NCBI GenBank assembly: GCA_947570175.1
Contig: CANOTJ010000009.1
Span: 1-38,989 of the forward strand
Origin: an uncultured Mycoplasmatota bacterium
GTDB taxonomy: Bacteria; Bacillota_I; Bacilli_A; RF39; UBA660
DNA: 38,989 nucleotides
Reading direction: 5' to 3'
Below, one piece after another: positions 1-38,989 of this stretch; the stretch's first letter is position 1; every line of letters begins with the position of its first letter. Under the pieces are notes generated by a model. The model saw only the letters and a list, made by a program, of their open reading frames with translations. It did no database searches and had not been told where the DNA came from. The position numbers were made by a program, and so were the translations under genes.

Positions 1-666
1 GTCGAAGTAATTTATGTGACTATTTTGAAAAAACAAAAGAAGAAATGCAAGAAATCATTTCAAAATTACCTAAAGAAGATAAAGAATTTTTACAAGATTT
101 GTATGGTAGTGATTATAGTAAGATAATACCACGAGGAACTAAAATAGATAAGAATAGGCAAATAAAAATATTTGATCATATTGATCAATTATTAGAAAAA
201 AGTGAAGTAAAAACCAGAAAAAGTCGAAGTAATTTATGTGACTATTTTGAAAAAACAAAAGAAGAAATGCAAGAAATTATTTCGAAATTGCCTAAAGAAG
301 ATAGAAAGTTTTTACAAGAATTATATGATACTAACTATAGTAAATTCATTCGGGAGGAAAATGAACTTGATGATAATAATTTGGTTGTAATATTTTATCA
401 TATTGATCAAGTTTTAAAAAAACGTCAAGTAAAAACTAGAAAAAGTCGAAGTGATTTATGTGGTTATTTTGAAAAAACAAAAGAAGAAATGGATCAGATA
501 GCATTGCAATTATCTAAAGAGGATTTGGAACTTCTCCAAGAGTTTTATGATAAGGATTATAAAAGAATTATTTCAAAAGAGATAACATCTCAACAAAAAA
601 ATCATCTTTATTATTCTTTAAAGTGTATAATACAAGGAAAGTCTGTGAAAACAGAAAGTACCCAAC
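1..666 (+). repeat. Three 222-base tandem repeats within a coding region
   Basis: The string GTCGAAGTAATTTATGTGAC begins at 1 and at 223, and a close variant (GTCGAAGTGATTTATGTGGT) begins at 445, giving an exact period of 222 bases (74 codons). Units 1 and 2 are nearly identical for the first 80 bases. The third is more diverged and its end, near 666, is approximate. The array probably continues upstream of the window. Confidence 0.9.
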
Positions 667-995
667 AACCGCAAGATAAAGAGGAATCTTATGTAGAAGA
701 GGGGTTAACGAAAGAAGATTTTGAAGATTTATCAAAAATGATAAATCAAAATACAATGGAAAAACAAGCGAAAAAAATGTCCATAGAAGAGAGTATTATA
801 TTTATCTTAAGAAATAAGATTTATGATAGTAAAGAATTCTCGGTAGAAGCTATTTCTGAATTTTTACAAGAAGATCCCAAAGTCATTAAAAAAATAGAAA
901 AAAGAGCACTTATGACTTTTAAACAACAACTAACTTCTTTAAATTCAGAATTAAAAGAAAATGAATGTCCAAAAACATTTTCATTAAAAGGATGA
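3..995 (+). CDS. Sigma-70-like repeat protein, 5' end outside window
   Basis: The reading frame is already open at base 3 and encodes the same residues (RSNLCDYFEKTKEEM) that recur later in the protein, so the true start lies upstream; the ATG at 45 is internal. The visible part has three tandem units of 74 residues, each beginning near KSRSxLCxYFEKTKEEM and containing LPKEDxEFLQxLY. That segment resembles sigma region 4.1. The last 60 residues contain a helix-turn-helix-like stretch (FSVEAISEFLQEDPKVIKKIE followed by KRAL), which matches the layout of sigma region 4.2 (LEEIG...R..IRQIE.KAL). A sequence-specific DNA-binding or sigma-related role is inferred; no function is recognised. The downstream gene starts 6 bases after the stop with an AAAGGATGATG ribosome binding site, so the two are probably co-transcribed. 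Confidence 0.7.
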   Translation, partial: RSNLCDYFEKTKEEMQEIISKLPKEDKEFLQDLYGSDYSKIIPRGTKIDKNRQIKIFDHIDQLLEKSEVKTRKSRSNLCDYFEKTKEEMQEIISKLPKEDRKFLQELYDTNYSKFIREENELDDNNLVVIFYHIDQVLKKRQVKTRKSRSDLCGYFEKTKEEMDQIALQLSKEDLELLQEFYDKDYKRIISKEITSQQKNHLYYSLKCIIQGKSVKTESTQQPQDKEESYVEEGLTKEDFEDLSKMINQNTMEKQAKKMSIEESIIFILRNKIYDSKEFSVEAISEFLQEDPKVIKKIEKRALMTFKQQLTSLNSELKENECPKTFSLKG

Positions 996-1001
996 TGTTA
1001 T

Positions 1002-1814
1002 ATGAAAAAAATATATCAGGAAACATTAAAAAAGATTTTAAATAAATATCAGATATATGAACCATTGATTTCTTTGGATGAATTAAAAAAACAGATTCAA
1101 AAAAACTTTCATTATTCTAACCAAACAGAAAATATTGCTCCAGATATTGCTATGAAAATGGAAATGGATGACTTTGTATTTTATTATTTATGTCAACAAG
1201 CCAAAGAAAATATAGATTTGGAAATATTTATGATAGAAAAACTAACTAGTCTTTGTAATATCATATATAGAAAAATATTGCACCCTTCCTTTGATAGTGC
1301 AAGTATGAGAGAATACATTCTAATGAAAGCCATTGAATCTTACGATGGGACAATTTCTTTTTCCCTTCATTTAACTAGAGTGATTAAAAAAGAGGAACAG
1401 GAAATCAATCAACCATCTTTGAAAACAAAACAAATAGACAAGGAATCAAAGTCAAAAGAGACGTCGGTAAAAACCATAATTGATGAAATTGAACTATACC
1501 GTAAAAAACACTTGATTTCGAATACTCCTAGTTATTTTGAGTACATTTTTCATTCATTTTTTATGGCTGATTTTATTCAGGTAGAAGATGTACAATTTCG
1601 AAAGTATTTATTATTAAAGAATGGATATTATGAAGGATTATATTTTACCAATCAAGATATTCAAGTCTTATTAAAAGAATCTGAAGAACAAATCAAAAAA
1701 TATCAAATTCAAAATTTAGAAATACTAAAAGAAAGAATTAGCCAATTATTTGATCAAGCAAGTATTTTCTTAGAAAGAACAAATTCCTTGACATTCAGTA
1801 GTGCAAATAAATAA
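1002..1814 (+). CDS. Unknown protein with sigma-factor-like layout
   Basis: This 270-residue protein has no family I can name with certainty. Residues about 103-130 (MREYILMKAIESYDGTISFS and on to TRVIK) resemble the end of sigma region 2.1-2.3, where AI.KYD is followed by an F/Y-rich strand and an I(K/R) helix. Residues about 205-255 (LLLKNGYYEGLYFTNQDIQV and the following helix) resemble region 4, with a (Y/F)(S/T)..(E/D)I turn. A lysine- and glutamate-rich linker joins the halves. The ATG at 1002 has an AAAGGATG ribosome binding site that lies in the end of the preceding gene. Together with the upstream repeat protein it may form a pair of divergent sigma-related regulators; this is inference only. 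A terminator follows at 1834. Confidence 0.6.
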   Translation: MKKIYQETLKKILNKYQIYEPLISLDELKKQIQKNFHYSNQTENIAPDIAMKMEMDDFVFYYLCQQAKENIDLEIFMIEKLTSLCNIIYRKILHPSFDSASMREYILMKAIESYDGTISFSLHLTRVIKKEEQEINQPSLKTKQIDKESKSKETSVKTIIDEIELYRKKHLISNTPSYFEYIFHSFFMADFIQVEDVQFRKYLLLKNGYYEGLYFTNQDIQVLLKESEEQIKKYQIQNLEILKERISQLFDQASIFLERTNSLTFSSANK

Positions 1815-1833
1815 AACGATAGATAACTTTTAG

Positions 1834-1863
1834 AAAAATGATATCAAAATATATCATTTTTTT
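1834..1863 (+). terminator. Intrinsic terminator after the sigma-like gene pair
   Basis: An 11-base perfect inverted repeat (AAAAATGATAT / ATATCATTTTT) with a six-base loop ends in a T run. It separates the first gene pair from the rlmN operon. Confidence 0.75.
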
Positions 1864-1871
1864 GGGATTTT

Positions 1872-1880
1872 TGCTATAAT
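1872..1880 (+). promoter_or_regulatory. Extended -10 promoter for the rlmN-rpe operon
   Basis: TGCTATAAT is a perfect extended -10. No good -35 is visible 17 bases upstream, which lies inside the preceding terminator. The predicted transcription start is about 1886-1888, so the leader would be only about a dozen bases. Confidence 0.7.
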
Positions 1881-1898
1881 GAAAACTAGGTGGAATAT

Positions 1899-2921
1899 AT
1901 GAAAAATATATATGGTATAACATTAACCGATTTAGAAGATTATTTTTTAAAAATAGGAGACAAAAAATTTAAAGCAATTCAGGTATTTGAATGGCTATAT
2001 AAAAAACGAGTAAAATCTCTAGAGGAAATGAGTAATATTAAAAAGGAAACTCTAGAACGAATGAAACAAGATTTTACCTTTTCTAGAATAAAGATGATTG
2101 CTCAAAAACAGGGAAAGAATGTTACAAAATTTTTATTTGAACTAGGGGACCACGAGAAAGTAGAGGCAGTACTAATGAATCACGACTATGGAAATAGTTT
2201 GTGTGTTTCTAGTCAGGTTGGTTGTAATATGGGGTGTACCTTTTGTGAAAGTGGAAGATTAAAAAAAATTAGAAACTTAGAAGTTCATGAAATGGTTTTA
2301 CAAATTCTATCGATTGAAGAAACTTTACATCTTAGAGTTTCCCATGTTGTATTAATGGGAATTGGTGAACCTTTTGATAATTATGATCATATTATTTCAT
2401 TTATTGATATTATCAATAGTGGAAAAGGAATGGATATTGGGGCTCGACATATTACAGTATCTACTTGTGGGATTATTCCTAAAATTAAGGATTTTATTGA
2501 CAATGGCAGACAAGTGAATTTAGCAATCTCCCTGCATGCTTCTAATGACACCTTAAGAAGTCAATTAATGCCAATTAATAAAGCATATCCTTTAAAGGAA
2601 TTAATTGCTGTATTAAAACAATATATCCAAAAAACCAATCGTCGAGTAACTTTTGAATATATTTTATTAGAAAAAGTCAATGACTTTGAGCAAAACGCTT
2701 TGGAACTTGCCCACTTAATTCATGGAATGAATGCTTATGTAAATTTAATTCCATACAATGAAACAAGCCATATTGAATATAAAAAAAGCAATCAAAAACG
2801 AATCTTAAAATTTTATGATATTTTGAAAAAAAATCACATTCAAGTTACTATTCGAAGAGAATTTGGAAGTGAAGTAATGGCTGCATGTGGACAATTGCGA
2901 GCAAACTATGAAAGGAGTTAA
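1899..2921 (+). CDS. rlmN: Dual-specificity RNA methyltransferase RlmN
   Basis: This radical-SAM enzyme methylates C2 of A2503 in 23S rRNA and A37 in some tRNAs. The 340-residue protein has the CxxxCxxC iron-sulfur motif (C109, C113, C116 in CNMGCTFCESG), a GEP motif (GIGEPFDNYD), and the C-terminal methyl-carrying cysteine C330 in MAACGQL. Length is typical of the family. A GTG at 1890 is in frame, but I chose the ATG at 1899 because AGGTGG at 1888-1893 lies at the right distance, and the promoter would start transcription near 1887. It is the first gene of a run with stp, prkC, rsgA and rpe, an arrangement that is common in Bacillota. Confidence 0.96.
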   Translation: MKNIYGITLTDLEDYFLKIGDKKFKAIQVFEWLYKKRVKSLEEMSNIKKETLERMKQDFTFSRIKMIAQKQGKNVTKFLFELGDHEKVEAVLMNHDYGNSLCVSSQVGCNMGCTFCESGRLKKIRNLEVHEMVLQILSIEETLHLRVSHVVLMGIGEPFDNYDHIISFIDIINSGKGMDIGARHITVSTCGIIPKIKDFIDNGRQVNLAISLHASNDTLRSQLMPINKAYPLKELIAVLKQYIQKTNRRVTFEYILLEKVNDFEQNALELAHLIHGMNAYVNLIPYNETSHIEYKKSNQKRILKFYDILKKNHIQVTIRREFGSEVMAACGQLRANYERS

Positions 2922-2924
2922 AGT

Positions 2925-3662
2925 ATGAGATATTATTATTTAACAGATCCCGGAAAAGTTCGAGATCATAATGAAGATAGTGTTGTAATAACGGAAAATT
3001 CTAGTAAAGAAATTTTACTTGCTGTAGCGGATGGAATGGGTGGACATAATGCTGGTGAGGTTGCTTCTAGTATTGCTATCTCTCATATAGGGAAACGATT
3101 TAGAGAAATGAGCTCAGTCGGAAACCAAGAAGATGCCTTTAATTGGTTAAAAGAAATTTTTAGTGAGATTAATGTATTAATTTACAAGCATACAGAGGAA
3201 CATCCAGAAAGTAAAGGAATGGGTACAACCTTAGTAGTTGCTATTTTAACGGATGAATTTCTACTGTTTGGAAATATTGGAGATTCTTCAGGATTTGTTG
3301 TAAAGAATAATGCATTACATAAGATTACAGAAGATCATACCCTTGTTAATTTACTTGTAAAATCAGGGGAACTAACCGAAGAAGAGGCAAAAGATCATCC
3401 AAGAAAAAATGTTTTAATGAAAGCCTTAGGAGCTATTACTAATGTAGAAATAGATATTTTTTCGGTAGAAAAGGATATTGATGGAATTATGTTATGCAGT
3501 GATGGTTTAACAAACATGTTAGATACAGAACAAATTATGAAAGTGTTAAATGAGGAATTGACAATAGAAGAAAAATTACAAAAACTAATTTTTAAATGTA
3601 ATAATCGTGGTGGAAACGATAATATTTCTATTGCGTATTTAGATAAAGGTGGTGCAGAATGA
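2925..3662 (+). CDS. stp: PP2C-family Ser/Thr protein phosphatase Stp/PrpC
   Basis: A 245-residue metal-dependent phosphatase of the PPM/PP2C family, expected to dephosphorylate targets of the neighbouring PASTA kinase and the kinase itself. Metal-site motifs are visible: RDHNEDS near residues 13-19, ADGMGGHNAGE near 35-45, CSDGLTNML near the C-terminal third, and GGNDNIS at 229-235. One motif is GDSSGFV instead of the commoner GDSRxY. The ribosome binding site AAAGGAG sits inside the end of rlmN, three bases before the start. Its TGA overlaps the prkC ATG by four bases (ATGA), implying translational coupling. Confidence 0.95.
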   Translation: MRYYYLTDPGKVRDHNEDSVVITENSSKEILLAVADGMGGHNAGEVASSIAISHIGKRFREMSSVGNQEDAFNWLKEIFSEINVLIYKHTEEHPESKGMGTTLVVAILTDEFLLFGNIGDSSGFVVKNNALHKITEDHTLVNLLVKSGELTEEEAKDHPRKNVLMKALGAITNVEIDIFSVEKDIDGIMLCSDGLTNMLDTEQIMKVLNEELTIEEKLQKLIFKCNNRGGNDNISIAYLDKGGAE

Positions 3663-5587
3663 TAACAAGAGGTCAAAAAATAAATGAACGTTATGAAATT
3701 ATAAGAAGCATTGGGGAAGGCGGAATGGCAAATGTATATTTGGCCCGTGATTTAATTTTAGATCGTGATGTAGCGGTTAAAATTTTACGTGGCGATTTAG
3801 CAGGAGATGATAAGTTTGTTAGAAGATTCCAAAGAGAGGCGATTGCTGCCAGTAGCTTATCTCATCCTAATATCGTTGAAATGTATGATGTTGGAGAAGA
3901 TGATGGAAAATACTTCATTGTTATGGAATATATAGAGGGAAGAACCCTAAAAAGTTTAATAAAAAAACGTGGAGCTTTAACATTATCAGAAACAATGGAT
4001 ATCATGTTACAAATTACAAGTGGACTTTGTTGTGCACACGATAGTTATATTATTCATCGTGATATCAAACCTCAAAACATCTTAATATTAGATGATGGTC
4101 GTGTAAAAATAACCGATTTTGGAATTGCCATGGCATTAAATAGCAATGAATTAACACAAACAAACTCTGTGATGGGATCTGTTCACTACTTACCACCAGA
4201 ACAAGCCAATGGAACAGGATCCACAGTACAAAGTGATGTATATTCAGCAGGTATTTTAATGTATGAATTATTAGTAGGAAAACTTCCATTTAAGGGAGAA
4301 AATGCGGTTGAGATTGCTATTAAGCAAATGAAAGATAGAATTCCAAGTGTTCGTGAAATTAATCCAGATATTCCTCAAAGTGTTGAGAATGTTATATTAA
4401 AAGCTACGGCGAAAAATCCTAAAAATAGATATAAAACAGCTTTAGAAATGCATGAAGATTTAAAAACAGTTTTAAATAAAGAACGTTTAGATGAAGAAAA
4501 GTGGGTATATCCATATCCAGAAGCTGAGATAGATGAAAAAGTAGGAAATAGTCGTTTAAAAAGAAACGAAAATAAAGTACCAAATGAATCAGAAGAGGAG
4601 AAAAAAACAAATAAAGCCTTAATCATAGCAGGTTCAATTTTAGGAGGGTTAGTTGTACTATCCTTGATTGTTTTTTTCCTAGTACCAAAGATAGGTGGAA
4701 AATCTATAGAAATACCAGATGTATCAAATATGACTGTTGCGCGAGCAAAAGCAAAACTTCAAAATAAAGGTTTGGAAGTAGATGCTAGTCAAAAAAAAGA
4801 ATATAGTTCTAAAATTAAAAAAGGAAAAGTAATTAGAACTTCTCCAGGCAAAGGAAAGACAACTAAAAAAGGAAGTAAAATTAAATTAATTGTTTCAAAA
4901 GGAAAAGAAGGAATCAAAGTAGAAGATTATACTGGAAAAGATTATAAAAAGATTAAATCAAAATTAGAAAAAGCTAAGATAGAAGTAAACTTAATAGAGG
5001 AAGAGCATTCTGAAGACGACAATATGAAAGAGGGATCTATTGTTAGTCAAGATGTGGAAGAAGGAACAACATTAAAATCTGGTGATACAATTAGCTTAAC
5101 CATTGTCAAATTAATTAATGTTTACCCAGATTTTGTAAATGAAGGATATACATTATCTAAGGTTCAATCGTTTTGTAGTGAGCATGGAATCTCATTAGAC
5201 GCAACAGAAAAGGAAACAAATGATGCAACCGAGGGAAGTATTATCTATCAAAGTAGAGCAGCGGGAACAAAAGTAGTGAGCGGTGTGACATTAAAAGTAA
5301 CAATTGCAAAGAAAATACAAGAAGTTCAAGTAAGTTCGATTACTTTAAATCGTGGGGATCAAAATCTATTAGTAGGGGATACTGTTAATTTAACAGCGAC
5401 CATAAATCCAAGTAATGCTACCAATAAAGCTCTTACTTGGAAAAGTAGTAATACAGGAGTTGCTAGAGTAAATAATGGTACAATTACGGCTGTAGGGAAA
5501 GGAAGAGCAACAATTACAGTATCATCAGAAAATGGAAAAAGCAATTCGATTGAAGTGATTGTTTCAGAAAATTTAGAAGAAGAATAA
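3659..5587 (+). CDS. prkC: Membrane Ser/Thr kinase with three PASTA domains and a C-terminal Ig-like domain
   Basis: A PknB/PrkC-type eukaryotic-like kinase of 642 residues that senses cell-wall fragments and regulates growth and envelope functions. The kinase domain (about 1-270) has the glycine loop GEGGMANVY, K41 in VAVKIL, the HRDIKPQN catalytic loop (D135), DFG at 153-155, and a Ser/Thr-containing activation segment before LPPEQ. A single membrane helix lies at about 319-342. Three PASTA repeats follow (about 350-418, 419-487, 488-556). The last 80 residues form a BIG2-like bacterial Ig domain (VSSITLNRGDQNLLVGDTVN, then TWKSSNTGVARV and G.ATITVSS). A C-terminal Ig-type domain after PASTA repeats is uncommon. 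Overlaps stp by four bases and rsgA by one. Confidence 0.96.
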   Translation: MITRGQKINERYEIIRSIGEGGMANVYLARDLILDRDVAVKILRGDLAGDDKFVRRFQREAIAASSLSHPNIVEMYDVGEDDGKYFIVMEYIEGRTLKSLIKKRGALTLSETMDIMLQITSGLCCAHDSYIIHRDIKPQNILILDDGRVKITDFGIAMALNSNELTQTNSVMGSVHYLPPEQANGTGSTVQSDVYSAGILMYELLVGKLPFKGENAVEIAIKQMKDRIPSVREINPDIPQSVENVILKATAKNPKNRYKTALEMHEDLKTVLNKERLDEEKWVYPYPEAEIDEKVGNSRLKRNENKVPNESEEEKKTNKALIIAGSILGGLVVLSLIVFFLVPKIGGKSIEIPDVSNMTVARAKAKLQNKGLEVDASQKKEYSSKIKKGKVIRTSPGKGKTTKKGSKIKLIVSKGKEGIKVEDYTGKDYKKIKSKLEKAKIEVNLIEEEHSEDDNMKEGSIVSQDVEEGTTLKSGDTISLTIVKLINVYPDFVNEGYTLSKVQSFCSEHGISLDATEKETNDATEGSIIYQSRAAGTKVVSGVTLKVTIAKKIQEVQVSSITLNRGDQNLLVGDTVNLTATINPSNATNKALTWKSSNTGVARVNNGTITAVGKGRATITVSSENGKSNSIEVIVSENLEEE

Positions 5588-6429
5588 TGCAGGAAGGAAA
5601 AATTATAAAAATAATCAGTAATGATTATACTGTGTTAAGTGATCAAGAGTATATTTGTAAAAGCAGGGGGAAATTTCGAAAAGAGAAGATTACTCCATTA
5701 GTAGGAGATAATGTCATATTTGATGGCAATCAAAATTATATTTTAGAAATAAAACCTAGAAAAAATGAATTGGTTCGACCACCTGTTGCTAATATTGACC
5801 AAGCATTTATTATTACAAGTGTCAAACACCCCAATTTTTCTGCTAACTTATTAGACAAATTGATTAATATTATTGAGTTTAATAGGATAGAACCGATTCT
5901 TTGTTTTACAAAATTGGATCTACTAAATAAGGAAGAACAAAAAGAGATGGATGTAATTATGAAATATTATCAACAAATCGGTTACAAAGTTTTTCATAAT
6001 ACAGAAATAAAGGAACTCAAAAAACAATTTCAAAATAAAATCAGTGTTTTTACTGGTCAAACAGGAGCGGGGAAATCTACTTTACTAAATAAAATCAATC
6101 CCAATTTGAAAATTAAAACAGATGAAATATCTTATGCTTTAGGAAGAGGAAAACATACTACCCGTCATGTAGAATTGATTCCTATTGAAAACGGTTTCGT
6201 TGCAGACACTCCAGGATTTTCTAGTATTGATTTTTTTGATATGAACCCAAGTGACATTCGCGATAATTTTATCGAATTTGAACGGTATAAAGAGAAATGT
6301 AAATATCGTGATTGTATGCATGATAAAGAAGATGAGTGTTCTATTAAGAAAAAAGTAACGATAGGTGAAATATTAAAATCCAGATATGAAAATTATTTAA
6401 ATTTTATTCATAATAGGAATATGAGGTGA
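5587..6429 (+). CDS. rsgA: Ribosome small-subunit GTPase RsgA
   Basis: A circularly permuted GTPase that helps mature the 30S subunit. An N-terminal OB-fold region is followed by G4 (FTKLDLL), then G1 (GQTGAGKSTLL near 157-167), then G3 (DTPGFSSID), the permuted order that defines the family. The C-terminal zinc knuckle is seen as CKYRDCMHDKEDEC near 238-251. At 280 residues it is of usual size. The ATG shares its A with the TAA stop of prkC (TAATG), a coupling overlap. Placement between prkC and rpe is the common Bacillota order. Confidence 0.95.
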   Translation: MQEGKIIKIISNDYTVLSDQEYICKSRGKFRKEKITPLVGDNVIFDGNQNYILEIKPRKNELVRPPVANIDQAFIITSVKHPNFSANLLDKLINIIEFNRIEPILCFTKLDLLNKEEQKEMDVIMKYYQQIGYKVFHNTEIKELKKQFQNKISVFTGQTGAGKSTLLNKINPNLKIKTDEISYALGRGKHTTRHVELIPIENGFVADTPGFSSIDFFDMNPSDIRDNFIEFERYKEKCKYRDCMHDKEDECSIKKKVTIGEILKSRYENYLNFIHNRNMR

Positions 6430-6434
6430 TGTTG

Positions 6435-7079
6435 ATGTTATCCATATCAATTTTAGGTTTTTTAGAAAAGTCTACTTTAGATAAACAAGATATTAAAAAA
6501 ATTGATTCCCAAGATTTTGAATATATCCATTTGGATATTATGAATCAAGATTTTGTTTCAAAAAATTCTAAAGAGAATACTCAAATTAAAGAGTATTTAC
6601 AAGAAATAAATCATCCACTAGATATTCATTTAATGGTAGGTGATATTATACAATACATAGATGTTTATCAAGATTTGAATCCTGCCTATATCACTTTTCA
6701 TATTGAGGCAACTAAAAATCCTATGCATATCATAGAATATATCAGAAAGAAAAATATAAAAGTTGGAATTGCCATCAATCCTAAAACAGATATAGAAAAA
6801 ATACACCCTTATTTAAATATGATTGATTTGGTACTTGTGATGAGTGTAGAGCCAGGCTATGGCAATCAAAAATTTATAGATATTCGTTCTAAAATAAAGA
6901 AACTAATCCAAATTAGAAAAGAATATAATCACTCTTTTTTAATCGAAGTAGATGGTGGAATTAATAATCAAACCGCCCCCCTTATTCAACAGGCAGATAT
7001 AATAGTAGTAGGAAGCTATATCACTTCAAAAGAGGATTACAAAATGGCAATTGATCAAATAAAAAAGAATTTCAAATAA
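6435..7079 (+). CDS. rpe: Ribulose-phosphate 3-epimerase
   Basis: Interconverts ribulose 5-phosphate and xylulose 5-phosphate in the pentose phosphate pathway. A TIM-barrel protein of 214 residues with the metal-site HLD (H32, D34), the IHLMV histidine, MSVEPGYGNQKF (the phosphate and catalytic loop), and VDGGIN. The N-terminal motif is HLDIMN where most homologues have HxDxMD, a conservative change. In-frame GTG at 6426 and ATG at 6429 also exist. I prefer the ATG at 6435 because GAGGTGAT at 6423-6430 gives proper spacing, and it makes the first residues MLSISIL, like the family's SIL.AD start. Last gene of the operon; a terminator follows directly. Confidence 0.92.
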   Translation: MLSISILGFLEKSTLDKQDIKKIDSQDFEYIHLDIMNQDFVSKNSKENTQIKEYLQEINHPLDIHLMVGDIIQYIDVYQDLNPAYITFHIEATKNPMHIIEYIRKKNIKVGIAINPKTDIEKIHPYLNMIDLVLVMSVEPGYGNQKFIDIRSKIKKLIQIRKEYNHSFLIEVDGGINNQTAPLIQQADIIVVGSYITSKEDYKMAIDQIKKNFK

Positions 7080-7082
7080 AAC

Positions 7083-7113
7083 AAAAAAACTAGTCAAACT
7101 GGCTAGTTTTTTT
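7083..7113. terminator. Bidirectional terminator between rpe and the Cys-rich gene
   Basis: AAAAACTAGTC and GGCTAGTTTTT form an 11-pair stem (one G-U) with a five-base loop. It has A and T runs on both sides, so it can serve rpe on the plus strand and the convergent gene on the minus strand, whose stop codon lies in it. Confidence 0.85.
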
Positions 7114-7261
7114 CTTTATAGCTATCACACATTGTAGTTTCTTTTTCTCCATCCCCATGACAATTGCAGATTTTGACTTTCTTTAATTTACACATATCAC
7201 ATTCACAATCGCAATGTTTACAATCGTAAACAGAACAGTTTATGGTTTGTTCTTTTTTCAT
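7103..7261 (-). CDS. Small Cys-rich protein, DUF1540-like
   Basis: This 52-residue protein reads INCSVYDCKHCDCECDMCKL in its first half and ends with CNCHGDGEKETTMCDSYK. The pattern I.CSV..C with later C...C and a final CdSy resembles DUF1540, small Cys-rich proteins of clostridia that probably bind metal; their role is unknown. An upstream in-frame ATG would give 66 residues, but the internal ATG at 7261 is preceded by GGGTGAT at good spacing and places the conserved part near the N-terminus, so I use it. The gene converges on rpe and shares its terminator. Too short for certainty about function, but cysteine density and the ribosome binding site argue that it is real. Confidence 0.75.
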   Translation of the reverse strand: MKKEQTINCSVYDCKHCDCECDMCKLKKVKICNCHGDGEKETTMCDSYKEKN

Positions 7262-7346
7262 TTTATCACCCAATATTATTTTGGATTTAAAAAGGATTTT
7301 CATTCATAAAAAACAAAAATTTTAATAAAATGATATAGGTGATTTT

Positions 7347-8273
7347 ATGGACAAGATAAAAATTGGAATACCAAGAAGTATGTACTATTATTATTATAAA
7401 GACTTATGGATAAATCTTTTAAAACAGTTGGGATTTGAAATCATCATTAGTCCTAAAACAAATAAACAAATTATGAATTTAGGAAATCAATATGCATATG
7501 ATGAAATGTGTCTGTCTTTAAAAAACTATATTGGACATGTTGCGTATTTACAGGGAAAATGTGATTATATTTTAGTTCCAAGAATTGATAATTTTGGGTC
7601 AGATAATCAGACATGTACCAACTTTTTAGCTACCTTTGATATTATTCATAATTTGTTTGAAGAAAATCTCTTAAATTATAATATTGATTATAATCATCAT
7701 GAAACAGAATTAAAAGGATTTATCCACTTATTAAAACCATTTGGAATTTCTAAAAAAGAAATAGTTACAACTTATTTAGAAGTAAAAGAAAAAATAAAAG
7801 TACAACAAAAAAATGAAGTACGAACCAATTTAAAAAAATTAAACTCCTTAAATATCAAAATTCTTATAGTTGGTCATCCTTACAATGTCTATGATGATTA
7901 TATAGGGAAACCAATTATAAAAATTTTAAAACAATTACAAACAGAAATCATTTATAGTAATTTATTCAATCCTAAGATTGCCCAAGAAGAAAGTAAAAAA
8001 ATATCCAAAACTTTATATTGGAAATATAGTAAAGAAATTATCGGATGTATTCCAAGAATCATAGGGAAAATAGATGGAATTATTTTTCTCTCAACATTTC
8101 CATGTGGTTTAGATAGTCTTGTAAACGAACTTGCTATTCGAAAATTAAAACTTCCGACTTTAAATTTAGTCATTGATGATATGGATAGTTTAACTGGTTT
8201 TGAAACTAGGTTAGAAAGTTTTGTAGATGTGGTAAGGGAAAGGAAGAAACAAAAAAATGAAGAAAAAAATTAG
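7347..8273 (+). CDS. DUF2229-type CoA-dehydratase-related protein
   Basis: A 308-residue protein that matches the DUF2229 part of large activase/dehydratase fusion proteins: KIGIPRSMYYYY at the start, then ISPKTNKQIMNLG, YDEMCLSLKNYIGHV, VPRIDNFGSDNQTCTNF, and STFPCGLDSLV. The conserved cysteines in these motifs are the likely iron-sulfur ligands. The family is tied to ATP-driven, iron-sulfur-dependent low-potential electron transfer, as in 2-hydroxyacyl-CoA dehydratases and double-cubane proteins, but the substrate of this branch is not established. The start is preceded by AGGTGAT. Its end overlaps the next gene by 17 bases and all three genes of this unit are overlapped in this way. Confidence 0.8.
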   Translation: MDKIKIGIPRSMYYYYYKDLWINLLKQLGFEIIISPKTNKQIMNLGNQYAYDEMCLSLKNYIGHVAYLQGKCDYILVPRIDNFGSDNQTCTNFLATFDIIHNLFEENLLNYNIDYNHHETELKGFIHLLKPFGISKKEIVTTYLEVKEKIKVQQKNEVRTNLKKLNSLNIKILIVGHPYNVYDDYIGKPIIKILKQLQTEIIYSNLFNPKIAQEESKKISKTLYWKYSKEIIGCIPRIIGKIDGIIFLSTFPCGLDSLVNELAIRKLKLPTLNLVIDDMDSLTGFETRLESFVDVVRERKKQKNEEKN

Positions 8274-9342
8274 TTTTCCTCAGATGGGAAATTATTACAT
8301 TGTTGCGAAATACTTATTTGAACATATTCTAGATGCTGAAATTATGACGCCACCCAAAATAACTTCTAAAACTATTGAAATCGGCTCTAAACATAGTCCT
8401 GATTTTGTTTGTACGCCTTTTAAGTATACATTAGGAACGATGATTGAATCATTAGAAAAAGGCGCAAATGTTTTATTTCAAGCTGGAGGAGGATGTCGTT
8501 ATGGATATTATAGTGAACTACAAGAGGAAATATTAAAGGAGTTAGGATACGAATTTACCTATATTAACTTTGTTAGTGAAGGAGAAAATGATTTAAAAAA
8601 AATATATCACTATTTAAAACAAATTGATCCGCATTTTAAAATCAGAAAAGGACTTTATTATCTATTTATTGCTTCTAAAATGGTAAAATATATGGATAAA
8701 ATAGATGATTATATTCGTTTAAATATTGGATTTGAAATAAAGAAAAATAGTTTTCAAAATTTGAATCAAAAAATGCTAAAGGAATTTAGTAAAGCCCGTG
8801 GTTATTTTCATTTAAGAAGGATTTATCACCAATATAAAAAGAAATTTCGAAAAATAGAAATTCAAAAACCAAAACATCCATTAAAAGTAGGAATTATTGG
8901 AGAATTGTATACTGTAATGGAACCTTTTTCCAACTATTATTTAGAAATAGAGATGGCTAGATATGGAATTGAGATTAAAAGATATACCAATGTTCATTAT
9001 TTATTATTCGAAAAAGGGAAAAAGATAAAAAAATACTTAAAATATGCAAGAGAGTATATTCATTATAAAATGGGATCAGATGCTGCGGATAATATTGCTC
9101 GAACAAAATACTTATGTGAACAAAAATATGATGGTATTATTCATATCAAATCATCCTTTTGTACTCCAGAAATTGGAGCTATGCCTATTATCAATAAGAT
9201 TTGTAAAGAATATGATATGCCAATTATTTTCTTCTCCTTCGACTCTAGTACCTCAGAGGTAGGTATTAAAACGAGATGTGAAGCTTTTTATGACATGATA
9301 GAAATGAGGAAAAAACATGAAAGATTGTTATCTAGGAATTGA
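8257..9342 (+). CDS. 2-hydroxyacyl-CoA dehydratase (HgdB-like) family protein
   Basis: A 361-residue protein related to the D/B subunit fold of 2-hydroxyacyl-CoA dehydratases. Cysteines occur in conserved settings: SPDFVCTPFKYTLG, FQAGGGCRYGYYSE, and IKSSFCTPEIGAMP, followed by PIIFFSFDSSTSEVGIKTR, the typical C-terminal (S/D)..T.E.....R region. It probably holds an iron-sulfur cluster reduced by the activator encoded next. It overlaps the preceding gene by 17 bases and the activator gene by 26 bases, so the three are one translationally coupled unit. Whether the substrate is a CoA thioester is unknown; no CoA-transferase gene lies nearby. Confidence 0.8.
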   Translation: MKKKISFPQMGNYYIVAKYLFEHILDAEIMTPPKITSKTIEIGSKHSPDFVCTPFKYTLGTMIESLEKGANVLFQAGGGCRYGYYSELQEEILKELGYEFTYINFVSEGENDLKKIYHYLKQIDPHFKIRKGLYYLFIASKMVKYMDKIDDYIRLNIGFEIKKNSFQNLNQKMLKEFSKARGYFHLRRIYHQYKKKFRKIEIQKPKHPLKVGIIGELYTVMEPFSNYYLEIEMARYGIEIKRYTNVHYLLFEKGKKIKKYLKYAREYIHYKMGSDAADNIARTKYLCEQKYDGIIHIKSSFCTPEIGAMPIINKICKEYDMPIIFFSFDSSTSEVGIKTRCEAFYDMIEMRKKHERLLSRN

Positions 9343-10261
9343 TATTGGCTCAATATCAACCAAAGGAGTCATTATTGATGATCATCAAAAAATTATAAAA
9401 TCCCTTTATATTTGGACAGAAGGAAATCCGAAGGAAGCAACAAAAAGATTAATAACAAAATTAAAAGAAAGTTTAGAAGCAAATTATGTAATAAAGGGGG
9501 TAGGAACAACAGGAAGCGCTAGAAAATTAATCGGTTTAATGTTAGACGCCTGTGTTGTAAAAAATGAGATTACAGCTCATGCAATAGGAACACTCTCTAG
9601 ATATCCATCTGTTCGTACCATTTTAGAAATTGGTGGTCAAGATTCTAAAATGATTCTTTTAAACAGGGGGATTATCACAGATTATTCAATGAATACATTA
9701 TGCGCAGCAGGAACTGGATCTTTTCTATCTAGTCAGGCAAAACGTTTGGGAATTGATATTCAGGATTTTGGAAAACTGGCACTTCAAAGTAATAATCCTG
9801 TGAAAATTGCTGCAAGATGTACTGTATTTGCCGAATCTGATTTGATTCACAAAGCCCAGGTTGGTTATCAAAAAAAAGACATTATAGCAGGGCTTTGTAA
9901 AAGCATTGTTCTAAACTATTTAAATAATGTTGGAAAAGGTAAAAAAATAGTTGGTCCAATTGTTTTTCAAGGTGGAGTTAGTAAAAATGAAGGAGTTGTG
10001 AAATACTTTGAAGAAGTATTAAAACAAAAAATTATAGTGGATCCTGATAGTCATTTAATGGGGGCTTTAGGAATTGCCATTTTAGCAAAGAATAATAAAC
10101 GTAAGCAAGCTTATCATTTGGATCTTCAAGAAGTATCATTTGATACAGTAGGAATGGAATGTAATCAGTGTCCAAATAATTGTGAAATATTAAAAATTTA
10201 TAAAAATAAAAAGCTCATTGATGCTTGGGGGAGTAGGTGTGGGCGTGAGTTTACAAAATAG
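9317..10261 (+). CDS. ATP-dependent activator of the CoA-dehydratase type (HgdC/BadF-BadG family)
   Basis: A 314-residue ASKHA-fold ATPase that injects electrons into a dehydratase-type partner. It shows GIDIGSISTKGVI (phosphate 1), GVGTTGSAR, EIGGQDSK (phosphate 2), and the two cysteines that bridge a single 4Fe-4S cluster in the HgdC dimer: C129 in CAAGTGSF and C168 in ARCTVFAESD. GGVSKNEGV marks the adenosine site. A C-terminal extension of about 40 residues carries CNQCPNNC and a final SRCG, four more cysteines not present in classic HgdC; these also occur in the large activase fusion proteins. The ATG at 9317 follows a GAGG in the previous gene. No terminator is obvious before the topA promoter. 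Confidence 0.85.
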   Translation: MKDCYLGIDIGSISTKGVIIDDHQKIIKSLYIWTEGNPKEATKRLITKLKESLEANYVIKGVGTTGSARKLIGLMLDACVVKNEITAHAIGTLSRYPSVRTILEIGGQDSKMILLNRGIITDYSMNTLCAAGTGSFLSSQAKRLGIDIQDFGKLALQSNNPVKIAARCTVFAESDLIHKAQVGYQKKDIIAGLCKSIVLNYLNNVGKGKKIVGPIVFQGGVSKNEGVVKYFEEVLKQKIIVDPDSHLMGALGIAILAKNNKRKQAYHLDLQEVSFDTVGMECNQCPNNCEILKIYKNKKLIDAWGSRCGREFTK

Positions 10262-10290
10262 TTGACAAGCAAAAATTATTAGTGTATAAA
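10262..10290 (+). promoter_or_regulatory. topA promoter
   Basis: TTGACA at 10262-10267, a 17-base spacer, and TATAAA at 10285-10290. The -35 begins one base after the preceding stop codon. Confidence 0.85.
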
Positions 10291-10319
10291 TGGTACTAGA
10301 TAAAAAAAGGAAGTGGATT

Positions 10320-12341
10320 ATGCCTAAAAACTTAGTAATAGTGGAATCACCTAGTAAGTCAAAAACCATAGAGAAATACTTAGGAAAAGATTATAAAGTA
10401 GTATCATCCAAAGGACATATTCGAGATCTTGCTACTTCAGGAAAATTCGGCCTTGGAGTGGATATTGAAGATCATTTTAAACCAAATTATAAAATTATTC
10501 GAGGAAAAAAGAAAGATGTAGATAGTTTAAAAAAAGATTGTAAATCTTCTGATTTTATTTATCTTGCAACCGACCCTGATCGTGAAGGGGAAGCGATTAG
10601 TTATCATTTATATGAAGAACTTGGTTTAACAGAAGAAAATTCTAAGAGAATTGTTTTTAATGAAGTTACCAAAAATGCTGTTTTGGAAGCTTTGAAACAT
10701 CCAAGGAAAATTGATCAAGACTTAGTAAACTCACAAGAAACGAGAAGAATACTCGATCGAATCATCGGGTTTCGTTTAAGCAAACTTATGCAGTCTAAAA
10801 CAAGTGGCTCTAGTGCAGGTCGTGTACAAAGTGTAGCATTAAAGTTAATTGTTGATAGAGAACGTGAAAGAGAAGCTTTCAAAGAAGAAGAGTATTGGAC
10901 TATTACTGCTCAATTTCCAGAAATGGAAGCAGATCTTTTTGAGTTTAACCATAAGAAAATAGAGATTAAAAATGAAAATCAAGCAAATCAAATTTTAGAA
11001 ATATTGGATCCCACTTTTGTAGTAGAGAAAGTAGAGAAAAAAGAGAAAAATAAATATAGCCCTATGCCATTTACAACCAGCACTTTACAACAAACTGCTT
11101 CTAATAAATTAAATATGAATGCTAGAAAGATTATGAGTCTTGCCCAAAAACTATATGAAGGAATTGATATTGGAAGTGAGACAGTGGGCTTAATTACTTA
11201 TATGCGTACCGATTCTACCAGATTATCTAATGATTTTACTGGTGAAACACTTTCCTATATTCAAAAAGAATTTGGAAAAGATTATGTTGGAAGCGTAAAA
11301 GTTGCTAAGAAAAAGGACAATGTACAAGATGCTCATGAAGCAATTCGTCCAACTAGTATTCAAAGAACGCCAACAGAGATGAAACCTTATCTAAGTGATG
11401 ATGAATTTAAATTATATCGTTTGATTTACTACCGTGCTTTAGCTTCTTTAATGAGTCCCGCTAAAATCAATCATACAACCATTATTTTAGAAAATCAAAA
11501 TTATCAATTTAAAGCAACTGGTAGTATTATTACTTTTGATGGATATTTAAAAATTTATAAAGATTATGAAGACACAAAAGATAAAATGATTCCATCTATC
11601 ACTCAAGATCAAAAGTTGATTTCAGAGAAAATTATAAAAGAACAACACTTTACACAACCCCCTGCCCGATATACAGAAGCAACCCTTGTAAAGGCAATGG
11701 AAGAATTAGGAATTGGAAGACCAAGTACTTATGCAACAATTATGGGAAATATTAAAGATCGTGGTTATGTAAATATAGATCAAAGAAGGTTTATACCAAC
11801 CGATATTGGTTTTGAAGTAACAGATAAATTACAAGAATTTTTTAGTCATATTATTAATGTGGAATATACTGCTAATATGGAAACAAATTTAGATGAAATA
11901 GCTGATGGAAAAATTGTATGGTATGAAACACTCGAAAAATTCTATCAAGAATTTGAACCTTCCGTAGAAGAAGCTTTTAATAAGATGGAAAAGAAAGCAC
12001 CAGAAGAAACTGGAGAGAACTGTCCAAATTGCAATCATCCATTAGTAAAAAGAAAAGGAAGATATGGAGAATTTGTAGCTTGTAGTAACTTTCCAGAGTG
12101 TAAGTATATAAAAGCAGATCCAAAAGAAGAAGTAATTGTTACAGATTGCCCAAATTGCGATGGAAAAATTATTGAGAAAAAAAGTAGGAAAGGGAAAATT
12201 TTCTATGGATGTAATCAATATCCCACTTGTAAAACAGCATATTGGGATCAACCAACTGGTGAAAAATGTCCAGAATGTGGAAATATGTTAGTAGAGAAAA
12301 AAGATAAAATAAAGTGTAGTAATTGTGACTTTGAAAAATAA
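10320..12341 (+). CDS. topA: DNA topoisomerase I
   Basis: Type IA topoisomerase that relaxes negative supercoils. The 673-residue protein starts with the TOPRIM domain (NLVIVESPSKSKTIEKYLG; DPDREGEAI holds metal-binding acids), and has the active tyrosine Y294 in YMRTDSTRLS. The C-terminus has three zinc ribbons: CPNCNHPL...CSNFPECK, CPNCDGKI...CNQYPTC, and CPECGNML...CSNC. An in-frame ATG at 10290 would add ten residues, but it overlaps the -10 element and would lie upstream of the predicted transcript start. The ATG at 10320, behind AGGAAGTGG, is therefore the start. The last codons overlap the terminator hairpin. Confidence 0.97.
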   Translation: MPKNLVIVESPSKSKTIEKYLGKDYKVVSSKGHIRDLATSGKFGLGVDIEDHFKPNYKIIRGKKKDVDSLKKDCKSSDFIYLATDPDREGEAISYHLYEELGLTEENSKRIVFNEVTKNAVLEALKHPRKIDQDLVNSQETRRILDRIIGFRLSKLMQSKTSGSSAGRVQSVALKLIVDREREREAFKEEEYWTITAQFPEMEADLFEFNHKKIEIKNENQANQILEILDPTFVVEKVEKKEKNKYSPMPFTTSTLQQTASNKLNMNARKIMSLAQKLYEGIDIGSETVGLITYMRTDSTRLSNDFTGETLSYIQKEFGKDYVGSVKVAKKKDNVQDAHEAIRPTSIQRTPTEMKPYLSDDEFKLYRLIYYRALASLMSPAKINHTTIILENQNYQFKATGSIITFDGYLKIYKDYEDTKDKMIPSITQDQKLISEKIIKEQHFTQPPARYTEATLVKAMEELGIGRPSTYATIMGNIKDRGYVNIDQRRFIPTDIGFEVTDKLQEFFSHIINVEYTANMETNLDEIADGKIVWYETLEKFYQEFEPSVEEAFNKMEKKAPEETGENCPNCNHPLVKRKGRYGEFVACSNFPECKYIKADPKEEVIVTDCPNCDGKIIEKKSRKGKIFYGCNQYPTCKTAYWDQPTGEKCPECGNMLVEKKDKIKCSNCDFEK

Positions 12342-12354
12342 GTCACTTTTTGTT
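12325..12354 (+). terminator. topA terminator, overlapping the stop codon
   Basis: GTGACTT (12325-12331) pairs with AAGTCAC (12340-12346), followed by TTTTTG. The loop contains the last sense codons and most of the TAA stop. Confidence 0.8.
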
Positions 12355-12403
12355 TAGGATTATGAACTTTAAATAAAATTTATTTCAATATTATAGAAAA
12401 ATA

Positions 12404-12412
12404 TGATAAAAT
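12404..12412 (+). promoter_or_regulatory. Extended -10 promoter of the Ppx-like gene
   Basis: TGATAAAAT fits an extended -10 (TG, one base, TAAAAT). The -35 region is weak. The start codon lies 20 bases downstream with a TAGGAG ribosome binding site. Confidence 0.55.
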
Positions 12413-12431
12413 ATACTTAGGAGTTGATACT

Positions 12432-13328
12432 ATGAAAAATTATTATATTGACCTTGGATCATCTACTATAAAAGTATATAGTTATGAAAAGGAATTAAAA
12501 TTGATAGAAGAACATTCTATTTATTTTAAAAATGGATTTGATTCAGAAAAAGGAATCAGTGAGAATAATTTAAAAGAATTATGTGATTATTTTACAAAAA
12601 TAAAATCTAAGTATGATTTAAAATATGATAATACTCATATTTATGTTACTGGTATTTTTAGAAACCTAATTTTACAGAGAAAACAAGATTTAGTGAAGCT
12701 ATTCAATAATCAATTTGATTTGCATTTTAATATTATTAGTCATGGTATTGAAAACTATTATTTAGCTAAAGCAATGGAAAATGATTATAATAGTAAAAAA
12801 GTTTTAATTATTAATATGGGTGGTAAAACAACAGAATTGGTTACCTTTGTAGGATCCAAAATAACAAATACGAAAAATTTAAATTTAGGAGTTGCTGATT
12901 TATTAAATAACTTTGATAAAGTGAATGAAAAATATAGTGGAAACAAAGTAGAAGAAATGGAAGATTTTGTAAGAGAAAAATTATTGGATATAAAATTAGA
13001 TCAGGATTATGATTGTGCAATATTTACGGGTGGAGAAGAAAGATTTGAACTTTTAACAGGATTTAATTTAGTAGATAACACTTTGTTTAATGATAATATT
13101 CATAAATATATGTTAAGTTTAGAAGATTATATTAAAGGTACTGAAAAAGTATTTAATGAAATTTCAATGGAAGAATTATATGATTTAATGCCATCAAATC
13201 CAAAATGGATGGATGGTGCTAGAAGTGGGGCTATTATTCCACTCGTGTTATTCAAAATGGCAAATGTTAGCTGGATCATTCCTTCAGATTTAAATTTAAT
13301 TAATGGTGTTATTAATGATTTAAAATAA
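12432..13328 (+). CDS. Ppx/GppA-like ASKHA-fold protein
   Basis: A 298-residue protein with the layout of the N-terminal Ppx/GppA phosphatase fold: YYIDLGSSTIKVYSY (phosphate 1), VTGIFRN, HGIENYYLA (where Ppx has SGeeEA), INMGGKTTELV (phosphate 2), LNLGVADLL and FTGGEERFE. Ppx enzymes hydrolyse polyphosphate and GppA enzymes convert pppGpp to ppGpp. Here the phosphate-2 motif reads INMGGKTTEL in place of the usual (I/V)DIGGGSTEL, so the catalytic-site aspartate is asparagine. The protein may be a diverged or inactive member, or have another ligand. It has its own promoter and is followed 21 bases later by an unknown gene, probably in one transcript. Confidence 0.65.
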   Translation: MKNYYIDLGSSTIKVYSYEKELKLIEEHSIYFKNGFDSEKGISENNLKELCDYFTKIKSKYDLKYDNTHIYVTGIFRNLILQRKQDLVKLFNNQFDLHFNIISHGIENYYLAKAMENDYNSKKVLIINMGGKTTELVTFVGSKITNTKNLNLGVADLLNNFDKVNEKYSGNKVEEMEDFVREKLLDIKLDQDYDCAIFTGGEERFELLTGFNLVDNTLFNDNIHKYMLSLEDYIKGTEKVFNEISMEELYDLMPSNPKWMDGARSGAIIPLVLFKMANVSWIIPSDLNLINGVINDLK

Positions 13329-13349
13329 TCACTATTTTAGGAGAATTAT

Positions 13350-14120
13350 ATGGAAAGAAAATTATATAGTTTAGAAGCAATTAATAGTAGAAAACCAGAA
13401 AATCGTCATGTAATTCAAATAAAAAATGAAAAGGGAGAGTATGAAACAAAAACTTATCTAGCAAACATTGATCAACACATTACAACCTATTTTAAAAATT
13501 TAAAACAATTGCTTTTTTATTTAAAACAAAAAAATATTATATCGGATTTTTATGATGATGTAAAAATTACTTATCGTCATAACGGAATTCAGGCAATTGA
13601 CCCAGTATATATGGATCAAAATATAATAGCGAAAGTTTCTAAAAATAGTAAGACTAGTGTAAATTTAGAAACGAATTCCAGTGAATTTATATATAGTTAT
13701 CATCAATTTTTAAAACTATGTGAAGAAAATGAATTTTTAGAATTTATAAACAAAAGTAATCAAATTCCAGAAAGACTAAAGCTATTAGCGAATAAAATAA
13801 ATAAACGAATTTGTACTTCTGATCATTATCAAGAAAAACAAGAAGTTGAAAATGAAATTTGGAATTGTTTAATTCATTACAAAAATTTTAGAACGATTGT
13901 TCTTTATATGACAAGTTATTGTGAGAGAAAATCTATCACAAACAAAATAACACTGCCAGAAAATAACCAAAAAGAAATCATTGCACAAACATTTTTAAAA
14001 GAAAAATCAGAAGAGGCAATTGAATATGATCGTTATGAACAAGAAGAATTTTTAACAGAAGAAGAATTGGAACAAGGATATGGACCAGATCAAACGTACT
14101 ATCGAGATGCAAAAAAATAA
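13350..14120 (+). CDS. Unknown 256-residue protein
   Basis: I do not recognise a family. The protein is soluble-looking with no membrane helix or signal peptide. It begins MERKLYSLEAINSRKPENRH, has a mixed N-terminal half and a mostly helical, charged C-terminal half, and ends in an acidic tail (EYDRYEQEEFLTEEELEQGY). Ribosome binding site TAGGAG precedes the ATG at good spacing. The gap of 21 bases to the preceding Ppx-like gene and the absence of a terminator between them suggest co-transcription, so a shared pathway is possible. The terminator overlaps its stop codon. Confidence 0.7.
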   Translation: MERKLYSLEAINSRKPENRHVIQIKNEKGEYETKTYLANIDQHITTYFKNLKQLLFYLKQKNIISDFYDDVKITYRHNGIQAIDPVYMDQNIIAKVSKNSKTSVNLETNSSEFIYSYHQFLKLCEENEFLEFINKSNQIPERLKLLANKINKRICTSDHYQEKQEVENEIWNCLIHYKNFRTIVLYMTSYCERKSITNKITLPENNQKEIIAQTFLKEKSEEAIEYDRYEQEEFLTEEELEQGYGPDQTYYRDAKK

Positions 14121-14133
14121 ATGCATCTTTTTT
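14105..14133 (+). terminator. Terminator overlapping the stop of the unknown gene
   Basis: AGATGCA and TGCATCT form a seven-pair stem, with TTTTTT at the 3' side. The stop codon is in the loop. Confidence 0.8.
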
Positions 14134-14135
14134 CT

Positions 14136-14164
14136 TTGATATAAGAAAAAATTTGAGATATAAT
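14136..14164 (+). promoter_or_regulatory. xerD promoter
   Basis: TTGATA at 14136-14141, a 17-base spacer and a perfect TATAAT at 14159-14164. Confidence 0.85.
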
Positions 14165-14183
14165 AAAAATAGGATGTGATCTT

Positions 14184-15074
14184 ATGAAAAAAGAAATAGA
14201 AAATTTTATTCAATATATAGAGAGTGTAAAAAGCTATTCTTCACATACCATTCGAAATTATAAACAGGATTTAAATCTATTTTTAATTTTTTGTATAGAA
14301 CAGAAAATGACAAAATTAACCAAAATAGACTATCCATTTTTAAGAAAATATTTAAGTCATTTATATGAAAAAAAGTATTCTAAAAAAACTATTTCTAGAA
14401 CTTTAAGTACCCTTCGAAGTTTTTTTAAATATTTAATGATAGGAAAAAAAATAGAATATAATCCAATGACACTAGTTTCTAATCCAAAATTGGATAAAAC
14501 ATTGCCTAAATTTTTATATTATGAACAATTAGAAAAGATATTAAAAATACCAGATTTAAAAACACCACTTGGACAAAGAGATTTACTAATTTTAGAAATT
14601 TTATACTCTACAGGAGTAAGAGTTGGAGAATTAGTAAATATTCAAATAAAAGATATCAATATCCATAATCAAACAATTAAAATCCTAGGAAAAGGAAATA
14701 AAGAACGCTATGTTTTATTTGGTAGTAAACTTAAAAAAATTTTAAATCTGTATTTAAATGATGGTCGTCTCAAACTATTAAAAAAACAAACAGATTATTT
14801 AATTTTAAACCATATTGGGAATGCAATTACAGATCGTGGTGTGCGTAACATTATCCAAAAAATTATTCAAAAAGGACAACTAGAATATAAAATTAGTCCA
14901 CACGTTTTTCGTCATACCTTCGCAACTCATATGCTAGAAAATGGAGCAGAACTTCGATGTGTTCAAGAACTATTAGGACATGAAAATTTATCGACGACTG
15001 AAATTTATACCCATGTTACCAATGAGCGACTTAGAAATATATATTTAAATACTCATCCAAGAGCAAAAGAGTAA
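14184..15074 (+). CDS. xerD: Tyrosine recombinase XerC/XerD type
   Basis: A 296-residue site-specific tyrosine recombinase, of the size and layout of the chromosome-dimer resolvases that act at dif. The N-terminal SAM-like core-binding domain covers about 1-95. The catalytic domain has the full set R146 (STGVRVGEL), K170 (GKGNKER), H240 and R243 (HVFRHTFATHML), H266 (LLGHENLST) and nucleophile Y275 (EIYTH). It stands alone with its own promoter, and no phage or integron genes are adjacent, so a housekeeping role is likely. I cannot decide XerC from XerD by sequence alone; no dif-like site was identified in the window. Confidence 0.88.
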   Translation: MKKEIENFIQYIESVKSYSSHTIRNYKQDLNLFLIFCIEQKMTKLTKIDYPFLRKYLSHLYEKKYSKKTISRTLSTLRSFFKYLMIGKKIEYNPMTLVSNPKLDKTLPKFLYYEQLEKILKIPDLKTPLGQRDLLILEILYSTGVRVGELVNIQIKDINIHNQTIKILGKGNKERYVLFGSKLKKILNLYLNDGRLKLLKKQTDYLILNHIGNAITDRGVRNIIQKIIQKGQLEYKISPHVFRHTFATHMLENGAELRCVQELLGHENLSTTEIYTHVTNERLRNIYLNTHPRAKE

Positions 15075-15100
15075 ACAAATGTAAAATATCAACACAAAAA

Positions 15101-15129
15101 TTGAATAAGAATGGTCGATTTGCTATAAT
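15101..15129 (+). promoter_or_regulatory. ppdK promoter
   Basis: TTGAAT at 15101-15106, a 17-base spacer, and the extended -10 TGCTATAAT at 15121-15129. The ribosome binding site is TAGGAG. Confidence 0.85.
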
Positions 15130-15154
15130 AAAAGATAGAAAGTAGGAGATAAAC

Positions 15155-17785
15155 ATGACAAAATTTGTATATTCTTTTGATGAAGGAAATAAAGATATGA
15201 AAAACTTATTAGGAGGAAAAGGAGCAAATTTGGCTGAGATGACGGAGATTGGACTTCCTGTACCTCAAGGATTTACAGTTACTACAGAAGCTTGTAATCA
15301 ATACTATGAAAATCATGAAACAATTTCAGAGGAAATTACTATACAGATTTTTGAAAAATTGGAAAAATTAGAAAACATGAGTGGGAAAAAAATCGGAGAT
15401 CCTAAAAATCCATTATTAGTATCTGTTCGAAGTGGGGCACGTGCTAGTATGCCAGGAATGATGGATACTGTATTAAACTTAGGATTAAATGATCAAGTAG
15501 TAGAAGGAATGATTGCTTTAACAAATAATAAAAGATTTGCCTACGATTCTTATCGTCGATTTATTATGATGTTTGCTGATGTTGTAAAAGGTTATGATAA
15601 ATCGAAGTTCGAACGATTATTAGATCAAATTAAAGAGGAAAAGTGTGTAAAATTTGATACGGAGCTTACTGGAGAAGATATGCAAGAAATCACAAATCGT
15701 TTTAAAGAAGTATATAGACAAATATCAAACGAAGAATTTCCACAAGATCCAAAAGAACAACTGATTGAAGCAATTCAAGCTGTTTTCCGTTCTTGGAACA
15801 ATGAAAGAGCGAATGTTTATCGAAAAATGCATAATATTCCATATAGTTGGGGGACTGCTGTCAATGTTCAAGAAATGGTATATGGAAATAAAGGAGAAAA
15901 TTCAGGAACTGGTGTTGCTTTTACTAGAAATCCAGCAACAGGAGAAAATAAATTATATGGTGAATATCTCATGAATGCACAAGGAGAGGATGTTGTGGCA
16001 GGAGTAAGAACCCCACAACCAATTTCTACTTTAAAAGATGTGATGCCAGAAATCTATGAGCAATTTAAACAAATTGCTAAAAAACTAGAAGTACACTATC
16101 GTGATATGCAAGATATGGAATTTACAATTGAAGATGGCAAACTTTATATGCTACAAACTCGCAATGGAAAAAGAACTGCAGCTGCGGCTTTAAAAATTGC
16201 AGTAGACTTAGTAAATTCTAATATGATTTCTAAAGAAGAAGCAATTCTGAAAGTAGAACCAGAATCTTTGGATCAATTGTTACACCCTAATTTTAATCAA
16301 GAAAAATTAAACAAAGACGATATTATTGCTACAGGTCTTGCAGCTTCTCCTGGAGCAGGAGCAGGTAAAATATATTTTACTGCCGAAGATGTTAGTACAG
16401 CCAAAAGAAATGGAGAAAAATGTATCTTAGTTCGGTTAGAAACATCTCCTGAAGATATAAAAGGAATGCAAGATGCGGAAGCAATTGTTACAGTAAGAGG
16501 TGGAATGACTTCTCATGCAGCCGTTGTCGCACGTGGAATGGGAAGATGTTGTGTTTGTGGATGTGATGATTTAGTAATCGACGAAGATCAGAAAACAATC
16601 AAAACCAAAACAGGAATTATGCTAAAAGAAGGCGATTATATCTCAGTAGATGGTACTACTGGAAATGTTTATAATGGAAATATGGAGACAGTAGAGCCAG
16701 AAATTAGTGGAGATTTTGAAACATTTATGAATTGGGCAGATGAAGTTAGAAATTTAGAAGTTCGAGCAAATGCTGATACTCCAACAGATGCTCTGCATGC
16801 TAAAAAATTTGGAGCTGAAGGAATCGGGCTTTGTCGAACAGAACATATGTTTTTTGAAGAAAATCGTATTTTCGCTGTAAGACAAATGATTACAGCAAAA
16901 ACAGATGAACAAAGGAAAATGGCACTAGATAAAATTCTTCCAATGCAACGTTCCGATTTTGCAGAATTATTCCGTACCATGGATTCTATGCCCGTTATTA
17001 TTCGTTATTTAGATCCGCCTTTACATGAATTTTTACCTAAAACAGATGAAGAGTTAAAGGAACTTTCAGCTTCTCTTCAAATGAGTTTTGAAGAATTAAA
17101 AGATCGGGTAGAAGAATTAAAAGAATTTAACCCAATGATGGGACACCGAGGATGCCGTTTAGCAGTTACATATCCAGAAATTGCTCGTATGCAGACAAGA
17201 GCTGTTATAGAAGCTGCCATTCAAGTATCCAAGGAAAATATTTCAGTAAAACCAGAAATTATGATTCCACTAATTGGTGATTTAAGAGAATTAAAGTACG
17301 TAAAAGAACTTGTAAATGAAGAAGCAAGGAAGGTAATTGATGAACAAAATTATTCTATTGAGTATCAAGTTGGAACCATGATTGAGGTACCAAGGGCAAC
17401 TGTAATTGCAGATGAAATTGCCAAAGAAGCAGAATTCTTTAGTTTTGGAACTAACGATTTAACACAAATGACATATGGGTTTTCAAGAGATGATGCCTCT
17501 AAATTTTTAAATGACTATTATCAGAAAAAAATATTTGAAAATGACCCATTCGAGCGAATTGATCAAATTGGTGTTGGAGCATTAATGAAACTTGCGATTG
17601 AAAAAGCAAGAACCGTTAGACCAGATATTGAACTTGGAATTTGTGGAGAGCATGGAGGAGAATCTAGTAGTATTGAATTTTGTCATAATATTGGATTAAA
17701 ATATGTTTCTTGTTCTCCATTTAGAGTACCAACAGCCAGACTAGCTGCAGCTCAAGCGTCCATAAAGGCGAACCAATCAAAATAA
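15155..17785 (+). CDS. ppdK: Pyruvate, phosphate dikinase
   Basis: Interconverts pyruvate, ATP and phosphate with phosphoenolpyruvate, AMP and pyrophosphate; in anaerobes it serves glycolysis or gluconeogenesis. The 876-residue protein has the usual three-part layout: N-terminal nucleotide-binding domain (GGKGANLAEMTEIGLPVPQG, SVRSGARASMPGMMDTVLN), central swivelling domain with the phospho-accepting histidine near residue 455 (GGMTSHAAVVARGMGRCCV), and C-terminal PEP-binding barrel (GLCRTEHMFF, IEVPRA, FSFGTNDLTQ, GICGEHGGE with the catalytic cysteine near 831). No disruption is seen. It is expressed from its own extended -10 promoter. Confidence 0.97.
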   Translation: MTKFVYSFDEGNKDMKNLLGGKGANLAEMTEIGLPVPQGFTVTTEACNQYYENHETISEEITIQIFEKLEKLENMSGKKIGDPKNPLLVSVRSGARASMPGMMDTVLNLGLNDQVVEGMIALTNNKRFAYDSYRRFIMMFADVVKGYDKSKFERLLDQIKEEKCVKFDTELTGEDMQEITNRFKEVYRQISNEEFPQDPKEQLIEAIQAVFRSWNNERANVYRKMHNIPYSWGTAVNVQEMVYGNKGENSGTGVAFTRNPATGENKLYGEYLMNAQGEDVVAGVRTPQPISTLKDVMPEIYEQFKQIAKKLEVHYRDMQDMEFTIEDGKLYMLQTRNGKRTAAAALKIAVDLVNSNMISKEEAILKVEPESLDQLLHPNFNQEKLNKDDIIATGLAASPGAGAGKIYFTAEDVSTAKRNGEKCILVRLETSPEDIKGMQDAEAIVTVRGGMTSHAAVVARGMGRCCVCGCDDLVIDEDQKTIKTKTGIMLKEGDYISVDGTTGNVYNGNMETVEPEISGDFETFMNWADEVRNLEVRANADTPTDALHAKKFGAEGIGLCRTEHMFFEENRIFAVRQMITAKTDEQRKMALDKILPMQRSDFAELFRTMDSMPVIIRYLDPPLHEFLPKTDEELKELSASLQMSFEELKDRVEELKEFNPMMGHRGCRLAVTYPEIARMQTRAVIEAAIQVSKENISVKPEIMIPLIGDLRELKYVKELVNEEARKVIDEQNYSIEYQVGTMIEVPRATVIADEIAKEAEFFSFGTNDLTQMTYGFSRDDASKFLNDYYQKKIFENDPFERIDQIGVGALMKLAIEKARTVRPDIELGICGEHGGESSSIEFCHNIGLKYVSCSPFRVPTARLAAAQASIKANQSK

Positions 17786-17797
17786 AAAATGATTGGT
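17772..17797 (+). other. Hairpin at the end of ppdK
   Basis: ACCAATCA and TGATTGGT form an eight-pair stem around the ppdK stop codon. There is no T run, so it may be a 3'-end stabiliser rather than a complete terminator. Confidence 0.45.
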
Positions 17798-17839
17798 AAT
17801 CAGGGGTAATATTTAATTACAGAAATTCGAAAAAAATGA

Positions 17840-17869
17840 TTGACACATATAGCAAGTATATGATATAAG
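17840..17869 (+). promoter_or_regulatory. Promoter of a candidate small RNA
   Basis: TTGACA at 17840-17845, an 18-base spacer and TATAAG at 17864-17869, preceded by an extended TG (TGATATAAG). Confidence 0.65.
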
Positions 17870-17875
17870 TATATC

Positions 17876-17943
17876 GAGTAGTGCTTAGAAAACTTTTGAA
17901 GCTCTAAGTCATTCAGAACCTAGTTTCCAAAGCTAGGTTTTTG
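17876..17943 (+). ncRNA. Candidate small RNA of about 68 nt
   Basis: Between the predicted start (about 17876) and an intrinsic terminator there is no reading frame with a ribosome binding site. Two hairpins are visible: CTTAGA/TCTAAG (17884-17889 with 17903-17908) and the terminator AACCTAG/CTAGGTT (17917-17923 with 17933-17939) followed by TTTTTG. It matches no RNA family that I recognise; it is too short for 6S, SRP, RNase P or tmRNA. Confidence 0.45.
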
Positions 17944-18013
17944 TGTTATAATTTTGTGTTATAATTAGTATGGATGTATGATAATTCACCATTTAAATTG
18001 AATTTATATATAA

Positions 18014-18181
18014 TTGACTCCCAAATTTGATTGTGGTTTGTACCACAATCAAGTCTGGGATGCAGAAATAAGAAATGCTATTGAAGTATTCTTAACTCGC
18101 ACAATTATTCCAAAAGATAATATACCCGAATGTAAAAATGCGAGGTTAAAAGAACCAATTAAAGTTGATATTTATATCTGA
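18014..18181 (+). pseudogene. Possible gene remnant or short ORF
   Basis: An open frame of 55 codons reads LTPKFDCGLYHNQVWDAEIR, continues through NAIEVFLTRTIIPKDNIPEC, and ends in TGA. Residue composition looks protein-like, with W, C and varied codons, unlike the flanking AT-rich DNA. A TAA lies just upstream, the only start is TTG and no ribosome binding site is seen, so it may be the tail of a decayed gene. The 5' part overlaps a strong palindrome (18027-18052). No family recognised. Confidence 0.3.
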
Positions 18182-18186
18182 ATTAA

Positions 18187-18226
18187 ACTAAGATAGCTAA
18201 TAAGTTCACAAATCTTAGTCTTTTTT
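18187..18226 (+). terminator. Terminator-like hairpin
   Basis: ACTAAGAT (18187-18194) pairs with ATCTTAGT (18212-18219) and is followed by CTTTTTT. It lies just after the 55-codon remnant, which would fit it once having been the end of a transcribed gene. Confidence 0.6.
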
Positions 18227-18345
18227 GTATGATTCACTACAAGAAATTGAAGGTAATAATATAATTTATAATATATAAAAACAAAGTTAAAAGACGTATC
18301 ATAGTAAGTAGAACTTATTTGTTAATATACTTTTTTTCAGAAAGA

Positions 18346-18374
18346 TTGCTTAAAATACAATTTTGATTTATAAT
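18346..18374 (+). promoter_or_regulatory. Promoter of the PfkB kinase gene
   Basis: TTGCTT at 18346-18351, a 17-base spacer and TATAAT at 18369-18374. The predicted transcript start (about 18381) rules out the in-frame TTG at 18363 as start codon. Confidence 0.7.
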
Positions 18375-18389
18375 AAAGATGGTGATACT

Positions 18390-19289
18390 ATGAAGATACT
18401 ATGTGTTGGACATGCTGCTTATGATATAACAATCCCTGTTGATAGATTTGTTGAAGAGAATACCAAAAACAGGGTAAGTGAACGGGTTGAATGTGGGGGA
18501 GGCCCAGCTAGTAATGCTGCCTATTTATTAGGAAAATGGGGTTGTGATGTAACGTTTATGGGAGTCGTTGGAAATGATGAATATGGTCGATATATAAAAA
18601 AAGAACTCGATAGTGTTCATGTAAATACGGAATATTTGGAGCTATCTAGCGAATATAAAACAACTTCTAGTTTTATTATTGCCAATCGTCAAAATGGTAG
18701 TAGAACCATTCTCACATATCGCCCAGAAGAGATGAAAATGAAAGAAATTGATCTTTCTTTTGAACCAGATGTTATTTTAATAGATGGTCAAGAATATAAT
18801 ATTTCGAAACAGTTGTTAAAAAAATATCCAAAGGCAATTAGTATTATAGATGCAGGACGTGCTACTGATCAAATCATAGAACTTGCAAAATTAGTAAAAT
18901 ATTTAGTTTGCTCTAAAGATTTTGCCGAAAAAGTAACAGGAATTAAAATCGATTTTCATCATGTAGAATCTTTAAGTAACCTTTATCAGAAAATGAAGAA
19001 TATGTTTTCTAATGAAATTATTGTTACATTAGAAGATAGAGGAGCTCTTTATGAGTATAATCATCAATTAAAATTATTATCTGGAATCAAACAAAAGGCA
19101 GTCGATACAACAGGAGCTGGAGATATTTTTCATGGAGCCTTTACTTATGGAATCGCAAATCAATGGGAATTAGAAAAAACAATTCGCCTTGCCAATGTAG
19201 CAGCTGGTTTATCTGTTACAAAAATAGGGGGACGTCTTTCTGTTTTTGATTTAAATGATATAAAGGAAATGTATCATGAGTTTAAGTAA
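18390..19289 (+). CDS. PfkB-family carbohydrate kinase
   Basis: A ribokinase-like sugar or nucleoside kinase of 299 residues. The PfkB signatures are both visible: GGGPASNAAYLLGKWG near residues 36-51 and DTTGAGDIFHGAF near 238-250, where the last Asp is the catalytic base and GAG forms the anion hole. Early GHAAYDITIPVD is the usual substrate-site start. The substrate cannot be read from sequence. The ATG at 18390 follows GGTGAT and is chosen over the upstream TTG because of the promoter position. The end overlaps the Smr gene by 14 bases. Confidence 0.88.
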   Translation: MKILCVGHAAYDITIPVDRFVEENTKNRVSERVECGGGPASNAAYLLGKWGCDVTFMGVVGNDEYGRYIKKELDSVHVNTEYLELSSEYKTTSSFIIANRQNGSRTILTYRPEEMKMKEIDLSFEPDVILIDGQEYNISKQLLKKYPKAISIIDAGRATDQIIELAKLVKYLVCSKDFAEKVTGIKIDFHHVESLSNLYQKMKNMFSNEIIVTLEDRGALYEYNHQLKLLSGIKQKAVDTTGAGDIFHGAFTYGIANQWELEKTIRLANVAAGLSVTKIGGRLSVFDLNDIKEMYHEFK

Positions 19290-19539
19290 TTTATTTACGC
19301 GTCATTTACCTAGCTTAGATCTTCATGGATTAGATCGTGAAACAGCAAGAGTATATATTGAAGATTTTATTTTAGAAAATATAAAATTAAAAAATAGAGA
19401 TATCCTTATTATTCATGGAATAGGAACAGGTATTTTAAAACAAACAACACATCAAGTATTAAGAAACCATAAACAAGTGGTCGAATATCAAATCGATTTT
19501 TATAACACAGGAAGTACAATTGTTCGCTTAAAAATTTGA
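19276..19539 (+). CDS. Stand-alone Smr-domain protein
   Basis: An 87-residue protein that is little more than a Smr domain, the small nuclease-type fold found at the C-terminus of MutS2. It has the LDLHG motif (residues 14-18), HGIGTGIL in the centre, and a C-terminal STIVRL strand. Free Smr proteins are linked to nucleic-acid cleavage, and recently to collided-ribosome rescue in related families. AAAGGA lies inside the preceding gene and the two overlap by 14 bases, so translation is probably coupled, although no functional link with a sugar kinase is evident. Confidence 0.85.
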   Translation: MSLSNLFTRHLPSLDLHGLDRETARVYIEDFILENIKLKNRDILIIHGIGTGILKQTTHQVLRNHKQVVEYQIDFYNTGSTIVRLKI

Positions 19540-19564
19540 CTTTCTTTTGTTTTTATGCTATAAT
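19536..19564 (+). promoter_or_regulatory. Distal promoter of the membrane-protein pair
   Basis: TTGACT at 19536-19541, a 17-base spacer, and the extended -10 TGCTATAAT at 19556-19564. It overlaps the end of the Smr gene. A second promoter lies 116 bases downstream. Confidence 0.75.
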
Positions 19565-19651
19565 GTACTAACAACTAAAGAAAGAAACAACTTAGAAAAT
19601 AAGAAAATTTCTTAAAATTTTATAAAAAACGAAAAATTGGTAAATGAAGGG

Positions 19652-19680
19652 TTGACAAACAAATAAACGTGTGTTAATAT
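19652..19680 (+). promoter_or_regulatory. Proximal promoter of the membrane-protein pair
   Basis: TTGACA at 19652-19657, a 17-base spacer, and TAATAT at 19675-19680 with an extended TG (TGTTAATAT). The following ribosome binding site AAAGGGGGG at 19698-19706 is unusually strong. Confidence 0.8.
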
Positions 19681-19711
19681 ACCTATCATCAAATTTCAAA
19701 GGGGGGTTATT

Positions 19712-21082
19712 ATGTATACCGAGAAAAGAGAAAAAGAAAGTTTTAATTTTAAGAGTGTAATTTTACAATTCTTATTTGTAGCCTTATTTATATTTATATT
19801 AATGTGGCTATTTCCAATGAAGAGTGATTTAAAGAAAGCGATGAATGCAAGTACAAATACTACAAAAGGAGAAACTACTGATTTATCCATTTTCTATGAT
19901 CAAATCTTCAATAATAATGTTGTTTCTATGAAAGAAGCAGCAAAGAGTTATTTTACTACACCAAGACTTCCACAAAATATTGGAGATAAAGTAAAATTAA
20001 CTTTAGGCGATATGCTTGATAAAAAAATTATTTTACCATTCGTAGATAGCAAAGGTAAACAATGCGATTTAGAAGGATCTTATGTAGAAATTACAAAATA
20101 CGAAGACGAATTCGTAATGAAGGTAAATTTAAAATGTAGTGATCAAGAAAATTATTTATTAGTTTATATGGGATGCTACGATTATTGTCAAACTGCAATT
20201 TGTGAAAAGAATAAAGCAGATATTAAAACACCAACAGTTTATTCTGCAAAAACACAAAAACCAGTAACACAACCTGTCCAAAAAACAGAACAAAAGAATA
20301 TTAATATTACAAATATTGTAAATAACATTAATAATACAGTTAATAATGTAACCAATAATACTGTTAATATTATTATTATTACACCACAACCAACTCCAAC
20401 ACCTACACCAGAGCCTAAAAAATATATCTGTGAGTATTCAAAAACAACAGGTGGAACAACAACATATGGAGAATGGTCTGCTTGGCAAGAACAAGAAATC
20501 AAAGCTACTTCGACTTTACAAGTACAAAGAGGTAAAAAAGATGTAACAACAACAACTTACAAAGATGTGATTACGAAAGATTTATCACAACCAATTTATG
20601 CAACTAAAGAAGTTGGTGTAAGTAAATCTACAGTAACATATTGTGCAGAGTATAGTTCATCTTCATCTATTTCTTATGGTGGATGGCAAAAAATTGGATA
20701 TGTTGCTTTAAGATATATTCCAAATGATACAGCCACTACAAGATATGTACCAGTTTCTGATACAACTTGGATTTGTAAGAGTCAATGTACAGCTGGAGTA
20801 GATCATGTGTATATGATGTATAAAAGAACCGCAAATTCATCAAATTCTAGTACAAAATGTACAAAAACGAATACAATTTCATATATTAATACTACTAATG
20901 TACGAGTAGTTACAGGATATAAAGATAAAGTAACAAAACAAGAGTCAAAAGAAACAAAAACAATTTATGTTTATAGATCAAGACCAGTTAGAACAACAGG
21001 TGGATCAACACAATATAAATGGGACGTTTGTGATTTAACAGATGGAACATGGACATTTACAGGGAATAAAAAAGAAGTATAA
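19712..21082 (+). CDS. Single-pass surface protein of unknown function
   Basis: A 456-residue protein with a short charged cytoplasmic start, one membrane helix (about residues 15-36, VILQFLFVALFIFILMWLF) and a long outside part. The outside part has a first domain with a few cysteines (C140-C170 region), an Asn/Ile/Thr-rich linker (NINITNIVNNINNTVNNVTN and more), a PTPTPTPEP hinge, and a Cys- and Thr-rich C-terminal domain with GEWSAW, a string reminiscent of thrombospondin-1 repeats but without their full cysteine pattern. No sortase motif or signal-peptidase site is seen, so it is probably anchored by its N-terminal helix. Two good promoters and a strong ribosome binding site suggest abundant expression. 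Next gene follows after 49 bases. Confidence 0.7.
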   Translation: MYTEKREKESFNFKSVILQFLFVALFIFILMWLFPMKSDLKKAMNASTNTTKGETTDLSIFYDQIFNNNVVSMKEAAKSYFTTPRLPQNIGDKVKLTLGDMLDKKIILPFVDSKGKQCDLEGSYVEITKYEDEFVMKVNLKCSDQENYLLVYMGCYDYCQTAICEKNKADIKTPTVYSAKTQKPVTQPVQKTEQKNINITNIVNNINNTVNNVTNNTVNIIIITPQPTPTPTPEPKKYICEYSKTTGGTTTYGEWSAWQEQEIKATSTLQVQRGKKDVTTTTYKDVITKDLSQPIYATKEVGVSKSTVTYCAEYSSSSSISYGGWQKIGYVALRYIPNDTATTRYVPVSDTTWICKSQCTAGVDHVYMMYKRTANSSNSSTKCTKTNTISYINTTNVRVVTGYKDKVTKQESKETKTIYVYRSRPVRTTGGSTQYKWDVCDLTDGTWTFTGNKKEV

Positions 21083-21131
21083 TAGAATATAATGAAAAAA
21101 GGGGTAATTTATAGAAAGGGGTGCTTGGCCC

Positions 21132-23318
21132 ATGGCAAAAGTAAATAGAAAAAATGAGAAATTTGTAAAGAATGCAGCAAAATCATTAGCACAATCTGTT
21201 AATGATTCTGTTAGCTATGATTCCTATATAAATTATATGGAAACGCTATTTGAACAATATAGTGTCACGGAAAAAAGTAGAGAAAAGATTTTGAAAGATG
21301 TATTTCAAATAATGGAAAAGAACAATGCTGGAATTCCATTTGAAAGGATAGAGGCAGAGTTTAATACCTTCAAAGTAGTAAGCGAACGAGATCATATTGC
21401 GGTACCTACTGACAATTTGAATGGTATAAGAAGATTTTTAACAACACGTAATTTAGTAGTAGGTGGTATAGGTACCTTCGCAATTGCCGTAACTGTTGGG
21501 GTTGTAGTATACGGTAAAAAGATGAGTACTGCTGAAAAATCATCAAATGATAATTTTATTGAATCTCCTATGAAACTTGGAAGTGATTTTGGAAGTGATA
21601 TTGTAAAATCTGCTGCTAACAATCCTGCTATTATATTGAATGATGAAGATGTAAATATAGATATTAATCAAAATGATCAAAATCCATTATTAGGATTTGA
21701 TCCTCAGGATAAGCAAACGTTAATTGATAATATCTATAAAATGTTTAAGAACTCTATGCCAAAAGGACATAAAGTTACCAAAGGAAATATAGCTCAAGAG
21801 GTAGCCAATTGGACAGATGCTTATATTACAGCAAATATTGAAAACATTGGGCCAGATTTCCTAATAAAATATTTTCAAACAGATTCTAGAGATTCTCTTT
21901 CAACAATTGAGAATTATCTTAGAGTAGTATCTCAAGTAGATACAGATTCACAAGTTTCAGAAAATAGTTGGAATCTAGATTATATGTTTGCTAATAAAGC
22001 AGATCGCAAATTAATTTCTAAATATCAAGAATTAGTTAGTAAAATTGTGAAAAATACAAAAGCTGGTTCTAGAAATAAAGAAGAAGTTAAAAAGTACGCT
22101 CAAGAGTTAAGAAAAGAATTAGAAAAATTAGTACATTCCAATGGATCAAGACAATATAGTAATGCAGCAACGGTAATGGCAATTAATTTGAGTTTTGCAG
22201 CATCAAATGTCGCAAAAGTAGTAGGAATGGCAGATGTCGTAATTCCATCAGATTTAAGAAAAGTATTATACACAGATGGAGCAGTAAAATGTAATCAGGC
22301 TTTAGCTATGGCTAAAAAGGCAAAAAAATCAGATAGAAAATCAATTCTCCTTCAATATGGGGGTCAAGATAATGTTTATATGAAAGCTGTTCTTGGTATG
22401 TATGAAGAAGTGGAAGCAGATTACGATAAAGTAATTGAATTATATTCTACTTTAACAGAAGAGGAAAAGGAAGCTAAATTTAGTAATGAAATTTCGTATA
22501 ACAATTCGCAAAATACATTAATTGAAAAAATTACTAAAATTTTAGATACTTATAAAGCTAATATAAAGTATGTGAAACTATACTATAAAAACTTTAAAAT
22601 TAATTCCAATTCGAAAACAGTTAAAAAGAAAACAATTGTTGTAAAATCTAAAACAGCTAAGAAAATTACGAAAAAGAAAAAAGCAGGTAAAAAAGTGACT
22701 GTAAAAGACGTTGATTCTAAAGATTTTATTAAAGGTAGTGTTAAAGGAAAAAGTGGTAAAAAAGTAACTACTTCTTCTAAAAATGAACAGATATTGGTAG
22801 AAGAAGCCTCTAAAGCAGGATATAAAGCTGGATTTTCTAATGGAATGTCTAAAGGATCTGCAGGGAAAGCTAAATCTATTGGATCTATTACAGTGCCTAG
22901 TAAGTATGCTAAAAATGCAAAAGCTAGTGCTATGTATAAGAGTCAATTTAAATCAGGATTCTCAACAGGCTATAGTGAAGGATACAAGGTTTATAAAGAA
23001 AATAGAGATAAGAAAAAAGAAGTGACTACAGGAACAAAAACAGAGGAATCTGGTGTTAAAGAGAAAGAACCTGTAAAGGGTGGGGAATCATCATCAAATA
23101 ACTCATCTTCAAGTAGTTCTTCTTCAAGCGAATCATCATCAAGTTCTAAAACAGAAGAATCGGATGTATATGATATTGAAGATGTTCAAGAAACGCAATC
23201 TGTTAAAGAAAATAGTGAAATTAGTATGAAGCTAGAAAGCTTAAAAAAATTAAAATCAGAGATTTTAAGTTGGGAAATAGAACCAACATATGAAGAAGAA
23301 ATTGGACATACAAGGTAA
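21132..23318 (+). CDS. Large membrane-anchored protein with Lys-rich and Ser-rich tail
   Basis: A 728-residue protein of no family I know. A cytoplasmic N-terminal region of about 105 residues is followed by one membrane helix (about 107-127, NLVVGGIGTFAIAVTVGVVV). Then come a largely helical region to about 480, a very lysine-rich segment (KTVKKKTIVVKSKTAKKITK and on), two copies of an AGYKAGFSNG/SGFSTGYSEG glycine-aromatic motif, a serine run (near 655-675) and an acidic C-terminus. The ribosome binding site is GAAAGGGGTG. It is transcribed with the preceding surface protein and closed by a terminator that overlaps its stop. A role in the envelope is likely by location and layout only. Confidence 0.65.
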   Translation: MAKVNRKNEKFVKNAAKSLAQSVNDSVSYDSYINYMETLFEQYSVTEKSREKILKDVFQIMEKNNAGIPFERIEAEFNTFKVVSERDHIAVPTDNLNGIRRFLTTRNLVVGGIGTFAIAVTVGVVVYGKKMSTAEKSSNDNFIESPMKLGSDFGSDIVKSAANNPAIILNDEDVNIDINQNDQNPLLGFDPQDKQTLIDNIYKMFKNSMPKGHKVTKGNIAQEVANWTDAYITANIENIGPDFLIKYFQTDSRDSLSTIENYLRVVSQVDTDSQVSENSWNLDYMFANKADRKLISKYQELVSKIVKNTKAGSRNKEEVKKYAQELRKELEKLVHSNGSRQYSNAATVMAINLSFAASNVAKVVGMADVVIPSDLRKVLYTDGAVKCNQALAMAKKAKKSDRKSILLQYGGQDNVYMKAVLGMYEEVEADYDKVIELYSTLTEEEKEAKFSNEISYNNSQNTLIEKITKILDTYKANIKYVKLYYKNFKINSNSKTVKKKTIVVKSKTAKKITKKKKAGKKVTVKDVDSKDFIKGSVKGKSGKKVTTSSKNEQILVEEASKAGYKAGFSNGMSKGSAGKAKSIGSITVPSKYAKNAKASAMYKSQFKSGFSTGYSEGYKVYKENRDKKKEVTTGTKTEESGVKEKEPVKGGESSSNNSSSSSSSSSESSSSSKTEESDVYDIEDVQETQSVKENSEISMKLESLKKLKSEILSWEIEPTYEEEIGHTR

Positions 23319-23338
23319 GGGTTCCTTATCTTTTTTGT
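23313..23338 (+). terminator. Terminator of the membrane-protein pair
   Basis: AAGGTAAGG and CCTTATCTT form a nine-pair stem (one G-U) with a three-base loop, followed by TTTTTTG. The stop codon is in the stem. Confidence 0.9.
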
Positions 23339-23367
23339 TTGACAAAAAACTTCATATATGTTAAGAT
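23339..23367 (+). promoter_or_regulatory. Promoter of the 139-residue unknown gene
   Basis: TTGACA at 23339-23344, a 17-base spacer, and TAAGAT at 23362-23367 with an extended TG. A separate TATAAT at 23385-23390 lies closer to the gene but lacks a -35. Confidence 0.6.
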
Positions 23368-23407
23368 TTAATAGTAAAGTAGACTATAATACCAAAGAGG
23401 CGATATT

Positions 23408-23827
23408 ATGATAGAAACTTACTTATTTGACTATTTAAACGAAAATGAGTTTCATAAATTGGAAAGATCTTTAAAAAAGTATAATATGTTAGCATATAAA
23501 AAGTTATACTTTGAATATTATCCGAAATTAAGAGATGGAAATTTTTTAGGAGAAATCGTATCTGTTAATCAAGAAAAAGGAACAAAGACTTATGATCTTA
23601 AATTACCAACAGATGTTATATCTGCAAAGGTTCATGGAGAAATTAAACTAAATTATACTGTTTATGAAAAAGAAAAGATTATTATGTTAAATAAAATAGA
23701 ACCTATTGAAATTTTAAGTGAAGGACATCAATCTGAATTGGTAACTTATAAAGGAGTTATGGTATCGAAGCAACATTCTGATAAGGATTTGTTTAAAATT
23801 AATTTACTAAATATGTTACAAAAATAA
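23408..23827 (+). CDS. Unknown 139-residue protein
   Basis: I do not recognise this protein. It begins MIETYLFDYLNENEFHKLER, has no membrane helix or signal peptide, and its central part (GEIVSVNQEKGTKTYDLKLP and following) looks like a beta-rich domain. Ribosome binding site AGAGG precedes the ATG. It has its own promoter and terminator, thus a single-gene unit, and it converges on a membrane-protein gene on the other strand. Confidence 0.65.
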   Translation: MIETYLFDYLNENEFHKLERSLKKYNMLAYKKLYFEYYPKLRDGNFLGEIVSVNQEKGTKTYDLKLPTDVISAKVHGEIKLNYTVYEKEKIIMLNKIEPIEILSEGHQSELVTYKGVMVSKQHSDKDLFKINLLNMLQK

Positions 23828-23845
23828 ATAATTGATATCACAAAT

Positions 23846-23869
23846 TAAATACTATGTTTAGTATTTTTT
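23846..23869 (+). terminator. Terminator after the 139-residue gene
   Basis: AAATACTA and TAGTATTT form an eight-pair stem with a four-base loop, followed by more T. Confidence 0.75.
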
Positions 23870-23873
23870 TGTA

Positions 23874-24251
23874 TTAATTGAAAGCAATTTCTGTATCAAT
23901 ATTATCATCTGTAATAGCAATGGTTAAAAATATAATTCCACTAATTGTGATAAGGAGAGAACCAATAAAAGAAGCATAAGTTAAATCTCTCTTTTTTTTG
24001 CTATCATATTTACTCAATTTTTTAATATCATCATAACTATCTTTAGTAAAATATAAATAAACAATTAATAAAATAGAAAAAATGAGAATCATTAACCCCT
24101 GATATTCTTTTTTACTCTTATTGTCATTATATAAAATAAAATTTTTTTCTTTGCTATTGGCATACCAGCTTAGTAATATAATCCCAATATAGATAATCCA
24201 AATAAAATTCTCTACCTTTATATCATTCAATCGATCTAATTTATCATTCAT
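23874..24251 (-). CDS. Three-helix membrane protein, conserved hypothetical
   Basis: A 125-residue protein starting MNDKLDRLNDIKVENFIWII. Three membrane helices are visible: about 15-30 (NFIWIIYIGIILLSWY), 52-70 (GLMILIFSILLIVYLYF) and 92-112 (FIGSLLITISGIIFLTIAI), with a charged loop (DSYDDIKKLSKYDSKKKRDL) before the last. I recall a family of very similar unnamed proteins in many Bacillota, but no function is known to me. It is divergent from the muramidase gene and convergent with the 139-residue gene. Confidence 0.75.
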   Translation of the reverse strand: MNDKLDRLNDIKVENFIWIIYIGIILLSWYANSKEKNFILYNDNKSKKEYQGLMILIFSILLIVYLYFTKDSYDDIKKLSKYDSKKKRDLTYASFIGSLLITISGIIFLTIAITDDNIDTEIAFN

Positions 24252-24390
24252 ATTATATAATATTACAAAAATAGCTCATAAATTATATCAATATATCATT
24301 AAAATGAATATTAATAAATTTTATCAGGAATTAGTGCCGTGATGAATATAAAAAATTAGAATATGATAAATAAGGAAGGAGGAAAATAAA

Positions 24391-25353
24391 TTGAAATTTA
24401 AAGGAATTGATATATCTAAACATAATGGAAATATAGATTTTAATCAGTTGAAGGGGAATGTAGATTTTGCAATAGTAAGAACTTCATTTGGATTTTTTAA
24501 CGAGGATTCTAAATATAAAGAGTATATAGTGGAATTGGAAAGAATAGGGATCCCATATGGACTTTATCATTATTCTTATGCCCGTAATTTAGAAGAAGCT
24601 AAAACAGAAGCGGATGGATTTTTAAATATTGCTAAAAACTATCATCCATCTTATCCGTTAGTATTAGATATGGAAGATGCAGATCATTGGAAAGAGAATA
24701 ATGGAAACCCATCCAATGAAATGTATATCCAAATTTGTGAATACTTTTGTAATCGAGTAGAAGAAGCCGGGTATTACTCTATGATTTATGCTAATAAGGA
24801 TTGGCTTGAGAATAAACTAAATGATAGTCGATTAGATCGATTTGATAAATGGCTTGCACAATGGAGTTCTAATCCAACTTATAATAAGCCGTTTGGTATG
24901 TGGCAATATACGAGTGGTGGAACTGTTCCTGGAATTTCTGGAAGAGTAGATATGAATATCGCTTATAAGGATTATAAGGCAATTATAAATGCTTCTATGC
25001 CTACAACACCAGTTGAAAAAGGAGGAGATCAAATATTAAGAGTAGGGAGTGTAGTTAGAATTGATAGATTATTAACAGTAACTGGGGTAGATGCTAAAAA
25101 TAATTTAATTGCTATTGAAGAATTAACTGGGAAACCAACAGCCAGTTATCATTGGTTCGATCCTACTAATTTTGAAGTGGTAGAAGGACCTAAAAAAAAT
25201 CAACAAATCAATACTGTAGGCTGTAAAGTAAGATTACATGGTGATTATAAAGTTTTAGGATTAACGAAGACAGAAGACTGGGCATGTAAGTTAAAAATAG
25301 GAAATAGAACAAACTGGGTATGGACAAATCCCTGTTATGAGGTTCAGGACTAA
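24391..25353 (+). CDS. GH25 muramidase (lysozyme) with C-terminal repeat region
   Basis: A glycosyl hydrolase family 25 enzyme that cleaves peptidoglycan between MurNAc and GlcNAc. The catalytic domain fills residues 1-200: GIDISKHNGNIDF (D7), LVLDMED (D93 and E95, the catalytic region), and the closing MWQYTSGG...DMNIAY. Residues 210-320 hold two related beta-rich stretches, probably a cell-wall-binding part (VVRIDRLLTVTGV and CKVRLHGDYKVLGL). The start is TTG, chosen because GGAAGGAGG precedes it at good spacing and the protein then begins directly with the GH25 fold. There is no signal peptide, as in phage endolysins, though no holin or other phage gene is adjacent. Confidence 0.9.
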   Translation: MKFKGIDISKHNGNIDFNQLKGNVDFAIVRTSFGFFNEDSKYKEYIVELERIGIPYGLYHYSYARNLEEAKTEADGFLNIAKNYHPSYPLVLDMEDADHWKENNGNPSNEMYIQICEYFCNRVEEAGYYSMIYANKDWLENKLNDSRLDRFDKWLAQWSSNPTYNKPFGMWQYTSGGTVPGISGRVDMNIAYKDYKAIINASMPTTPVEKGGDQILRVGSVVRIDRLLTVTGVDAKNNLIAIEELTGKPTASYHWFDPTNFEVVEGPKKNQQINTVGCKVRLHGDYKVLGLTKTEDWACKLKIGNRTNWVWTNPCYEVQD

Positions 25354-25562
25354 CTATATTGAATATATTTAATAAAAGATAGATTTCGTTGCAATAGAAA
25401 TAAAATTTTATATAATTAATTATATCTATTATACTGTAATATTTATAATAGAATGTATTTTTATTAGAATTTTAAAATATTTTCTAAAATTATTGGTAAT
25501 TATATTGACCTGAAAAAACATATATAATATAGCAGTAATCAAAAAAGGAGAAAATTAGTTAT

Positions 25563-25631
25563 ATGGAATCAAATTTAGATTTTATAGAATTTAGAAATGA
25601 CTATTCATTTAGAAAATACAATATCACTTAA
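25563..25631 (+). CDS. Possible 22-residue peptide
   Basis: ATG at 25563 opens a frame reading MESNLDFIEFRNDYSFRKYN plus IT before TAA. AAGGAG lies 12 bases upstream, rather far, and TTGACC at 25505 with TATAGC at 25528 may be a promoter. An 11-pair hairpin (25628-25657) overlaps the stop. It could be a leader peptide or chance. Confidence 0.3.
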   Translation: MESNLDFIEFRNDYSFRKYNIT

Positions 25632-25657
25632 AAAATAAATCATGAATTATTTTTTAA
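25628..25657 (+). terminator. Hairpin overlapping the stop of the 22-codon ORF
   Basis: TTAAAAAATAA and TTATTTTTTAA pair perfectly (11 bp) with an eight-base loop. It contains T runs and no GC, so terminator strength is uncertain. Confidence 0.45.
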
Positions 25658-25745
25658 TTTGTTGGTTATTTTAAGTGTTTATTATTAAGATAATGAACAA
25701 TCATATTCATAAATAATATTTTTAATAACAGATCAAAGTAAAATA

Positions 25746-25780
25746 AAAACAAGGAAAATAATAAATTTTCTTTGTTTTTT
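25746..25780 (+). terminator. Terminator-like hairpin
   Basis: AAAACAAGGAAAAT and ATTTTCTTTGTTTT form a 14-pair stem (one G-U) with a five-base loop and T at the 3' side. Confidence 0.7.
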
Positions 25781-25941
25781 AGATTGAAATTATTTTTACA
25801 ATATGTTAATTTCATCATCTTTTCATGAAATTTTTGTTTTAAATTTATTGTATTCTATATTATTGATTTTTATCATTTCAAGTATTTACCTTTCTAATAT
25901 AATAAAGGGGATTTCGTATAATTTCTTCATGGTGCCAACCA

Positions 25942-25967
25942 AGTAAGAAAGTTATTTTAAACTTTTT
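25942..25967 (+). repeat. Left copy of a 26-base direct repeat
   Basis: AGTAAGAAAGTTATTT then T then AAACTTTTT. The second copy at 28450-28475 differs only at the 17th base. Confidence 0.85.
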
Positions 25968-26058
25968 ACCCTAACGGTTGATATAAGAATCAATCACTAC
26001 ATATATTTTTGCAAAATATGAAAAAAGTAGTAATAATTTTATGTTACTAATAATAATT

Positions 26059-27525
26059 TTACAAATGTTTTGTTCTTTGTCGTGTTTGGCTTGGTTGTAC
26101 TGGAATTTCATTACCACAAGATAATTTAATTAAATCTAGCATTTCTCTTAAATTTTCTAAAGATTGTCCTACATCTTTTTTTATTTCACTACTGGTTGTT
26201 ATCTTTGCAATAGTATTCACTAATCCATAGTATGAGATATTTTCTAATGCTTTTGGAGCAATACGTAAACTATCTATTACAATTCCTTTGCAATCTTTTA
26301 GACTTCTTTTAACTAAAAATTCCATTGTTTGTTCCTGTAATAACTCTCTTGCAGTACATTTGTTATCAGAAAAATTACCAATACCATTTAAACAAACAAA
26401 TGCCTTAGCCATAGTAAACAAAAAATCAGGTGGAACAATTTCATAGTAATAACAAGCACTTATCAAGTCTACAAAATAATAAGTTACTTCTTTTTTTCTT
26501 ACATCCTCACAATATTTTTTACAATATTCTTTAAGGGCTTTTTTTTTATCTAAGCTTAAATTTCCAAAAGAAATCAATATATTGTATAATTTTTCATAAT
26601 TTCCAGAGAAAATTGTTAAAAAGAAATTTCTGCATAATTTAGCGTCATCATCGCTTAAAACACATAATAATCCCATATCTAAAAAGCAAATATTGTTATT
26701 TTCATCTATACAAATATTTCCACTATGAGGATCTCCATGAAAGACTATTTGTTTATCATTAAACAATGCCCAAAAACTTGACCTAATATAACTATTTAAA
26801 GCAGTAGTAATCTTAGTTTTATTTTCATCAGTTAATTCTAATTTATTAACAGTTTGAGTCTTTATAAATTCCATAACAATTATATTGTCTGTACAATATT
26901 CTTCATATAATTTAGGAACTTTAATTTTTTTAGTACCACTTACTTTTCCATTAACACTATCTGCAAAATTTTGATATACTTTGATATTTTCTTTTTCATG
27001 TGCTAAATCTGTTTCTTGTTGTATCCACTCTAAATATAAATCCAGTGCATGATCTCCACCAGTAAAATTACTAAAATTTACAAATTTACCAAATCTATGA
27101 ACTATTTTTCTTATTCGTTTTATATCTTCATCTATTGTTCTTGTGATATCTTTTCTTTTGATTTTGATTGCCACTTCTTCTCCAGTTTTAAGTATTGCTC
27201 TATGTACTTGTGATACAGATGCAGAGCCAACTGGTTCTTTTTCGATAAAACTAAACAGATTATCTAAATTTGTCCCATATTCTTGTTTTAATATTTCTTC
27301 AATTTCATCATAACTAATTGGATTGCAATTATCACAAATACTTGATAACATTTGTCTATCTTTTTCAGTAAATAAATTATCAAAATTCTGAGTTGCTAAC
27401 ATTTGGGCTAATTTAATATAAACTACACCCATTTTTTCAGAAAATTCTTTAATAACTATTCCATTATTTCTTCTTAGTATAAATTTATTAAATAATAATT
27501 TAATTGCTTGTATATATAACTTCAT
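26059..27525 (-). CDS. ABC1/UbiB-family atypical kinase-like protein
   Basis: A 488-residue protein of the UbiB/ADCK/ABC1 family, ATP-binding protein-kinase-like enzymes best known for ubiquinone synthesis. Motifs: YIKLAQMLATQ at 36-46 (family KxGQ, here with A for G), the Ala-rich loop as EPVGSASVSQVH (97-108), VAIKIKR with K121, ETDLAHEKEN (171-180, family ExD...E..N), HGDPHSGN at 263-270 and LDMG at 282-285 (family DFG). Most bacterial UbiB proteins end in two membrane helices, but none is obvious here and the tail is polar (QPSQTRQRTKHL). A quinone role is doubtful in this anaerobe. A plausible -10 (TATAAT, 27560-27555) lies upstream on the minus strand. It sits in the accessory region, so horizontal acquisition is likely. 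Confidence 0.85.
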   Translation of the reverse strand: MKLYIQAIKLLFNKFILRRNNGIVIKEFSEKMGVVYIKLAQMLATQNFDNLFTEKDRQMLSSICDNCNPISYDEIEEILKQEYGTNLDNLFSFIEKEPVGSASVSQVHRAILKTGEEVAIKIKRKDITRTIDEDIKRIRKIVHRFGKFVNFSNFTGGDHALDLYLEWIQQETDLAHEKENIKVYQNFADSVNGKVSGTKKIKVPKLYEEYCTDNIIVMEFIKTQTVNKLELTDENKTKITTALNSYIRSSFWALFNDKQIVFHGDPHSGNICIDENNNICFLDMGLLCVLSDDDAKLCRNFFLTIFSGNYEKLYNILISFGNLSLDKKKALKEYCKKYCEDVRKKEVTYYFVDLISACYYYEIVPPDFLFTMAKAFVCLNGIGNFSDNKCTARELLQEQTMEFLVKRSLKDCKGIVIDSLRIAPKALENISYYGLVNTIAKITTSSEIKKDVGQSLENLREMLDLIKLSCGNEIPVQPSQTRQRTKHL

Positions 27526-27920
27526 TTTAATCTCCCAAAATTAATTCAATTAGTATTATACTACAAAATCTAATTTTTTTCTATATTTCTATCTCAAAAT
27601 CATCTTTTTCTTTGCCATCATGTTCTTCGCTAAAATTATATTTATCCTTAAAACAAAAAGAACCAATCATTTCTAATTGATTCTATGTCATAAAGTTCGA
27701 ATATTTCGAATAGATTCTTCTCTGGTTTCAAAGGGAGAGGAGTACAACAACTCTTTGATCAAAATAAAATGATTAAGTTAATAATTTAAGAACTTATAAT
27801 GTTTTAAAGAGTTTTTTAACGATATAATGAATATTTCTAATTATTATAAAGAAATTTGTTTTACCTAAAACACAAAAGGAAACTTAATATTAGAGTCTCT
27901 TTATAATATCTTTTTTATAC
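27526..27920. other. 395-base intergenic region inside the accessory segment
   Basis: Contains the UbiB-gene promoter (minus strand -10 at 27555-27560) and an imperfect hairpin AGAACCAAT/ATTGATTCT (27658-27683). A 28-codon minus-strand stretch (27687-27773, ending KELLYSSPFETREESIRNIR and TL) looks protein-like but has no start. The rest is featureless AT-rich DNA. Confidence 0.5.
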
Positions 27921-28304
27921 TTAGTCCTCAGTTACTTTTGTAATCAAAATCATGTTGCCATCTTCATCATATATGCCAAATTCATACCTAAAATCAGACT
28001 TTCTTAAATCTAAAAATATTTTTTTATTATCTCTTTTTAAGTTTTCATATATTTCCTTAATTTTATCTAAAGAATTGTAACGGAATTTATATAAATTAGT
28101 GGACAAAGAAAATTCTTTAAACTTAGGGATATCTTTTGTAGCATAGTCATACGTAACTAACATTATACAAGAATTTTGATTTTTAAGTTGCATCCATGAA
28201 ATTGGTTCATACTCGGCATATTCTATTTCAAATCCTAAATATTTTGTATAAAATTCTGATGATTTGAATATATCACTAACAACAAATTCAATTACTATAT
28301 CCAT
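27921..28304 (-). CDS. VOC-family (glyoxalase/bleomycin-resistance fold) protein
   Basis: A 127-residue protein with a single vicinal-oxygen-chelate fold: EFVVSDIFKSSEFYTKYLGF at the start (the usual first strand and helix), then a middle SWMQL..SCIMLV strand pair, and FGIYDEDGNMILI at the end, the typical closing (F.D.dGN.i.i). Substrate is unknown; relatives include glyoxalases, bleomycin- and fosfomycin-resistance proteins and many uncharacterised enzymes. AAAGGAG lies 12 bases upstream of the start. It lies between the UbiB-like gene and the right end of the putative satellite segment. Confidence 0.75.
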   Translation of the reverse strand: MDIVIEFVVSDIFKSSEFYTKYLGFEIEYAEYEPISWMQLKNQNSCIMLVTYDYATKDIPKFKEFSLSTNLYKFRYNSLDKIKEIYENLKRDNKKIFLDLRKSDFRYEFGIYDEDGNMILITKVTED

Positions 28305-28388
28305 AAATTCTTCTTCTCCTTTTCAATCTGCCTATAATATCACAAAAATTTATTATTGGCAAAACTTAGAATGTAATAAATTTATATA

Positions 28389-28432
28389 TATTAAAACTCG
28401 AATTTCTACAAAAATATAGAAAGTTCGAGTTT
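28389..28432 (-). terminator. Terminator hairpin next to the att core
   Basis: AAACTCGAA (28394-28402) and TTCGAGTTT (28424-28432) form a nine-pair stem extended by TTTCTA/TAGAAA-type pairing. On the minus strand it is followed by TTTTAATA. It lies 10 bases beyond the att core, so before insertion it would have sat just downstream of tRNA-Leu and may be the original tRNA terminator. Confidence 0.55.
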
Positions 28433-28441
28433 CCTATCAAT

Positions 28442-28452
28442 CTGGTGCGAGT
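28442..28452 (+). repeat. att core, left copy
   Basis: CTGGTGCGAGT, an exact 11-base copy of the 3' end of tRNA-Leu plus one flanking base. The matching copy is at 34103-34113. Confidence 0.65.
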
Positions 28453-28475
28453 AAGAAAGTTATTTCAAACTTTTT
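28450..28475 (+). repeat. Right copy of the 26-base direct repeat
   Basis: AGTAAGAAAGTTATTT then C then AAACTTTTT. It immediately follows, and overlaps by three bases, the att core, so it is the left terminus of the element. Confidence 0.85.
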
Positions 28476-28556
28476 TCTCTAAATTCAGTAATCAATACAA
28501 TATTTGTATCAATTTCTTAATATAATTATAAACTAAACTGCTGAATAATTAAATAC

Positions 28557-29876
28557 TTATTTACCAGTTTGTTTGCTTTTTTCTAATTTTCTTTGTAATC
28601 TTAATTGTTTTACTTCTTCTTTTTTTATTTGTTGTTCTTCTAGTAATTTATCCTGATTAATTTGATTAGATAAAACATTAACTAATCTTTCATTTAATTC
28701 ATTTCTTAATGTCATAAATGTTCTTTGTGTTTCCGAATCGATGTTTGTACTAAACCATACACACATATCTTTAACATCATCATCAAAATATTTTTTTAAT
28801 TGTTTTATTTCAATTTCTAAATCAATTTCATCAATAAAATCTTTTGTTGAATCTGTCAATTTTATAATAACACGACCTTTATCAGTAACACCACTAGAAA
28901 CAGAATAAATCTCATGTCTTCCAATTAATTTATCGTTTTGTCTAATTCCACAATAGTGAGATGTCTTTGTATAATTACAAAAATCAGCAAATGTTATTCC
29001 TTCATTACCTAACATTTTACCAGTTATATATTTTTCATCATTTATAACACCTTCAAATGTTAAATCCTTATTAATTAAAATAGTTCCTTTGTAATAATCT
29101 TCTTTATATCTAGTATATTCATCATCATTTGTTAAATCTAAAGATATTGAAATATCCATAACTTTATGATCTTTTAACTCTTCCATTGCTTCTGAATATT
29201 TATAACCCATATTTAGTTTTTTATTAAGTTCTTTTATTTTAGAAACATATTTTTTATCTATTTTTGACATTCTATTTTTATTCATAAAATTATATAAAGC
29301 AGGACCTCGTTTTGCATAAAATAAAACTAAATTCATTGTACTAGAATAAGTCATACCACTATGTCCATCATCTTTTATTTTTTGTTTTATCTTTGGTAAT
29401 TCAACTTTATCTTCTAGCATTGCCATTATTTCTAATGCTTTTTCCACTTCTAATCCACTATAATCTCCATTTGCTGAAGAAATACAAGTTTTTTCCCAAA
29501 TTTCAAATTTTTCAGGATGGATATATTTTTTTCCTTCTTCTATCCAAGTTGGCAATTTTTCTTGTGCCTCTTTTTCCCATTTTTTAATATTTGCTTCAGC
29601 ATCTTCAAACCATCTTTTTTCTCTTTTAAGCCATGTCTTCCTAGAACAATTTAAACATTCCTTAAAAGCACTATCCATAGTTACATCTAATGAATATAAA
29701 TTAATACCATTCCAATTCGCATAATAGTTTAGCTTCCCTTGTCTTCTTAATTGTTCCAATTTTATAACTATATCATCTAGACTTTGTCCTGCAAATGTTT
29801 GCATTTCAATTGAACTATCTTTATAATCTTTTATTTGTTCTTCTGTCATTGCTGATAAAATTTCATTTACATTCAT
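28557..29876 (-). CDS. Unknown protein of the mobilizable element
   Basis: A 439-residue protein that I cannot assign. It is highly charged and mostly helical. It starts MNVNEILSAMTEEQIKDYKD, has a Trp-rich early segment (KTWLKREKRWFEDAEANIKK and WEKEAQEKLPTWIEEGKK) with two cysteines in ECLNCSRKTW, a beta-rich middle (KGTILINKDLTFEGVINDEK) and a coiled-coil, Gln/Lys-rich C-terminus (EEQQIKKEEVKQLRLQRKLE). No nuclease, replication-initiator or helicase motif is visible. A strong GGGAGG ribosome binding site precedes the start. It lies 59 bases after the relaxase gene, so a role in mobilization or maintenance of the element is possible by position. Confidence 0.65.
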   Translation of the reverse strand: MNVNEILSAMTEEQIKDYKDSSIEMQTFAGQSLDDIVIKLEQLRRQGKLNYYANWNGINLYSLDVTMDSAFKECLNCSRKTWLKREKRWFEDAEANIKKWEKEAQEKLPTWIEEGKKYIHPEKFEIWEKTCISSANGDYSGLEVEKALEIMAMLEDKVELPKIKQKIKDDGHSGMTYSSTMNLVLFYAKRGPALYNFMNKNRMSKIDKKYVSKIKELNKKLNMGYKYSEAMEELKDHKVMDISISLDLTNDDEYTRYKEDYYKGTILINKDLTFEGVINDEKYITGKMLGNEGITFADFCNYTKTSHYCGIRQNDKLIGRHEIYSVSSGVTDKGRVIIKLTDSTKDFIDEIDLEIEIKQLKKYFDDDVKDMCVWFSTNIDSETQRTFMTLRNELNERLVNVLSNQINQDKLLEEQQIKKEEVKQLRLQRKLEKSKQTGK

Positions 29877-29935
29877 AGTTAAACCTCCCTCGTAATTACT
29901 TATTATTTTATCATATTTTTTTCACTTTTTATCAA

Positions 29936-31288
29936 TTATCGTTCAAAATCATCATTTTTATCATTATTTTTGTTATTTTGTATCATCTCAATGTCATTGT
30001 CATCAAGTATATCTTCATCATATAAATCATTTATAAAGTCATCATATTTATCATTAGAGAAGAATTTATTTTGTAAAAATTCTATAAATTTTTTCCATAA
30101 ATCTTTAAAATAATCAACTATATTTTGAAGTTTTGATACTTTATCTTCTAACTCATAAATAGTGTCATTTGCATCATTTAAATCATATTCTAATTCTTCA
30201 ATTCTATCATCACGAGTTTTTATTTTCTTTTTCAAATTTCTAACTTCATTAGAATGTTCTCTTAAGTCATCTTCATATTTTTTTAAGACTATATTTATAT
30301 CATTTGCATCTCTTAAATTAGAAGTAGTATCATTAGTTTGTTCTATATATTTTTTGATTTTATCTATATTTTCATTAGAAATAGTAAAGTTATTTTTATT
30401 AGTGATAGTTGGTTTAAGATTATCAATAATATTATTAATCTCATTAGATTTATTTTGTAATTCATCAGTTTTACTATTTAACTCTTTTAGTTGTTTTTTA
30501 TATTTTTCTTGTTCTCTTTTAAACTTTTTATATTCATTCATATTTGCAACATTAATATCAACATTTCTGCCTTCTTCTTTTTCTTTAAGAGTGGAGTTTA
30601 AATGATAAATTCTATTGAAAGAGTTGATACAATATACTCTCATTTTGTCTTGAATTTCTTTTAAACTTATTTTGTTGAAAACATCAGATTTACCAACTTG
30701 TTTTTCCATACCATTTTTCATTCCATCTTTGAAAGGTACACCAACAATATGTAAATGAGGACTAGATTCATCAAAATGAATAGTTGCATTTGCAATTTTA
30801 AAATTAGGTACAACTTCTTCCAAATCTACTATTTGTTCTTTAAAAACTTCAATCATTTTTTTCTTAAATTTATCATCTTTATCAGCCCAAAAATCCATAT
30901 CTCCAAGTTCAATAATTATTTCACAAGCAAGGTCTCTTTTGTTATCATTAGAGATATGATTAAAATAGTTTTCTATCTTCCTATCATTTCTAGTTTGCTT
31001 TTCGTTATATTTAATTCTTGCATCTTCAAATAATTCCAAATACAAGTTTTTTGTATCTTCTACAACAGAAGAGGTTCCTTTAATCGTACAAATCAACTCT
31101 TGTTCTTCATCATATTTTCGTAAATTATGTTTATCAACTTTTGATAATTGCTGATGATTTTGTATCGCATTATTAGATAGAGAAGTAGTTCCAGTTTCAG
31201 TATTTTTTACACTTCTTCTTGCTTTCTTTGATTTATTTTTATCATTACTTAAATGTAGTGAATAAGATAATTCTTCCTTTTCATTCAT
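29936..31288 (-). CDS. mobV: MobV-family relaxase (Pre/Mob)
   Basis: A 450-residue relaxase that would nick oriT and pilot the transferred strand. The N-terminal domain has NLRKYDEEQ (N55, R57; MobV motif 1, NxxR) and HFDESSPHLHI (H171, D173, E174, H178, H180), the HxDExxPHxH metal-site motif that defines MobV. Residues 250-410 form a long coiled coil, usual in Pre/Mob proteins. The tail is very acidic and Asn-rich (DDNDIEMIQNNKNNDKNDDF). AAAGGGGG lies 10 bases before the start. The gene is preceded by the structured region 31320-31480, where an oriT is expected for this family. Confidence 0.93.
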   Translation of the reverse strand: MNEKEELSYSLHLSNDKNKSKKARRSVKNTETGTTSLSNNAIQNHQQLSKVDKHNLRKYDEEQELICTIKGTSSVVEDTKNLYLELFEDARIKYNEKQTRNDRKIENYFNHISNDNKRDLACEIIIELGDMDFWADKDDKFKKKMIEVFKEQIVDLEEVVPNFKIANATIHFDESSPHLHIVGVPFKDGMKNGMEKQVGKSDVFNKISLKEIQDKMRVYCINSFNRIYHLNSTLKEKEEGRNVDINVANMNEYKKFKREQEKYKKQLKELNSKTDELQNKSNEINNIIDNLKPTITNKNNFTISNENIDKIKKYIEQTNDTTSNLRDANDINIVLKKYEDDLREHSNEVRNLKKKIKTRDDRIEELEYDLNDANDTIYELEDKVSKLQNIVDYFKDLWKKFIEFLQNKFFSNDKYDDFINDLYDEDILDDNDIEMIQNNKNNDKNDDFER

Positions 31289-31607
31289 ATTTTTTATTCC
31301 CCCTTTATTTGAATAGAGTCCTACTATTTATAGTAGGGGTAATTTTGCTTTGTCAAAATCTCTAACCCCCTATATATTTTGACACAAGTATCAAAATATG
31401 GGGGCTAAGGTTTAGGCAACCTTAGAATCCACCTGTCTTATTTCGTATTATTTCAAAACCTCGTAATGAAATAAAACTGCATAAGATTATTGATAAAATA
31501 GTAAGCACAGGTTATTATTTTATATATGAAAATTATTTGTACCTTTTACAAACTTCGTAAGTAAAAGTTATCATAATTTTAGCAACAAACTTTTTAAAGA
31601 TAAAAAG
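31289..31607. other. Intergenic region with candidate oriT hairpins
   Basis: The region between relaxase and recombinase has no gene but dense inverted repeats: CCTACTA/TAGTAGG (31320-31337), CCCCC..ATATTTTGA/TCAAAATATGGGGG (31366-31404), CTAAGGT/ACCTTAG (31405-31425), and TTATTTC/GAAATAA (31438-31473). MobV systems normally carry oriT directly upstream of the relaxase gene, so the first hairpin and the flanking GGTAATTTTG are the best oriT candidate. Confidence 0.55.
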
Positions 31608-33541
<1,934 letters not shown>

Positions 33542-33571
33542 AATAAATCTATCAGTTGTTTAAAATGTTTT

Positions 33572-33603
33572 GTTTTATGTTAACCCCTCAAAAAACATAA
33601 AAC
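33572..33603 (-). other. Perfect hairpin in the recombinase leader
   Basis: GTTTTATGTT (33572-33581) and AACATAAAAC (33594-33603) form a ten-pair stem with a 12-base loop in the untranslated leader. Confidence 0.65.
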
Positions 33604-33621
33604 TTCTTTTCTTGGTTTTCT

Positions 33622-33649
33622 ATTATAAAGAGTTTATAGTTAAAGTCAA
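33622..33649 (-). promoter_or_regulatory. Recombinase promoter
   Basis: On the minus strand TTGACT (33649-33644), a 16-base spacer and TATAAT (33627-33622). The leader to the recombinase start is about 150 nt. Confidence 0.75.
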
Positions 33650-33691
33650 GACATAATTACCTTTTTTTTGCCTATTTAAAGGCGATTTTAG

Positions 33692-34041
33692 AAGAAGTTG
33701 GTATATTTATATATAATTTAGTTTATTTGTTTTATATAGGCTTCTAAATCTGATAATTTAATGTTTTTAGATAAATTCTCAATAAAGATTTCATTAGAAT
33801 AATTGAATGCTAGAAATGTAATACCTTTAATAATTATTCTATGAGGTTCAATATAGTTTAAATTTGTTTTATTAATTTTTCTAATATTCCCATTAATAAT
33901 AGTTGGAGTAGTATTACAAAAACTACATATAAATTCAATTTTTTTCTTTAATTCGTTATCAATTTCTAATTTTTCCTTTGTAATATTTACCATTTTAAAC
34001 AATCCTTTCTTTCCTAAACACTAAAAAAGTACCAACTTCTT
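33692..34041. repeat. Inverted repeats flanking the 91-residue gene
   Basis: AAGAAGTTGGTA at 33692-33703 and its exact complement TACCAACTTCTT at 34030-34041 bracket the small gene. They could be protein-binding sites or arms of a long-range stem. Confidence 0.6.
33718..33993 (-). CDS. Unknown 91-residue protein at the element's right end
   Basis: A small protein starting MVNITKEKLEIDNELKKKIE with FICSFCN, two cysteines, then a beta-rich remainder (RIIIKGITFLAFNYSNEIFI) and a C-terminal helix. Not recognised. An upstream in-frame TTG at 34002 is too close to the AAAGGA ribosome binding site, so the ATG at 33993 is preferred. Its place between the att site and the recombinase gene is where small excision factors or regulators are often found, but no HTH is evident. 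Confidence 0.55.
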   Translation of the reverse strand: MVNITKEKLEIDNELKKKIEFICSFCNTTPTIINGNIRKINKTNLNYIEPHRIIIKGITFLAFNYSNEIFIENLSKNIKLSDLEAYIKQIN

Positions 34042-34102
34042 TAGAAATTGATACTTTATCTATTTTTAGTCTAAACTTTTAAAAGTTCGGACAGATTGCT
34101 TA

Positions 34103-34113
34103 CTGGTGCGAGT
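34103..34113 (+). repeat. att core, right copy, within tRNA-Leu
   Basis: CTGGTGCGAGT; on the minus strand it is the last ten bases of tRNA-Leu including CCA, plus one base. The other copy is at 28442-28452. Confidence 0.65.
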
Positions 34114-34188
34114 GAAGGGACTTGAACCCCCACGCCGTAAGGCACTAGATCCTAAGTCTAGCGCGTCTGCCAATTTCGCCACACTCGC
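34104..34188 (-). tRNA. tRNA-Leu (anticodon UAG)
   Basis: An 85-nt tRNA with a 7-bp acceptor stem (GCGAGTG/CACTCGC), encoded ACCA, D-arm GTGGCGAAATTGGCAGAC, anticodon stem CTAGA/TCTAG with loop CTTAGGA (anticodon TAG), a long variable arm typical of tRNA-Leu (TGCCTTACGGCG), and T-loop GGTTCAAGT. The accessory element abuts its 3' end. Confidence 0.96.
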
Positions 34189-34197
34189 ATTTTTAAA

Positions 34198-34274
34198 TGG
34201 TGGACCCTGAAGGACTCGAACCTTCGACCGTCCGGTTATGAGCCGGATGCTCTAACCAACTGAGCTAAGGGTCC
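34198..34274 (-). tRNA. tRNA with anticodon CAU, probably tRNA-Ile2
   Basis: A 77-nt tRNA with acceptor GGACCCT/AGGGTCC, encoded CCA, anticodon stem TCCGG/CCGGA and loop CTCATAA (anticodon CAT), T-loop GGTTCGAGT. It lacks the initiator features (C1 mismatch, GGG/CCC anticodon stem). The overall sequence resembles Bacillota tRNA-Ile(CAU), read as AUA after lysidine modification, more than elongator tRNA-Met, but this is not certain. It lies nine bases upstream of tRNA-Leu, in one transcript. Confidence 0.9.
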
Positions 34275-34347
34275 AATTCATTACTGCCTTTATATAATAC
34301 CATATACCATACAAATATGCAATAAGAAAACAGGAAAAATAATTAAA

Positions 34348-34384
34348 TTTGTCAATTTTTTTGTCAATACTATTATATTATAAT
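34348..34384 (+). promoter_or_regulatory. Upstream region of cysK with a direct repeat
   Basis: TTTGTCAAT occurs at 34348-34356 and 34360-34368, a 12-base period. TTGTCA at 34349 with TATTAT at 34371-34376 (16-base spacer) may be the promoter; a second TATAAT at 34379-34384 would start transcription too close to the ribosome binding site. The repeat could be an operator. Confidence 0.4.
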
Positions 34385-34395
34385 AGGTGATAATT

Positions 34396-35352
34396 ATGAA
34401 AGAAATAATTGGAAATACTCCAATGATAAAAATTAAATATCAATATAAAGGAGAAAAAAAGGAAATCTATACAAAATTAGAGTATTATAATGTAACAGGT
34501 AGTATTAAAGATCGAATGGCTAGTTATATTTTGAATTGTGCGAAGCAAAATAAAACATTAATAGATCATATGCCAATTATCGAAGCAACTAGTGGAAATA
34601 CAGGAATTTCCCTTTCTGCACTAGGGGCCTATATGAAACATCCTGTATATATTTTTATGCCAGATTGGGTAAGTAAGGAAAGAATTAAAATTATGGAAAT
34701 GTTTGGTGCAAAAGTTCAATTATTCTCCAAAGAAGAGGGAGGATTCCAACGTTGTATTAAAGAAGCAGAAAATTTATCGGAAAAACTAAACGGATTTTTA
34801 GTAAATCAATTTAAAAATTCTAGTAACTTACTGGCACATTATTATACAACAGCACCAGAAATATTAGATCAATTATCTTCTGTTTCTGCTTTTGTATCAG
34901 GGATAGGAACAGGTGGAACTTTAATGGGAGTTTCTAAAAAATTAAAGGAGGAAAATCAGGAGACTATTACTTGTGCAATAGAACCAGATACCATGGCAAT
35001 TTTAAGTAAAGGGAAAATAGATAGTCATAAAATAGAAGGAATTGGAGATGACTTTATTCCAGAATTAGTAGATACTAATAAAATTGATAAAATCATTTTA
35101 GTAAATGATATGGATGCTATAAATATGGCACGTATGATAGCGAAGCAATTAGGGTTAGGAGTAGGAATCTCTTCTGGAGCAAACTTGATAGGAGCTATCT
35201 TACTAAAGGAAGAGGTTGAAGGAAACGTAGTAACTGTTTTCCCTGATGATCATAAAAAATACATTAGTACAGAATTGTCAGAACCAAAAGATAATCATAT
35301 AAATATGGTATCAAATCAAATTGAACTACTAGATTATGAGGTAGTCAAATAA
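34396..35352 (+). CDS. cysK: Cysteine synthase (O-acetylserine sulfhydrylase) family
   Basis: A PLP-dependent beta-family enzyme of 318 residues that would make cysteine from O-acetylserine and sulfide. Visible are GNTPM at the start, the PLP lysine K38 in TGSIKDRMA, EATSGNTGISL (substrate carboxylate loop), GIGTGGTLMG (phosphate loop) and ISSGANL near the end. The in-frame GTG at 34387 is part of the AGGTGAT ribosome binding site, so the ATG at 34396 is used. It lies 52 bases before cysS, thus cysteine synthesis and cysteine activation are encoded together. Cystathionine beta-synthase activity cannot be excluded. Confidence 0.9.
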   Translation: MKEIIGNTPMIKIKYQYKGEKKEIYTKLEYYNVTGSIKDRMASYILNCAKQNKTLIDHMPIIEATSGNTGISLSALGAYMKHPVYIFMPDWVSKERIKIMEMFGAKVQLFSKEEGGFQRCIKEAENLSEKLNGFLVNQFKNSSNLLAHYYTTAPEILDQLSSVSAFVSGIGTGGTLMGVSKKLKEENQETITCAIEPDTMAILSKGKIDSHKIEGIGDDFIPELVDTNKIDKIILVNDMDAINMARMIAKQLGLGVGISSGANLIGAILLKEEVEGNVVTVFPDDHKKYISTELSEPKDNHINMVSNQIELLDYEVVK

Positions 35353-35404
35353 TTGAAATAAAAGGTTACTTATGGTATACTAAAAAAGAAATTAAGGTGA
35401 TAAA

Positions 35405-36808
35405 ATGCGATTATATAATACACTTACAAAAAAAACAGAAGAATTTATTCCAAATAATAAAAACGAGATCACAATGTATACATGCGGCCCCACTGTTTAT
35501 CATTATGCTCATATCGGAAATTTACGTTCCTATATTTTTGAAGATATCTTAGAAAAATTATTAAACTATATTGGATACCCTGTAAAAAGAGCTATGAATA
35601 TAACAGATGTTGGTCATCTTTCTAGTGACTCTGATTCTGGAGAGGACAAAATGTTAAAAGGAGCAAAAAGAGAGAATAAAAGTGTTTTAGAAATTGCCGA
35701 ATTTTATACAAATGAATTCTTTAAAAATTTAGATGATTTAAATATAAAGAAACCAGAAATCATTAGTAAAGCAACGGATAATATTGATGAATACATTAAA
35801 ATGATCGAAGTTTTATTAGAAAAAGACTATGCTTATATTGCGAATGGAAATGTCTATTTTGATATCCATAAACTAAAAGATTATTATCAACTGACCAATC
35901 ATAAAATAGATGAGATGGTGGTAGGTGTAAGAGAAGGAGTAGAAGAAGATTCTAATAAAAGAAGCCAAGCAGACTTTGTTTTATGGTTTACTAAATCAAA
36001 GTTTGATGATCAGGAACTCAAATGGCCTTCCCCTTGGGGGCTTGGATATCCAGGTTGGCATATTGAATGCTCCGCAATTAGTATAAAATATCTAGGAGAA
36101 TATTTGGATATTCATTGTGGAGGAGTTGATAATATTTTTCCACATCACACCAATGAAATAGCCCAAAGTGAGGCTTATTTAGGACATAAATGGTGTAATT
36201 TTTGGTGCCATGGGGAACATTTAAATGATAAAACAGGAAAAATGAGTAAATCAAAAGGGGAATTTTTAACCTTAGATGTATTAAAAGAAAAAGGCTATGA
36301 TCCAATGATTTACCGCCTATTTTGTTTAAACTCCCATTATCGAAAAACACTATTATTTAGTTATGAAATTATGGATGACGTAAAAAAAACATATGAAAAG
36401 ATAAAAAGAAAAATTCATCAAATAAACAATAACAAAACAGGAAATATCAGAAAAGAGGAAATAAAGAACTATCAAATTCGATTTAAAGAACAGTTAGAGA
36501 ATGATTTAAATACAGCAAATGCCTTAACAGTTCTATACGAGGTAATCAAAACAGAAGAATTAAATAATTTAGAAAAGATTACTTTAATAGAAGAATTTGA
36601 TCAAATATTATCCCTAAATTTAGTAGAGAAAGAAAAAAAAGACATCGATTTAGAGATGAAACAATATATTGAAAACATGATTTTAAAAAGAAGTCAAGCC
36701 AAACAAGATAAAAATTATGAATTAGCAGATCAAATTAGAAATGAATTACTAGAAAAAAACATTACACTAATAGATACCAAAGATAGCACAAAATATGAAA
36801 TAGAATAG
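35405..36808 (+). CDS. cysS: Cysteinyl-tRNA synthetase
   Basis: Class I aminoacyl-tRNA synthetase of 467 residues. It shows [15 protein letters not shown] (zinc ligand C27 and the HIGH motif as HIGN at 36-39), WHIECSAIS and [20 protein letters not shown] (the other zinc ligands), and KMSKSKGEF near 279-287. The C-terminal helical anticodon-binding part ends with [20 protein letters not shown], typical of CysS. Ribosome binding site AAGGTGAT is directly upstream. It is followed 10 bases later by a zinc peptidase gene. Confidence 0.97.
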
Positions 36809-36818
36809 AGGAAATAGT

Positions 36819-37520
36819 ATGAATTATATGACCATAGGATATGAAAACATAATGACCATTTTTTTAGCAGTAATTGGAATGCTTGTTGTAATAACCGCCC
36901 AAATAGGAATTAGTTCTAATTATTCAAAATATAAAAATAGAAAAAATAGTCAAAACTTAAGTGGGCAAGAAGTAGCTAGGAAAATACTAGATCAACATGG
37001 ATTAAAAGATGTTCATGTGGTATCTGTTTCTGGTAATTTAACGGATCATTATGATCCTACAAGAAAAGTAGTAAAACTCTCCAGTGATATTTTTAACGGA
37101 ACGACGATTGCGGCCATGGCAGTAGCAGCCCATGAAGTAGGGCATGCTATTCAAGATCAAGAAAACTATTCTTTTATGAGAATTAGAAGTGGGTTAGTGC
37201 CTTTTGTAAACTTTGTAACATATCTTGGATATTTTTCTATCCTGATATCTTTAATTGCTGGCATGACTGGATATTTTATGATGGGAATCTTAGTTCTTCT
37301 TGCAACTCTTTTATTTCAATTTATTACATTACCAGTAGAATTTGACGCTTCTAAAAGAGCTCAAATAGAACTAGATAAAATGAATTTAGTAAGCTCAGAG
37401 GATCAAGAGGGAATTCATAATATGTTACGATCTGCCGCTATGACTTATGTCGCAAGTGTCATATCCTCATTATTAAGCCTTTTGCGTTTAATTTTAATGT
37501 TTCGTGATCGAGATGATTAA
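36819..37520 (+). CDS. Membrane zinc metallopeptidase, YugP type
   Basis: A 233-residue protein of the neutral zinc metallopeptidase family (Zn_peptidase_2). It has a membrane helix near 12-30 (IMTIFLAVIGMLVVITAQIG), the SGQEVARKILDQHGL segment, DHYDPTRKVVKLS, and the HExxH motif AAHEVGHAIQ (H105-H109), then further membrane helices (near 125-175 and 205-225). PVEFDASKRAQ near 175 supplies the third ligand region in this family. Targets are unknown. The ribosome binding site GAGGAA overlaps the end of cysS, so it is probably co-transcribed. Confidence 0.88.
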   Translation: MNYMTIGYENIMTIFLAVIGMLVVITAQIGISSNYSKYKNRKNSQNLSGQEVARKILDQHGLKDVHVVSVSGNLTDHYDPTRKVVKLSSDIFNGTTIAAMAVAAHEVGHAIQDQENYSFMRIRSGLVPFVNFVTYLGYFSILISLIAGMTGYFMMGILVLLATLLFQFITLPVEFDASKRAQIELDKMNLVSSEDQEGIHNMLRSAAMTYVASVISSLLSLLRLILMFRDRDD

Positions 37521-37543
37521 ATGTAAAGAAACCGTTTTAGATA

Positions 37544-37570
37544 TTGACAGTAAAGATAAAACAGTATAAT
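37544..37570 (+). promoter_or_regulatory. Possible murC promoter
   Basis: TTGACA at 37544-37549 and TATAAT at 37565-37570. Both hexamers are perfect but the spacer is only 15 bases, shorter than the usual 17. Confidence 0.55.
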
Positions 37571-37595
37571 CTTAAATAAAAGGATAGGTGATAAG

Positions 37596-38903
37596 ATGTA
37601 CCACTTTATAGGAATTAAAGGGGCAGGAATGAGTGCCCTAGCTCAAATTATGAAAAGACTTGGATATCAAGTACAGGGAAGTGATTATGAAAAACACTTT
37701 TTTACTCAAGTTGGATTAGAAGAATTAAATATTGAATTATTACCATTTTCAGAAGAAAATATCCAACCAGGAATGAAAATTATTAAAGGAGCTGCTTTTT
37801 CAGATGATCATATCGAAATGAAAAAAGCTTTAGAATTAGATTTGGAAATTTATACTTACTCAGAAATGGTTGGAAAACTAACCCAAAAAATGAAAACCAT
37901 TTGTGTAGCAGGATGCCATGGGAAAACTACTACGACTTCTATGTTCGCACATGTGTTAAATCAAACGATTGGATGTAATTACTTAATTGGAGATGGAACT
38001 GGCTATGCAGATCCTAAAAATGAATTTTTTGCTTTAGAATCATGTGAATATCGTAGACATTTCTTAAATTATCATCCTTACTACGCTATTATTACCAATA
38101 TTGATTTAGATCATGTAGACTATTTTAAAGACATTGATGATGTCATCGATGCTTATCAAGAATTTGCCAATCGTGCAGAAAAAATGATTATTGCATGTGG
38201 GGATGACCCTTATACACATACATTAGAAGTAAGTAAACCAATCTTTTATTATGGATTGGATGAAGATAATGATATTCGTGCCACTCATGTAGAATATAAA
38301 AGTAGTGGAACAACTTTTGAAGTAGAAATTGAAGGAAATTATTATGGCTCTTATGATTTACCAATCTATGGGAAACATAATTTGTTAAATACTCTTGCTG
38401 TTATTGCAACTTGTTATTATGAGCGAATGCAATCAAAAGAAATTACCAAGGTATTTCAAACATATACAGGTGCTAAAAGAAGATTTACACAAACCACTGT
38501 AGGGGATTCTATTATTATTGATGATTATGCTCATCATCCAAATGAAGTAAAAGCAACAATAAATGCAGTTAAACAAAAATATCCTGAGAAAAAATTAATT
38601 GTGATTTTTCAACCACATACATATTCTAGAACCCAAGAATTTAAAGATGATTTAATTCATGTATTTCAAAAAGCAGATGAAGTATATCTTTTAGAGATTC
38701 ATGGTGCAAGAGAAAAACAAGAAGATTATCCAGATGTTACATCAAATATGATTATTAAAGAACTAGAAAATGCCCATCCAATCAAAATAGATCAAGCAGA
38801 CTTACTTAGTTCAAATACCAATACTGTATTTGCCTTTATGAGTCCTAATGATATTTCTAAACTAGAAGATGATTTAAAAGAACAAATCGAGAAGCATAAT
38901 TGA
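37596..38903 (+). CDS. murC: UDP-N-acetylmuramate--L-alanine ligase
   Basis: Adds L-alanine to UDP-MurNAc, the first peptide step of peptidoglycan synthesis, in the cytoplasm. The 435-residue protein has GIKGAGMSALAQI (N-terminal nucleotide-sugar site), VAGCHGKTTTTSM (P-loop near 105-116), ITNIDLDHVDYF (central-domain motif) and DDYAHHPNEVKATI plus FQPHTYSR in the C-terminal domain. Its presence shows that the organism makes a cell wall. AGGTGAT precedes the ATG. Confidence 0.96.
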   Translation: MYHFIGIKGAGMSALAQIMKRLGYQVQGSDYEKHFFTQVGLEELNIELLPFSEENIQPGMKIIKGAAFSDDHIEMKKALELDLEIYTYSEMVGKLTQKMKTICVAGCHGKTTTTSMFAHVLNQTIGCNYLIGDGTGYADPKNEFFALESCEYRRHFLNYHPYYAIITNIDLDHVDYFKDIDDVIDAYQEFANRAEKMIIACGDDPYTHTLEVSKPIFYYGLDEDNDIRATHVEYKSSGTTFEVEIEGNYYGSYDLPIYGKHNLLNTLAVIATCYYERMQSKEITKVFQTYTGAKRRFTQTTVGDSIIIDDYAHHPNEVKATINAVKQKYPEKKLIVIFQPHTYSRTQEFKDDLIHVFQKADEVYLLEIHGAREKQEDYPDVTSNMIIKELENAHPIKIDQADLLSSNTNTVFAFMSPNDISKLEDDLKEQIEKHN

Positions 38904-38918
38904 TTTATGTTTTTTTTG
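38895..38918 (+). terminator. Weak terminator after murC
   Basis: CATAA and TTATG form a five-pair stem with a five-base loop, followed by eight T. The stem includes the last murC codons. Only 70 bases remain to the window end and I see nothing further in them. Confidence 0.5.
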
Positions 38919-38989
38919 ATAAGTAACGTTAAGAGTGTTAATCATTAGTTAAAATGTCCACGATTTTATTTATTGATAACAAACAAAGA

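What the first reader, a model, noticed from the sequence alone, without database searches (positions are those of the whole stretch)
25934..28475. Second, recombinase-less segment with the same ends: a tandem satellite or CIME carrying UbiB-like and VOC genes
The left terminus of the element (AGTAAGAAAGTTATTT + AAACTTTTT) is repeated at 25942 with one mismatch in 26 bases, again just after TGGTGC. The right ends also match: AAAGTTCG lies 14 bases before the core at 28442 and 13 bases before the core at 34103, each as part of a hairpin. This pattern suggests two related elements in tandem, the left one lacking recombinase and relaxase but able to move with the right one's enzymes. The cargo would be a UbiB-like kinase and a VOC protein, an odd pairing.
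Basis: partly seen in the sequence, partly recalled or inferred. Interest (0 to 1): 0.7.

Follow-up and report, generated by a model that had tools for sequence, protein, structure and literature searches.

The report
Mobile gene cassettes beside tRNA genes
In a group of gut bacteria, small one-gene DNA cassettes line up directly behind transfer-RNA genes, share end sequences with larger elements that encode a serine recombinase, and can be found nearly identical at different tRNA genes in different genera, which looks like an integron-style gene-swapping system built from other parts.

Summary
The repeated ends are real, and the segment is not chromosomal filler. It is two recombinase-less modules in tandem rather than one. 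A 723-bp VOC cassette (27723-28445) has both ends canonical. A 1.8-kb UbiB cassette (25930-27725) has a canonical right end, but its left junction has 5 extra bases (27 instead of 22-23), so that side is probably decayed. To their right lies a 5.66-kb element (28443-34106) with a serine recombinase and a MobV relaxase, inserted exactly at the CCA end of tRNA-Leu. The UbiB cassette is an internal-deletion derivative of a complete element found in another species (tRNA-Thr|recombinase|MobV|UbiB). Two other UbiB copies show independent deletions. The architecture recurs across the family: single-gene cassettes of 0.57-1.4 kb, bounded by CCA on both sides, sit behind many different tRNAs and tmRNA. 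One is 99.7% identical over 690 bp in two genera at different sites, identity stopping exactly at the CCA ends. The tandem/CIME reading is largely right but understated. Closest known: CIME/IME accretion and Dehalococcoides ssrA islands. Single-gene size and many tRNA targets make this an integron-like variant. Mobilisation in trans by the serine recombinase is inferred, not tested.

The parts
27723..28445 (-). VOC cassette, 723 bp, recombinase-less, bounded by TGG/CCA cores on both sides, both arms with canonical spacing
27921..28304 (-). VOC (glyoxalase/bleomycin-resistance superfamily) gene, 127 aa, the only gene of the VOC cassette
   Evidence: PF00903 3e-9
28385..28445 (-). R end of the VOC cassette: CCA + 14 nt + TCGAAC, strong hairpin plus T-rich tail (terminator-like)
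27723..27755 (-). L end of the VOC cassette (AGAGTTGTTGTAC... 23 nt ...CCA)
   Evidence: homologous to L ends of DnaJ and Nudix cassettes
27692..27754 (.). Junction J2, UbiB cassette R end | core CTGGT | VOC cassette L end, canonical 23/13 spacing
25930..27725 (-). UbiB cassette, 1.8 kb, recombinase-less internal-deletion derivative of an R-P94-recombinase-MobV-UbiB-L element
26059..27525 (-). UbiB/ABC1-like atypical kinase gene, 488 aa
   Evidence: PF03109 3e-52; below the NCBIfam UbiB cut-off
27581..27652 (-). Remnant of the 3' end of a MobV relaxase gene left by the internal deletion
   Evidence: aligns to the end of intact mobV in L099, 91% over 1706 bp running through ubiB
25930..25974 (.). 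Junction J3, left end of the UbiB cassette: conserved L arm but 27 nt instead of 22-23 to CCA; probably decayed
28420..28482 (.). Junction J1, VOC cassette R end | core | IME L end, canonical 22/14 spacing
28443..34106 (-). Complete element (IME-like), 5.66 kb, inserted exactly at the CCA end of tRNA-Leu
31608..33461 (-). Large serine recombinase of the element (intact; catalytic YIRVSTEDQ, zinc-ribbon cysteines)
   Evidence: PF00239 1.8e-33, PF07508 1e-15; nearest NCBIfam models XisF and CcrB/A/C
29936..31288 (-). MobV-type relaxase, 450 aa
   Evidence: PF01076 6e-16
33718..34002 (-). 94-aa conserved element protein of unknown function next to the R end (P94)
   Evidence: 10 matches in the genome
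28557..29876 (-). 439-aa cargo protein of the element, no Pfam match
31312..31495 (.). oriT-like conserved block with inverted repeats, also kept in elements without a relaxase
34022..34106 (-). R end of the element: arm, palindrome and a T6 terminator hairpin directly behind tRNA-Leu
34104..34188 (-). tRNA-Leu(TAG), the attachment gene; the CCA end is the core

Best explanation
The segment is the distal part of a cassette array anchored at the 3' end of tRNA-Leu: tRNA-Leu | full serine-recombinase/MobV element | VOC cassette | UbiB cassette | (decayed end). Every unit starts at the tRNA-side CCA with an R end (13-14 nt, then TCGAAC, with a hairpin that can terminate the tRNA transcript). Every unit finishes with an L end (AAAGTT, 22-23 nt, next CCA). 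A serine recombinase made by full elements most likely joins R and L arms of an excised circle and inserts it at the CCA next to a tRNA or tmRNA, so newcomers stack between the tRNA and the older units. Units that lose recombinase and relaxase by internal deletion (UbiB) and one-gene units (VOC, Nudix, DnaJ, GNAT and others) keep both ends and can be moved in trans. Shown here: the unit structure, the rigid spacing, the deletion origin of the UbiB cassette, and exact-boundary movement of recombinase-less cassettes between sites and genera. Inferred: that the serine recombinase catalyses it, the order of arrival, and terminator function.
For: 38 distinct L|core|R strings found, about 34 of them real, with arm spacing 22-23 and 13-14 and 0 in reversed controls. 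A 155-aa cassette is 99.71% identical over 690 bp, CCA to CCA, in two genera, behind tRNA-Ala in one and behind another tRNA-like 3' end in the other, with unrelated flanks. The Nudix cassette is 90% identical at two loci of the own genome and in another genus, with identity ending at the cassette ends. The window UbiB cassette aligns at 91% to element L099 minus a 3.9-kb internal stretch (P94, recombinase, most of mobV); L100 and L102 carry different deletions. About 20 single-gene cassettes all read in the tRNA direction. The R motif is in 80 of 193 family genomes, control 0. R ends of intact elements and of cassettes are of the same types, e.g. element E2 on C1 and the UbiB cassette both start CCAGAGAAGAATCT.
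Against: No excised circle, empty site within one species, or recombination assay is available. The UbiB left junction is misspaced. Genomes are fragmented metagenome assemblies, so binning errors are possible, although contiguous junctions are not affected. A transient match of all unit types to one enzyme was not shown: several recombinase clades (47-70% identical) coexist.
Confidence: 0.8

Rival explanations
1. The hairpin at 28385-28445 is simply the native tRNA-Leu terminator, displaced by the element, and VOC/UbiB are ordinary chromosomal genes downstream.
For: The hairpin has terminator form and the same motif stands directly behind many tRNAs in relatives.
Against: tRNAs without elements have different, unrelated downstream sequence. 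The motif is part of moving units: it ends the shared block of the Nudix and 155-aa cassettes, and a recombinase-bearing element on C4 has its own copy next to its P94 gene. The VOC/UbiB junction at 27692-27754 would be unexplained.
Confidence: 0.08
2. Fixed relics: the left modules are dead remnants of former elements (classical CIME decay) and no longer move; the array is a graveyard at an integration hotspot.
For: The UbiB cassette is a deletion derivative with a misspaced left end, and truncated elements occur elsewhere (e.g. C4 12311-12466).
Against: Near-identical one-gene cassettes at different sites in different genera (99.7%) show that recombinase-less units did move recently. The VOC cassette has both ends canonical.
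Confidence: 0.25
3. Spread by homologous recombination between conserved tRNA genes and conserved cassette ends, without a dedicated recombinase.
For: tRNAs and R ends supply short conserved flanks.
Against: The identity stops sharply at CCA with only 3-5 bp shared outside, too little for homologous exchange, and target tRNAs differ in sequence.
Confidence: 0.05

Closest known systems
Dehalococcoides ssrA-specific genomic islands (DsiB, CcrB-like serine recombinase; PMC3146451)
   Same: Serine-recombinase islands in tandem at the 3' part of tmRNA; 15 islands lack the integration module and are called possible cis-mobilizable elements
   Different: One target gene (ssrA), crossover placed in the T-loop, 20-bp direct repeats, larger islands with dehalogenase cargo; here many tRNAs plus tmRNA, crossover at CCA, units down to 0.57 kb with one gene, R ends with hairpins
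IME/CIME accretion as reviewed in PMC5704250
   Same: MobV relaxase plus serine recombinase in an integrative mobilizable element; partner units that lost integration and transfer genes but keep both ends
   Different: According to that review, site-specific serine-recombinase IMEs sit inside genes; here they sit flush at tRNA CCA ends, and most recombinase-less units are one-gene cassettes rather than large relics
Staphylococcal cassette chromosome (SCC) and pseudo-SCC lacking ccr
   Same: Recombinase family (Ccr models are among the nearest), tandem units at the 3' end of one gene, units without ccr
   Different: SCC uses orfX/rlmH and tens of kb (own knowledge); only one locus per genome
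Integron gene cassettes
   Same: One-gene cassettes, common orientation, conserved recombination site, arrays, enzyme supplied by another unit (functional analogy only)
   Different: No tyrosine integrase IntI at these sites, no attC fold tested, several anchor points per genome at tRNA genes, double-strand serine-type sites

Membership tests
CIME (cis-mobilizable element) | Lacks integration and transfer genes | tested here: met
   VOC and UbiB cassettes carry no recombinase and no intact relaxase
CIME (cis-mobilizable element) | Retains both attachment ends | tested here: inconclusive
   VOC cassette: both ends canonical; UbiB cassette: right canonical, left misspaced by 5
CIME (cis-mobilizable element) | Derived from an ICE/IME by loss | tested here: met
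   UbiB cassette is an internal deletion of an L099-type element; no such ancestor found for the VOC cassette
CIME (cis-mobilizable element) | Moves together with a neighbouring element | not testable with these tools
   needs excision assay or reads
IME (right-hand element 28443-34106) | Own integrase plus relaxase, no mating-pore genes | tested here: met
   serine recombinase and Mob_Pre/MobV found, no other transfer genes among its ORFs
SCC | ccr recombinase above family cut-off, insertion at orfX/rlmH | tested here: not met
   Ccr models match at 92-112 bits against cut-offs of 700-900; insertion at tRNA-Leu
Integron cassette | IntI tyrosine integrase next to the array | tested here: not met
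   recombinase in the array is a serine recombinase; the only tyrosine-type recombinase-like ORF in the window (14184-15074) is 11 kb away and looks like a XerC/D housekeeping gene (by reading of the sequence)
Dehalococcoides-type ssrA island | dsiA/dsiB integration module and ssrA repeat | tested here: not met
   module here is P94 + recombinase (+ MobV); targets are tRNAs as well as tmRNA

The most novel reading that the evidence does not exclude
A previously undescribed gene-cassette system of one bacterial family: one-gene cassettes with standard R and L ends, spread by serine recombinases of helper elements, inserted at the conserved 3' CCA (with the T-loop TTCGA mirrored by the R arm) of any tRNA or tmRNA, each cassette bringing its own transcription terminator, so that every tRNA gene is a potential array anchor.
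Probability: 0.5. Interest if true: 0.9.

Novelty: new variant of a known kind. Interest (0 to 1): 0.75.

Why it matters
The Islander paper (PMC4383910) states that only tyrosine integrases are known to target tRNA/tmRNA genes; here serine-recombinase elements do so at many tRNAs and at tmRNA. If the cassettes are moved by them, a large lineage of uncultured gut Bacilli has an integron-like way of exchanging single genes, with the R motif in about 40% of sampled genomes of the family (80 of 193) and in almost none outside it (1 of about 300). It also gives a ready test bed for how recombinase-less DNA is carried, and a pool of attachment sites for CCA-targeting recombinases.

Tried and rejected
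First I took the 28385-28445 hairpin for the native tRNA terminator, because it stands behind many tRNAs; dropped when the Nudix cassette pair showed it to be part of the moving unit. A first Pfam call failed on a wrong frame. An automatic cassette finder gave a few short spurious units without ORFs (414-526 bp) and one false L end far downstream in L014 and L056; these were ignored. Three or four of the 38 junction strings are tRNA or chance matches (L074, L083, L139 first, L158). G015 UbiB lies between tRNA-Phe and tRNA-Arg, which are 35 bp apart in the own genome, behind an R end, but its inner junctions are not clear. VOC relatives are rare (4 of 282 genomes at E 1e-15) and the closest, in G263, shows no cassette ends. 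Literature searches found no description of such tRNA-anchored one-gene serine cassettes, in an open-access library only.

Full report
CHECK OF THE OBSERVATION. The left-end sequence is present at 25942 and 28450 (33 bp, 91%). In the whole 1.38-Mb genome there are three matches with up to 3 mismatches and none in the reversed control; simulated windows give none at 3 or fewer mismatches. The AAAGTTCG spacing is as stated and both sites form hairpins. At 25942 the arm is 27 bases from CCA, however, while nearly all other junctions have 22 or 23. The third copy, on contig C47, is again an element left end next to a core.

WHAT THE ENDS ARE. In 16 of the 19 family genomes with a match, the 26-mer or a close variant directly follows a TGGTGCG-like core. 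Left of the core stands either a hairpin of the type AAACTCGAA...TTCGAGTTT-NN-TATCAATC or another element's right arm. That hairpin motif alone occurs in 80 of 193 family genomes (69 of 148 genera), control 0. It abuts the CCA end of Leu, Thr, Phe, Arg and Glu tRNAs and of tmRNA, or abuts L ends. Outside the family it is nearly absent: 1 of about 300 genomes of the class.

TWO MODULES. Between UbiB and VOC lies a third junction (27692-27754) homologous to two junctions on contig C4. There, behind tRNA-Thr, one recombinase element is followed by a DnaJ cassette (799 bp) and a GNAT cassette (1190 bp), neither with a recombinase. On C1, behind tRNA-Arg, two recombinase elements are followed by a Nudix cassette and more. 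In the same terms the window holds an element (28443-34106), a VOC cassette (27723-28445) and a UbiB cassette (25930-27725).

RULE OF THE UNITS. Read in tRNA direction, each unit is CCA, 13-14 nt, TCGAAC-like arm with hairpin, cargo, AAAGTT-like arm, 22-23 nt, CCA. Of 38 junction strings found with loose limits, nearly all fall on 22/23 and 13/14; reversed sequences give none. About 20 single-gene units of 573-1405 bp were delimited, all with the gene in tRNA direction. Cargoes are unrelated: Peptidase_C26, HD, GNAT, NUDIX, WDGH, DUF7768, DUF1835/DUF3658, a glycosyltransferase, DnaJ, and several without Pfam match. The Nudix cassette's first 123-135 bp recur at 80-88% identity in front of other cargo in dozens of genomes.

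EVIDENCE OF MOVEMENT. A cassette with a 155-aa gene is 99.71% identical over 690 bp in G245 (behind tRNA-Ala) and G181 (behind a different tRNA-like 3' end); identity stops at CCA on both sides and the next unit differs. A Peptidase_C26 cassette is 90% identical behind tRNA-Leu(CAA) in one genus and at the tmRNA locus in another. The Nudix cassette is about 90% identical at two own loci (C1, C47) and in G102. So recombinase-less units have moved as units.

ORIGIN OF THE UBIB CASSETTE. In record CAMYTM010000003.1 (L099), tRNA-Thr is followed by R end, P94, recombinase (652 aa), MobV (460 aa), UbiB, L end, 5,694 bp in all. The window cassette aligns with its R end (L099 1855-1943) and with 5829-7534 at 91%, lacking 3.9 kb between; the last codons of mobV remain at 27581-27652. 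L100 lacks 2090-5902 and L102 lacks 2354-4905, so the deletions are independent. In L104 a UbiB gene lies about 280 bp behind a tmRNA with an R end. The UbiB gene is therefore recurrent cargo of these elements, not a fixed neighbour of tRNA-Leu. In G012 and G003 the relatives sit next to gpmI and gltX without ends.

MECHANISM (inference). Intact serine recombinases of five elements of the genome and of L099 keep the catalytic motifs (the SERT motif pattern was not matched in the C4 copy) and share 47-70% identity. Their R ends and those of cassettes are of the same types. Identity breaks at CCA, so the crossover should lie in those bases. Arms at 22-23 and 22-23+ distances on both sides give a site of about 53 bp, as large serine integrase sites usually have (own knowledge). 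Beyond the core the tRNA T-loop offers TTCGA at about 15 nt and the R arm TTCGA at 13-14 nt. This dyad may explain why many tRNAs and tmRNA serve, and why the R|tRNA junction stays a target, giving stacking next to the tRNA. The hairpin of each R end can replace the tRNA terminator that insertion displaces.

COMPARISON. Dehalococcoides ssrA islands (PMC3146451) combine a CcrB-like recombinase, tmRNA target, tandem islands and islands without integration module. The IME review (PMC5704250) describes CIME formation and accretion. Islander (PMC4383910) says only tyrosine integrases are known to target tDNAs. LSR surveys (PMC10083194) describe multi-targeting recombinases, with no mention of tRNA in the main text. 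The window units are CIME-like in origin (UbiB) and cassette-like in form (VOC). I file the case as a new variant of the IME/CIME kind, and keep as the open, more novel reading an integron-like system.

LIMITS.

Noticed in passing
window 38931-38986; L004 3183-3237: The right end of the window contig overlaps the end of contig C47 (98% over 56 bp), so C47 and C14 probably follow: a second array tRNA-Ile | element | Nudix cassette just right of the murC-like gene.
   Followed up: partly
window 31312-31495; L004 1024-1218; L055 9406-9571: A conserved block with inverted repeats, oriT-like, is kept also in elements that have no relaxase gene, which could let them be transferred by another element's relaxase.
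   Followed up: no
L055 13984-17848: Element E2 on contig C1 carries what reads like a DNA-alkylation repair set (Ada/AlkA-like, Ogt-like, TagI-like, DUF1848-like proteins; by reading of the sequences).
   Followed up: no
L129 8977-9711 and L099 8781-9509: A 242-244-aa protein of unknown family lies in a tRNA-linked segment in both genomes, behind different neighbours.
   Followed up: no
L004 3072-3110, L132 6660-6720, L150 about 2554: A third kind of boundary (TGATGACATTG core with CTTAAACTGATGACATT beside it) closes three arrays at the far side from the tRNA; possibly another R-end type or a native half-site.
   Followed up: no
window 45-995: A 316-aa ORF with an internal repeat (1-269 against 223-491, 83% identical DNA).
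   Followed up: no
G000: 18 recombinase matches in one 1.38-Mb genome, several truncated, so this lineage carries an unusual load of serine-recombinase elements.
   Followed up: partly
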